Assembly: GCA_037501455.1 (NCBI GenBank)
Contig: CM074864.1
Coordinates: 57,851,001-57,915,000 of the forward strand
DNA from: Lantana camara
Taxonomy: Eukaryota; Streptophyta; Magnoliopsida; Lamiales; Verbenaceae
Direction of reading: 5' to 3'
DNA: 64,000 nucleotides
The translations under genes were made by a program, and so were the position numbers. The notes beneath the pieces were generated by a model that did not search any database, was not told where the DNA came from, and was given only the letters and a program-made list of their open reading frames with translations. This document shows, piece after piece, positions 1-64,000 of this stretch (position 1 is the stretch's first letter; the number at the start of each line of letters is the position of its first letter).

Positions 1-256
1 GGGATCGTGCCCGGATGTCGTAAATGACCGGCCTTTCGAACCATGGGATCTTGGCGTGTGTTCCTTCGGGATATTCCTTTTCTTTGACGCCAAATATACG
101 GTTGAAAACAATGGCGCGGTGCCCTCCCTCAACATTGTAGAGACTGTTGGAAATTCCATACATACCCAGCCCGGCAACAACTCCGAACTTGATTAAAGCT
201 GATGCAGCACCTCCACCGGGCATCCTCTTGGGAACATTAAGATTTTTGAAACCCAT
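1..256 (-). CDS. PHB: Type-II prohibitin, first coding exon (partial, runs off left edge)
   Basis: Eighty-five codons are readable from the ATG at 256 down to the window edge. The product begins MGFKNLNVPKRMPGGG, followed by a hydrophobic segment (about residues 21-37), then SLYNVEGGHRAIVFNR, YPEGTH and PWFERPVIYDIRAR, which is the N-terminal hallmark of plant type-II prohibitins. In the family these form ring complexes with type-I prohibitins in the mitochondrial inner membrane and chaperone respiratory-chain subunits and proteases; the hydrophobic segment is the membrane anchor. The start at 256 fits the usual family N-terminus. An in-frame ATG also lies at 301, which would add 15 residues. 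The remaining exons, with the coiled-coil half, are outside the window. Confidence 0.93.
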   Translation of the reverse strand, partial: MGFKNLNVPKRMPGGGAASALIKFGVVAGLGMYGISNSLYNVEGGHRAIVFNRIFGVKEKEYPEGTHAKIPWFERPVIYDIRARS

Positions 257-367
257 TTTCTGACACCATTGATCGAGAGAGGGGAGAATTGAAGAAAACA
301 TAGTTGAGAGAGATCATGAGAAGGGTTTTAGAGATAAATGAATTAACTTGAGAAAGGGGTTAGAATT

Positions 368-493
368 AGGGTTTTAGGGTTTTAGAGGGAAAGGAAATAA
401 TTCGGAAAGGGGTTAGAATTAGGGTTTGTAGGGTTTTAGAGAGAGATGAATTAATTAGGGAAAGGGCGTAGCATTAGGGTTTTTAGGGTTTTT
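368..493 (-). promoter_or_regulatory. Telo-box cluster upstream of the prohibitin gene
   Basis: Repeated AGGGTTTTAGGGTTTTAG-like motifs at about 368-385, 421-438 and 475-493 read AAACCCTAAAACCCT on the prohibitin coding strand. Interstitial telomere-like telo-boxes just upstream of the ATG are typical of plant genes for translation, ribosome biogenesis and mitochondrial function. Placement 70-190 bp upstream of the upstream ATG fits a promoter or 5' UTR role. Function is inferred from motif and position only. Confidence 0.55.
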
Positions 494-565
494 GTTCCCG
501 AAAGGATATGCACAGGTTTTAAGTTAACTAGTAATTATACGCATACTCGATGTGCATATAAAAAG

Positions 566-1250
566 ATTACTATTAAAATTAAAATTTTATATTAATAAAA
601 ATTAAATAATTACTAAATTATGATAAATAAATTTGATATTGTCATATTAGTAAAAAGAAAAAGAAAATAAAATTATTAAAAAGAATTGGAATAATAAAAT
701 AAATAAGAAAAGAAAATAGTTTAAAAGACAAACTAGTTATTTTAGGGATAGAAAAAAAAAAAAGTTAAATAGTCGAACATACAAAAAATTACTATTAAAA
801 TATATTAAAATTAAAATTTTATATGAATAAAAATTAAATAATTATTAAATTATGATAAATAAATATGATAGTGTCATATTAGTAAAAAGGAAAATAAAAA
901 TATTAAAAATAATTGGAATAATAAAATAAAGAAGAAAAGAAAATAGTTTAAAAGACAAACTAGTTATTTTAAGGATAGAAAAAAAAAAGTTAAATAGTCG
1001 AACATACAAAATTACTGTTAAAATATATTAAAATTAAAATTATATATTAATAAAAATTAAATAATTACTAAATTATGATAAATAAATTTGATAGTGTTAT
1101 ATTAGTAAAAATGAAAAGATAATAAAAATATTAAAAAATTATTAAAAAGAATTGGAATAATAAAATAAATAAGAAAAGAAAATAATTTAAAAGACGAACT
1201 AGTTATTTTAGAAGAGGAAAAAAAAAGTTAAATAGTCTAACATACAAAAA
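566..1250. repeat. Three tandem copies of an about 222-bp AT-rich unit
   Basis: Unit starts are visible at 566, 788 and 1011, each beginning ATTACT(A/G)TTAAAAT. Each contains the same ordered landmarks: TTATGATAAATAAAT, an AAAAGAATTGGAATAATAAA-like block (AAAATAATTGGAATAATAAA in the second unit), a CTAGTTATTTTA block and a terminal TAGTCGAACATACAAA. The third unit is slightly longer through a small internal duplication. No coding potential is visible. Confidence 0.8.
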
Positions 1251-1373
1251 CAGTTTTTTTTTTTTTTAAATTATTATTATTATTTTTTATCTTTCTGAGT
1301 TTTCCCCACCTAATTGAGTGAAGGACTAATCTCCCGAGATATCTGAAAGTGTGTATTGCAGGAACTAGTGAAT

Positions 1374-1469
1374 TCAAACCCCTATCCACTTAAGTCAACT
1401 GTCCTTCAAACCCCTATACATTTGAGTCAACTGTCCGTCAAACCCCTATACATTTGAGTCAACTATCCG
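1374..1469. repeat. Three tandem copies of a 32-bp unit
   Basis: Units at 1374-1405, 1406-1437 and 1438-1469 all start TCAAACCCCTAT and end GTCAACT(G/A)TCC. Units 2 and 3 differ at one position; unit 1 has a few differences. It is a small minisatellite in intergenic DNA. Confidence 0.85.
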
Positions 1470-3736
1470 TTGGTAAAACAGTGGTTTTAATATAATAATA
1501 TAGATATTTATGGAAGCTTAAATAAATAGACCCTTAAATATGATTGTAGTTGGGGATAATTATACTCATATAAAGCGGGTTGTGACCCAATTACACAAAA
1601 TTTCATTAAAACATGAGATCTTACAAAAGTTAAATTCTCAATAAACAAATATTAAGAGCAAAATAAAGCATTAATTTATTAATTAAAAAAATACACACGA
1701 TAGCACCAACATCTCACCGATCCGGCTGGATGTAAATGTAAATCCAATCCTTGGATACGTTAAACATTCACATATTTATGTAATTAGGTCAAACTCGAAG
1801 AACCCAACATAATTATTCCTAACATACATGTATATATTTACAGTGACAAAATCAAAATTTATAACGAGGGGACGAAAACTTATAATATAAAAATATCTTT
1901 TACAAGAGGTGAAGTCATAATGTTCTCTAAATTAAAAGGACAAAATCTCTAATTAGAGACGCGAAAATCCTTAATTAAAAGACAAAAATAGAAATTTTCC
2001 GAAATTTATACATAATAATAAAAAAAAATTCAAAATTTAGGGGGAACACGCCCATCGGCTTGACACATGCAAGTGAAATAGGAGATTAAATATATATTTA
2101 AAACAGAAGATTCTAAACCCGGGTTTGTACACACATTAAAATGTGTGTGTGTTCAATTTATACACTTTTCTTTTTCCGAATATTGTAAGTAAGTTGAATG
2201 CAGGCATGCAGGGTCGAAATCCAACCCCATGAAGTGCGCTGTCACACACATTGGTTTTATCATCATAATGCTTACAAGTTACAACCCAACTCAAGCCAAT
2301 AGCCATCAAACTTAACTTACAAAAACAAAGGCAAACAAACAGCCAACTCTTTTTCTTTTATCAATATCATAATAAAGCAGTCAGTCAGACTTATAGATTA
2401 CCAAAACGATGCTTTCCAGGCAATCTTCCCTCCAATTTATGCACATTGTGGTAGATGCAATATTTTCAGACACATTAGCTGCAATTAAGGAGACAAATAG
2501 AACTGCCCCTTTAATTACTGTCCAAAAAACAAATCAACTCTTGTTGTAACTTATAAATAGTCATACTCATACCACATGGGTGCTTCTTTCTAACGTTTCT
2601 GGGTACAATAATAATAATGATAATGGGGTTTGGGATTATTGTGCCTTATGGGTCAGGCTGTGGCCGTACAGACACGGGGTCATAATGTCATTAATTATAC
2701 CACGGAGATAGATAGACAGATAGATATGGCCTGCATTTTCATTTTTCCCCAAAGTACTATAGTTTTTCTAGGTTTGATTTACCCTTGGCCTTGAACAATT
2801 ATGTTTACTGAAAAAAGAAGAAAGATGTAGGGGGGAAGAATGAAAAGGGAAGTTCGTGATATTCGGCGATTGTTTGGGCTCGGAGTTTGGGAATATTGTT
2901 AAATGATTCTAGTGTTAGAAGACTAAATGGTGGGAATTAAATTATCTTTCTGTCGTTACTTTAAAAAAGAAGGTCAATCGGATCGTGAGGTTATTACGGT
3001 CCCCCAACAACCAATTATACAAAAAGTGGATCATAATTAAGCTAATTATCAAGCAACAAGTATAGGTTGAAATGCCCGTGATATGATTTAATTCTGATCA
3101 TTTGATATTTTTACGTGTGATTTATATTATATTGTGTTGATATGACGTAATTCTAATTGTTTGATATTAGTTGTTTTTTACATGAAAAATTAAATATGAG
3201 ATAGTATTCTATGCTTGAGAAAGAAATTGCTTAACAAAACAAATTTCTTTCACATGTGTTGCATACACTTGTTTTTTATTTTAAATTTCATTAGGAGCAT
3301 TGATGACTAATTAGGAAAAAAATAATTTGAAGTGGGCATCCCATAAATAGTCCAAATATGTAAGATAACACAAGATTCAATATGCTCCACTTCTAACCTA
3401 TGGAAAGAAAAGTAAACATGTCATGATAGTGATGATGATGATGAAATTGCAATAATAATCCAATTTGAATGATGGATGACATTAATTCTTGAGGTGGAAG
3501 ACTAGACCAAAAGTAGAGAGAGGGATGGGTGGATATCATCCCCAATAGGAATTGATTCACCTCCTTTTTTTCTCTCACAAGACTCTATTATTGCTCCCAT
3601 CAACCCAACCACATCAACTACTACTTTCATTTACTCACCACCCCAAAACCTAAAAAGCTCAAGAGTGAAAAGTAACACACACCAAAAAAAAAAAAAAAAT
3701 AATAATAATAATAATAATTACATTTAACACTCTTTA
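1470..3736. other. Intergenic DNA without recognisable genes
   Basis: The stretch is AT-rich with scattered short low-complexity runs (for example GATA-type repeats near 2705-2730 and a poly-A plus (TAA)n tract at 3684-3719). I found no convincing reading frame, RNA gene or intact transposon. Confidence 0.6.
3684..3719. repeat. Poly-A followed by (TAA)n microsatellite
   Basis: Sixteen A residues run directly into about seven TAA units. This could be a slippage microsatellite or the tail of an old retroposon, but no retroposon body is visible beside it. Confidence 0.7.
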
Positions 3737-4056
3737 AAGTTTCAAATATTATAATTGAATCACTGTTAGTTATTTTATTATATTTTGATTTATTTTAAAA
3801 ATTATAAATTATATCAAATCAATTTTTCGTTAAGATAATAACTTGATTTAGAGATTTGAATTTCTCATTTACCCCCTACTTTAATAGGTAATTCTTGTAT
3901 ACTAAATTTACCCTAAAATAAAACGAAAAATTCAAGTTCCAAAATCGATAACGTCACCCTAAATTTAATTGAAAATTGATATGGTGTAATTTATAATTTT
4001 TAAAAGGGATCAAAATGTAATAAGATGACTAACAAAAGTTAAAATGTAATTAAATC
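3737..4056. mobile_element. Fold-back / MITE-like inverted-repeat element
   Basis: The left arm (about 3737-3880) and right arm (about 3910-4056) are imperfect reverse complements. Key matched blocks are GTTAGT-ATTTTATTA-ATTTTGAT and TTTTAAAAATTATAAATTA, then ATCAATTTTC on the left against the same order on the opposite strand at right. The arms approach each other closely, as in fold-back MITEs. I could not identify a target-site duplication, so the family is unassigned. Confidence 0.5.
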
Positions 4057-6170
4057 AAAAAAGAAAAAAAAAAGATTAAATAAAAAGTTGTTAAGTGGGT
4101 CACAAAATGTGGAGGGTTGTGATTAATATGATAAAGAAAAGTGAAACAAGATTTGGAATTGAATGCATGTTGTCATTATCAAAGCATTGGAAAAAGTGGG
4201 GGAAAGTGTAATTTTAATTTTTTTTTTGGGTATGAGTGCAGAGGGGATGGACATGAATGATATTGTCATGTGTGTTTGTGCTTCCCTTCTTTAAGGGCAA
4301 AAATTACGAAGCACCTTCACTTGTTGAGGTGATGGGGCTTCTCCTTTTTCTACATATATCAACCCGACACCTACTTTATATTAAATCCAACTTTTTCTTT
4401 TTTTTTTTTTTTTTTTTTAAGTGGAAGGCCAATATTTCATATTAAATCCAACTTAAAGTTACATGTGGCCTGCAAACTTTTCACTCACACAACAACAGAT
4501 TCTCTACAAAAATGGGTAAAGAATAAAAGATTGAGTATGATATTTGAATTTGGGTGAAAAAAAAAAAGGGGTGAACCTTACCTCTACACATTCTTCCTAC
4601 TACTCCTATGTACCACAAAACTCGGGAGATCTCTAATTAAGTTTTTCTTTTTTTAAATATATGTCTTCATTCGAATCCAGAATTATTACGTTGGAGAAAA
4701 AAAAATTTAACCACTTTAATCAGCACTCTTGACAACCTCTAATTAACTTAAATCAAGCATTTATGGCGATCTTTAATTAAGTTAAGATAATATCGAAGTG
4801 TAAAATTTATTGTTTTGTCTTTGTCGAATTGAACGCAAAAGGATCAAGAAGATGGGCTTAATGAATGTGCTCAAGTTGAGCTAGGCTAAGTAAAAAAAAA
4901 AAGAAGTAGCCCAATGTGGGCATTTAATATTTTAATGGGATTGAAATAGTTATTTGAATAAGAAAAAGAATAGGATAATAATTTATTAATATTTTATTTT
5001 CCCTTCTTTAATTGGGAGTTTATTTTCTAACTTAGTATTGAAGGTCCCCTTCAATCGCCCAATAAAGACTTCAACGAACAACTTAGTGAAAAACTATTTG
5101 CAATAAATATAAACATTTTAAAAAGAAATTATACTTATTAATCTAAACAAAAACTTAACGAATATGATTTATTTTGTCACTTTCGCTCAAAATAAGCTAG
5201 CAACACGTCGAACTACTTTTAGTTTCGCTCTTATAGTATCGAAAAATAATTATACATACATATATATATTCGCTGATTCTTAAACTTTTAAATTTATCGT
5301 CAAATTTTTATTTTTTATAAAAAACCCCCAAAATTTATATATTTTCACAACTTTGGTACTTCCTTTGTCAGTTTTTTATTGCTTGAAAAAAAAGTAGAAT
5401 AAACCTGTATGACGTAGCTCAGTGTGAATGACAAATTCGCGGTAAGATGTAATATTCAATTTCCACAGGTTACAGTTTGAGATTTTTATTCTTGAATTCA
5501 ATATGAAATTTGAGGGTGAACCCTTTATAAACTTGTGAGAGCGATAAAATTTTCTTAACGAGTCGTTGAATATTCAATTTACTTTATCAGATTCATCTTT
5601 TTATCCTTGCAGAAGAAATAGGGTAATGTGGAGTAGTCGTTGAGAGTGAGGTGTATAGATTACATGTCTTAATTGTTGGCTTGGCTCTCAGCCCTACTTT
5701 AAAACCACTTGTGCAGTATTTCTTTCTGCCACCATTTTGACTGTAATGAATCACGAGCTCATGGTGGGGCCCAAGCTTAGCACCATGATTGTTTTCTGTG
5801 CAGCCCGCGATTCTCCCATTCAACTTTACGTAACTACCACTCTGATCTGATGCACCACAGTCTGACCACACAACACACCAAGTTTCATGTGAGACTCAGT
5901 CCACCTCTGACCAACTCTAATTTATCTTTATTTATTTATTTTAAATTATTGTACTATTGGGTAAAAATAATTTACCTAACTTACAATCTTATAATTAATT
6001 ATATAATTATAAGACAAGTACATAGTGTTAAGTATTTGTCATGGATTCGAGTTTTTTCCAAAATAATCGATGAATCAACGTTGATACATCGATAATCAGA
6101 CATTACATAAAGTTCAACTTATAAGGTGTTCGAGTTTTTGAGATTGCAATCATCTATGTATATATATGAG
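4057..6170. other. Intergenic DNA without recognisable genes
   Basis: AT-rich DNA with a poly-T run near 4393-4418. Short open frames here lack codon structure, splice context or protein similarity that I can recognise. Confidence 0.55.
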
Positions 6171-6756
6171 TAGGGCTGTCAACGGGTCGGATTAGGAAAT
6201 TCCGAGTTTGAATCCGACAAGAAAATTCGATAACCGGATCCAGAATTCGGATTCATTAATACTAAATCCGCTTGTTAACAGGTCGGATCAGATCCGATAA
6301 AAAATCCGACCCGATTAACAATAAAATTTAATTTTTTTAAATAAAGAAATAAATATAAATATTTAATATTTAAAAAATAATAATTACTTGATGAATTGTT
6401 TAATGGTTTTGTGTATATGCATTTAAAATAGGTTGATTTAAGATTATTAATAAAGAAAAATATATTTTTTAGAATAAATAATTTAAATTTTATTATTATT
6501 TATAGTGAACATATGTGAAAATTTTAATTTTAATTATTCTATTTAAAATTTTTTACTGATAAAATAATTAATTTAATAAAATATTATAAAAAAAATTGGA
6601 TTCGGATCTTTAACAAATCGGATTCCTTAATTTCATATCCGATCCATTTATTTCGAATAACGAATATTTATAATTGAATATGATCCATCGGACTTTTTTT
6701 ATCGAACGAATATGATAAAATTCGGATCGGACTCGGACAAGTTGACGATTAGCCTA
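6171..6756. mobile_element. Degenerate hAT-like non-autonomous element
   Basis: The left end reads TAGGGCTGTCAACGGGTCGG and the right end, on the opposite strand, TAGGCTAATCGTCAAC. Both are followed by repeated ATCCGA / GGATCCGAAT-like subterminal motifs, and the centre is very AT-rich. This architecture is usual for plant hAT MITEs with a TAGGGNTGNCAAC terminus. No 8-bp target duplication is recognisable, so it is old or misbounded. Similar GGATTTGGAT motifs continue to about 6960. Confidence 0.45.
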
Positions 6757-7977
6757 TGCCCAATATCATATGGGCTTCATTGCCCTGAGCATTATTCAAG
6801 GCCCAATTATTTTATTGGGCTCGGTCTGCATGCCCATATCCACTCTACAGTCCAACCTACATTATACCGGGCCATCTACCAGTTGGATTTGGATGGGATC
6901 AGGAAAATCCAAAATCCGAGTGTGAATCTGAATCCGACTCCAAATCCAAATCTTATATAATTTGTATTCCTCAAATCTCAATAGTAAATTCGAATAAAAT
7001 TGAGAGGGATCAGATCTATTAGTAACCGAGCAAGTTTTTTTTTTTTTTAAAAAAAAAATAGACATTCCTAAAAGTGGTCAGATGCAAGTGACTTTCGAGG
7101 CTAGGATCGAACGTTTAAGTCATCTTTCGATCATTTTTCGACAACACATCGTCGTGGATCCAATTCTCATATGGATGTCGAACCGACTAGACCTCAAGAT
7201 AAAATTTACGCATGCTAAGTTCTTTTGGGGACTCACATCAGTGCACAATGGGTTATGCCCATTACAACTGATGTTCGGGGATAAATCTAACATTTAAATC
7301 ATTTTTGGATCGTAATTTGACAAACACTTCCCTCTTTTTTCCTTCTCTTCTCCCCATAACATTTAAGGGCATCACAAACCTATGATTACCTCAAACTTTC
7401 ACTACCTAAAAATGGCCCCGAAGAAATACATTTACATAACTAGTTAATACGTAATAGGCCGAGGACTCGTTTGTTAATAGAATTAATCAGATAAATAGCT
7501 ACACCAACCAAGAACAATTGAACCCCGAACCATTATTTAAAAAAGAATTCTTAATAACTTAAAGTTAATTACTATTAGCAAATATTTACTATGTACAACG
7601 TTTTACTTACAATTTACAAGTATGCAACCATATTAATTTCTCTTGATATGGGAATCGATCATTTACGGTTTACCCAAGCCATAGGACGTAAAATGATGAG
7701 TTGGAAGGTGACATAATGAGGTGGCAACAATCCATTGGCTAAGAAAGAAAAGTGGGACCCACTTCACCTCTTTAAGGATTCCACTCTGCTGACGTGCCAA
7801 GCCTCCTATGCTGAGCTGGAGGATAAGTTGAAAAAAGCCCTATCAAAGCAGTCATATGATCTTGTTAACAAATTTAAAAGACTTATTCATTTTCTACCCA
7901 AATCCTAAAACCCCCATTCGAATCGAAGAAAAGGGGAAACTCAGCTTATCCTTATTCATCTCCAACTTCCTTCTGCA
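6757..7977. other. Intergenic DNA upstream of HEMC
   Basis: No gene is visible before the HEMC promoter. The last 250 bp become less AT-rich and contain the ACGT-core and I-box motifs described separately. Confidence 0.5.
7789..7827 (+). promoter_or_regulatory. Candidate light-responsive motifs of the HEMC promoter
   Basis: GACGTGCC (7791-7798, ACGT core) and GGATAAG (7821-7827, I-box type GATAAG) lie 150-190 bp before the HEMC ATG. ACGT and I-box pairs are common in light-regulated plant promoters, and chlorophyll-pathway genes are light-induced. No experimental support can come from sequence alone. Confidence 0.35.
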
Positions 7978-10521
<2,544 letters not shown>

Positions 10522-11050
10522 GTAGTTCAATGATGGACAAAGAAACGTCCGAGTTTGTTAAAATTCATTTATGAGGTAGCAGTTGCGCGGTTAATTCTTG
10601 TAATTGTAGTGGAGTATAAATTTTGGTGTTTGTACCCTAGCATAGCATCTTGATTCTTTTTATGGTGTTGTTCTCACTGATTTTTCTTGCATCTTAAAGT
10701 CTCTCTCTCTCTGCATAAACATAGATAACTCTGATGGTGGGATAATTACACTGATGTGCTTTGGAAGTTTGACCTAAATACAAACCTGAGGAGAAGTTCA
10801 TTACATCTGGATTGATGAATTTCAATGATATCATATCAATACTTCACTTCAGGTTGCCTGTGACCCTAATTTCTCAAACGTATGGGGAGGTTTTTGTAAT
10901 TACTCTACACCTTAGGGTATGTAAGTGTAATTATCCCAATAATAAAATGCTGGCATAGAAATATCATTTAGCAAACACCAATTTTGATACTATTGACACT
11001 GCGTTCAAGAAATCTTACAAGTTAATAGAACAACAGAATCTGAATACTGC
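10522..11050. other. Convergent 3' regions of HEMC and REV7
   Basis: Both genes end here. An AATAAAA motif near 10939-10946 could serve as a plus-strand polyadenylation signal. A CT run lies near 10701-10713. No further gene is seen. Confidence 0.5.
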
Positions 11051-12117
11051 CTAATTCTTTGGCTCTGAGGGAGCTGGGTGTTCCAGATAGAGCTGCAACC
11101 CTAGAGGTTCACTGCTCATGGATTTAATTGGAACTATGAGTGGTGGTTGCTGCCACTGCTTTGCATCCGTCGGAATCCACATTTCTGCTTCTTTGCTTGT
11201 GCCCGCCTCAGGCAGGGCCCGGAAGTAACCCGTTATCTCCCACCTGCAATCTGCCGATAAACGAGCTATCAAGACTCATCCCATACATGAACTGTTTGTT
11301 GAAAAGATCATTTATCCCAATTTGCAGCTTACACAAAATGTCAATTGTAGGTTCCTTTCTACGATATGTAAACGAAGGAAGCATCAAGGAAAGCTTACTG
11401 TGTGGAAGAACCTTAGTTAGGGGCTCTGATACAGGCAGCTTAATCAAGAAGGATCTAAGAGAGAATTCCAAATCAGCTCGTTCCACCTTAGAGTTATACG
11501 ACTCATTCACATTAAGCTTGAACACAAATCTTTCAACAGGCACATCACCATCACCGAAGAAAATCACAGCAATTCTGTCCACCAAACCCTAATTGCAACA
11601 AAATAAAGAACAATTCTACAAAAGGGTTTAAGACAATTCATGGCTGAAATTGAAAATTACAAAGCCAAGCAGAGCAGCAAACTCAATAATTAAAGAAAGC
11701 ACCTTGTTGATGGAAGGAAGGAGCCCATTAACTGCAGAATGAATGTATTCATTCAGCTGAGGATGTCTGGCTTTATGAACCACCACATTCATGTATCGCC
11801 GCCTTTCGAAAGCTCCTACATTTTCAGCATCGAAATTAAGGTCGTCTCTGAAGAGAAATCATGAATCGCTATAGTTTTATTACCATTTGGGTAGATTCCT
11901 TTGAGGAAGACGATCGAAGTTATGGCAACCTCCAGGAACTCGACGAGAATCCGACCAATTTCGCCTGCGAAATTCGACGATAATTAATGGTTACAAAACG
12001 TATACATAGGAATTACGGGAAGGAACAGATGAAACCTTAATCGAAACAATTAGTTTCATGGGATGATTCTGAAATGAAAAGCTAACCTTGTGGAGTTCGA
12101 TTATCCTTGCGATCCAT
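11051..12117 (-). CDS. REV7: REV7 / MAD2B, HORMA-domain subunit of DNA polymerase zeta
   Basis: In the family, REV7 binds REV3 to form translesion polymerase zeta and acts in DNA-damage tolerance. Five minus-strand exons join in frame: 12117-12087, 11964-11884, 11815-11703, 11588-11399 and 11250-11051, total 204 residues, matching the family. The start is MDRKDNRTPQ followed by GEIGRILVEFLEVAITSIVF. Then come GIYPNGAFERRRYMNVVVHK, the PVERFVF strand, LRSFLIKLPVSEPL, CRWEITGYFRALPE, KEAEMWIPTD and the C-terminal SEPLGLQLYLEHP 'safety-belt' end typical of HORMA proteins. All introns are GT-AG. Open frames on the plus strand here are shadows. A Mutator-like element lies 261 bp upstream of the ATG. 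Confidence 0.93.
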
Positions 12118-12378
12118 GTTTGTCTTGGTGCTGAGAATCGAGTGCAGACTGCCGCCATGTTTTTCAATTTATGGTTGAGTAGTCGCTACGCATTTAAGAA
12201 CGATTTCTCTCGCGAATCCAAGAAAACGTGCTACTAATTTAGAAACCAAAATTTTGCGGTTCAAGCCTCAAGGTTCCGGGAAAGAGTTGATACCATCGCT
12301 TGGGGTAAACATAAAACGTCGTCGTTTTGTACATTTCTTTCCTATTTTACATTATATCTTGTTCTCAAAGCCTTAGAT

Positions 12379-13131
12379 GGCCAAATTGTCAATTTAGTCT
12401 CACGGATTGACTCCTCATCAATTTAGTTTCGTACTTTTGGTAAAATTTAATTTATTCCTAACTTTCAAAATTTTCAAAAGATACAGTGCCAAATGCTAAC
12501 AGACGTTAGAAAACTAACGGAATTAACGTGTTCGTCGTGAAAAAGAACACGTCTTTACGCTTGAAGAGGTAGAAGAGTATATAATCGATTCACACATTCA
12601 CACTAGCCCCGAAAATTTTACTCTTTGTCCCGTCAAAACCCTTAAATTCTTCCTTCGATTTTGTTGGATTTGTGAGGAAATTTCTAAAATTTCACTACAA
12701 TAATACTCTTACAAGCGTGTAACCGGCTAGAGATTTGAAGATTTCGACGATGTGGGTTTGTTCGGACTACCTCTCTTCATTGCCAAAACCTATCTTGCGG
12801 TAGGTTTCAAACTTTTTTTTCGTTTTTCCCTTTTTCGTTTTTTTTTTTTAAGTTTGAGAAAAAATTGCATAATGTTTGTTCATTTATAGAACGTTTTGGA
12901 AATAGGTTGAAATCCCATACCCCTGCAGCTTCGATTTTGCTGAAAGAAGAATTCTAGGGTTTTGGGGGGAGAAAGAGAAAATTTTTCGGGATTAGTGTGA
13001 ATCAACTATATACTCGATCAATTTTCTAACGTTTATTAACATTTGAGACTATATTTGTTGAGAATTTTAAAATTTGAGAGTAAATTGAATTCTACCAAAA
13101 ATACGAGAGGTACTAAATTGGCAATTTGGCA
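12379..13131. mobile_element. Non-autonomous Mutator-like element (MULE) with 9-bp target duplication
   Basis: The element is flanked by perfect copies of GCCTTAGAT at 12370-12378 and 13132-13140; a 9-bp duplication is diagnostic of Mutator-like transposons. The termini are inverted: GGCCAAATTGTCAATTTAGT at left against TGCCAAATTGCCAATTTAGT on the other strand at right. Similarity continues for about 100 bp through a (A/T)TTTTGGTA-AATT block. Internal sequence includes a TATA-like TATATAATC near 12580 and a short frame starting MWVCSDYLSSLPKPI near 12750 followed by a GT. That could be a captured or transposase first exon, which is inference. Confidence 0.85.
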
Positions 13132-13140
13132 GCCTTAGAT

Positions 13141-14001
13141 TGAGTTGATAGTTTCGTTTAATGATCAAGAATATAAATTCAATATTGCTAATATGTCCGG
13201 AACCTGTAATCATCATTATAACGTAAATTTCAAATTATATTCCAAAATTTATTGTATTAAATAGTCAGAAGCATGTTTCAATTCCCTTAGTTTTTTCCGA
13301 GTATGTTTCTAATCATTTTGCTTATTGCTATAATAACATAACCTGACAGAAAAATTACAATGAGAAAACCTGCACTTGCCTTCGAATTCAGCAAACTTAA
13401 AAAACAAAAGGTCTTCTAATATCAACACTGTAACAGACTGACATGAGCAGGTTCTCTGTAAATTCATCAAATGGATTCAAGAAATATTCAACAAGTAACT
13501 AGCAAAACCTCTCTGTTTTTGATACAAAAGGAGGCAGAAATATATTTTCATAGAGAAGAACTTCCCAACACTGATCTGCTATAGTAAGTACATTGAGATA
13601 CCATGGACTGAAATGCTGTTCGACAACCGGCATAGCTAACATATTCGTTGCATCGAAATATAGCAGACAAAATTCATATTTACTCGAATCGAAGGGCCTA
13701 ACAGTAAGGGTACAAAATGCAGATAAATGTTCATGTATTTTGTTCCTGGAACATCATGCAACCAGGGATGATGTGCCAATATCAAGTGTCCTGTTAGTTT
13801 CAAATCCTACATGTTCTGAATGGAGCTTTAATCTTATAACCTCCTAATGATATATCCTGGATTTAACTCCCGTGCGCTAGAAAACGTAGAATTCAACGAA
13901 AGCCTATCCACATATGCATGCAAGATTTGTAAACTTGCAGAATGCACAGATGAACGTGAAGGATTTACCCATAAAAATCACAGGCGTCGTATGTATAATA
14001 A
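13141..14001. other. Intergenic DNA without a supported gene
   Basis: Moderately AT-rich. The longest frame (13593-13847, plus) has no recognisable domain, promoter or splice context and I do not call it. Confidence 0.5.
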
Positions 14002-14454
14002 TCAACTGGAAAGTGCAGTGTGAAAGATGCAGAAGCCAATAAAAGTTGGGACGAAAATACATGCCGCAATCACAGCAAACCAATCTGTCAAACCTAAAGA
14101 CGATCTGCTGGATCTTTGTATAAGTTTGCAGAACAAAAATTCAAATCAACATGAAACTGGAATTTGATGTAGAAACAGAACCACATAAATTTGTAACCAA
14201 AATGAAAAGAACAACCCACATAAATAGATTGATATAACTTACAGCGAGATCCCATGATAGCTTCCAAATAGTATCGACCCGCTCAACGACAACATTCGTG
14301 AATGCTGCAAAAGGTCCACATTCCAATGATGATTACACTTCTATAGACTCTTCAATTTGACAAAAGAGAACAAATATGACTGAACAACAGCAATTGTCGA
14401 ACTAACCTGTCCCTGATCTGCATCGCCTTTGCAGCTCAGATGCTAAGTCCACAG
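14002..14454 (-). CDS. Possible exons of an unrecognised small membrane protein (tentative)
   Basis: Minus-strand pieces look exon-like. One ends at 14407 with ..ELQRRCRSGT and a GTTAGT donor. One at 14304-14243, bordered by TTTGCAG and GTAAGT, reads on in the same phase as AFTNVVVERVDTIWKLSWDLA. A third, ending with a stop at 14002-14004, reads GLTDWFAVIAACIFVPTFIG and then FCIFHTALSS, a strongly hydrophobic tail-anchor-like stretch. The phase between the second and third pieces does not join with any acceptor I can see, and the first piece lacks an obvious start. It may be a decayed gene, or part of the eEF2 3' untranslated region read by chance. Confidence 0.28.
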
Positions 14455-14815
14455 GTCATAGCACCACCAGTCACCTCTTCTGGAAGAAGCATCTTAAGAA
14501 AAATATGAATCAAACAAGTCATAAAGATTGATGTCACCACAAATAAAGAGCCTAAATCTTTTACATTTTCAAGAGAATTAATCTATTAGTTCTCTAAAAG
14601 AAGAATCAGAAGTTTAGTAACGAAAATATGAGTAAAATAACTGCAAAAACTGGCAACGAGAGTAATTAAAATAGAAGTACTAATCATATCATACTACAAA
14701 CAAAATAAGGCCAGAACCGTGTCCATAACATAAAAAAACATAAGCCAACTCAATACGTCTCAGAACAGACTAAACTCAACATAAAATTCAAAAAACAACT
14801 CCAACAACAAGAAGC
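14455..14815 (-). other. Presumed 3' untranslated / downstream region of eEF2
   Basis: AT-rich DNA directly after the eEF2 stop codon with no coding potential. It probably contains the eEF2 3' UTR, but I could not fix a polyadenylation site. Confidence 0.45.
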
Positions 14816-17606
14816 TCAGAGCTTATCCTCGAATTCCGAGAGGGGTGTCATCTGTTCCTTCAACCCCTTCCTCTTTCTAATCTCAGTAACAAGGTTATTT
14901 GCCTGAGAACCTTGTTCCAACGGATCAGAAGACATCATATCCCAATGATCAAACACACACTGAGGGAAAGCCTGACCGGATGTTGCAGCCCTAAGAGTAC
15001 TTGAGAACCCAAACGACTCGATAACAGGCAAGTAAGCCTTGATGTTGTAGAGAGGGGTGCCGGGCCTCTGAAATTCTTCAAACACATGTCCACGTTTCTG
15101 GTTTAGAACACTGTAAATACCTCCAAGAGCTTGTTCTGGTGCTTGAATCTCAACAAGGTAGACGGGCTCCAAGAGACGGGGCTTAGCAGTGATTTGGGAA
15201 GCATAAATAACCCTTCTGGCTGTAGGAATAACTTGGCCACCACCTCTATGGATAGCATCAGCATGGAGAACAACATCACAAACCTCAAAGCAAATGCCTC
15301 GCATGTTTTCTTCAGCTAATGGGCCTTCCTTGGAAGCCCATTGAAATCCAGCTACAACAGAGTCTTTGATTTCATTAAGATATTGTACTCCCTTACACAT
15401 GTCAACCACCATGTTTGGACCGATTGTTTCAGGACCGAAGGCCCAGATCTTTTTGGCCAAGTCCTTGTCCCAACCATATTCTTCTGCTAAAATCTTTGAT
15501 CGATTCTTAGGGTCGTCTCGTGGACCAATACGCCCATCGTCAATGGCCTCAGCAAGACCTTCTTCCAATGGCCTAGCTTCCATGTAGAGACGGTTGTGTT
15601 TGTTGGGTGATTTGCTCATAACAGTACGGCACGACCTCTCAAGCACAGTTTCACGGAAGGACACAACCGGGTCAGATTTATTAATTTCTGCACCGCCCAT
15701 GAAATCCTCCACCAAATCTTTAAGACAGATTTCGAGATGAAGTTCTCCAGCACCAGCAACGATGTGTTCACCAGATTCCTCAATGGAACAGAGGACCATA
15801 GGATCAGACTTGGCCAAACGCTTCAGCCCTTCAACAAGCTTTGGGAGATCAGATGCAACCTTGCATGAGACAGCAACACGCACGACAGGGGAGACAGAAA
15901 ACTTCATGGCACGAATTGGATGTGCATCCACCTCCTTCTCGTTTGTGAGTGTAGCATTTTTGGTGATGAACTGATCAAGACCAACCAAAGCAACAGTGTT
16001 ACCACATGGTACATCTTCAACGGTTTCTTGCTTCTTGCCCATCCAAATAACAGTCCTCTGCACACTCTTGACATACAAGTCCTTTTTCTCTCCAGGGACA
16101 TAGTTGGGTCCCATTATTCTGACCTTCACACCAGTAGCGATCTTGCCAGAGAAAACACGACCAAAAGCAAAAAACCTACCCTTGTCAGAGGCTGGAATCA
16201 TTTTGGACACATAAAGCATGAGCGGCCCCTGAGGATCGCAGTTTCTGATGGCATTAGCATAACCATCATCAAGAGGACCCTCGTACAAGTTCTCCACACG
16301 GTACTTTTGAGCTGTAGCGGGTGATGGGAGATGGAAGATCATCATTTCCAGTAGGGCAGTGCTGGCAGGAAGCCAATTCTGCATCACACGTTTCATCAGT
16401 GCCTTCCCCATCAGTTCCTTTTCATCAGACTTCATCGTGACGCCAAGTTTCTGTAACATGGGCCATAACTTGTCCTTCTGATCATTCATGCAAGTGTTGA
16501 TGATCTGCTTGATGGGCTCATAGCAGAATTGAACGAAACCACGTTTGCACGTAGCACTGCCAGTATTTTTGCTAGTCCACTTCTTAGTGGCGGGGTCAAA
16601 GAAATTCTCTCCCCACAACCTTTCCATCATTTTCGACTCATCAACACCGAACTTGGAGGCGTACATCTTGGCGAAGTTGGTCAGAGTAAATGCCCAGCCG
16701 TGCAGACCAGCAGAGAAAGCAACTGTACCTTTCTCAGGGTAAACCTGGACATCACCAAGGAGGGGATCTTCATATGTAGCCATAATGACATTGGCATTCT
16801 CAATGACCCTCTGGAATGTCTGGTAGGCCTCCTCTCCATCAACCTGGAGCTCAAGGAAACACCTGTCCATCTTGTTAACGGTCAAGACTGGACGAATCCT
16901 TTCACCAAGGGCCTGTCGGAGGACAGTTTCTGTTTGGACACACACTCCTTCAATACAATCCACCACAACAAGGGCACCATCAGTAATACGAAGAGCAGCC
17001 GTCACTTCAGAAGAGAAGTCGACGTGTCCGGGAGAATCAATAAGATTGATGAGGTACTCATTGCCATTTCTCTCTCCCTTGTAGGTCTTCAATGATTCAT
17101 CAGACATTGCATAATACAACGAGATACCCGTTGATTTGATAGTGATTCCACGTTCAGCTTCATCGGCACGGGTATCGGTCATTCTAACATCACCAGCTAC
17201 TTCTTGGGCGATGATACCAGCAGCAGCAACAAGAGAATCAGTAAGAGTCGACTTCCCTGCAAAGACATGACGAATTTAGAATTAATCAACGGATTAAAAT
17301 AGAGATAATCTACACTCCGGGGTCACTTTTTCTGTTGAAGCATGAATTACTGCATTATAAACTGTATACAAATACCATACTAAATTTCCTGCTGTCTTAC
17401 CATGATCAACGTGGGCAATAACAGACATATTACGGATATTATGCTTGTAGTCCATAATCCTACGGAGCTCATCTGCAGTGAACTTCACCTGAAACATAAA
17501 TCAAGATTTTCTCGTTAATTAACATCACATATTATGCGAAATAACAAAACTAAACGTATATTCTGCGACATAACGAAACTAAAAGTATGATAGACATGCT
17601 TACCAT
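14816..17606 (-). CDS. EEF2: Translation elongation factor 2 (eEF2), complete
   Basis: A cytosolic GTPase that drives ribosomal translocation. The coding exons are 17606-17604 (the ATG alone), 17488-17401 and 17256-14816. They total 843 residues, the standard plant length, with all phases matching. Seen motifs are AHVDHGKS (P-loop, 26-33), [13 protein letters not shown] (switch I), DSPGHVDF (104-111), NKMD (158-161), and in domain IV the AIHRGGGQ loop whose His is the diphthamide site. The C-terminus is [10 protein letters not shown]. The P-loop codons are split by an intron between DHG and GKS. Upstream lie a non-coding exon and a TATA box. Nothing suggests loss of function. It is one of the best-supported genes here. 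Confidence 0.98.
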
Positions 17607-18420
17607 TTTGACTAGTTTTTAAGTAATTAGGTAGCAATCAAAATTGGAGGTCTTCCTCTGAAACGCACCTGAAATTTCACAAAAAAAATAAACATAAGAA
17701 CTGAAATTAAGAACATACCTTCCAAACACAACACACATGGCAAGATTTCATATTGGTTCAACCACAAAAACTATATAATCAAATTCCCTACACTAAAAAG
17801 AACACGGACACCAGCTTACACACAATACCTTCAGAAAATATCACACTGCTTTCTTTTCTTTTCATTTCCATCAATTATCACACTATTTTTAGTGCATCAC
17901 TATCCCATGAAATAAATCCTTGTTTGAGAAATCATTAATTTTCAGTTAAAAGCCTAAGATGTGTTTCGGAACCAACAAGATCTTCAGATAATACAACGTA
18001 AATAAATCAAACAGAGACAACATAAGACAATATAGCTGATCATATTGCGATCGGACGATTATATATGTAGTTCATAATCCCTCAGGCGATCACTACAAAT
18101 CAAACAAAACGCTTTTCAACAAAAACTTCTCATGCTAATATATACCGATTCATGTATAAATCACAATATTTCGAAAAATCAAGAACCTTTCGCCCGATCG
18201 CAGATACATCAATCCATGCACATACATACTGACAATCAACACTCGACAAAATCTCAAACATAAATCACATAAACACGTTGCAATTCATGCGAGAAATGCA
18301 AACAAACATGATATACACTTTCACACAAGAGGAGAAGTGAGTGAACTTACAGAGCAGAGAGAAGATCCGTAAGCTGCAGCGGTGGTTTGCCCTACGCGAT
18401 GAGCATATAATGTGGAAGGA
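17604..18420 (-). other. eEF2 5' leader with 682-bp intron
   Basis: Minus-strand exon from about 18420 to 18351 ends CTCTGCTCT|GTAAGT. The acceptor ATTTCAG lies at 17669-17675 and opens a short exon (17668-17604) that finishes with the initiator ATG followed by GTAAGC. The leader therefore contains an intron of about 682 bp (17669-18350). Long leader introns near highly expressed plant housekeeping genes often boost expression; that role is inferred. Exon borders rest on consensus splice sites only. Confidence 0.6.
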
Positions 18421-18440
18421 GCGACTACTGAGTCGTGTCA

Positions 18441-18452
18441 CCTTATATAAGG
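18441..18452 (-). promoter_or_regulatory. TATA box of eEF2
   Basis: The self-complementary motif CCTTATATAAGG lies about 25-30 bp before the inferred start of the non-coding first exon, the correct distance for a plant TATA box. Being palindromic it gives no strand information by itself; orientation comes from the downstream gene. Confidence 0.65.
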
Positions 18453-19138
18453 CCGACTTTTTCTGATGTTAGTTTGTTGCAATTCCATTGTGCCAGATTT
18501 TGTGAGGTGGGCCCCACTCGAAGAATCGTAACAAATGTAAATTAATACTCGTGGGTGGCCCAATTGACCGTCTTAATTTTGGAGTTTTAAGTTTAAACCC
18601 TTGCAAAATTACGTATTTACATTATGTACCTTCTTAAATGAAATTTTTTATATATTTTACTTCTATGAGTTTTGGATTCAATAAATGGTTTTCTTTTAGC
18701 GTTAAGTCCATTAATTAGTGAACTGATCATGATATTTCGACTTAAAAATTTAAAATTAGAAAAAAAAAAAATTTAAAAATTATTTTCGATGTTTAAAGTA
18801 AATATTAAAATAAAACTAAATTTGAATATTTTATAATAAACAAATTTAATTTTGTTTGTTTTAAAAAAAAAAAAAAATTAAGTTGAGGGTAACGTAATCC
18901 GTTCCCTCGCGAAATTAGTTAAAACTTAAAGGATAAGACTAAATTATTTAAGGTAGATTTTCTAATATTTTCAAATTTTAATTTTTGTTTGCACCTCATT
19001 TTGTATAAAAATACTTAATTACCCTCGACAGAAAACACACACACACACACAAAAACCATTTTGTTAACATACCTTGTATACACAACTTCATACTTCTATT
19101 TTATATGTTAATATTTCAAAATATAATTTTCATACATT
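18453..19138. other. Intergenic DNA between eEF2 promoter and retroelement A
   Basis: AT-rich DNA with poly-A runs near 18760 and 18862 and an (AC)n run at 19036-19051. No gene is seen. The segment ends at the 5-bp target duplication of element A. Confidence 0.6.
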
Positions 19139-19143
19139 ATATG

Positions 19144-19985
19144 TGATGGTGCAAGAAATCTGGGTTTCTTAATGCAACAACACTTTAGAATTTGTATAAA
19201 AAGGGAAAGACCATCACAGGCAAGGGGGCCTCAGGATCTGGGTTTCCTTTTGAGCGTGGGTTCTTCCAGCTAGGATAACACCAAGAGTGCAAGCTACTAA
19301 GGTAGAGTTACTGTGGTGAGTGAAAAGCTTGAGAAGTTCAGTGGAAAATGCCCAGAACAGTGTGTATGGTTTTTATGCAGATGATCACTTGGGAGAGAAT
19401 GCATGGATTCTCTCCTATTTATATGTTAGGGATGGGGGTAGAGGGGTAAATTGACCATGTGGTCCCAAACCTGTGTTGCCCTAACACGCGTCAGCTTTTG
19501 GTGGGGTGAGAATGACATCCCTGAAAAGGGTGACGGCGTGTCAGGTGCCCGGTACACAGTACCTTTGTGTCAGAGGTTGTTGACGAGGGCGACGCGGGAG
19601 ACGGACCTAAGATCCTTTCTGCCGAGGTTCGGATCCAACGAAACGGGGTATGGATATGCCCGAGCGTTGGTGACGCTCGAAGAATGTATGGATGGTCTCC
19701 TCGCGGTATATGACCCTTGAGCGTCGAAATACCGAGCGTACTAGTGGGGCCCCCATGTGGGCGCTTCCCTGAGAAGGATAACCATGAGGGCCGCGATGCG
19801 AGCGTCAAACCCGTTGGTTACGGCCCTTGATCTGAAGGGTCACCCACTGACTGACGGATAACACTAACTGGCAATCGAGCGAGTGGAAGGCCCATGAGCC
19901 TATCAAGGCGAGCGCCAGGGCTCTGGTCAGCATTGTGTTGCCACGTGGACGGCTCTGATTTGAGAATGATTTTTAGGCCTCATCA
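19144..19985 (-). repeat. 3' LTR of element A (842 bp)
   Basis: Starts TGATGGTGCAAG and ends CCTCATCA on the plus strand, giving TG...CA on either strand. Read on the minus strand, a TATAAATAGG box lies at 19414-19424. Compared with the 5' LTR it has 15 extra bases just inside its left edge (TGCAAGAAATCTGGG after TGATGG); I saw no substitution elsewhere. The 89- and 105-residue open frames inside it are not genes. Confidence 0.95.
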
Positions 19986-19997
19986 TTTTGCCCCCCA
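19986..19997 (-). other. Polypurine tract of element A
   Basis: On the minus strand TTGGGGGGCAAAA directly abuts the 3' LTR start TGATGAGG. It would prime plus-strand synthesis. Element B has GAGGGGCAAAA at the same place, supporting the call. Confidence 0.8.
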
Positions 19998-20282
19998 AAT
20001 TCTGTAGTATCGCTTCGAGCGTACTGTAGAATTTATAAGGGAGGAGTCCTGAATGTCAAATATCCGAGGGACGAGAGATTACCCTCGAGGAGACTGCTGG
20101 CCTTCTGTAACGGACACAAACTGACATCGCATTAAATGCTGTCAAGTCCGCATTTAATGCAGAGTGGGAACGTGGGCGCGTGGACTCCGGGAGACATGAG
20201 GCGGTTACCAAAAGTGGGGGGTTTCCCAGGCGGGAAATGATTACATTTTTGAATTTTCAACCCTAATCCATGCTCCATCTCA

Positions 20283-20293
20283 CCTATAAATAA
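20283..20293 (+). promoter_or_regulatory. TATA box of the antisense gene in element A
   Basis: CCTATAAATAAG lies 284 bp before the antisense ATG and outside the LTR. It is followed by a leader with a possible intron donor TTAG|GTAAGAA at 20399. Element B has CCTATAAATAGG at the equivalent site on its own antisense strand, so the box is conserved. Confidence 0.6.
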
Positions 20294-20576
20294 GGGTTTG
20301 CAGGGCCTTGGAAGCTTTTTCACGCATTCAGACTTCCTTCAAGCATATTCATAGCAAGAGTCCTTTGCTCCGGCGAATTTCTTCTTCTCCACATCTTAGG
20401 TAAGAAATTCCTGATTCTTCTTCTTATTTTCCCCGTACTAACATTAGTCTTAGGTTGTGTGAGATAAACCCTTGAGGGAAGAACCGCTATCCACCACTGA
20501 ATTTGTTTCTGAAAGTTTATCCCCCTTTAAGCTCTCTGTTAGAAATCCCGTTTCCAAAAAAAATTGAAAACTGACC

Positions 20577-23441
20577 ATGGCCGGAAATCAAGCCGATGAC
20601 TATGTACGGGAGATTGAAGAGATGTCAGTGGGGAGTTCCTCCCCTCACGGCGACGTTCCCGTAGCTGTTCCTTTAATTAGGGCGCACTCAGGTGAAGTTA
20701 TTCCCATGGCGATATCGGTGGCCCAAGCCCCAGTTGACGCCGGGGAGGAAGAGGTGAACGCTGCTGTTCAAGGGATGAACGAGCGTGTTCCCGGTGAGAC
20801 GGATGACCTCTTTGAGGAGATGGACAATGTAATGGAGATGCAGAGGCAAGGGGAAAGAGTATTCCCTGTCCTGAATAGCGCCGTGAGACCTCAAGATCAT
20901 AGGATCACAGTGGCCATGGCGGCTCCCGAGGGTGAAGCGGGTCCATCCGGGCGTCCATTCGAGGCTGAACCCTCCAGAAGGCGTCAGAGGAGAGGCAAGG
21001 AGCCTGCCACTCGGGTAAGGCAAGACAACCGCCACCAGACTGACAGATCGCCCGACGAAATTGAAAGTATTCTGACCCTCGGTGATTTGGAAGAGCTGAG
21101 GGCGAAAGCGTATTGGGATGAAGTTGTGTTCCCCATGAGACTTCCTGAGGAGGGGGAAAGGGCCAATCGACCACCGCCTGGGATGATGGCGGTCTACTGG
21201 GACGCAGTTCTTGCTGGCGGTCTGAGGTTTCCAATCGCTCACGATGCCGTCATCATTTACCATCATCTAGGGCTTTGCCCTTCACAAATTCTTCCCAATG
21301 GCATAGCCCTAATCAACGCGTTCATAATAATGATGAGGGCCCTGGGCAAAGCACCCTCGATAATCAATTTTGACAGCTTAATCCAAGTAGCCCGCTCGCC
21401 ACGCTCGTCGCCCACAGATGGATTTTACTACGCCCAGGCCAAATCAGGCTTCAAGATGATAGATTCCCCGTCTACCTCGTATGGCGAGCATTGGAAGGAA
21501 AAATACTTTTTCGTGGGGGCTCCCGGGGGAATTTTTGGGGTTCACCGTCAATGGATGATTCACGGCGAGGGTCCATTGATTAGGGAGAGGATGAGGAACA
21601 AGGATTTTGAAGAGTGGGCGATGGGATTAGCCCTCGAGATGAGGGCTGAAAAGAAGTGGATTAAAGCGGAGACATTGGTGAAGAATGAAGGGGTGTTGTT
21701 CCGATATGGGTTATCTTGCCCCCCTGACATGATACTCAACCCTCCTACTGACATCATGACCCTCGACGGTTAGATTCTAGGAACTAACATCTCTAACTTT
21801 TAGAATAACTTTCTGACTTACAGTTATCAATGTTCTCTTGTTTACTCGATTCAAATCATCAATCATCTGACGCTTGTTTCCCTTCACTTGCAGGCATCCA
21901 AATTCTCTCTAGAGGCATGAATGCTGAGGCCTTATCCCGTATGCTGGGTGCCCAAGGACCCGCGGTTGACCCTCAACAACAGCAACCGCAGCAGAACCGC
22001 CCTCCGAGGGCGAGGGTAAACCGCCGAGCAGCGGGCCGAGGACAAGGAAATGCTCGAGGGGGCGCGGGGAACGTGGCTCCCCCCACGGGCCCCATTGAGG
22101 ATCTAACACTGGAAGGTGCCCACGAGGCCACTCCTCCGCCGGCGGCCCCCGTGGGCCCAATCTCCTTGAGTTCAAGCGGGTCACGGAACCGCTCGGGCGA
22201 GCCTGTCCGTATCCATGAAATCCTCCGTGCCGACCGTCAGGGGAAGAGAAAGAGGATGCCAGACTCTCTCCCCATTTCAGGCAAGGGTAAAGAGGTGGTC
22301 GTGGGCCACCGCGGCGAGGGCGGCGACACTTCATCTTCTGAGGATGAAGTATTTTGGAAGATAGGCTGCAAGGGTGACTCTCGCTATAAGCGGCAGCGGA
22401 CTGAGGGCCCTGTACTCCTAAAGAAGAGCGCTTACTCCGTCAACCTTGTCTCTGACATCGTTGGAAAACTACAATTTTCCGGCGATCATGACAAGCTGAA
22501 CAATCATGATGCCGCCCGCGTTGCGGATGATGCATGCCACGTCCTTTTGACGGTAATTCTGTATTCCTCTATATCAAATCTTCTTTTCTTCCTTCCAGGT
22601 TCGGATTATGACCCTCGTTTATTGCTTCCAGGAGGTAATCCCGAGGCTGAAAAACTTGCAAGGGCGAGCGCAAGCATATTCTGAGCATAAAGCCAAGTAC
22701 AAGAAATTGCTGCGCGTCTCTGACCCGGTCCAACTGCAAGAGGATTACAACAACCTCCACACTCAACTGACTACAGCCCAACGTGATTTGGACCAGGCGA
22801 GGGAGAACCTTCGAAAGACGGACGAGGCCTATCTTACCCTTGATGAGCGTCACAAGAAAATGAAGGAGGAACGAGACCAGCTGAGGGCTCAAAATGAGGA
22901 ACTGGGTGAGCAGTTAGCGGAGAGCACCCGCCAGAACGAGGCAGCCAACAAGGCCTTCGCTGATTTGCAGGGCAAAATACAGGGCTTGGAGGCGAAGGTA
23001 TCTTGGGAGGCGGTGAAGAAGTTCGTGCGCTCTAAGGCCTTTGTGTTCGCGGCCAACATCCAATGCTTCGATAATGCTCGACGCTTCTTTCACAAGGCGA
23101 TTGGGCAGATGGTGAGGTTTGGACTGGCCCCGGAAAGCGCTCGTTCCGACGCTCGTCTGCGCATGGATCTTGATGAGAACGGCGAGCCAATGGTCCAGGA
23201 GGAGGATCCCACGGATAATCTAGCGGAGCCTGAATATCAGGAATTGGTAGAAACACTCCAAAGGGAGTTCATCGCTGCCAACAGGGTAGATCCCGAGCCT
23301 CTCCTGATAGAAGATGAGGGCACTGTCATGGATGTCCCGGATGCTGAGGAACCCGGTGAGGCCCAAACTTCCGATGCTAACGTGTTGGCTCCAGTTCCCC
23401 TTTCGACTGCACCTCCTGAGCCCAACGCTCCGGCCCAGTGA
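20577..23441 (+). CDS. Spliced antisense gene of element A (plant 'putative gypsy-type transposon' domain plus coiled coil)
   Basis: Three exons join in frame: 20577-21768 (donor CGACG|GTTAGA), 21894-22552 (acceptor CACTTGCAG; donor ACG|GTAATT) and 22632-23441 (acceptor TGCTTCCAG). They give 886 residues. Residues about 185-330 hold a globular region (ANRPPPGMMAVYWDAVLAGG, HHLGLCPSQILPNG, GFYYAQAK) resembling the plant domain of Pfam family PF04195. Residues 400-600 are low-complexity, rich in Arg/Gly/Pro. Residues about 648-740 form a charged coiled coil, followed by an acidic tail. It runs opposite to gag-pol, between pol and the 3' LTR, as antisense frames do in Retand and RIRE2 relatives. 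Function is unknown. It is uninterrupted, and its intron 2 position is conserved in element B. Confidence 0.8.
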
Positions 23442-24512
23442 AGCCCTCGTAGCTGCCAATCTCTGGCCTTTGTCCATTTGAACACTTTCTTCCTTTTATG
23501 AACAATTTTTATTCTTGTATTTAATCCATCTTTTAGTCCCAGAATACATTGGATCCTTTATGTCGCTTTCTGATATATTTGCATCTCTTCTTCAATGCTC
23601 GAATGTCTGAATGTTATCTTACTTACTTTTAAATGATGAATGACGTTATTCCATCGTGCTCTCCGCTTTCATATTGATATCTGCTGTTTGAGCGTTTGCG
23701 ACTAGTGTGTAAAGTAGGCTAGGGCGTCTTTTACAACGGTCCTTTGACACTCATCACCATGCATATTAAGTTTAGATGCTCGCGACGTCGGGCGGTTGGC
23801 TTGTTGCAGGTACGGGCGCGAGGGTGACCCTTAGGAGGGTTCCCTGGCCACAGTAAAAATGAACTGTGTATTTGGACTTAGAAAACCTTTGAGGGAATAC
23901 AGGCGCGAGGGTGATCCTCGTGAATATTCCCTGGCTGTATTCTCCTTGAGGCTTGAATTGGAACTTAGGGAATCCCTGTAGGATTGGTTTAGTAGGGGTA
24001 AAAACGAGCGTAGTCGTAGTGTTAGTGGCATCCACTATTTACGAGCGTGCTCAATTGGGTAAAAACGAGCGTAGTCGTAGTGTTAGTGGCATCCACTATT
24101 TACGAGCGTGCTCTTACCCAATTGGATGAGGGTCACAGGGGATCCTTACGTGCACGAGCTAGAGCGGTGAATACTCAGCTGGCGTAAGTTGTGCGTTGGG
24201 CTCCCCGTTGTCGGACGCGCTCAAAATTAGGACTTCATATCACAAACTGTTCAAACTGTTATAGGTGGATGATCCTCAACACCTGGACAGCGTAGTTTCG
24301 GAATGATTGGAGTTTTGCTTAGGCTTTTCGACGTGGAGGATGCTCGACACGGAGTAGGCCCCTTGTCGCTCGAATTATTAAATAAAAATAATCAAAGCAA
24401 GCAAATAATAAAAACAAAGAGTTAAATACTTACTGTTACATAAATGCATTTTTTGGAAATGATTACAATGCGCTTTCATGCCACAAACGGGCCATTACAA
24501 AGAAATTGAAGT
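23442..24512. other. Noncoding spacer between the convergent gag-pol and antisense genes of element A
   Basis: About 1.07 kb between the two stop codons. It contains repeated GAGCGT, CGAGGG and GGCGCGAGGGTGA motifs, including two copies of the last near 23814 and 23903, plus a perfect 61-bp tandem duplication. Probable polyadenylation region for both transcripts; no reading frame is supported. Confidence 0.6.
23999..24114. repeat. Two tandem copies of a 61-bp unit in the spacer of element A
   Basis: Copies begin TAAAAACGAGCGTAGTCG at 23999 and 24060 and share GTGTTAGTGGCATCCACT and ACGAGCGTGCTC without visible mismatch. The second copy is cut short after GTGCTC. Confidence 0.9.
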
Positions 24513-27500
24513 CTACACGTAAAACCTCCTGAGGTTGCATGCATTCCATGGCCTAGGGAGTCGCTCGCCTTGCAAAGTTTCCAATAGGTAGGTGTTGTTC
24601 GCTCGTACCTGGATGACTTTGAAGGGGCCTTCCCAGTTAGGGTCCAACTTACCTACGTGTTTGGAGACTTCAACTTTTTTGAGGACCAAATCCCCTAGCT
24701 GGAATGTCCTTTCCTTGACACGTTTATTGTAATGGCGAACAACGGTTGCTTTGTATTTGTGGATACGTGCCCAAGCAGCGTTCCTCTTCTCATCCAGCAA
24801 ATCTAACTCGAGCGCCCGATTGGCCTCGTTAGCAGCAGGCTCGAAATAGGCAACGCGTGCGGATTCTTGAGCAATTTCCGCAGGTATCATGGCCTCGGAG
24901 CCGTACACAAGGGAATAAGGGGTTTCCCCCGTTGCCGCTCGGGGAGTAGTACGGTACGCCCACAAAGCTCCCTGGAGTTCTTCAGCCCATTCTCCCTTCT
25001 TACTCTCGAGCATCCTTTTCAGATGTTGGAGTATGGTTCGGTTGGTCACTTCAGCTTGACCATTAGCTTGAGGGTGACCCACGGAAGTGAATCGTTGTTC
25101 GATCCCTAATTCATAGCACCAATCTCGCGTGTCAGCAGCGATAAACTGTGAACCGTTATCCGAGATGAGCACCCTCGGGATGCCGTATCTGCAGATGATA
25201 TTTTTCCAAATAAAATCCCTCACAACTTTGAACGTTATCTTAGCGACCGCTTCTGCCTCAGCCCACTTGGTGAAATAATCCACGGCCAGTATTACGAACT
25301 TCTTTTGCCCGACCGCCATTGGGAGAGGCCCCACAATATCAATGCCCCATTGATCAAAAGGCCAGGAAACGTCAATAGGAGTCATTTGAGCTGCCGGCAG
25401 CTGGGGAGTGTTGGAGTGGAACTGGCACTTGGGACATTTCTTGGAATATTTAATGGCATCTTGCAGTACTGAGGGCCAATAGAATCCACTCCTTAAGATT
25501 TTCTTTGCCAAGATTCGTCCGCCTGAGTGGTTCCCGCAACTCCCATTATGTACATGCTCTAAAACTTCTTTAGCCTGCGAGGGTCTCAAACATCTCAACG
25601 GTGGTCCTAGGAAGGATCGCTTGAATAACCGACCCTCAGCATCTAAGGAGAAGCGAGGGGCTTTACATCTGATCTTCCGAGCCTCAACTTTGTCGCTCGG
25701 GCAAGTTCCGTTCTGGAGGAATCTGACAATTTCATCAAGCCAACAAGGCTCGGATGGGTCAATCACGTGCACTTCTTTCGAAGGTTCGCCTTTGCTTATC
25801 AGTGGCTCCTCCGTTCTCAGAAATGTAACAGCGCGTTCACTACCACCATCCAAGGCAGACGCAAACTTCGATAGAGCGTCAGCATATTCGTTTTCCGCCC
25901 TCGGAATTTGCAAAAGATGGAATTCCTTGAACTTGGCTATCTCTTTCTTGGCGCTCGACAAGTACTGTGCCATGGTGGCTTCTCGAGCCTCATAACTACC
26001 GTCAATTTGACTCGCGATCAACTGCGAATCAACGTATGCTGTGACACGAGTGGCCCCATTTTGGAGCGCAATCCTGAGCCCTTGGATGAGAGCCTCATAC
26101 TCAGCTTCGTTGTTGGTGACTTGAAACGCCAGCTTGATTGCGTAGTCGACTTCCGCCCCAAGGGGATCCCTGAGGGTTACCCCGGCTCCCCCCCCTTGTG
26201 AGGTCGAGGAGCCATCAGTATGCAAAAGCCATAAACCATCGTCCGCCTGCGGCTCAGTTTCCAAATTGAAACGTTCAACCAACAAATCGGCTACTGCCTG
26301 AGCCTGTATGGCTGTACGGGGCTCGAAGGAGATATCAAACTGACTAAGCTCAATCGCCCATTTAATTAACCTTCCCGAAACATCCGGCTTAGATAAAACT
26401 TGTCTGAGCGGTTGATCTGTGAGCACTGTGATGGAGTGAGCCTGAAAGTATGGCCTCAGCCTTCGGGATGCATTAACGAGCGCAAAGGCAAATTTCTCAA
26501 TTTCCATGTATCTTTTCTCGGCTCCCTGTAGAGTCTTGCTCAGGTAATACACCGGCATATGCTTACGCTCGCGGATTGCTACGAGGACAGCGCTCGTGGC
26601 TTCTACAGAAACCGAGAGGTAGATAAACAAGTTCTCTCCTGGGATTGGCTTGGTCAACAAAGGCGCGCTCGACAGGTACTGTTTCATGTCCTGCAAGGCC
26701 TTTTCGCAATCCTCGTTCCACGTGAAATTCCGAGCGTTGCGCAAAATTTTAAAGAAGGGCAAGTTTCGGTCCGCTGAGCGGGAGATGAACCTATTTAGTG
26801 AAATGATCTTTCCCACGAGCACCTGGACCTCTCTCAGATTACGAGGGGAGGGTATGTCCAGGATGGCTCTAATCTTCTCGGGGTTTGCCTTTATGCCACG
26901 TTGACTAACCATGTATCCCAGGAATTTACCTCCTCGAACGCCAAAGGTGCATTTTGATGGATTCAACTTCATTCCGTAGCGACGAAGGATGTCGAAAGTC
27001 TGCTTGAGATCTTTCAGATGGGAGCGTTGGCGCTCACTCTTGACTATCATATCATCCACATATACCTCCATAGATTTTCCAATCTCGCGCTCGAACATCC
27101 TATTGACTAGCCGCTGATAAGTCGCTCCCGCGTTTTTGAGTCCAAATGGCATGACTTTGAAGCAATAAACACCCAAATGCACAATAAACGAAGTTTTGGG
27201 GCGATCCTCGGGCGCCATAAAGATTTGATAATATCCTTGAAAGGCGTCCATCATACTCATGAGTTCGCATCCAGCTGTGGAATCTACCAACTGATCTATC
27301 CTCGGAAGCGGATAATGGTCTTTGGGGCACGCTTTGTTGAGGTCCGTAAAGTCGTTGCACATACGCCACTTATTGGCACTTTTTGGAACAAGCACCACAT
27401 TACAGAGCCACTCGGGATATTGGATTTCTTCTATGTACTGAGCGTCAAGCAACTTGCCAACCTCTTCTTCGATGACCCGTTTCCTGAATCCATGAACGTC

Positions 27501-30500
27501 CCTCTTCTTCTGTTTGATGGGCTTGAAGGTTGGATCCACGTTCAGTCTGTGAACAATGACGCTCGGATCTATCCCTGTGAGATCAGAAGCTTTCCACGCA
27601 AAAACGTCTATATTCTCCCTTAGGAAGTCGATCATCAAGACTTGCGAGGGCCCATCCAGGCTCGAGCCAATCTGGGTTGTTTTATCCGGATTCCCAGGCT
27701 CCAATTCGACGGTCAAAAACTCTTCTGTGGGTTCAATCCGAACCTCCGGCCTCGGTGCTTCTAACGCTCGTTTCTTTCCAGTGAGAGTATTCTTGGGCTC
27801 ATCCCCCTCGTTTTCTGAGGAAGAACCCTCGACGGCCCCTGGTGGCCCACTCTCTGAGCACTGAACATCCCCAGTGGTCCTCTTTTTATTCTTCTTCCGG
27901 TATAGCTTGGCTCTTTTACGCTCGGGGCCATCTTCGTTTAACTCTGGGAAATCAACGGACTTCTTAGTAGACCCAGGCTGGATGGACTGTTTGGGTTTAT
28001 GGCTTCGAAGCGAGAGTATGTAGCATTCCCAAGCTTCCTTGACGTTACATAGAATTTCGCCGGTACCCTCGGGGGTTGGGAACTTGACTTTTTGACGATA
28101 GGTGGAAATTACAGCCTTGAAATCCACGAGGGCTGGACGCCCAATGATGATGTTGTAAGGCAGATCCACCTCGACGATGGTGTAGAGAACGCTCAAAGTT
28201 TTTCGCTGTGGGGCGCGACCAAAAGAGGTGGCCAAGCGAATCTGTCCACGAGGGACGATCTCGGAACCTCCAAACCCTACGAGGGCAGTTCTGAGAGGTT
28301 CGAGGGGGATGTTTGTTATATTCATTTGTTGAAACGTTGAGTACGGGAGAACGTTCACAGAGCTTCCATTATCAAATAAAACCCTCTTTACAGTGTGGTT
28401 ATGAACGTCTAAACTAACCACCATGGGACAGTCAGAGGTTTTTCCTATCCCATGGGGTGTTACAATGTGTTCAAGATCTTTTTCGGTAAACCCTATAACA
28501 TCATCCTCCTTTGAGCGCGATGAGCTGTCCACGGAGAGCACTGAGCGAGGGAGTGTCGGCCTTTGGTTATAGCTCCGTACATGGCGGCGGCGGGAGGCAT
28601 TGGAGTCACCTCCCGAGGGTCCACCTGCGATCATGTGAATGACCGCAAAGGGCTGGTTGTCCATATCCACCCCCTTCCCTTTATTGCGCTCGCTGGTCTC
28701 AGGGCGCTGGCGACGAGGGCTTCGGGAGCGTGAACGGCTTCTCCTTCTTTCGAGCGCCCGTCCCGCGCAATGTTCATCGTACCCTTCTAGCACCTTCACA
28801 AACTCTTTGAGGTGCCCCCCAGCAATCAGCCGCTGGATTTCCTTCTCCAGGTGGCGGCATTCATTAGTGTCATGCCCCTTCTGCTTGTGGAAAGCGCAGT
28901 ATTTTCCCGAGCGCTTCTGTGCCTCGGTCTCCCTCAGCTTGGGCGGCCTTTTAAACAGCTTCTGGTCCGCCAGAGAATATACTTCGGCAATTGGGCGATT
29001 GAGGGGGACACGCTCGAGCCTCCGCGGGGGAGAGGAATGACGACGAGCGGGTACTGGGCTGCGGCGGTGACTTCGGTGGGGCTCCACTTTGTCCTCGTGG
29101 TTTCTGGTGGGGCGAGGGGCATTTGCCATCTTCTGTTCCCTCGCTATGTACATGTCCTCGAGGGTAAAGAAGGAGTCTGCAATCTCCCGAATTTCCATCA
29201 ACGAACGTGGCTTCTTCTTGGCCACTTCCTCCACAAATTCTTTGCTGACGTAATGCTTCATGTTGATGGCACCGAACAGCACGTGCCTCAAAAAGTCCAT
29301 CGAGGGCTTTTCTACTAGCAGAATCTCTTTGTTGAAGCTCCCCATGAAGGACCGGAGGGTCTCGTTCGGCCCTTGGACCAGGCTATAAAGAGCGGTCGCG
29401 GCCGGGGCTGGTGCTTTCAGCGAATTGAAGTGGCTGACAAATGCATCCGTCAAGTCATAATACCCTCGGATTGAGCGCGGAGGGAGCTTTTTGTACCACT
29501 CTTGGGCCATTCCAGTGAGGGAAGTGACAAATACCTTGGCCCAGTAGTTGTCTGGATGGTCGTACAGGTGCATTAGATGCACGAAATGGTCCAGATGTTC
29601 GGCTGGATCCGTGGTTCCGTCGTATCTGTTAATTGAAGAGGGAATTTTACCCTTCCCTGCGCGGGTCATTAGAACTTCCTCGACGAGGGGGGAATCGCCC
29701 ACCATGATCCTGTAATCCCGCTCGTCGGGGTCTTCATAGCTAGCCTCTCTTCTTCGGTGGGAAATGGGGCTGCGTGGTCGCCGAGCGTCTCTGGCCTTGG
29801 ACCTCTCGTCCCCCTCACGGGGGGCGTGAGACCGCGCTCGAGAGAGCTGCTCTACCACGTTTTGGAGCCCTCGAATTTGGTCTTGTACAGCTGCTAGCTG
29901 AGGGTCACCGACATTTCTGCGGTTTGCCCTCCTTGTGGCCCTTGACTGGACCTCTTCATCGTTTCCGGCCGCCTCATCTCGAGGAGCCCTGTCATCTCCG
30001 TCAACGGGTCGTTCTTGCTGGACCCTCGGTGGGGCTTCATTTTCTTGATTCGGAGCAGGTGGGGGAGGTTGTTGGGCCCGTAGAGCATTTTGGGCCATTG
30101 TCAAAGGATGTGCAGGGAGCCCGCCCAAGGGTGGGGCTATCCGAGCGCCCGCGTATGAAGGGAAATAAGCCATGGTGAAGTGCTCCCAGGCATTCTGTAC
30201 AGCTTGGCTCTCGCACTGCGCGTACAACGCCTGAAGTTGTTGCGTAGTGAGTTGGGGCATCTCCACCCCCTGTATTTCCCTTGGCACTGCTAGAGGGAGG
30301 TTCAGTGTCCCCACTTGATATGGAGGGACCAAAGGTATCATTCCCGGCGTTGTTCCAGGCATTACTCCGGGCTGTGTGAGCGCGTATCCTGGCGGCGGCA
30401 TGGCCATAGGATATACGCCAAAATGGGAGGCAGGGACGTTTGAGGCGAAAGTTGGGGGGGGAGGATTGGAACCTGATCCTCCTGCTTCATTCCCAGTTGG

Positions 30501-30641
30501 GAGGGGTACAGTGGTATCAACGTTTCCGGCCGCAAGGGGCGGTGCCCCTCCGGCGAGAACAGGGTTCTCAGCGTTTTCTCCGTTGGTGGGAGGAAGACCT
30601 CCCCTGTTCCCTAAAGTTCCAGATCTTGTGGCAGTAACCAT
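24513..30641 (-). CDS. Intact gag-pol polyprotein of element A
   Basis: One uninterrupted 2042-codon frame starting MVTATRSG. Approximate layout: Pro-rich leader 1-300; retrotransposon gag domain 335-500; zinc knuckle CAFHKQKGHDTNEC near 581-594 (C-H-H-C rather than C-C-H-C); aspartic protease with DNGSSVNVLP near 757; reverse transcriptase 1035-1205 with catalytic YVDD; a first RNase H-like region 1330-1455; a second, archaeal-type RNase H 1470-1600 with HTDGSS, NNEAEYEAL, VDSQL and ADALSK; integrase 1690-2000 with a zinc-binding HHCC (final CPKC) and D-D-E residues in GIDIVG, SDNGSQF and HPQANGQAEV; and a GPFKV module at the C-terminus. A second RNase H is characteristic of Tat-clade elements. 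There is no stop or frameshift between gag and pol. Confidence 0.96.
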   Translation of the reverse strand: MVTATRSGTLGNRGGLPPTNGENAENPVLAGGAPPLAAGNVDTTVPLPTGNEAGGSGSNPPPPTFASNVPASHFGVYPMAMPPPGYALTQPGVMPGTTPGMIPLVPPYQVGTLNLPLAVPREIQGVEMPQLTTQQLQALYAQCESQAVQNAWEHFTMAYFPSYAGARIAPPLGGLPAHPLTMAQNALRAQQPPPPAPNQENEAPPRVQQERPVDGDDRAPRDEAAGNDEEVQSRATRRANRRNVGDPQLAAVQDQIRGLQNVVEQLSRARSHAPREGDERSKARDARRPRSPISHRRREASYEDPDERDYRIMVGDSPLVEEVLMTRAGKGKIPSSINRYDGTTDPAEHLDHFVHLMHLYDHPDNYWAKVFVTSLTGMAQEWYKKLPPRSIRGYYDLTDAFVSHFNSLKAPAPAATALYSLVQGPNETLRSFMGSFNKEILLVEKPSMDFLRHVLFGAINMKHYVSKEFVEEVAKKKPRSLMEIREIADSFFTLEDMYIAREQKMANAPRPTRNHEDKVEPHRSHRRSPVPARRHSSPPRRLERVPLNRPIAEVYSLADQKLFKRPPKLRETEAQKRSGKYCAFHKQKGHDTNECRHLEKEIQRLIAGGHLKEFVKVLEGYDEHCAGRALERRRSRSRSRSPRRQRPETSERNKGKGVDMDNQPFAVIHMIAGGPSGGDSNASRRRHVRSYNQRPTLPRSVLSVDSSSRSKEDDVIGFTEKDLEHIVTPHGIGKTSDCPMVVSLDVHNHTVKRVLFDNGSSVNVLPYSTFQQMNITNIPLEPLRTALVGFGGSEIVPRGQIRLATSFGRAPQRKTLSVLYTIVEVDLPYNIIIGRPALVDFKAVISTYRQKVKFPTPEGTGEILCNVKEAWECYILSLRSHKPKQSIQPGSTKKSVDFPELNEDGPERKRAKLYRKKNKKRTTGDVQCSESGPPGAVEGSSSENEGDEPKNTLTGKKRALEAPRPEVRIEPTEEFLTVELEPGNPDKTTQIGSSLDGPSQVLMIDFLRENIDVFAWKASDLTGIDPSVIVHRLNVDPTFKPIKQKKRDVHGFRKRVIEEEVGKLLDAQYIEEIQYPEWLCNVVLVPKSANKWRMCNDFTDLNKACPKDHYPLPRIDQLVDSTAGCELMSMMDAFQGYYQIFMAPEDRPKTSFIVHLGVYCFKVMPFGLKNAGATYQRLVNRMFEREIGKSMEVYVDDMIVKSERQRSHLKDLKQTFDILRRYGMKLNPSKCTFGVRGGKFLGYMVSQRGIKANPEKIRAILDIPSPRNLREVQVLVGKIISLNRFISRSADRNLPFFKILRNARNFTWNEDCEKALQDMKQYLSSAPLLTKPIPGENLFIYLSVSVEATSAVLVAIRERKHMPVYYLSKTLQGAEKRYMEIEKFAFALVNASRRLRPYFQAHSITVLTDQPLRQVLSKPDVSGRLIKWAIELSQFDISFEPRTAIQAQAVADLLVERFNLETEPQADDGLWLLHTDGSSTSQGGGAGVTLRDPLGAEVDYAIKLAFQVTNNEAEYEALIQGLRIALQNGATRVTAYVDSQLIASQIDGSYEAREATMAQYLSSAKKEIAKFKEFHLLQIPRAENEYADALSKFASALDGGSERAVTFLRTEEPLISKGEPSKEVHVIDPSEPCWLDEIVRFLQNGTCPSDKVEARKIRCKAPRFSLDAEGRLFKRSFLGPPLRCLRPSQAKEVLEHVHNGSCGNHSGGRILAKKILRSGFYWPSVLQDAIKYSKKCPKCQFHSNTPQLPAAQMTPIDVSWPFDQWGIDIVGPLPMAVGQKKFVILAVDYFTKWAEAEAVAKITFKVVRDFIWKNIICRYGIPRVLISDNGSQFIAADTRDWCYELGIEQRFTSVGHPQANGQAEVTNRTILQHLKRMLESKKGEWAEELQGALWAYRTTPRAATGETPYSLVYGSEAMIPAEIAQESARVAYFEPAANEANRALELDLLDEKRNAAWARIHKYKATVVRHYNKRVKERTFQLGDLVLKKVEVSKHVGKLDPNWEGPFKVIQVRANNTYLLETLQGERLPRPWNACNLRRFYV

Positions 30642-30689
30642 GATTCAAGACTTGGGTGTTACTTTTCAACTAGCTTTCAGCGGAAGAAA

Positions 30690-30701
30690 CTGGCTATACC
30701 A
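30690..30701 (-). other. Candidate primer-binding site of element A
   Basis: On the minus strand TGGTATAGCCAG begins 10 nt inside the 5' LTR edge. It starts TGG as a tRNA 3'-CCA complement must, but I cannot match it confidently to a particular tRNA, and it differs from the TGGCGCCGT of element B. Confidence 0.35.
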
Positions 30702-30711
30702 AAGATGGTGG

Positions 30712-31538
30712 TGATGGTTTCTTAATGCAACAACACTTTAGAATTTGTATAAAAAGGGAAAGACCATCACAGGCAAGGGGGCCTCAGGATCTGGGTTTCC
30801 TTTTGAGCGTGGGTTCTTCCAGCTAGGATAACACCAAGAGTGCAAGCTACTAAGGTAGAGTTACTGTGGTGAGTGAAAAGCTTGAGAAGTTCAGTGGAAA
30901 ATGCCCAGAACAGTGTGTATGGTTTTTATGCAGATGATCACTTGGGAGAGAATGCATGGATTCTCTCCTATTTATATGTTAGGGATGGGGGTAGAGGGGT
31001 AAATTGACCATGTGGTCCCAAACCTGTGTTGCCCTAACACGCGTCAGCTTTTGGTGGGGTGAGAATGACATCCCTGAAAAGGGTGACGGCGTGTCAGGTG
31101 CCCGGTACACAGTACCTTTGTGTCAGAGGTTGTTGACGAGGGCGACGCGGGAGACGGACCTAAGATCCTTTCTGCCGAGGTTCGGATCCAACGAAACGGG
31201 GTATGGATATGCCCGAGCGTTGGTGACGCTCGAAGAATGTATGGATGGTCTCCTCGCGGTATATGACCCTTGAGCGTCGAAATACCGAGCGTACTAGTGG
31301 GGCCCCCATGTGGGCGCTTCCCTGAGAAGGATAACCATGAGGGCCGCGATGCGAGCGTCAAACCCGTTGGTTACGGCCCTTGATCTGAAGGGTCACCCAC
31401 TGACTGACGGATAACACTAACTGGCAATCGAGCGAGTGGAAGGCCCATGAGCCTATCAAGGCGAGCGCCAGGGCTCTGGTCAGCATTGTGTTGCCACGTG
31501 GACGGCTCTGATTTGAGAATGATTTTTAGGCCTCATCA
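30712..31538 (-). repeat. 5' LTR of element A (827 bp)
   Basis: Matches the 3' LTR base for base by eye, except that 15 bases are missing near 30717. The deletion edges share a GGT repeat (ACC on the sense strand), suggesting a small microhomology deletion. A promoter TATA motif (TATAAATAGG on the minus strand) lies at 30968-30977. This LTR drives gag-pol leftwards. Confidence 0.95.
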
Positions 31539-31619
31539 ATATGCAAAAATTAATACTCTTTTTTCCCTTGTGTAAGTGGATTTGGGGTAAAAAAAAAAAA
31601 AATTTGTTGATATATATTT

Positions 31620-32045
31620 TGGAGTATTATTCAGAAATGATAAAGTATACAAATTTAAAACTAGAGTATTATTCATAAAAGTTAAAGTACTTACATTTCA
31701 AATTAGAAGTATTATTCATAAAAGTTAAAAATACCTATATTTATAATTTGAGTATTATTCAGAAACGTTAAAGTATCCAAATTTAAAATTAGAATACTAT
31801 TCGCAAAAATTAAAGTACTCATGTTTACAATTGAAATATAAGAAGAAAAAACAAAGAAAAAAGAAAAGGAAAAAAATATTGTTCGTAAAAGTTGAATTAC
31901 TTATGTTTTAAATTAGAGTATTATTCATAAAAGTTAAAGTACCTAGGTTTATAATTTGTGTTATTCAAAAACGTTATAATATTCAAATTTAAAATTAAAG
32001 TATTATTTGTAAAAGTTAAAATATTCAAGTTTAAAATTAAAGTAT
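31620..32045. repeat. Degenerate minisatellite, about 42-bp units
   Basis: About nine diverged units share GTATTATTCATAAAAGTTAAAGTA followed by AAATTTAAAATT-like text, with one A-rich interruption near 31835-31880. It sits beside the right edge of element A, in the pre-insertion intergenic DNA. The rest of 31544-32424 is AT-rich without genes. Confidence 0.7.
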
Positions 32046-32424
32046 GAAAATAAAAAACAAAGCATAGAAAAAAAGAAAAAAAGAAAAAATTAAGAGTATA
32101 ACGGTTAATTTAAGTTTTTGGGAAGTGAACAAAAATTAAGGTTTGAAAATTAAGAAGTTTGTACTGAAAATTTTAGCATTCAGAGGCAAAGTAATATTTC
32201 TTCCACTACTAAATATTTAAAACTAATTGTCCCCATAAGAGTTATAATTATTGTAGCAGATATAAATATTCATGTTATTTTGAATGGGGAAATGATAGGG
32301 TATCTGTAGCGGGATCCATTGTGGTTTGTAAAAAGTTAAAGAAAAAAATCCTATAATATGAAATCTAATTTAGAAACTCCTATAGCTTGAAAAACTGTGC
32401 ATGTCAAACCCTGAACCCCTCAGT

Positions 32425-35400
32425 TGTATTGTAACGCCCCAGTTTTTCAGTTTTAATAATGTGGCGTATTTGTTTATAAATTACGCAAATTAATTATTTA
32501 AGTATATGATTAATTGTTTATAAGTGTTTTTATTTGATTTAAACTATAAACTAATTCTATTTTAATTTAACTCATTTTATTTTACTTTGATACTTAGTGT
32601 TTAATTTCTTAATTAAGTTTTCACGTTACCTTAACTATTTCGGTAATTTCGTTAATTAATTTGAACATGTTATTAGTTGGTTTTGATTTAATTAATATGG
32701 TATTTAAGTTTTAGTAAATTATTTATAACAATATGAAATCGTTCATGCGCATGAGTGTTCTATTTGTGCTTCGTTCATCTATGTAATGATATCGGATTGG
32801 TATGGAAATTTAATATGTCGTAAATATGTGTGTTATGAACATGCCTATATGCTCGGTTTATGTTTTCGGATTTATTTGACGTGTTTATAAATTTAATTTC
32901 GATTGTGGAACCAAATCGGGGGCTAACGAGCAATTAGCGCACCCTTGGTTCCGTGCGTGATATCTTGAGCTCAGGAATTCGGATTCGAATTCCGTCAACT
33001 CCGTTGCCTTCGTATCGACGATTCAGAGACAATGGAACAAGCCTCATACCTTTTTGAGATCATTAAAACCTCCGAAATCTAACCGTAACGAGCAACTCGT
33101 GCAAGAAGAACTCCTTTTGTTGACTAGTCTTCTTGGTGGGACCCTTTCTACTTAACCAAACCTAGCTAAAGATTAACCATGACTTTTACACCTTGGGTTA
33201 AGCCTTCTCCTACCCCTTTTCCTCTGAAAAACCGAGCAAAATAGCTCCTCTTGCAGCTGGAACTGAACGAGAGAGGAGAAGAGAAGAAAGGAAGAAAACC
33301 TTGGCCATCCTTTGTGATTTTGAGCTCAAATCACCATTTTTCTTCACCAAATCTTTAAGGTATGAATATTTATGTCTTCTCTACTCTATTATACTTGATT
33401 TCATCTCCTTGCAACATGATTTGGATCAGAATTTATTAGGGTTTGAATTATGAGTTTGGTATGAACTTTTAGGGATTTTTGTTCTAGGGACCTATTTGCT
33501 TGTGTGGCTGATTTCTTGCTTATTCATGATCATTTGAGCTTGTTTCTTGACCTATTTCTTTCCCAACTGATAGTATATGATGTTAGGAGGATTTCATCTC
33601 TTGTTCCTTTTATAAAATTTTGAGATATGGAGCTCCAAATTTGATGATCTAAGTGATTCCCCTGTTTTTGAACTGCTGTGTGAAATATTGTGTTGATGCT
33701 TGATCAAATGGTCTCCATTTCGTGTGAAAATGCATGGAGTTGATGTACACTCATTGTTCTATATGTTAGCATTCATGCTTTAAGTATTTGGTTCCATTTG
33801 AAGTCTCAAAACCGAAATACATGGCCTGTTTTTATGCATGCTCCATGACAGATTTGTTGCTGTTGCCTATGTGTGGTTGTTGGTCATCCTAATGTGCTTT
33901 AAATTGTACCATTTTGCATATATATGATGTATATTAGTTGTTTAGTATGTTAGCATGCATTCCCCAAAGTTTCAGATCCAAATTCAAGCCCTAAGTACTT
34001 GATCAAGGCATGATAGAATTATTAGGGTTCATATGTGCGATTTTGGCGACCCAGTTTTGTTGCATGGATTCGATGATCTTAACGTGTGATTTAGCCTTTG
34101 CACTCTAAATGAAAAATGTTCATAACATGCCAAATATGTTGCATATTAAGTTTCAAAGCATTTGGAGTTCATTTGGTATGCCTTTGGATTGAGTTTGTTT
34201 GAGTTCAGTTTTGCCGGTTAGGTTTTGCATGCGCCTCAAGTTCTGTACCGTGACACCCCCGTGTCTCATTTACTCATAAGAGGGAGACACGGGCGTGTCA
34301 CACCTTCTGGGCAGCTCTGTACTGAGCCACGCCCGTGGCTCAGTTGGGCTAGGGTTGGTGACACCCCCGTGTCACTTCCCATGTGCAGTCCTTGTTGCTT
34401 CCTTTTCGGTTTTCGATTTATTTCACCTCCTTAATGACTTTATCTCCTTTTGTGTTAAACTATGAACTTGTTTTGCTATGTGTTAGGAGTATTGTGGTTC
34501 AATTTCGTGGCATTTGGATGAGTTATAGGTATGCTTTTGCTTATTGCCGTTTATGTGTGTTTATATGTCGTTTATGAATCGCATCACTTATTTTCTATAT
34601 CATATGATTTCTTCTTGTCGTCAAACCTTGGATATATGCTATGTTATGTAATATGAAGTATGTGGTAACATTATGGAAGAGCTTGAACATGTTCTAGGCT
34701 CTTATTTGAGTTCTTGAAATAAATTGATTGGGAATATGAATTGAATGATAATGAATGAATGAGTGAATGACGTGGATCTAGGAGTTAAATGCCTTAATAA
34801 TGCACATGAACATTTCATGACTTAATATGATCCTTATGCCTTCACATCATGCTTGAGCATTGCCGTGCGTCATATATGGTTCATTTAGAGTCTTGAGTCT
34901 CACGAACACGTCTTGTGGTCTTTTGTACAGTTTGTCTCCAGGGTGGAGAGCTTTTGATCGTTCGGGCACTTGGTGCTCGATCCTTGCTTCTTCACGGTTA
35001 AGGTGAGGGTGGTTTTTGTTTTAGCTATGTAACAAACCCTATAACCCTTATGTGAAAAGCTTTGGCCAAAACTTTATGATTATATATATATGGTTTTCAA
35101 ATGAAGTTATCGAGTAAATTCTTCCGAATTATACGTATGAGCGTATATGAGCTTGAAAAATGGTTTTGTAATGAGGCTATGCTCCAAACCGTGTGTCTTC
35201 ATGCTAGCTATGGAATAGGATGACACGGAGAGGTACGTATATAGCATATGCCGAATTACACGGTAAGGTATTTATGAATTATGTTATGTACTTATGAATT
35301 ATGATATATATTTATGAATTATGTTATGTACTTATGATTGTTATGTTTTGGCGAGACACATTTATTACTTATTACTTAACGGGCCCCGGGACTTAGTATA

Positions 35401-36482
35401 TGTGGCTAACCGAGGAAGCAAGGGCTGACGGGGATCCCATATACTAGTCCCAACTTATATACGGTGATACCGGCCCTCGCTAGGAGGTTTAGCGGGGAAT
35501 GGGAGCTGAGTGCCCTTGGGGGAGTCATGAAACCCCATTGGCCTATTATTGAGGTGGTCGGGTCTTGCAAGCCCGTCCACCACCCGGAGGAAGAAGGTTG
35601 ATTATGATATGATTTATACTTATGATTATGAATATGTTATGATTGATAGGCACCGTGCGGGAAGGCCGGGAAACGGATTGCCCAAACGAATATGATTTAG
35701 GATTTGATATATGAATTGTGTGTATTATGATATATCGCATGAACACCTAATCAACTTATTACTGATATTTGTCGTACACGGTCGGAGTTTGGTTGGAGAT
35801 TGTGCACGCTCACTCGCCGAGCCTTATATTTATGTATGATTTACGAATGTAATGAATTTAATATGAATTAGTCGTAAAAGTCGAGCATTGTTTATCTATT
35901 TTCTTGCCCTTTTTGGGAACTAAATTCAAATAAAACCTTGCTCGGGATTTATGATTTGCATGTGCATGTTTTATATATATATATCGCTCCTACTCACTCA
36001 GTCTTCTAGAGACTGACCCCTTTCCCTCCCCATTCTTTTAGTGTGCAGGGTTGATCTTTGGAGTTTCGGGCTAGGCGGAGGTGTTGGAGTTTTAAGTTGG
36101 TCGAGTTAGGTTATGAGAGTCTTTGCACTCACTCATGTATTGAATTTATGTCTGTATCGATTCTATGGTATTATGAACTTGAACAATTATGTAATCATAA
36201 TTGAATTGTTTTATTCGACTGTAATTATGAGTTTAAAAGAGGCCTGAAGTGCCCAATTCTGGTTATGGTTGATATGATTGAACTCTGGCTTTGCTATGCT
36301 TTTTACTTTGTGAATTGGTATTCGTTGCAGGGTCTAGCTCCGCCTGGCTTAGGAAAGTTTTTTTTTTATGTTTGTCTCCCGTTCGCTAGGGTTTGATACG
36401 GGTGCGGATTTACTATTTCGTTACTCGTGTTGAGCCTTAGTGCGGGGGATGTGGTGCCTCACGTGCGGGGTGCTACATGTAT
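32425..36482 (+). mobile_element. Element E: solo LTR of a Tekay-like gypsy family (4,048 bp)
   Basis: The LTR spans 32430-36477, begins TGTAACGCCCC and ends GTGCTACA, and is flanked by identical TGTAT duplications at 32425-32429 and 36478-36482. There is no internal domain, so it is a solo LTR left by LTR-LTR recombination. It shares its ends and internal landmarks with element D, including a 20-base identity AACCCTATAACCCTTATGTG (35035-35054 here) and a CTCACTCAGTCTTC block near 35993. It is longer than the D LTR, so it belongs to a related subfamily. Short frames inside it are not genes. Confidence 0.9.
34249..34377. repeat. Palindrome cluster inside solo LTR E
   Basis: Four short palindromes are packed in 130 bp: GTGACACCCCCGTGTCTC, GAGACACGGGCGTGTCAC, CTGAGCCACGCCCGTGGCTC and GGTGACACCCCCGTGTCACT. 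Each has an inverted arm around a CCCGTG or CACGGG core. The third pairs over its full length apart from the centre. Confidence 0.8.
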
Positions 36483-36640
36483 TGCACGCACCTATTTTGA
36501 GATTGAAATTCTTTTTTTTTGTGCATAATTGAATATGAAATGTCTTTTATACCCTTACATAACCCCTGAAATCAAGACTCCTCAATTAATATTTTTTACG
36601 TTGCCCAAAAAACCTTGAGTTTTAAAAAGTTACGCTAAAC

Positions 36641-37390
36641 CACCACTCTTGCTGCCGCATTCGCACCACCACCACAACTCATCTTCTTCTTTCCTTGTAA
36701 TTCAACCACCATCGGCGCCGACACCCACCATCAAACAAAAGAAGCAGGGGCAGCCATATGTGAGAAAAGAATAATTACCTCGAGGCTTAATAGAATCATC
36801 TGCTACTAGTTGATTCTGCCAGAAATATCTGGAACCTAAATGCATCAAAAATTTGTAAAAGAAGACAACTCTAAATGATGGAAAATGATATCAACAAAAT
36901 CATTTTCCATGAAATTTGCAGAAACCGGAGAAAGACTAGAACCCATGAACCAAAATTAAAATAAAAGTAAAAAATTTGCGAAAAATTTAAAACAGTTGCG
37001 CTAAAACATCCACCATTTACAGCCCAGCACCACCACTCCTGCTGCCGCATTTGCACCACCACCACACTCATCTTCTTCTTTCCTTGTAATTCAACCATCA
37101 CCAGCGCTAACACCCACCATCAAACAAAAGAAGCAGGGGAAGCCATACGTGAGAAAAGAATAATTACCTCGAGGCTTAATAGAATCATCTGCTACTGAAG
37201 CCATTTGATTCTGCCAGAAATATCCGGAACCTAAATGCATCAAAAATTAAAAATTTGTAAAAGAAGACAACTCTAAATGATGGAAAATGATATCAACAAA
37301 ATCATTTTCCATGAAGTATGCAGAAACCGAGAAAGACCAGAACCCACAAACCAAAATTGAAATAAAAGTAAAAAATTTGCAGAAAATCAA
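36641..37390. repeat. Direct tandem duplication, about 390-bp unit
   Basis: CACCACTC(T/C)TGCTGCCGCAT starts copies at 36641 and 37031. Both continue through AACAAAAGAAGCAGGGG, AATAATTACCTCGAGGC, GATTCTGCCAGAAATAT and AAATTTGC. Each contains a perfect 12-bp inverted repeat ATGGAAAATGAT / ATCATTTTCCAT with a 9-bp loop (36878-36910 in the first). Identity is not known; open frames here are low-complexity. Confidence 0.85.
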
Positions 37391-37451
37391 ATCAAATTTA
37401 CCAAATCTAGGGGTGTGGATCTGGAGAGAGTGCCATGGATCTGGGGTCGAG

Positions 37452-40439
37452 AGAGGTGTTGGGAAAAACACAAAAATAAACACAGCGAAATTAAAAATTT
37501 TTCAAAAGTAAGATCGTGACTTGCAATTTATATTTTCAAATCTTAAGGTATCAAGAACTTACAAAAATTGAAGCTTTCTTGAAACGTTTTGAGCCGCCCT
37601 CAAACGTTCTTCATGCGGTAATGACCATCCCGTTTCTTGAAGGTTCCTTCCATCGAGACTCCAAATTAGTAGTCCTCTAGAGTTAATAATTCACACCCAC
37701 CTAGATTCAAACCATGTTAGTGAGTATACTAGTACTATAACATATGTAATGCAAGAAACAAGAAACAAGAAGAAGAAGAGTAAGAGAATTATCCCATCAA
37801 AGCCATGAAGATTGGGCATGAATCCTTTATCACGCGTAAGGAGAAATTTCGATCCCTTAGTCTATTTATAGGCTAGGGTTCGAGCCCATGTCTTGTAGGA
37901 ATTGGATTCCTACTTTGACTTATCTTCTATTTTCTTTTCCTCCAATTAATAGAATCTTATTCAAAATAAGATATTTATTCTTCTAGAAAGAGAGCTCCTA
38001 ATCAAATTAGGAATATTTAATTATTGTAATAATAATTAAATATCTTATCCAAATAATATTTATTTGAATAATAAATAGAAGATATTTTATATTTATTTAT
38101 TTATTTATTCTAATCAAATTAGAATAACCAAATAATTAAATACTTAGATTTAATTCTCTAATTAATTCCATGAAGGGCTTTAGAATTAATTCTAATGGGC
38201 TAAAATTAATTCGCTAATTAATTTTATTTATCCTTATAATTAAATCTCTAATTAATTATATTTAGGGATTTTATAATTAATTCTCTAATTAATTATATTT
38301 GAGCTTTATAATTAATTCTCCAATTAATTAACACATGGTCTAATTTCTCAATTGGACCACATGCCCAAAATGCTTGCTCACGCACCATACGTGTACTTTA
38401 CACGTGTGGTCTCGTTTAAATCAACTATTTGATCTTTTCATCAATACCCTTTGAACCTGACATTTGTGTGTGACCCTCTAGGTTTATTTTCAGTTAGTAG
38501 TGAGTCTAATTAATTCATACACTTTATCAATTAATTAGCTCACAGATCACACGACCATAGTCTAGCAACAGGTCTATGACCCCAACCGGAACAATGAATA
38601 TATATTAGAAAGAACCTTTCAGTCAATGACATCCGTGAGGTACGATCCTCCTACCATCCCATCTCTCGATTAAGATTTAGGGCATGGGAATAATGAGATC
38701 CCCACTAATCTCAATCTTAAAACTAAGTTCGTTTCATATCCATTTGATCTCAATCCAATGAACCATTTTCTTGATGTTTTGATCCACTACCTCGGCCGAT
38801 GGTTTCAGGATGGCATATGAATGACTTATGTAATAAGAGATCTTCTTGCATTAAAGCAAGTGTAGGTCCTTTGTTGATTCTCATATGCTTTCATGTGCCA
38901 CTTGTACAGTCCCAACATAACCCTCTATTCGGCTGTCTCGTGCGACATCCTTTTAGGAGTATATCAAAGACTACAGAGTTAGCTCACATAAAGCACCAAT
39001 TAGGGGTGCACAAACAGTAAAAAACCAAAATTTCGATTTTTCGGTTCGGTTAACTGAAATTTCGGTTTTTGATTTTGCCTAACCATTTATCGAACCGATC
39101 ATGATTGGTTTCAGTTCGGTTTTTATCGATATGTTTTGGTTTGGTTTCGGTTAATAACCGAAAAAATCGAATTACATCAAAAAGATAAAAAAATAATAAA
39201 AAATTTGGAAAAAAAGAAGCCAAAATTCTGAATTACAACCACCCAATTTCATTAGCGTCCAGTTTAGCATCATAACAACAACAAATAACATTCATGGGTG
39301 ATACAAATACAATGTCCTTTGTCCAGGCTTCAACATTAAAACAACAAAAACAACAATCAACAAATGCTTACTGGAAAGTGGAAAACTAGGTGCAAACTTC
39401 AAAAGTAAAGCCAGCGCAGTAGCAGCGGCGACGATTGGGGTTCCCGATGACTTGGTGGGTACAGATCTCAATGATTGGTCTCTTGGGAGTTGGGCGTCGC
39501 GGAGTGGTGGGTGGTAGCGGCAGGGATAGGTGGTGGTGGCGACGACGGGGAGAGGTGGTGGTGGCGATGGGGAGAGATGGGTGGGGCGGCGTCTTTGACT
39601 CTTGGGCGTCAGGCGGTGGAGAGAAAAATATGAAAACCCTAGGATAACCTTAGATTGAAAACTCTGAAAGGGAAGGAACTGAAATCGAAATTGTGAAACA
39701 AAAGTGAAAAGCGTAACATTCAAAGAAAAGAGTGTATGCAATTAAGAAATTAAAAAAATATTAAAAGAAAAGGGGATTTGGTTCCATTCGGTTTTTACCG
39801 AAACCGAACCGAAACCGAACCTCTTCGGTTCGGTTAGCCTCGGTTCGGTTCGGTTTAGGTTCGGTTCGGTTTTTTTTGTTCACCTCTAGCACAAATGGAA
39901 TCTCAAGTCAACGGATTAATTTACTCACTCCATTGACCTGTTAGATATTTCCTAATCTTGAAGTTTCCACTCCCCTTTCCCATTGAGGTATCTTATCACG
40001 TAGGACAGTACCCTTTCTAATAAAGAGCACCCTCATGTATTGCACATGTATCAACTATATATGCACTTTACACCCCATGAAACAGGATGATCCTTCTTAA
40101 GGACGCAATCCCAGGAGCAAGTCTCAATCGAGCTTAATTAAAACTCCCACTATATGTTGAGCTCATCGACTTGGAGTGGTTTCTAATCGGGTTTGAGTTA
40201 GGGCTTGTTTCATATATCATTCACCTAATGACAAAGTCCCTAACAACCTTATGGATTAGGGGAGTTCTAATACATGCGCACGTAATGGAAACACACAAAA
40301 TACGTAATGACACATAAAGAAGTGTTTGCCTATGACAATAATCAATCGTGTATTATTCAAAGATTATTTGTGAGATAAGGAAAGTCCCAAAGCAGATTAC
40401 CTTGAATCGGATTTGTAGGGCACTATTCCTATCAAGAGG
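37452..40439 (-). mobile_element. Second solo LTR (about 2.1 kb plus a nested insertion)
   Basis: Bounds are 37457-40434, flanked by identical AGAGG at 37452-37456 and 40435-40439. On the minus strand it begins TGATAGGAATAG and ends CCCAACA, with a TATAAATAGAC box at 37860-37870. Removing the nested hAT element leaves about 2.08 kb. No gag or pol is present, so it is a solo LTR or a very short non-autonomous element; I cannot assign it to copia or gypsy. Confidence 0.8.
39001..39888. mobile_element. hAT-type non-autonomous element with CGGTT subterminal repeats
   Basis: Ends are TAGGGGTGCACAAACAG at left and, on the opposite strand, TAGAGGTGAACAAAAAAAAC at right. They are flanked by GCACCAAT (38993-39000) and GCACAAAT (39889-39896), an 8-bp duplication with one mismatch. 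Both ends carry many CGGTT/AACCG motifs, the dense subterminal repeats typical of hAT transposase binding regions. The middle has a G-rich segment (39435-39600) with Gly/Trp/Arg low-complexity frames, possibly captured host DNA. No transposase is seen. Confidence 0.85.
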
Positions 40440-40850
40440 TGCGGTGGTCATTTTGGTAGTTGTGAGGGTACAGATCTGGTTTCTGATAGTGGTAGGGGGG
40501 CAGATCTTGAGAGACTGCGGTGGATCTGGGACCGGGAGAAGTGGCGGAGGATCTGGGGAGAGAGGTGGTGGTGGTAGTCGACGGCAGCAGTGGCGTGGTG
40601 ATGGTGGTGGTCGGCGATAGCAACGGCGACAGAAGGACGACAACAGAGCTGGGGAGTGGAGGGGTGACGAGGTGGGGTGTTGAGGCGGGGAGCTTGAGAG
40701 AGGAGGCCGACGGCACGGTGGTGGTGCTGCCTCGCTTGCTGCTGTGTTTGGGGTTGGGAAGGGCCGAAGAGGATGGATGATTATTATGTATAAATATTTA
40801 TTTTTTTATTTTATAATCTTGAAATAAAATTCATATAATTTTGTAGATAT
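40440..40850. other. G-rich remnant between solo LTR and element B
   Basis: Continues the sequence interrupted at 37456 (both sides share GGATCTGG-like text). It is rich in GGTGGTGGT and GGCGAC. Frames on both strands are simple Gly/Val or Ser/Pro/Thr runs and not credible proteins. Confidence 0.5.
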
Positions 40851-41667
40851 TGATGGGGTGAAAACACGCTCGACCAACGTTTCGGTACGTGGCTCGATCA
40901 GTTGGCCCATGTTTTGACACGTAGCGTTATCAGCGATGACCACATGACAACTTGGTCTCCACGAGCGTACCTTCCTTCTGTTCCCGGGATATCCCAACCT
41001 TGAAGAAAGAAACAGCCCTCGAGCGTCAGTTGGTTGCACCCTCTAAAGCGTCCACGCGCACTCACGCTCGGGGAACCCTTTCCACAAGGGTGAACAGGGG
41101 AATGTTCCCCCTCGGGAGACTCAAGATCCTAGCTCCAGTTTCCCTTGGATCTGCGAGCCCACCAGACGCATGGTAAACACGAGCGCGCGCCTAGCCGTCG
41201 TTACCAACCCAAAATGGCTCTCTAACATATAGTACGCACCCACCTGCCACTGTTGCCCGCACCACCTTTTCTCCAGCTTTTGCAGGAGATTCCTTCTAGG
41301 TTTCCCTCATTGCGCCACGTGTTAGGGCAACATCAGGGCAGGACCACAAGGTGCAAATTACCAAAGGGTCCCTGACCCTCAACTATAAATAAGAGACTTC
41401 ATCTCTTCCACTGTAAGCAGTCCTTCATGACAGAAACTCAGCAATTATTCCTTTCATCTCTTTCAGATCATCATCTGACTTGAGCGTCGGAGAGCCAAAG
41501 TTGATATCACCCCCAGTTCCCCTAGCTTGGCCATCTGACCTCTATTTTGTGGTGTTTGTCCTAGCAGGTTGAACCCCCCAACTTTTCCGACGAATTCCCT
41601 TCTGTTTCCCCACATCAAACAAATTGTAAAGTGATCAGAATCTGATCCCCCACATTTGGACCCATCA
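40851..41667 (+). repeat. 5' LTR of element B (817 bp)
   Basis: Starts TGATGGGGTGAAAACACG and ends GGACCCATCA. The start is repeated with substitutions at 52708. A CTATAAATAAGAG TATA box lies at 41383-41395. The LTR is rich in CGCTCG/GAGCGT like that of A but otherwise not closely alike. Confidence 0.88.
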
Positions 41668-41672
41668 TTTTT

Positions 41673-41688
41673 TGGCGCCGTCTGTGGG
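41673..41688 (+). other. Primer-binding site of element B
   Basis: TGGCGCCGTCTGTGGG begins five bases after the LTR end. The first nine bases complement the 3' end of plant tRNA-Asp (..CGGCGCCA); the rest do not, so the exact primer is uncertain. Confidence 0.6.
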
Positions 41689-41751
41689 AAACCACTCTTC
41701 TTTTCTTCTTCTTCATCAGTGCTAGTTGAATAGCGAACACCCTTTCTCATA

Positions 41752-42200
41752 ATTTTCACTAGGGATGGCAACGAGCCGAGCCGAGCCGAGCCTTGGCCTT
41801 TTTTCAAGGCTCGGGCTCGGCTCGACCCAGGCTCGAACCTGGCTCGGCTCGGCTCGAGGCTCGGCCGATAATATTATTTTTAATTAAAAAATTAGTTTTT
41901 TTAATAATTTAATATATTTTTATATATAATAATATATATTAAATGAATATATATAATAAATATATTATTTTTTTATTCATTTTGTATTAAATTTAATGAA
42001 TATATATATAATATTATATATTAATAAAATATTTATATACATAAAAATTAAAAATATTATTTTTTTAATTAAATATATGGGCTCGCGAGCTGGCTCGCGA
42101 GCCACGAGCCAAGAAGTAAAGGGTTCGGGTTCGGGCTCGGCTCGGCTCGGCTCGTGTAGCTCGCGAGCCGGCTCGGCTCGTTGCCATCCCTAATTTTCAC
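41752..42200. mobile_element. hAT MITE inserted one base before the gag ATG of element B
   Basis: Element 41760-42192 (433 bp) has perfect 24-bp terminal inverted repeats beginning TAGGGATGGCAACGAGCC, extended by tandem GAGCC pentamers. It is flanked by identical 8-bp duplications ATTTTCAC (41752-41759 and 42193-42200). The core is extremely AT-rich and noncoding. After the second duplication a single C precedes the gag ATG at 42202. It inserted after B and so is younger. Confidence 0.95.
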
Positions 42201-42201
42201 C

Positions 42202-45200
42202 ATGGTTACTACTAGATCCGGAGCCGCAGGAGGCGGCGATGACCTCCCCCACGGCGGTAACAATGACGCCGCCCTCCCGGCCGTCATTGGAGGCGCGCCC
42301 CCCATAGCGGAGCAAGCCGTGCCCACGCCGAAAGCCGCCGCTGAGCAACTCCCCGCCACAGTGGCTGGGGGATCTGGGTTTCCTGCCCCCCAGAACATTC
42401 CTCCCGATCACCAGCCCATCGCACAAGTCCACCCCGGAGGGTATCCTCTCATGATGCCTCTGCCAGGGTACGCCATGGCTCTATCTCCCATGCTCCCCAT
42501 GGTTCAGCCTTATCACGCCGGCCGAATGCAGCTACCGGTGGTCATCCCCAAGGAAATTGAAAGGTTGGAAATACCCCCCATGACGCCTCAGCAGTTGCAG
42601 ACCATTTACATGTAGTGCGAAGTCCAAGCTGCTCAAAACACTTGGCAAAACTTCACGACCACCTATTTCCCCTCAGGGACAGCCACGCAGATTGCCCCCC
42701 CAATGGGAGGATGGCAGATTCATCCTCTAATGGCGGCCCAAACCGTCTTAGGAGCTCGACCACCACATCCACCTGCCAAGGAAAAGAAAGTCCCTGCGAG
42801 AGGAGGAGAGGAACGTTCGCTGGCTGACAAAGGGAAAGAGCCTCAAAGAATTAACGTTGATGATGAGGCCCACTCGCAAGCCTCAAAGTGAGGCTCCCAC
42901 ATGTCCAGACGAGAGAGCAAAGCTAGGGGAGAAGATCCCAACCTTCTCGCGGCTGTGCAAGACCAGCTGTAGGGGTTGCAGGATATCGTGGGACAGCTCT
43001 CTCGAGCGCGGTCTCAAGCCAATGCCAGAGATGCTCGTCGCCACACCCGACAGCACCACGCCCCTCGAAACCATGAACAAGAGGAAAACTACGAGAATTA
43101 TGACTACCACCCCCTTACGAGGGGTTCTCCCCTCGTTGAAGAAGTCTTGATGGCCCAGGCAGGAATGGGCAAGGTCCCCACTTCCATCAACTGCTATGAC
43201 GGGACCACCGAACCCGCAGAACATTTGGACCACTTCTTGCATTTAATGCATGTGTATGAGCATTCGAGCCACTTCTGGGCCAAGGTGTTCGTTACTTCCC
43301 TCGTCGGAATGGCGCAGGAGTGGTATAAGCGTTTGCCACCCCGCTCGATCAGGGGGGTATGAAGATCTTGCTGACTCCTTCTTAAATCATTTCAACTCCT
43401 TGAAGGCTCCTGTTACCGCGCCCACGGCTCTTACAACTTGATCCAGGGGAGAAATAAATCCCTTAGATCCTTTTTTGCTCACTTCAAGAAGGAGATACTC
43501 TTGGTTAAGAGTCCCTCAATTGATTTTTTGATCCCAGTGCTCTTTAAAGCTGTTGACCATAAGCAGTATGTGAGTAAGAAGTTCGTGGACGCCATCGTTG
43601 AGAGAAGGCCCGGATCGCTTATGGTCATGAGGGAAATTACCGAGCCATTCTTTGCGCTCGAGGATATGTATGGAACCAATGCGCCCAGACACCCTAGTCC
43701 TTTGAAGAACGAGCGGGGGCACGATGATTCGCGAAAGGAGCACCGGAGGTCTCCACCTCTACCTCGCAGGCTCTAGCGTGTCCCCCTCACTCGGCCCAAA
43801 TCCGAAGTCTACTCCCTATTCGATAAGAAACTCTTCAAGAGGCCTCAGAAGATGAAGGAAACTGAGGCATCGAAGCGATCGAGGAAATATTGGGCTTTTC
43901 ACTAACAGAAAGGGCACGACACAGATGAGTGCCGCCAACTCGAGAGCGAGATCCGAACGCTCATCGTCGGGGGCTATTTAAAGGAGTTTGTGAAGGTTTT
44001 AGAGTACTAAGACGAGCGCTGCCATGAGCGGACAAGGGAGAAAAGGAGAAGCCCATCGCGCTTAAGGAGTCCCTGAGGGCGGGGTCCCCCGGAGAGTACT
44101 TCCCGGGGCAAGCATAAGGTGTCTGAGCAAGACAACACTCATTTAGCGGTCATCCACATGATCGCGGAAGGCTCATCAGGAGGAGATTCAAATGCCTCCC
44201 GCCGCTGATACGTCAGGAGTTATGATCAAAGCCCCCCAATGCCCAAGCAGGTCTGTGCCATCAAAGAAGCGAGCTCCGGTCATTCCAAGGAGAATGAGGT
44301 AGTAGGATTCAGTGATAGGGACCTAGCACATATTGTAACACCTCATGGGGTCGGTGAAACCTCTGATTGCCCCATAGTGGTTAGTCTAGACGTCTATAAC
44401 CACGTTGTAAAGAGGCTTTTGGTTAATAGTGGAAGCTCTGTCAATGTTTTGCCTTACACGACTTTTCATAAAATGAATATTACCAATATTCCCCTCGAGC
44501 CCCTCAAAACAACCCTTATTGGCTTCAGGGGCTCCGAGGTTGTCCCTCGCGGATAAATTTGCTTGGCCACCTTCTTTGGTCGCGCCCCACAGCGAAAGAC
44601 ACTTATGGTTACCTACGCGGTGGTCAAAATTGAGATCCCTTATAAGATCATAATAGGGCAGCCGACCCTCGTTGATTTCAAGGCGATCATCTCGACTTAC
44701 CATCAGAAGATCAAGTTCCCAACCCCCGAGGGGGTTGGCGAGGTTCTTTGCAACGTTCGAGAGGCTTGGGAATGCTACATGTTATCCCTCAAAAAGCCCA
44801 AGGCTGAAAAGACATTCCAAATTGGATCCACTAAAAAGTCAGTGGATTTTCCCAACTTGGATAAAGATGGCCCCGTGTGGAAGAGGGGCAAGATGAATAA
44901 AAAGAAGAACAAAAAGAAAGATACCCGCCCTGGAAATAATCCGGAGGGTACCCCACCTGGAGCAGTTGGAGAATCCTCCTCGGAAAAGTATACAAACGAG
45001 GGTGATCAAGAAGCTGCCGATAATCGCTTGACAGGAAAGAAAAGATCACTCAAACTCCCTCGCCCAGAGGTCTGAATTGAGCCCGCAGAAAAATTCCTGA
45101 CCATAGAGCTGGAACCTAGCAACAAGGACAAAACCACTCAAATCGGATCTAATCTCTCGGGACCCTCACAAATCATGATGATTGATTTCTTGAGGGAGAA

Positions 45201-48200
45201 TATTGATGTCTTTGCTTGGAAAGCATCCGATCTTACAGGAATTGATCCGAGCGTCATAGTCCACAGGCTCAACGTAGACCCCACTTTCAAACCCATCAAA
45301 CAAAAGAAGAGAGATGTGCACGGATTTTGAAAAAGGGTTATTGAGGAGGAACTGAACAAGCTCCTTGAAGCCCAATATATTGAACCCATACTGTACCCAG
45401 AATGGCTTTGCAATGTGGTTTTGGTACCCAAGAGCGCCAACAAATGGTGCATATGCAACGACTTTACTGATCTCAATAAAGCTTGTCCCAAGGACCCTTA
45501 CCCTCTACCCCAGATTGATCAATTGGTGGATTCGACCACGGGATGCGTACTCATGAGCATGATGGATGCCTTTCAAGTGTATTATCAAATCTTCATGGCC
45601 CCTGAGGATCGCCCCAAGACCTCATTTGTTGTGCATATGAGAGTATATTCTTTTTTGGTTATGCTATTCGGGCTCAAGAACGCAGGAGCCACATACCAGC
45701 GCCTTGCCAATAGGATGTTTGAGAATGAAATTGGGGGGTCCATGGAAGTATACGAAGACGATATGATAGTCAAAAGTGAGCGCTAATCCTCACACTTGGA
45801 AGACCTTAAACGCACGTTTGGTATCCTGCGCCAATACGATATTAAATTGAATCCCTCCAAGTGCATATTTAGAGTACGAGGGGGAAAGTTCCTGGGTTAT
45901 ATGGTCAGCCAGCGAGGAATTGAGGCTGAACCAGAAAAGATCAGGGCTATCTTGGATATTCCTTCCCCACGTAACCTCAGGGAAGTGCAGGTGTTAGTAG
46001 GGAAGATCATCTCTTTAAACAGGTTCATTTCTCGCTCGGCAAATAGAAACCTTCCATTCTTCAAAATTTTACGCAACGCTCGGAATTTCTCTTGGATTGA
46101 GGAGTGTGAAAAAACGCTCCCGGACATAAAGGCTTATCTCTCGAGCGCCCCGCTTTTGACAAAGCCAATGGAGGGTGAAAATTTATTCATATATCTCTCT
46201 GTTTCTGCTGAAGCCACGAGCGCGGTGTTGGTGGCTATATGAACGAAAGCATTTGCCTGTTTATTACTTGAGTAAAACATTACAGGGTGCTGAAAAGAAA
46301 TATCTGAAAATCGAAAAGTTCGCCTTTGCCCTCATTAATGCATCAATGAGGTTGAGGCCCTACTTTCAGCCACACTCAATCACTGTCCTTATGGATCAAC
46401 CATTGAGGCAAGTTTTATCCAAGCCGGACGTATCCAGAAGGCTAATAAAATGGGCTATTGAGTTAAGCCAGTTTGACATTAGTTTCGAGCCTAGAGTGGC
46501 GATACAGGCGCAGGTGGTGGCAGACCTATCAGTGGAACAGTTCGGTTTAGAGCCCGCGGTTCCTGAGAATGACGGCTTGTGGGTCCTACACACAGATGGT
46601 TTCTCGACCTTTCAGGGGGGAGGAGCAGGGGTAACCCTCAGGGATCCCAGCAGAATTGAAATAGACTTCGTAATTAGGTTGGATTTCCAAGTCACAAACA
46701 ATGAAGCAGAGTACGAGGCTCTCATCCAAGGGTTGAAAATTGCTTTTCAAAACGGAGCTTCCAGGATCACGGCGTATGTTGATTCGCAGCTGATTGCAAG
46801 TCAGATTGAAGGAACTTATGAGGCTCGAGAAACCACCATGGTGTAGTATTTAGGAAAAGCGAAGGAGATAATCGGAAAGTTCAAGTAATTTTACTTACTT
46901 CAGGTCCCACGGGTAGAAAATGAGCGCGCGGACGCCTTGTCTAAGTTTGCTTCTGCCCTCGAAGGATCCTGTGAGCATTCCATCACATTCCTGAGAACGG
47001 AGGAACCATTGATACAAGGAAAAGATTCTACCCGAGTGATAGTAATGATTGAGATGACTTCATCAGGTTTCTCAAGGATGGCATTTGTCCTACTGACAAG
47101 GTGGAGGCACGGAAAATTCGGAACAAGGCCCCTCATTTTTCTCTGGATTTCGAGGGGAGACTTTTCAAGAAGTCATTTCGAGGCCCACCAATGAGATGCT
47201 TAAGGCCTTCACAAGCCAAAGAGACCCTTAAATATATCCACGGTGGAAGCTGCGGAAATCACTCCGGAGGGTGTATCCTTGCCAAGAAAATCCTGAGAAG
47301 TGGGTTCTATTGGCCCTCGGTCCTCCAAGATTCCATTGAATTCTACAAGAAATGCCCCAAGTGCCAGTTTTACTCTAATGTTCCCCAGTTGCCGGCTGCT
47401 CAAATGATCCCTATAGACGTCTCGTGGCCCTTTGATCAGTGGAGCATTCATATCGTGGGCCCCCAGCCTATGGCGGTCAGACAGAAAAAGTTTGTCATCC
47501 TAGCTTTTGATTACTTCACAAAATGGGCCGAGGCCGTTGCAAAAATCACCTTCAGGTGGTAAGGGACTTCATATAGAGGAACATCATTTGCAGGTATGGC
47601 ATTCCGAAGGTACTCATTTCAGGCAATGGGTCCCAATTCATAGCAGCAGTTACCCGAGAATGGTGCTCGGAGTTAGGCATTGGACAACGCTTCACCTTCG
47701 TGGGTCACCCTTAGGCTAACGGTCAAGCTGAAGTCACCAACAGGATCATTCTGCAACACTTGAAGACTATGCTTGAAAGCAAAAAGAGCGAATTGGCCGA
47801 GGAGTTACAGGGGGCTCTATGGGCTTACCGCACCACCCTACGAGCGGCCACTGGTGAAAACCCTTACTCACTTGTCTATCGCTCAGAAGCAATGATACCT
47901 GCAGAAATCGCACAGGAATCCGCTCGAGTGGCTTATTTTGAGCCTGGAGCCAATGTGGAAAACAGAGCATTTGAATTGGATCTTTTGGAAGAAAAAGGGG
48001 ACAAAGCCTGGGCACGTATTCATGAATACAAAGCGTCCGTGACTCGGCAATACAACAAGCATGTCAAGGAAAGAACATTCAAAATGGGAGAATTAGTCTT
48101 GAAGAATGTGGAAGTATCCAAGCATGTGGGTAAATTGGATCCCAATTGGGAAGGTCCGTTCAAAGTTATACAAGTTAGAGCTAACAATACTTACACGCTC

Positions 48201-48269
48201 GAGACACTCCAGGGTGAGCGTCTCCCACAACCATGGAATGCATGCAACCTTCGACAGTTTTATGTTTAA
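42202..48269 (+). pseudogene. Decayed gag-pol of element B
   Basis: The start MVTTRSG matches element A. The frame is broken by many stops and shifts, among them TAG at 42613, TGA near 42890, TAG at 43774, stops near 43904 and 44008, TAA at 44554, TGA at 45073 and 45328, TAA at 45784, TGA near 46240, TAG near 46844 and several between 47560 and 47715. Recognisable pieces are gag (43150-43700), protease, RT (45240-45780), RNase H regions (45800-46950) and integrase (47100-48269, final 170 codons open). The protease motif reads VNSGSS, losing the catalytic Asp, and the RT catalytic box reads YEDD instead of YVDD. It cannot encode a working polyprotein. Confidence 0.92.
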
Positions 48270-49505
48270 ATTTTGCAAAAACTTTGTAAAAGCCCACTTC
48301 TGGGTACTATGTAACCCTCGTTTACGAGCGCATTATATTGAAATAATTTCACTTCAAAAGAAGGTCTTTTATGATTCGAAGTATGGTAAACGATTCCCCC
48401 TAGAAGCCTAGGCAATAGCCACACAGGTCCAAGGCGCGCGAATCCCCCCTTTGTCAAGGGTTAAATATGTTTAGCAAGCGCCAAAATCCCGTCTAAAGGT
48501 TCACCCTCTTCGGGAAGCTGGACAAGCATTGGGTATAATCCCAAGGTGAAGAGCGAGTCCAACCGAATCTCGTTTTTTGTTCACACTCGGGTTCGTAAAG
48601 CAGATCACGCTCGGAGTTGCAAAACAGATCACGCTCTCAGCTCACGCTCGAATTCTTCAACACTTGGGAAAATCTCTTAGCAAACGCATACACAAGGATG
48701 CCTGCGGTGACCTCAGGCCACTCTTGAATGAACACCTCGTGTCCAGACACTTAGGTGGAAAACTTTTAGACAAGTTTTCCCAAGTCCTGACCAGGGCACC
48801 CTCGAAGCATGACCCTCGCGTCTACCGAGACTTAGTAGATTTCTTAGTGACCAGGGGTCCCTCGTGAAGGACCCCCTCCTAAACAAACACTTGGGAGGAA
48901 AACTTTTAGACAAGTTTTCACAAATCTAGACTCTCGCGTCTACAATGACTTGTCAAAAATCTTTAAGAGACCAAGGATCCTCTTGGAGGCACCCCTCGCG
49001 TCCAATGCTTATGAAGAGAGAAGAACAAACAAGTCTTTCACAAGCTTTGGCCAGGGCACCTTCGAAACGGTCCCTTGCGTATACAAAGGCTTGGAGAAAT
49101 TTTCAAATTGATTAGGGACCCTCGCGGAAACTATCCCTCGCATCTTACATTTGAATACAAACTTTTAGACAAGTTTTTACAAGTCTTAACTAGGGGGCCC
49201 CCAAAATGGGACCCTCGCGTTGTCAAAAGACTTAGCCTAAATTTGCAAATTTTATGTGTCATATTTATTTAGCTTTTTTACTCAGTTCTTAGTAACAAGA
49301 AAATGATAAAACAAGTGCACAAGTAAAATACACGGAAGACAAAACATTGCCGCAAAAAAGAAATTTTCCTTCATCAAAGATAAGGAGCATACGCTCGATA
49401 TTACAATACTAAAAGGGTATCTACGCCCTTAAGAGTTTGTTTAAAAGCAGGAAAAAGTTACATGTTTGAAAGGGATAATATTGCAGTCATGGAGAGGGAA
49501 ACAAC
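48270..49505. repeat. Repeat-rich spacer of element B
   Basis: The block AAACTTTTAGACAAGTTTT recurs near 48759, 48900 and 49161, interleaved with ACCCTCGCGTCTAC and CCAGGG(C/G)(A/T)CCCTCG motifs, giving diverged units of roughly 140 bp. It occupies the same place as the 61-bp repeat region of A but is unrelated in unit sequence. No reading frame is supported. Confidence 0.6.
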
Positions 49506-52164
49506 TTAAGCACCTTGAGCGGGGCCATCCTCTAAATCCACCACTTCATTTTGGGCTTGGGGAGGTGACTCTGAAGTTTGAGAAGTTTGAGCGATGGGAT
49601 CAGGAGCATTCACAAGAGCAGCAGGCTCGGCCGCAGGAGCAGGAGCGTTTTCACCAGTTGGCGCTTGAGGCACGTGTTCAGGAGGACCCACAAGGGCAAG
49701 CACAACATCGTTAGCCCCCTCGGTTGTTAGTTCAGTGCGAGACCTTTCCTCAGATTGGTGAGCCACCATAAATTCATCTTGTAGGAGTTCAACCAAGTAG
49801 TTATACTCCGGCTCGTTCAAGTTGGCCTCAGGGTCGTCTCTGCCCTCATCGGGCACCACGCAACGCTCGTCAAATCTCAGCCCCATGTCCGGGTACCCTC
49901 GTGAAGAGGCATCTGTTAGGCCCAAGTGTACGAGCTGCTCAATTGCAAGATTGAAGGCATTCTAAGCCTCATCATAACAATGCAGGGAGGCAGCAAAGCC
50001 AAAGGATTTGGAATGACAGAACTTGATAATGGCCTCCTTGTTAGCCCTCTCAAGGCGCTCGGGGAGCGACCGCTGGAACTCCTCCTCGCAAGCCTTCTTG
50101 GTGGCCTCGGTGTATTTCTTCTCAGCCTCATTGAACTTTCGGATCCACTCGTTGGTCTCCTCCATCAGCTTCTTATAGTTCTCAGTAAGGTTCGTCGCCT
50201 CCACTCGATGTTTTCTTCGAGACTCCTCAGACTTCTTAAAATCCTCCTTTAGCTTGGCAAGCTTGGTCTCGAGAGATAGAAACTTGGCCCTCTCCACATC
50301 CAACTCCTCTTGGATTTGAGCGGGGTCGTTTGAGCATGCTATCTTCTTATACTTAGCCTTACGCTCTGAGTATACGGTCGAGCGGCGCTGGAGGTTCCTG
50401 ACCCTTGGGAGAACTTGCTGCAAAATCCCCAACACTTAGCACTTTTTCAGGAAAGTGAGACACATAAAAGGAATAAGTGAAAATCTTTACCGAGATGACG
50501 GCGTGCGCGAGATCCTGAGCCACTTGCTTCGCGCTCTGGGAGTATAGCTTCCTATGGTCCCCAGAAAATTGGACTCTCTCGTAGAGCCCGTAGGTGATGT
50601 TCCGAGCGAATTTATGATTGCTCAGCAAAGTAGGGCCTTCTTCAGGAGTGCGAGCCAAGTGTCTGTCCCCAGCCCGCTCAAAATTCCATAGTTGAGACTA
50701 CATTTTTGCCCTTTCCAATTATTAGGACAGTATCGGGCATCCTCTTCCTCTTTCTCAAGGGATAAACTTGGCCCTCTAGGGGCTCTCTTATCACCATGCC
50801 CGAGCGTGGTCTCTGTTGGTTATCCTGTGGGTTAGCCGGCGGCCGTCGTTGGACTCCGTCCGCTTACCTCGTCACGAGGCGATTCTCAGGAGTGGGCACT
50901 CGGCTGTCTCCCCGACCACGCACGGTCATGCTGCTGCTCGCCCCTTGATGGGCCCCTCGGCCATCTCCCCTGCCGGCCCCTCGGCCCTGCGGGTTCAGGG
51001 GCTATTGTTGTTATTGTTGCTGTTGTTGTTGAGGCGCATGAGCATTGATAAGGTTTGCAACATTTCTCATGTTTCCTCTTCTCGCCATCAGAATACTGGT
51101 TCCTAAAATAAAAGAGACGGGGGTCAAGGTTCCCTGTAAAACTTTGTAAGATGCAAGGATATGGTCAGTAATCTTATCTAAAGTTAGTTCCCTAGAATCT
51201 AACCGTATCTCTCCAAGTTTCGAGCGGGTGGATTCGTGATCATCTCAGGGTCGTTCATGAGCCCGCATAAGAACAAGACCTCTTCATCATCTATTAACTC
51301 CTTGGCCTGGATAAGCCACTTAATACTCCTAAAAGCGAGGGCCAAGTTCTGAGCCCAGGATATGGGAAATGAAGGGTCCAAACGAGATCTTGCAAGGGGC
51401 CTGTCCCCATGATCTACCCACTCTTGAGGCAAACCAAAGTCCTCACCCTCAGGGGCCCTCACGAAGAAGAATTTCTCCTTCCAATTAGTCCCATACGATG
51501 TCGAGGGCGCATATATCAACCTCAAGTTAGATTTGGCCTGAACATAGTAAAAACCCGCTTGAGGAGACGAGCGTAGGGAGAGGACCACTTGGAAGAGACT
51601 ATGTAAACTGCCATTTGCCCAGGAGGGGGATTGTTAGCTCTCTCATGTGGTTCTAGGATTCTGTACATGTAGTGTTCATCCCAATAACGAGGAGCCCTCA
51701 TTGCGACTAAATCCCCCAGAGTTATGGTACTGGGGGTTCCTCTCTGTCGCTTGCATACCTTCGCCCTCGCCCTCGAAAAATTTATTGGTTTTCTTACCCT
51801 TCTTCCTACGCTTGACTGGGGGTTTTTTTGAGGGCCCAGTGTCTTCCTTTCCCTCTGGGATGGGAACAGATATAGCCACCGTGACAGTACGGCGGTGGGG
51901 ATATATTGCGCTCTCCGTCAGCGGCAACGTAACCCCCTTTCTCTCCGCCTCCATCACCAAATCCATTTCTTCAAACAGGTGCTCTAGACCCCCAGGATTT
52001 CTTTCCTCCATGGCAGAAACAGCGGCATCCAACTCTTTGTCTCGGGCTTCTCCAAAAGTCTCCTCCACTGATTGGTGATGAGGAGTGGGGTTGTGGGAGG
52101 AAGAACTGGTAGAGGACATTTCATCAATTTCTCTCACAGTCTTATCTATAACTTGTTTTGACAT
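49506..52164 (-). pseudogene. Decayed copy of the spliced antisense gene in element B
   Basis: Minus strand, starting MSKQVIDKTVREIDEMSS at 52164, like MAGNQADDYVREIEEMS of A. Exon 1 is shifted near 51680 and lacks the piece corresponding to residues about 207-275 of A, but resumes with GFYYVQAKS and SYGTNWKEKFFFV. Exon 2 (about 51090-50520) is degraded around a (CAA)n run at 51001-51032. The second intron is clear: donor TCTCG|GTAAAG near 50490 and acceptor TTTTGCAG before QVLPRVRNLQ near 50419. Exon 3 is a coiled coil with an in-frame TAG near 49962, then the acidic tail to the stop at 49506. Confidence 0.8.
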
Positions 52165-52380
52165 TATGTTTGGAGAAAAGAGAACACGGGATATTGATGA
52201 AAGATTAAGGAAAGGAGACTTAGCAATCTATGGTCAGCAAGTCAGAAATTCAGAAGAAGCAAGAAATTACCTAAAGTTTTTGGAAAGCTTGATGGAGGTA
52301 TAAAGTTCTCTGAAGATTTTTCGCAAATTGCTCTGGGAATGTGTTTGTGCAAAGGAAAAGATGGAGTTGAGTCTGAATCC

Positions 52381-52394
52381 CCTATTTATAGGGA
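52381..52394 (-). promoter_or_regulatory. TATA box of the antisense gene in element B
   Basis: The minus strand reads CCCTATAAATAGG about 220 bp before the antisense ATG, equivalent to the box 284 bp before the A antisense ATG. It lies outside the LTR. Confidence 0.6.
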
Positions 52395-52690
52395 AGGGAA
52401 TTAATGCGGTTTTGGAATATTAAATTCAAAACGCAATCATTTCCCGCCTAGGTAATCTCCCACTTTTGGGAACCGTCACCCACATCCCAAGATTCACGCG
52501 TCGTTTCCTGAAAAGTCGCACCCACTCGCCCATCAGCATTAAATGCAGGACTCTTCGAGTAGTCAATTGAAGGGACAACATTTAATGCATATTCAGAAGA
52601 AGACTTCCCCGTACGCAATCTCTCCTCGCGAGCGCCACCCTCGGGATCTGGAAAGATTTGAAATGTACAGTCCTCATCACTAAAGACTAT

Positions 52691-52707
52691 AGAAGTGAGG
52701 GGCAAAA
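52691..52707 (+). other. Polypurine tract of element B
   Basis: AGAAGTGAGGGGCAAAA abuts the 3' LTR start TGATGGGG at 52708, matching the GGGGGGCAAAA tract of element A. Confidence 0.8.
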
Positions 52708-52828
52708 TGATGGGGTAGAAACACGCTCGACCCACGTTTCGGCACGTGGCTCGGTCAGTTGGCCCATATTTTGATACGAGGCGTTATCAGTGATGACCGC
52801 ATGGCAACTTGGTCTCCATGAGCGTACC
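52708..52828 (+). repeat. Truncated 3' LTR of element B (first 121 bp)
   Basis: Aligns with 40851-40971 with scattered substitutions, mostly transitions (for example AACGTTTCGGTACG against CACGTTTCGGCACG). It stops abruptly after GAGCGTACC, where inverted element C begins. Confidence 0.85.
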
Positions 52829-55065
52829 GCCCCAAGAAGGGCACTTTCGGGATTGCCGCCAGTGTTGAAATCCTTCTTTTTGTTTTTCTTTTTATTCAGT
52901 TTGGCCCTTTTTCGCACGGGTCCATCTTCATCTAGGTTGGGAAAGTCCACCGACTTTTTAGTGGACCCAATCTGGAATGCTTTTTCGGCTTTGGGCTTTT
53001 TGAGGGACAACATTTAGCATTCCCATGCCTCTTTGACGTTGCAGAGAACTTTGCCAACCCCCCTCGGGAGTAGGGAACTTGATCTTCTGGTGGTAAGTAA
53101 AGATGATCGCCTTGAAATCAACAAGGGCAGGTCGCCCAATTACGATGTTGTAAGGGATCTCAATCTCTATTACCACATATGTGACCATGAGCGTCTTCCA
53201 CTGTGGGGCACGACCAAAAGAGGTGGCCAAGCGGATCTATCCCCGAGGGACAACCTCGGAGCCCCCAAAGCCAATGAGGGTCTTTTTGAGGGGCTCGAGG
53301 GGAATGCTGGTGACATTCATTTTCTGGAAAGTCATGTAAGGGAGAACATTGACGGAACTTCCACTATCAACCAAAACCCTCTTTACAATATGATTGTGGA
53401 CATCTAGGCTAGCCACCATGGGGCAGTCAGAGGGTTCACTTGCCCCGTGGGGTGTTATAATATGCCCTAAATCCCTGTCACTGAATCCTAAATTCATTCT
53501 CCTTGGGATTGATGGCGTAAACTTGTTTGGGCGCTGTGGGGCGTTGATCATAGCTCCTGACATAACGGCGGCGGGATGCGTCCCCACCCGAGGAGCCCCC
53601 AACAATCATGTGAATAATCGCAAAAGGAGTATTTTCTTGTTCAGACATCTCCTGCTTTCCTCGGGTGCTGTTTTTCGGGCCTCGCCCTCGTGGGCTTCTT
53701 GAGCGTGACGGACTCCTTCTCCTCTCTCTGGTTCGCTCGTTGCAACGTTCGTCATAACGTTCCAAAACCTTCACAAATTACTTCAAGTGGCCTCCAGCGA
53801 TAAGCCTTTGTATCTCACTTTCCAGCTGGCGGCATTCATCAGTGTCATGCCCTTTTTCCTTATGAAAAGCGTAGTATTTTCCCGAGCGTTTCTGAGACTC
53901 CGTCTCCCTCAGTTTTTGAGGCATTTTGAAGAGTTTCTTGTCAGAGAGGGAGTAGATCTCAGAGATGGGCCTGTTGAGGGGGATGCGCTCGAATATGCGA
54001 CGGAGAGGTGATGGTTTGCGTCGCTCCTTGTGGGATTCATCTCGCCCCCGCTCGTTCTTCTGTTGGCTGGGGTGTCGGGGAGCATTGGACCTATACATGT
54101 CCTCGAGCGTAAAATACGGCTCGGCGATCTCCCTTATGGCCATCAACGATACCGGCCTCTTCTTGACAATGGCGTCCGTAAAATTTTTACTCACATATTG
54201 TTTGTGATTGACAGCCTTGAAGAGGACATGGATTAAAAAGTCCATCGAGGGCCTCTCCACCAATAACACCTGCTTGTTAAAACGCGCAAAGAATGACCGG
54301 AGGGGCTCGTGTTCGCCTTGGACCAAGTTGTAAAGGGCCGTTGGGGCAGTGACTGGAGCCTTCAAGAAGGCATTGGTGAGGAGGTCCTCGTATGACCGGA
54401 TTGAGCGGGGTGGCAACCGATTGTACCACTCTTGGGCTATTCCAACGAGGGAAGTGACGAAAACTTTGCCCCAACAGTGACTGGAATGCTCGTATAAGTG
54501 CATGAGATGCAGAAAATGATCTAAATGTTCTGCGGGGTCGGTAGTTCCATCATAGCAGTTGATGGAGGTGGGTACTTTGCCCATTCCAGCTTGGGCCATC
54601 AAGACTTCTTCAACGAGGGGAGAGCCCCTCGCCAGGGGGTGGTGGTATCCCCTATCGGGGTCATGATTTTCGTAGTTTTCCTCCTGCTCCTGGTGTCGAG
54701 GAGCGTGTGGTTGTCGGGCTTGGCAACGAGCATCCTTGACATTGGCTCTCTCGCCCCCAGCTAGGGGAGCATGAGACCGCACTCGAGAGAGCTACCCCAC
54801 CATCTCTTGCAACCCCTCCAGCTGGTCTTGCACAGCTGCGAGGAGGTTGGGATCTTCTTCTCTAGCCTGGCTACCCCGGAGGCCTGGGAGTGAGCCTCAA
54901 CGTTTACATCAATCCCTTCAACAGGCTCTTTCTCCCTGCCAGCCTATGGGCGTTCTTACTCCACCCTCGGGGGAGCTTCTCTTTCGTTGACTGGTGGCGG
55001 TGGTGGTCTTGCCTGCAGCACAGCCTGGGCCTGCTGGGAGGTGGGCCCACAACAGTAGCGGTCCG
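52829..55065 (-). pseudogene. Element C: inverted gag-protease fragment of a third Retand-type copy
   Basis: Reading the minus strand from about 55065: Pro-rich gag leader, gag domain (an open stretch of 334 codons at 54782-53778), zinc knuckle YAFHKEKGHDTDEC with its first Cys changed to Tyr, SR-rich linker, and protease with intact VDSGSSVNVLPY near 53370. It then runs to a point equivalent to NPEGTPPGAV of B, where it joins the B LTR. Stops and shifts break it. It is closer to B than to A and has no LTR, RT or integrase. Confidence 0.88.
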
Positions 55066-56296
55066 GGACCATATTTTAGAATTTGTTTACAATTCAAGTA
55101 TTAAAATATTTCTAAAACATTTTAATACAATAGCGGAAGACTAGCCGGATCTACTCAAATATATACATGTAATTGATAATAAATTTTAAATCACTTAAGC
55201 AGATAAATATCTAACATGCAATTAACACTTAAGAGCATATAATTTATCATGCTTAAAATAATATAACTGATAAATATTACCGTACTGCAAACATGGCTAT
55301 CTAACGATATTTTTTCAACTCCCGAATTCACCTCCCGAGAACCCGATACCCGATCTCCTCATGAAACCGGCAGAGCTTCCCTGCAATAACCCAAGAGAAA
55401 CCCTTGAAGTGTGGGCTCCAAAAGTATTTTTCTAAATACTTAGAGAAAATAAAACTTTAAATTAGAAAACCTTTTTCAGGGTTTAATCTCCCGAAATCAG
55501 GCGTTTTATATATAAACACCTAATTAAAATTAATTCCAAAATAAATCGGAATTAATTAGGAGAAAAGGGATATGGTTTCAAAGCCCAGAGCTCAGCCAAA
55601 ACCTCTCCGAAAGTTGGATGGAAAAAATGAAGTGCCAAGGTCCCTATTTATAGGAGAAAAACCGAGGGTAAAATAGTAATTTCACATCCCACTTGCGTGT
55701 GTAACTTGGACACAAAAACCGAGGTGACCACATCGTAGATCTCATCACCATGACTCCAACGCTGTCGACCGATCGCCGAAATTCACCCTCACGCGCCCTC
55801 ATGCGCCACCTGTAGGTGGCATGTGTGGGTAAAACCCTTTGCCATAAGCTTTGCTCTAAAGTCTCTACTTTTTCGTCCATTTCTCCTTTTATTTTCTTGT
55901 AGAACTCAATTGCATCTAATGGGTTTAATGCCTTCAGGCGCCTCCACAAGTTCGAGACTTTGTTAGAATACTAAGATTCTAACTAAGATTCCACGGTTTT
56001 TGACTAAACGGTCAGCGTCTGTATATTCTACAGCTTCATTACATATGACAGGATCAGATACGTCAGATTCTACCACTTGGGTTAATCTTACGTGTCTTAT
56101 CAGGTGCCCAGACAATCCTCCCACTACAATGATGCTCTCGTGTACATGTCTTTACATCACATGTTGTATTTGGTACATCACATGTATCTAATACATTTTT
56201 AGTTATTACGGGTTTATGAAAATCAGTATCAAATACTGTTATTTTCTTTTCTTTTAACGCTATTTTGCTTCCACCCTTTGTGGTTATCTATGTAAT
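55066..56296 (-). other. Element F: unclassified LTR-like stretch interrupted by element D
   Basis: No coding region is supported. On the minus strand a CTATAAATAGGGACC promoter-like motif lies at 55641-55654, and plain transitions to GC-richer sequence on either side resemble a plant LTR. Left and right ends with TG...CA were not found; element D starts at its right edge, so F may continue beyond the window. The 101-residue minus-strand frame at 55644-55949 is not recognisable. Confidence 0.4.
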
Positions 56297-58931
56297 TGTA
56301 ACGCCCCGGTTCCGGATGAATAGGTAAGCACGCCACGTGTGCGTTTTGAGCGTAGGATTTATTTAATTCTTTAATTTCATAATATATTCTTACGTGGCAT
56401 TCACATTTTTATAAAATTCATGAAACATCCTTTATGTAAATTATTTGAATTCGTATCATTGAAAATATTATTTCATGACACGGAAAATATTTATTGCATG
56501 AAACAATTACCAAATTGTCTCTAGTTGAATATTTCTTTAAATTCTAGGGACTTAATTGCATAATCTTTAAGGACTTAATTGAGTATAATTTAAATTGTGG
56601 CATACTTGATTTCATGACTTCATAAAACAAAGGATCAAATTGCAATTTAAACATTTCACACAAATCAATGTTGGTGAATCACGTAATATACATTCCATGA
56701 GCTTCCTTGATCATTTCTATCAAAAATTTTCCAACAACTTTGCTTCCTCATTCTCGGTTCTTTAAGAAAAAAAGGGAAGAAGTGATTTTCATCTATTTTG
56801 TCAAGAATCTCAAGAAATTTGCCAAGCTTTGGGAGTTAATCATCATCATCATCTATATTCTCCATTTCTTTCCATTTTAAGGTTGGTTTGGCATGAATCC
56901 ATGATCTTTGATCATATATGTATAAGTTAGGGTTTGAGTTTGATGTGCTAGATGAATTAGTTGGAGTTGGAAGCATGGTTGGGTGATCATATCATGAATT
57001 ATAGCATGAGTTATAGCTTGAATTCTTGAATTTTTGGCATGAATGATCAAGTTTGATCATAAACATGAATCTTAGAATCTTGATGATATATTGTGTTTTA
57101 AGTGTTTAAGTGTTAGTTTATCATCTTATGAACCTATATGCATGCATACTCCCAGAAAACTTTGGCTTTGATGATCAAAATGGAGTTTTGGGTGCTTGTT
57201 TGTTGCTTCCCGTAACCTTCCCCTGTTTTGCTCTGTTTTTCTTCAGTTGCAGAACTGGGAACGACCGTTCCCAGCCTCAAAGCATTGTGGGAACGGGCGT
57301 TCCCCTCTTTTAAATTAAAACAAGGCGGCCGAGCGTGGGAAGGGCCGTTCCCATTTTGGCCTTGGTGTCGGAAGGGCCGTTCCAAGCTAAGGCGCATTTT
57401 TGAAAGGGAAATCGTTGGCGCGTTTTGGGGATTACGGGAACGACCGTTCCCATTTTTCAAAGGGGACCGGAACGGCCGTTCCCACCTGACTTGCAGAACA
57501 AAATTCACTGCATAAAATTACGAAAATAGCCCCTCGATCCGACGACTTCTTTGACCCCGAATTGCTATAATATTTGTTAATATGTACTGAAACAACATGT
57601 TATCATGCCACATTGCATTTTCGTCGTCATCTCGATACATTTCCGCCGTTCGTCATATTTGGTCCATTTTAGGTCATGTCTCACGTATACATGTCGTGTT
57701 TGCACAGGTCACGAGGGTGCGGACGAGGAGCAGGCTCCATAGAGCATATCCTTGTTTTATTTTGTAAGAAAGATGAGGTTTGGTTTTGAGTAAATAGAAC
57801 CCTATAACCCTTATGTGCTATTTTCGACCAAAACATATTATAATTATAAACGTTTCAAAGTTATAAATATTTCAAGCAAGCAAGCCATGATTGTCATGAT
57901 TTTCAAGCAAGTTTGGCGAGTACATGATTGCACGTGGGCCCGAGGGTAATTCTTGAGCAAACCGGGAAAGCAAGGGCTGAAGGGTAACTCCTGAATTATC
58001 CTCACATTGTTGGGATCACCCCCGAAGCCACTAGGAGATTAGTGGTGGAAGGAGTTCCATGTCTAGAGGGTCATGTCCTCTACACACACCATGTCGTGGA
58101 TAGTCGAGCCTTGCAAACTCGCTATCAACCGGAGGAAGAAGGAGACTGGGGATTAATCCGGCATGTCGGGTTATCCTCGGGTTATCGCATGATTTCAAGC
58201 ATGAAATTGTCTATGTAAGCACTAAATGGAATTGTATGATGATGTATTGAATTGATAAAGCAAGCACGTATTGTCACGTTTGGTGTAAAGGTTGGAGAAT
58301 CGCCCCTGCTCGCCGGGGTCACATGTTCATGAAATGTTTAAGCTAAAATGTTAAAGTGATTGGTTGTAATCTCGGGCAAAGATTAAGTTTCTTGAACTAT
58401 ATATCCTTTTCATTTCCAAAGTCTTCACCCGAGGCTACACCTTGCATGTGATGTGTGTTATATATATTTATTGCCCCTCACTCAGTCTTCGGTAGACTGA
58501 TACACCACTTTTCAGGTACTTGAGCGCATGGTCGTGCTAGGCGGGTGTCCAGTCAAGTTTTACATTTTCACGAGTCTAGTACCGCACCTTCATGTATAGC
58601 ACTTTTAGTATCTTTTGTTATGATCGTTATTAGCCCTTTTGCATACCTGAATATGTATATTATGAACAAATGATAATGTATTGATAGTTAAGTTGGTATC
58701 TATACATATCTATTCGGTAAATATGGTACCTATATGTATGAATGATTTTATTGCTTCCGCTTTCATTATCATGTTTGCTCTGGTTTTGTTGGGAAGAGTG
58801 TCCCGCCTAGCTCGTCATTTTTAGTGTCACCCGTTCGCAATAGTTTTGGTTTATGTATGGACTTTCCATTTCATACGTGGATCAAGGCTATAGTGCGGGG
58901 GATGTGGTGCCCTGGGGGTTAGGGTGCTACA
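56297..58931 (+). repeat. 5' LTR of element D (2,635 bp)
   Basis: Starts TGTAACGCCCCGG and ends GGGTGCTACA; the same start recurs at 63699. It shares with solo LTR E a 20-base identity at 57799-57818 and a CTCACTCAGTCTTC block near 58478. The palindrome cluster is annotated separately. Confidence 0.93.
57255..57482. repeat. Six GGGAACG-CGTTCCC palindromes in the element D LTR
   Basis: Palindromes at 57255-57274 (CTGGGAACGACCGTTCCCAG), 57289-57304, 57337-57352, 57370-57383, 57436-57451 and 57469-57482. The last, GGAACGGCCGTTCC, is perfect. All share the arms GGAA(C/G)G / CGTTCC and a two-base centre. Confidence 0.92.
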
Positions 58932-58939
58932 TCTACAGG

Positions 58940-58951
58940 TGGTATCAGAGC
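58940..58951 (+). other. Primer-binding site of element D (initiator tRNA-Met)
   Basis: TGGTATCAGAGC, eight bases after the LTR end, is the standard complement of the 3' end of plant initiator tRNA-Met used by most Tekay and copia elements. Confidence 0.9.
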
Positions 58952-59186
58952 CCGGTTGCAAAACCGAGGTTCTCGAGTCGTGTCAAGTCAGTCTAGGTCG
59001 CACGGCATAGGACTATTTGATACTTGAGAGTCTGCATTTCACTAAATTACTTGATTACTTGAATTTTTCTGCCTTACTTGAGTTATTTGATTCCTCTTGA
59101 ATGTGTGTTTAATAACATTGTTGAATTATATGCACACATTTGCATTTATTAATCAAGCCACGCATGTGTAGTGATCTGATTTCAGG

Positions 59187-60177
59187 ATGGAGCACGATAG
59201 ACACTCCAGTGACCGAGCCTCGAGACATAGGCAACACCATCATCGCCGGCATCATCGTCGGGAGAGATCACCACCTCCTCCACCTGCCTAGGCATAGCCC
59301 CAGGATTTCATGAACGCGGTAGTGGGGCTAATTGATCAGGGGCTACAGGACAGGGTTCCTCCACCACCTCCAGCACCGGTAGCACCCCAGGAGAACCCCA
59401 TTTCTGCCATATTGCGAGAGTTTCAGAACCAACGCCCCCCGAAGTTCTACAAGGCGACGATATTCAGGCAGAGATGTGGCTAAAGGAGATCGAGAGGATC
59501 TGGCAGCTTATCCCTTGTGATACTCAGGAGAAGGCTCGCTGTACCCTCACTTTGATCCAGGGCGAGGCCTATTCGTGGTGGGAGAGTACACAGATTGTTT
59601 TAGAGGCAGCCGGGACAGAGATTACTTGGGAGGTCTTCGTGCGGGAGTTTAAGAACAAGTATATTCCTCCAGCTTCCCGTACTCGTAGGTTGAGGGAGTT
59701 CACCGAGTTGAAACAGGGAGGCAGATCGGTGGGGCAGTATATCGCCGAGTTCGAGAGACTTTCTCGCTATGCACCCAACATAGCGAATGACGACTTTCAC
59801 AAGGCGATGCAGTTCGTCCAGGGACTCAGACCAGATATTCAGGATGCGCTGAAAGCAGCCAATACCAGTACCTGGGCTAAAGCTACTGCAAAGGCTCTAA
59901 AGGTTGAGGATTCTGATATTGCCAAGAAAGCTACTCAGCGGACTGGACAGGCTTCGGGCTCGAGAGCAGGTCAGGGATCGAGCTCGGGAAAGAGACCGAT
60001 GATTTACTCTGCACCTCCAGCGCAGAGGGATTCCGGGAAGAAGCTTAAGGGTGCAGGACCGTACAGAGGGGTCCGAGAGCTCCAGCACCACCACAGCCAC
60101 CTCAGAGACCGGGCTGTAGATATTGTGGGCTTCCTACACACAACTATGATAACTGCAGACGCCGGTTAGGCTTATGT
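59187..60177 (+). pseudogene. Broken gag of element D
   Basis: The start MEHDRHSSDRAS lies at 59187. Two TAG codons follow at 59289 and 59295, then a frameshift near 59455. The gag domain (EMWLKEIERIWQLI to SDIAKKATQ) is open at 59474-60169, with another shift near 60060-60110. In the final frame two zinc knuckles are readable, [14 protein letters not shown] and [14 protein letters not shown], both C-C-H-C, leading straight into pol. Confidence 0.88.
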
Positions 60178-63100
60178 TTGATCTGCGGGAGTGACGAGCA
60201 CATGGTTGATGGTTGTCCGGATCGTCGGGATCCGCCACCTGCAGGTCCGAGGCCACTTGTGAGAGCTCGGGCTTACGCGCTCGCTGGAGAGGAGCAGGAT
60301 GCTGAGATAGACCCCACCGCGGTAGTTGAAGGTATTATTTGCATCCATGGCACGAACATCCATACATTGTTTGATCCAGGAGCTACACACTTCTTTCTTG
60401 CGCATTCTATTGCTATTACATTACCTTTGCCTGCTATGTGTACTTCTGTGCGCTATTTAGTTAGCATTCCTTTCGGTAGTAGGCGAGAGACGGATCAGGT
60501 TTACAGGGATGTTCCAGTGGTGATGGAAGGCCGGGAATTTCTGATAGATTTTATTGTTATGCCAATGGAGAGATACGGGGCTATATTGGGGATGGATTGG
60601 TTATACAGGCACTGTGCTACAGTTGATTGTCAGGCTAAGAAGGTTCAGTTGGGTTCAGAGGTTACCACGGGTTGTACTTCGAAGACCGTACCCCTACTTT
60701 CATTTTCAGAAGCTCAGAAATTAGTCAGAGACGGGGCTACAGGGTTCATTGCTTATATTCTGAACAAGCCCAAAGATCAGGTGAAACTAGAGGACACTGA
60801 AGTTGTGAAAGAATTTCCCGAGGTATTTCCAGAGAAGTTGGATTCTTTGCCTCCTGAGCGAGAGATCGAATTTGTGATCGATCTTTTTCCGAATGCCGAG
60901 CCGTATTCAAAGACTCCCTACCGGATGGCTCCAGCCGAATTGAAGGAACTAAACGTTCAGCTTGAGGCACTATTGGAAGTTGGGTACATTCGACCGAGTT
61001 CTTCGCCTTGGGGAGCACCAGTTTTATTTGTAAAGAAGAAGGACGGAACTTTAAGGATGTGCATCGATTACAGAGAGTTGAACCGGATGACTATTAAGAA
61101 CAAGTATCCCCTCCCACATATCGAGGAGTTATTCGATATACTTCAGGGTTCCAAAGTTTATTCAAAACTGGATTTAAGACAGGGATACTATCAGCTGCGA
61201 ATCCGAGCAGAGGATATTCCTAAGACAGGATTCAATACTCGGTACGGGCACTACGAGTTCGTGGTTATGCCGTTTGGATTAACTAATGCCCCTGCAGCTT
61301 TCATGGACATGATGCACCGGATTTTCAGGCCCTTCCTCGACAAGTTCGTGGTGATTTTTATTGATGATATTCTGGTTTTCTCCAAAACAGCTGAGGAGCA
61401 TGCGAGGCATCTTAAGCTCGTTCTACAGACTCTGAAAGAGCATCAGTTGTTTGCTAAGTTTAGCAAGTGCGATTTCTTGGAAATTAGAAGCTTCTTGGGA
61501 TTGGTCGGTTATTATAGAAGATTTGTTCAGGACTTCTCTAAGATTGCTGCACCGTTAACCCAATTAACAAAGAAGGATGTTAAGTTTGTCTGGGACGAGA
61601 AGTGTGATCAAAGCTTTAACTTTTTGAAAGAAAAGTTAGTCTCAGCTCCGGTGTTAGCACTTCCTGAGGGTTCAGAGGAGTATGCAGTGTATACAGATGC
61701 TTCTAAAGAAGGCTTAGGTTGTGTTTTGACTCAGAAAGGAAAGGTGATCGCCTATGCTTCTCGAAAGCTAAAGGAATATGAAAGGAATTATCCGACACAC
61801 GACCTAGAGCTTGCAGCCGTGATCTTTGCTCTCGGGAAATGGAGGCACTACTTATATGGGACTTCCTTTGAGATTTTTACTGACCACAAAAGCCTCAAGT
61901 ATTTATTCACACAGAAAGAGTTGAATATGAGGCAACGGCGTTGGATGGAAAAGTTGGAAGATTATGATTGTACGATCAAGTATCATCCAGGAAAAGCAAA
62001 TGTGGTCGCCGATGCACTTAGCAGGAAGGCGAGTGTATCGAGCTTGGAAATAAAGGAAAGCGATGAAGTTGCTCCAATTGTTCTAAAAGCTCGGGTTTCT
62101 AATATCACAGTTCAGCCAGAATTAAAGTATCAGTTATTTGAGGCTCAGAATAGGGATCCGGAAGTTCAGAAGCTTGTGGGTAAGGCTAAGGATGATCAGG
62201 AGAGTCCGTTTGGGTTTGATGAGACCGGGTTGCTTCGGTTTAAAAACAGAGTAGTAGTACCTGAAGAATTGAAACGGGTCCTACTTGAAGAAGCTCACAA
62301 GTCAGCCTATTCAATCCACCCAGGAGGAAAAAAATGTATAAGGATTTGAAGCAATATTATTGGTGGAACGGGATGAAAAGAGACGTGGCAGAATATGTGA
62401 AACATTGCTTGACTTGCCAGAAAGTCCGAGCTGCATATCCGCATTTAGTTCTGGTCATTGAAGAAATCAAAATTTGACGAATAACTACTTAATTTCATTG
62501 TGAAAGCTGAGCACCAAAAGCCCGCAGGACTTCTACAACCGTTACCTATTCCCGAGTGGAAGTGGGAACAAGTAACGATGGACTTTGTTTCCGGATTACC
62601 GAAGGTTAAAGGCGGGTTTGATGGAATTTGGGTAATCGTGGATAGATTTACAAAGTCTGCTCACTTTTTACCGGTTCGGATGTCCTATAAGATTCCAAAG
62701 TTAGCTGAAATCTATAACAGAGAAATTATTCGACTTCATGGTATTCCGGTGAGCATCGTTTCAGACCGAGACCCGAGATTTACTTCTAAGTTGTGGCAGG
62801 AGTTACAGGCCATTTTGGGAACGAAATTTAAGTTCAGTACAGCATTTCACCCGCAAACAGACGGTCAAACTGAAAGATTAATAAGATATTTAGAAGATCT
62901 TCTTCGGGCGTGCGCGATTGATTTTCAGAATTCATGGGCAGAACAGCTTCCTTTGATCGAGTTTGCTTATAACAATAGCTTTCAGGCTTCGATCGGGATG
63001 GCTCCTTATGAACTTCTTTATGGAGAAAAGTGCCGATCTCCGTTGTTCTTCGACTTGGAAGAGTGGAAATGATCGAAACAAGAAGGGGTAAATAAAGGTG

Positions 63101-63660
63101 AAAGGTTCGAAAGGCCTTCCAAAGTCGTTCAAGCTATGATTGAGAAAGTGCAAATGATTCAACAACGGATGAAAGCTGCGCAAGATAGGCAAAAGAGCTA
63201 TGCCGATAAGCGCTGAAGAGATCTAGAATTTGAAGTTGGTGACCGGGTATTCTTGAAGGTGTCACCAAGGAAAGGTTTCACCCGGATCGGGAAAGGAGGG
63301 AAACTTAACCCTCGCTATTTAGGTCCCTTCGAGATTCTTGAAAGAATAGGCGAGGTAGCCTATCGACTGGACCTACCACCGAGTCTTACGGGGATTCACA
63401 ACGTGTTTCATGTTTCTCAGTTAAGGAAATATTACCCCGATGAGACCACGATTCTTCCCGTGGAAGAAGTGGAGCTGGAACCGAATTTAACCTTTGTTCA
63501 GAGGCCGGTTAGAATCTTGGATCAGAAATTTCAGGATTTGAGAAACCGGAGGATTCCCATGGTTAAAGTTTTGTAGAGAAGTGACAAAACCGAAGAAGCT
63601 ACGTGGGAAACGGAAGATAAGATGAAACGGTTCCACCCGGAGTTGTTCACACAAGACTAG
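60178..63660 (+). pseudogene. Broken pol of element D with C-terminal chromodomain
   Basis: Protease with [10 protein letters not shown] (Pro where Ser or Thr is usual), RT with [12 protein letters not shown], RNase H with [10 protein letters not shown], integrase with VTMDFVSGLP, VSDRDPRF and HPQTDGQTERL. Damage: about 40 codons missing in frame near 61482 between RT and the connection (KCDFLE runs directly into IRSFLGL); a shift in an A run near 62330; a 76-bp insertion at 62433-62508 disrupting integrase; TGA near 63070; TGA at 63214; and TAG at 63574 inside the chromodomain (RILDQK.. to ATWETEDKMKRFHPELF), which ends at 63660. Confidence 0.9.
62433..62508. other. 76-bp foreign insertion in integrase of element D
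   Basis: The integrase text KVRA|EHQKPAG is split: GTCCGAGCT is followed by 76 unrelated AT-rich bases ending in GCT, then GAGCACCAA resumes. A GCT copy on both sides fits filler DNA at a repaired break or a very small insertion. It contains an in-frame stop and shifts the frame. Confidence 0.75.
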
Positions 63661-63683
63661 AGAATCTGGGGACCAGATTCTTC

Positions 63684-63697
63684 TAAGGGGGGGAGAG
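63684..63697 (+). other. Polypurine tract of element D
   Basis: AAGGGGGGGAGAG lies immediately before the 3' LTR start TGTAACGCC, as expected for plus-strand priming. Confidence 0.85.
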
Positions 63698-63698
63698 T

Positions 63699-64000
63699 TG
63701 TAACGCCCCGGTTCCGGATGAATAGGTAAGCACGCCACGTGTGCGTTTTGAGCGTAGGATTTATTTAATTCTTTAATTTCATAATATATTCTTACGTGGC
63801 ATTTACATTTTTATAAAATTCATGAAACATCCTTTATGTAAATTATTTGAATTCGTATCATTGAAAATATTATTTCATGACACGGAAAATATTTATTGCA
63901 TGAAATAATTACCAAATTGTCCCTAGTTGAATATTTCTTTAAATTCTAGGGACTTAATTGCATAATCTTTAAGGACTTAATTGAGTATAATTTAAATTGT
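63699..64000 (+). repeat. 3' LTR of element D (first 302 bp, cut by window edge)
   Basis: Aligns to 56297-56598 with three differences (GCATTCAC/GCATTTAC, GAAACAAT/GAAATAAT, TCTCTAG/TCCCTAG). The remainder, including any target duplication, is beyond the window. Confidence 0.93.

What the first reader, a model, noticed from the sequence alone, without database searches (positions are those of the whole stretch)
20283..23441. A promoter-equipped, three-exon antisense gene inside a young retrotransposon
Seen: an 886-codon spliced frame runs opposite to gag-pol with its own TATA box, GT-AG introns that preserve frame, and no disabling change. A decayed homologue in element B (49506-52164) has the same N-terminus, the same second intron position, a coiled-coil third exon and a TATA box at the same place. 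Known: antisense ORFs occur in Retand, RIRE2 and Grande relatives, and PF04195 proteins are common in plants. Inference: introns on this strand survive retrotransposition because the genomic RNA is the opposite strand, and conservation across diverged copies means the protein is selected. It could be a regulator, a structural partner of Gag or an anti-silencing factor.
Basis: partly seen in the sequence, partly recalled or inferred. Interest (0 to 1): 0.85.

Follow-up and report, generated by a model that had tools for sequence, protein, structure and literature searches.

The report
Spliced antisense gene in plant retrotransposon
A young plant retrotransposon carries, on the strand opposite to its replication genes, what looks like a real intron-containing gene for a nuclear-type helper protein; such antisense genes are known in this group of elements, but the gene structure and the conserved promoter worked out here sharpen what can be tested.

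Summary
Element A (19163-31538, minus strand, LTRs identical over 823 bp) is a Retand-type Ty3/gypsy retrotransposon. Between pol and the 3' LTR it carries an antisense gene, 20577-23441 (+). A diverged, decayed element (B) in the same window keeps both introns at the same positions and phases, the TATA box and the start. The coding parts evolved under purifying selection (pN/pS 0.56, bootstrap 0.51-0.61; 0 of 176 neutral simulations that low). All four introns are poorer in G+C than any same-length exonic stretch of their gene. New here: a 55-nt promoter block conserved between A and B, with the window's only two TTTCCCGC (E2F-type) sites, 48-50 nt from the TATA box. The spliced TRP28-like plus coiled-coil model and the E2F-type promoter were not found in what I could read. 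Function is inferred: most likely a nuclear, oligomeric, nucleic-acid-binding regulator. No RNA evidence was available; the host genome could not be searched.

The parts
19163..19985 (-). 3' LTR of element A (TGATGAGG...AAGAAACC on the minus strand), 823 bp
   Evidence: identical to 30716-31538; the only two differences in the 829-bp repeat are at 19986 and 19988, outside the LTR
30716..31538 (-). 5' LTR of element A
24513..30644 (-). gag-pol, one ORF of 2043 codons stop to stop: gag, protease (weak match), RT, RNase H, extra RNase H (RVT_3), integrase
19986..20001 (-). polypurine tract beside the 3' LTR (AATTTGGGGGGCAAAA on the minus strand)
   Evidence: read from sequence; not tested otherwise
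20202..20256 (+). 55-nt conserved promoter block, 85% identical to B 52475-52422
   Evidence: only BLAST match (E up to 0.01) between the LTR-to-ATG stretches of A and B
20230..20237 (-). TTTCCCGC, E2F-type site (reads GCGGGAAA on +), 48 nt from the TATA box
   Evidence: one of only two in 64 kb, the other at the same place in B; E2F label from recall, binding not tested
20285..20292 (+). TATA box TATAAATA
   Evidence: aligned with the TATA box of B at 52390
20577..21768 (+). exon 1: N-terminus shared with B, basic cluster RRRQRR, TRP28-like domain (residues 210-267)
21769..21893 (+). intron 1, phase 1; its first 20 nt are kept in B apart from one extra nt; in-frame TAG directly after the donor
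21894..22552 (+). exon 2: low-complexity linker (by eye) and conserved basic cluster KRKRMPD
22553..22631 (+). intron 2, phase 0
22632..23441 (+). exon 3: about 100-residue helix (coiled coil), conserved C-terminal part, stop codon
49506..52164 (-). decayed homologous antisense gene of element B (introns 51203-51103 and 50490-50418; TATA at 52390)
52440..52447 (+). TTTCCCGC site upstream of the TATA box of B, 50 nt away

Best explanation
The feature is a functional antisense accessory gene of a Retand-type Ty3/gypsy retrotransposon: TATA promoter, three coding exons, two introns, 886 aa. Steps supported by sequence: the gene structure is shared with a deeply diverged element, all three exons have been under purifying selection, and a promoter block is conserved. 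Steps inferred: host RNA polymerase II transcribes it from the internal promoter in dividing cells, when E2F is active; the introns are removed from this transcript only, while the genomic RNA, being the opposite strand, keeps their complement, so every new copy inherits them. Splicing joins a TRP28-like domain to a coiled-coil C-terminus. The protein oligomerises through the coiled coil, enters the nucleus by its basic clusters and binds nucleic acid of the element or of chromatin, to regulate transcription or assist nuclear steps of transposition. My probabilities: real selected gene 0.9; spliced as drawn 0.85; promoter at this TATA 0.75; E2F control 0.4; nuclear regulator or co-factor acting in trans 0.5.
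For: Open joined frame of 886 codons; the exon 1 frame is longer than anything in 1000 Markov simulations. Both introns at identical positions and phases in B; protein similarity runs up to the GT and AG borders. Intron 2 has no similarity above shuffles (z -0.2) although its borders are kept. All four introns are lower in G+C (0.34-0.38) than every same-length exonic window of their gene: 0 of 2289, 0 of 2427, 0 of 2185, 0 of 2269 (overlapping windows). pN/pS over 747 codons 0.56 [0.51-0.61]; exons 0.51, 0.62, 0.57; 0 of 176 usable neutral simulations (of 180 run) reach 0.56, lowest 0.84. A nucleotide alignment not guided by protein gives an excess of third-position differences in each exon. 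In B no in-frame ATG precedes exon 3 codon 85, although the conserved block begins at codon 1. Promoter block and paired TTTCCCGC sites. Exon 3 helix 32-133: block means of pLDDT 87-97 for residues 31-110, 72-80 for 111-130. Conserved basic cluster KRKRMPD.
Against: No RNA evidence at all. PF04195 score below the curated cut-off; the TRP28 structure model was unusable (pLDDT 32), so DNA binding is only the published prediction for the domain. Only two elements were compared, and synonymous sites are saturated, so dN/dS is not a reliable number. In the forced nucleotide alignment the introns differ at 55 of 105 and 39 of 73 sites, less than third codon positions (0.60-0.65), so intron drift is shown by the shuffle test of intron 2 only, not by that count. 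The protein changes faster than gag-pol (pN/pS 0.15-0.33 in the parts compared with B and C). Two searches of a protein collection that does hold plants found no relative; they rely on shared 5-residue words. E2F control rests on one short motif noticed after the fact. Donor sites look weak against the recalled plant consensus (CG|GTTAGA, CG|GTAATT).
Confidence: 0.55

Rival explanations
1. Separate antisense ORFs (TRP28-like ORF and Smc-like coiled-coil ORF) rather than one spliced gene, as published ORF lists count them.
For: Vicient 2025 counts 104 antisense ORFs of 600 bp or more in 63 clusters and lists TRP28 and Smc domains separately. In A an in-frame ATG precedes exon 3 inside intron 2 (the MTLVY reading) and exon 2 has an in-frame ATG at 21917. 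An in-frame TAG follows the intron 1 donor in both A and B (read by eye).
Against: Phase-matched GT-AG borders in both elements; A+T-rich introns; the conserved start of B exon 3 lies before its first in-frame ATG; conserved residues continue up to the exon borders.
Confidence: 0.12
2. The antisense RNA, not the protein, is the functional product: it pairs with genomic RNA and controls copy number through dsRNA or small RNAs.
For: Discussed in PMC7264820 for such transcripts; any antisense RNA here would be complementary to the 3' part of the genomic RNA.
Against: The codon-position pattern and pN/pS of 0.56 need selection on protein. Both functions can coexist.
Confidence: 0.1
3. The protein is an anti-silencing factor or a partner of Gag.
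For: Fast divergence fits an arms race. Passages of PMC11728184 propose a role in RNA-silencing modulation for extra-ORF proteins of sunflower Tekay elements, which are 5' ORFs of a different lineage.
Against: No motif match here supports either role; basic clusters and the published nuclear localisation of Grande gene23 favour the nucleus, which does not exclude a silencing role.
Confidence: 0.12
4. A captured host gene or passenger without function for the element.
For: Introns and an own promoter resemble a host gene.
Against: The same gene sits in the same place in two elements diverged to saturation; the published survey finds TRP28 in 97% of Retand clusters and reports no similarity outside TEs. 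Host genes were not searched here.
Confidence: 0.04

Closest known systems
Antisense TRP28 (PF04195) ORFs of Retand-lineage elements (Vicient 2025, PMC11963269)
   Same: Position between pol and 3' LTR, antisense orientation, TRP28-like domain (by eye 5 of the 6 conserved positions, G21, P25, P46, N47 and F55, at the published spacing; L34 is Y), coiled-coil (Smc-type) similarity in the same region in some clusters; pol-3' LTR region 4.5 kb, LTR 0.82 kb, interior 10.7 kb, all within the published ranges.
   Different: Here the TRP28-like part and the coiled coil are modelled as exons of one 886-aa gene. The word intron does not occur in that paper's main text. The Pfam score is below the cut-off.
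gene23 of maize Grande (Gomez-Orte 2013; known to me only through PMC7264820 and the reference title)
   Same: [quoted passage not shown] nuclear product reported for gene23.
   Different: No sequence comparison was possible; exon structure of gene23 not seen; promoter here is inferred from conservation, not assayed.
Ogre intron (sense strand, spliced from a subset of transcripts; passage in PMC6317226)
   Same: Intron used by a Tat-clade element.
   Different: Ogre's intron lies in the sense gag-pol transcript; here both introns are on the antisense strand.
HBZ of HTLV-1 (antisense gene; mentioned in PMC11963269, promoter in PMC7264820)
   Same: Works alike in outline: a retroelement gene on the antisense strand with a nuclear product.
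   Different: No homology claimed; the HTLV antisense promoter is inside the 3' LTR, here it is internal.

Membership tests
Retand lineage (Tat clade, Ty3/gypsy) | extra RNase H (aRH) between RNase H and integrase | tested here: met
   RVT_3 at 1476-1595 between RT_RNaseH 1337-1436 and Integrase_H2C2 1688-1743; feature shared by Ogre and Retand according to a passage of PMC6317226; equating RVT_3 with aRH is from recall
Retand lineage (Tat clade, Ty3/gypsy) | antisense ORF between pol and 3' LTR | tested here: met
Retand lineage (Tat clade, Ty3/gypsy) | sizes of LTR, interior and pol-3' LTR region within published ranges | tested here: met
   823 bp, 10,730 bp and 4,527 bp from the coordinates; ranges 315-1,194, 7,380-12,869 and 2,933-6,566
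Retand lineage (Tat clade, Ty3/gypsy) | position in a reverse-transcriptase tree with named Retand references | not tested
   no tree built; the 120 listed relatives carry no lineage labels
Retand lineage (Tat clade, Ty3/gypsy) | 5-bp target-site duplication at this copy | tested here: not met
   flanks CATAT and CAGAT differ, and the LTR does not end in CA; concerns this copy, not the lineage
Pfam PF04195 Transposase_28 | score at or above the gathering cut-off of 26.2 bits | tested here: not met
   20.7 bits (whole protein), 22.1 bits (exon 1); called TRP28-like, not filed as a member
Grande gene23-type antisense gene | transcription from an own promoter | not testable with these tools
   TATA box and conserved block only
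Grande gene23-type antisense gene | nuclear product | not testable with these tools
   basic clusters at residues 135 and 515 only
spliced gene | conserved GT-AG borders and phases, A+T-rich introns | tested here: met
spliced gene | intron interiors without conservation | tested here: inconclusive
   intron 2 z -0.2, intron 1 z 4.4 with its first 20 nt kept
spliced gene | spliced RNA | not testable with these tools
   no transcript data on hand

The most novel reading that the evidence does not exclude
Across Retand elements the antisense TRP28 and Smc-like ORFs are exons of one intron-containing gene, driven by an E2F-responsive promoter. The element would thus make a chimeric DNA-binding, coiled-coil nuclear protein in S-phase cells, and partial retention of intron 1 (a stop codon sits at its donor in both elements) would switch between a TRP28-only and a full-length form.
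Probability: 0.25. Interest if true: 0.7.

Novelty: new variant of a known kind. Interest (0 to 1): 0.45.

Why it matters
Antisense genes of Retand elements are widespread but without known function, and the survey I read counts their ORFs singly. A spliced gene model changes which protein should be expressed and tested, and explains how introns can persist in a retrotransposon. The paired TTTCCCGC sites give a direct test of whether such elements time an accessory protein to dividing cells.

Tried and rejected
Leader intron: A and B share TTAG|GTAA in the 5' leader, but by eye the last acceptor in B before the ATG would give an intron of only 52 nt; not included. Alternative acceptor (exon start 22599): 46-nt intron, not supported by B. 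tblastn E-values as evidence of selection: rejected, because neutral simulations at the same divergence also gave E<1e-10 in 94 of 100, and an antisense frame control reached 264 bits against 473; the codon-position and pN/pS tests replaced it. Structure of the TRP28-like domain: model unusable, no fold search made. Structure of exon 3: a long helix, no fold search made. Weak Pfam hits of exon 3: the 25 shown of 32 are all below their cut-offs and look like generic coiled-coil matches. PDB by sequence, exon 1 only: one chance match (E 0.75). Bacterial promoter scan does not apply to a plant. Rfam: none at gathering scores. Relatives of exon 1 in viral contigs and prokaryote contigs, of RT in viral contigs, and of the promoter block as an exact pattern in viral contigs: none; these collections are not expected to hold plants. 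My B gag-pol comparison left out the largest match (42202-46239) because of a coordinate limit I set, so it covers 698 codons, RT to integrase; the gag and protease figures come from element C (589 codons).

Full report
What is there. Element A lies on the minus strand, 19163-31538. Its LTRs (19163-19985 and 30716-31538) are identical over 823 bp; the two differences in the 829-bp repeat lie just outside the LTR. At a recalled plant rate of 1.3e-8 per site and year this means an insertion most likely younger than about 0.15 million years. One gag-pol ORF (24513-30644) holds gag, a weak protease match, RT, RNase H, an extra RNase H domain and integrase in that order. That order is shared by the Ogre and Retand groups according to the passage of PMC6317226 that I saw. 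With the antisense gene between pol and the 3' LTR, Retand is the better fit. No reverse-transcriptase tree was built.

The antisense gene. The exon 1 frame, 401 codons stop to stop, exceeds the longest run in 1000 first-order Markov simulations of the region (maximum 297).

Test by a second element. Element B (plus strand; antisense gene 52164-49506) is decayed: it has internal stops in exons 2 and 3, changes frame within exon 1 and lacks the part matching the TRP28 core. Its antisense gene still aligns with A along most of the protein, in six pieces of 30-59% identity (three further weak matches, E 0.04-0.56, elsewhere or in another frame were ignored). Introns 1 and 2 sit at the same residues and in the same phases (1 and 0), with GT and AG at every border. 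Intron 2 shows no similarity beyond shuffled controls (z -0.2); intron 1 shows some (z 4.4), its first 20 nt being kept apart from one extra nt in B. All four introns are poorer in G+C than every exonic window of their length in the same gene. These are the marks of true plant introns, without RNA proof.

Selection. Between A and B, differences by codon position are 0.447, 0.375 and 0.660 (747 codons). pN/pS is 0.56 (bootstrap 0.51-0.61). dS is saturated (above 2 or infinite), so I do not use dN/dS. The same pipeline on neutral simulations gave 0.84 at the lowest in 176 usable runs of 180; four runs at 49.4% divergence left fewer than 50 codons and were dropped. A nucleotide alignment that does not use the protein gives 0.409/0.346/0.597 for exon 1, 0.457/0.490/0.628 for exon 2 and 0.468/0.413/0.654 for exon 3; the introns differ at 55 of 105 and 39 of 73 sites there. 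Since B has presumably been decaying without constraint since its insertion, the constraint before that was probably stronger. Gag-pol is more constrained: pN/pS 0.15-0.21 against B (698 codons of RT to integrase) and 0.27-0.33 against element C (589 codons of gag and protease). Against this, one pair of elements is a thin sample, and tblastn scores alone do not show selection.

Promoter. From the LTR edge to the ATG, one stretch of non-coding DNA matches between A and B by BLAST at E up to 0.01: 55 nt, 85% identical, 20202-20256. It ends about 30 nt before the TATA box. The stretch behind the stop gave no match. The block contains GGCGGGAAA, the complement of TTTCCCGCC, which fits the plant E2F consensus (recalled). 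TTTCCCGC occurs exactly twice in the window, both strands counted, once in each of these two blocks, 48 and 50 nt from the TATA box. The motif was noticed after the fact, and binding is untested. Passages in PMC12477314 and PMC11656987 report E2F sites in transposable elements of Brassica; those passages say nothing on antisense promoters. Searches (3 papers; 73 papers, 12 listed) showed in their listings no paper on E2F control of an antisense retrotransposon gene.

The protein. Exon 1 carries a TRP28-like stretch (PF04195, residues 210-267), below the gathering score. By eye it keeps five of the six well-conserved positions given in PMC11963269, at the published spacing. Exon 2 is by eye a low-complexity linker with the basic cluster KRKRMPD, conserved in B. 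Exon 3 is predicted as a helix of about 100 residues (32-133), with block means of pLDDT 87-97 up to residue 110 and 72-80 after it, followed by a conserved C-terminal part. The protein collection holds plant sequences (3190 matches to RT among 7956 scored; many of the 120 listed are named plants), yet gave no relative of the antisense protein in two searches. That method needs shared 5-residue words, so fast divergence explains the gap as well as rarity.

What is known. Vicient 2025 (PMC11963269; parts 1-3 of 5 read, plus a term search) makes antisense TRP28 ORFs a characteristic of Retand elements and predicts DNA binding for the domain. Vicient and Casacuberta 2020 (PMC7264820; parts 1 and 2 of 3 read, plus a term search) report an own promoter and nuclear product for Grande gene23 and ask for a search for antisense and spliced transcripts. 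The word intron occurs in neither main text. Eight paper searches on these ORFs, their splicing and their domain brought up no spliced antisense gene of this type in their listings; one search listed 20 of 43 papers and 15 of 532. Of further papers I saw passages only: PMC6317226, PMC12786077, PMC12477314, PMC11656987, PMC10606437, PMC11728184. The original papers on Grande, RIRE2, Retand and on extra ORFs (Gomez-Orte 2013, Ohtsubo 1999, Kejnovsky 2006, Steinbauerova 2011) were not read, so I cannot exclude that splicing is described there.

Verdict. The sequence tests that could be run support a real gene. It belongs to a known kind, with a structure that I did not find described: two antisense introns joining a TRP28-like domain to a coiled coil, and a conserved E2F-type promoter. 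Its function stays inferred. The host genome could not be searched: 16 requests were answered as busy.

Noticed in passing
21769-21788 and 51203-51183: The first 20 nt of intron 1 (GTTAGATTCTAGGAACTAAC) are kept in B with one extra G, although synonymous sites are saturated; an in-frame TAG lies directly after the donor in both. Could mean regulated intron retention.
   Followed up: partly
20400 and 52270: Shared TTAG|GTAA in the 5' leader, a possible leader intron; in B it would be 52 nt or shorter.
   Followed up: partly
19140-19163 and 31539-31560: No target-site duplication seen at element A, and its LTR ends in AAGAAACC rather than CA.
   Followed up: partly
23996-24113: Perfect tandem duplication, 61-bp unit and 1.9 copies, between the antisense gene's stop and the end of pol.
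   Followed up: no
52726-55030 (-): Gag-protease fragments of a third related element (C) abut the 3' LTR of B, whose match to the 5' LTR ends at 52828.
   Followed up: partly
56296-64000 (+): Another Ty3/gypsy element with 99% identical LTR pieces, running off the window end; gag and pol in separate ORFs.
   Followed up: no
14816-17275 (-): Host gene: elongation-factor-like GTPase (EFG/EFL1-type domains) in one long open frame.
   Followed up: no
8672-9211 (+): Host gene exon: porphobilinogen deaminase N-terminal domain.
   Followed up: no
31622-32083: A+T-rich tandem repeats beside the 5' LTR of element A.
   Followed up: no
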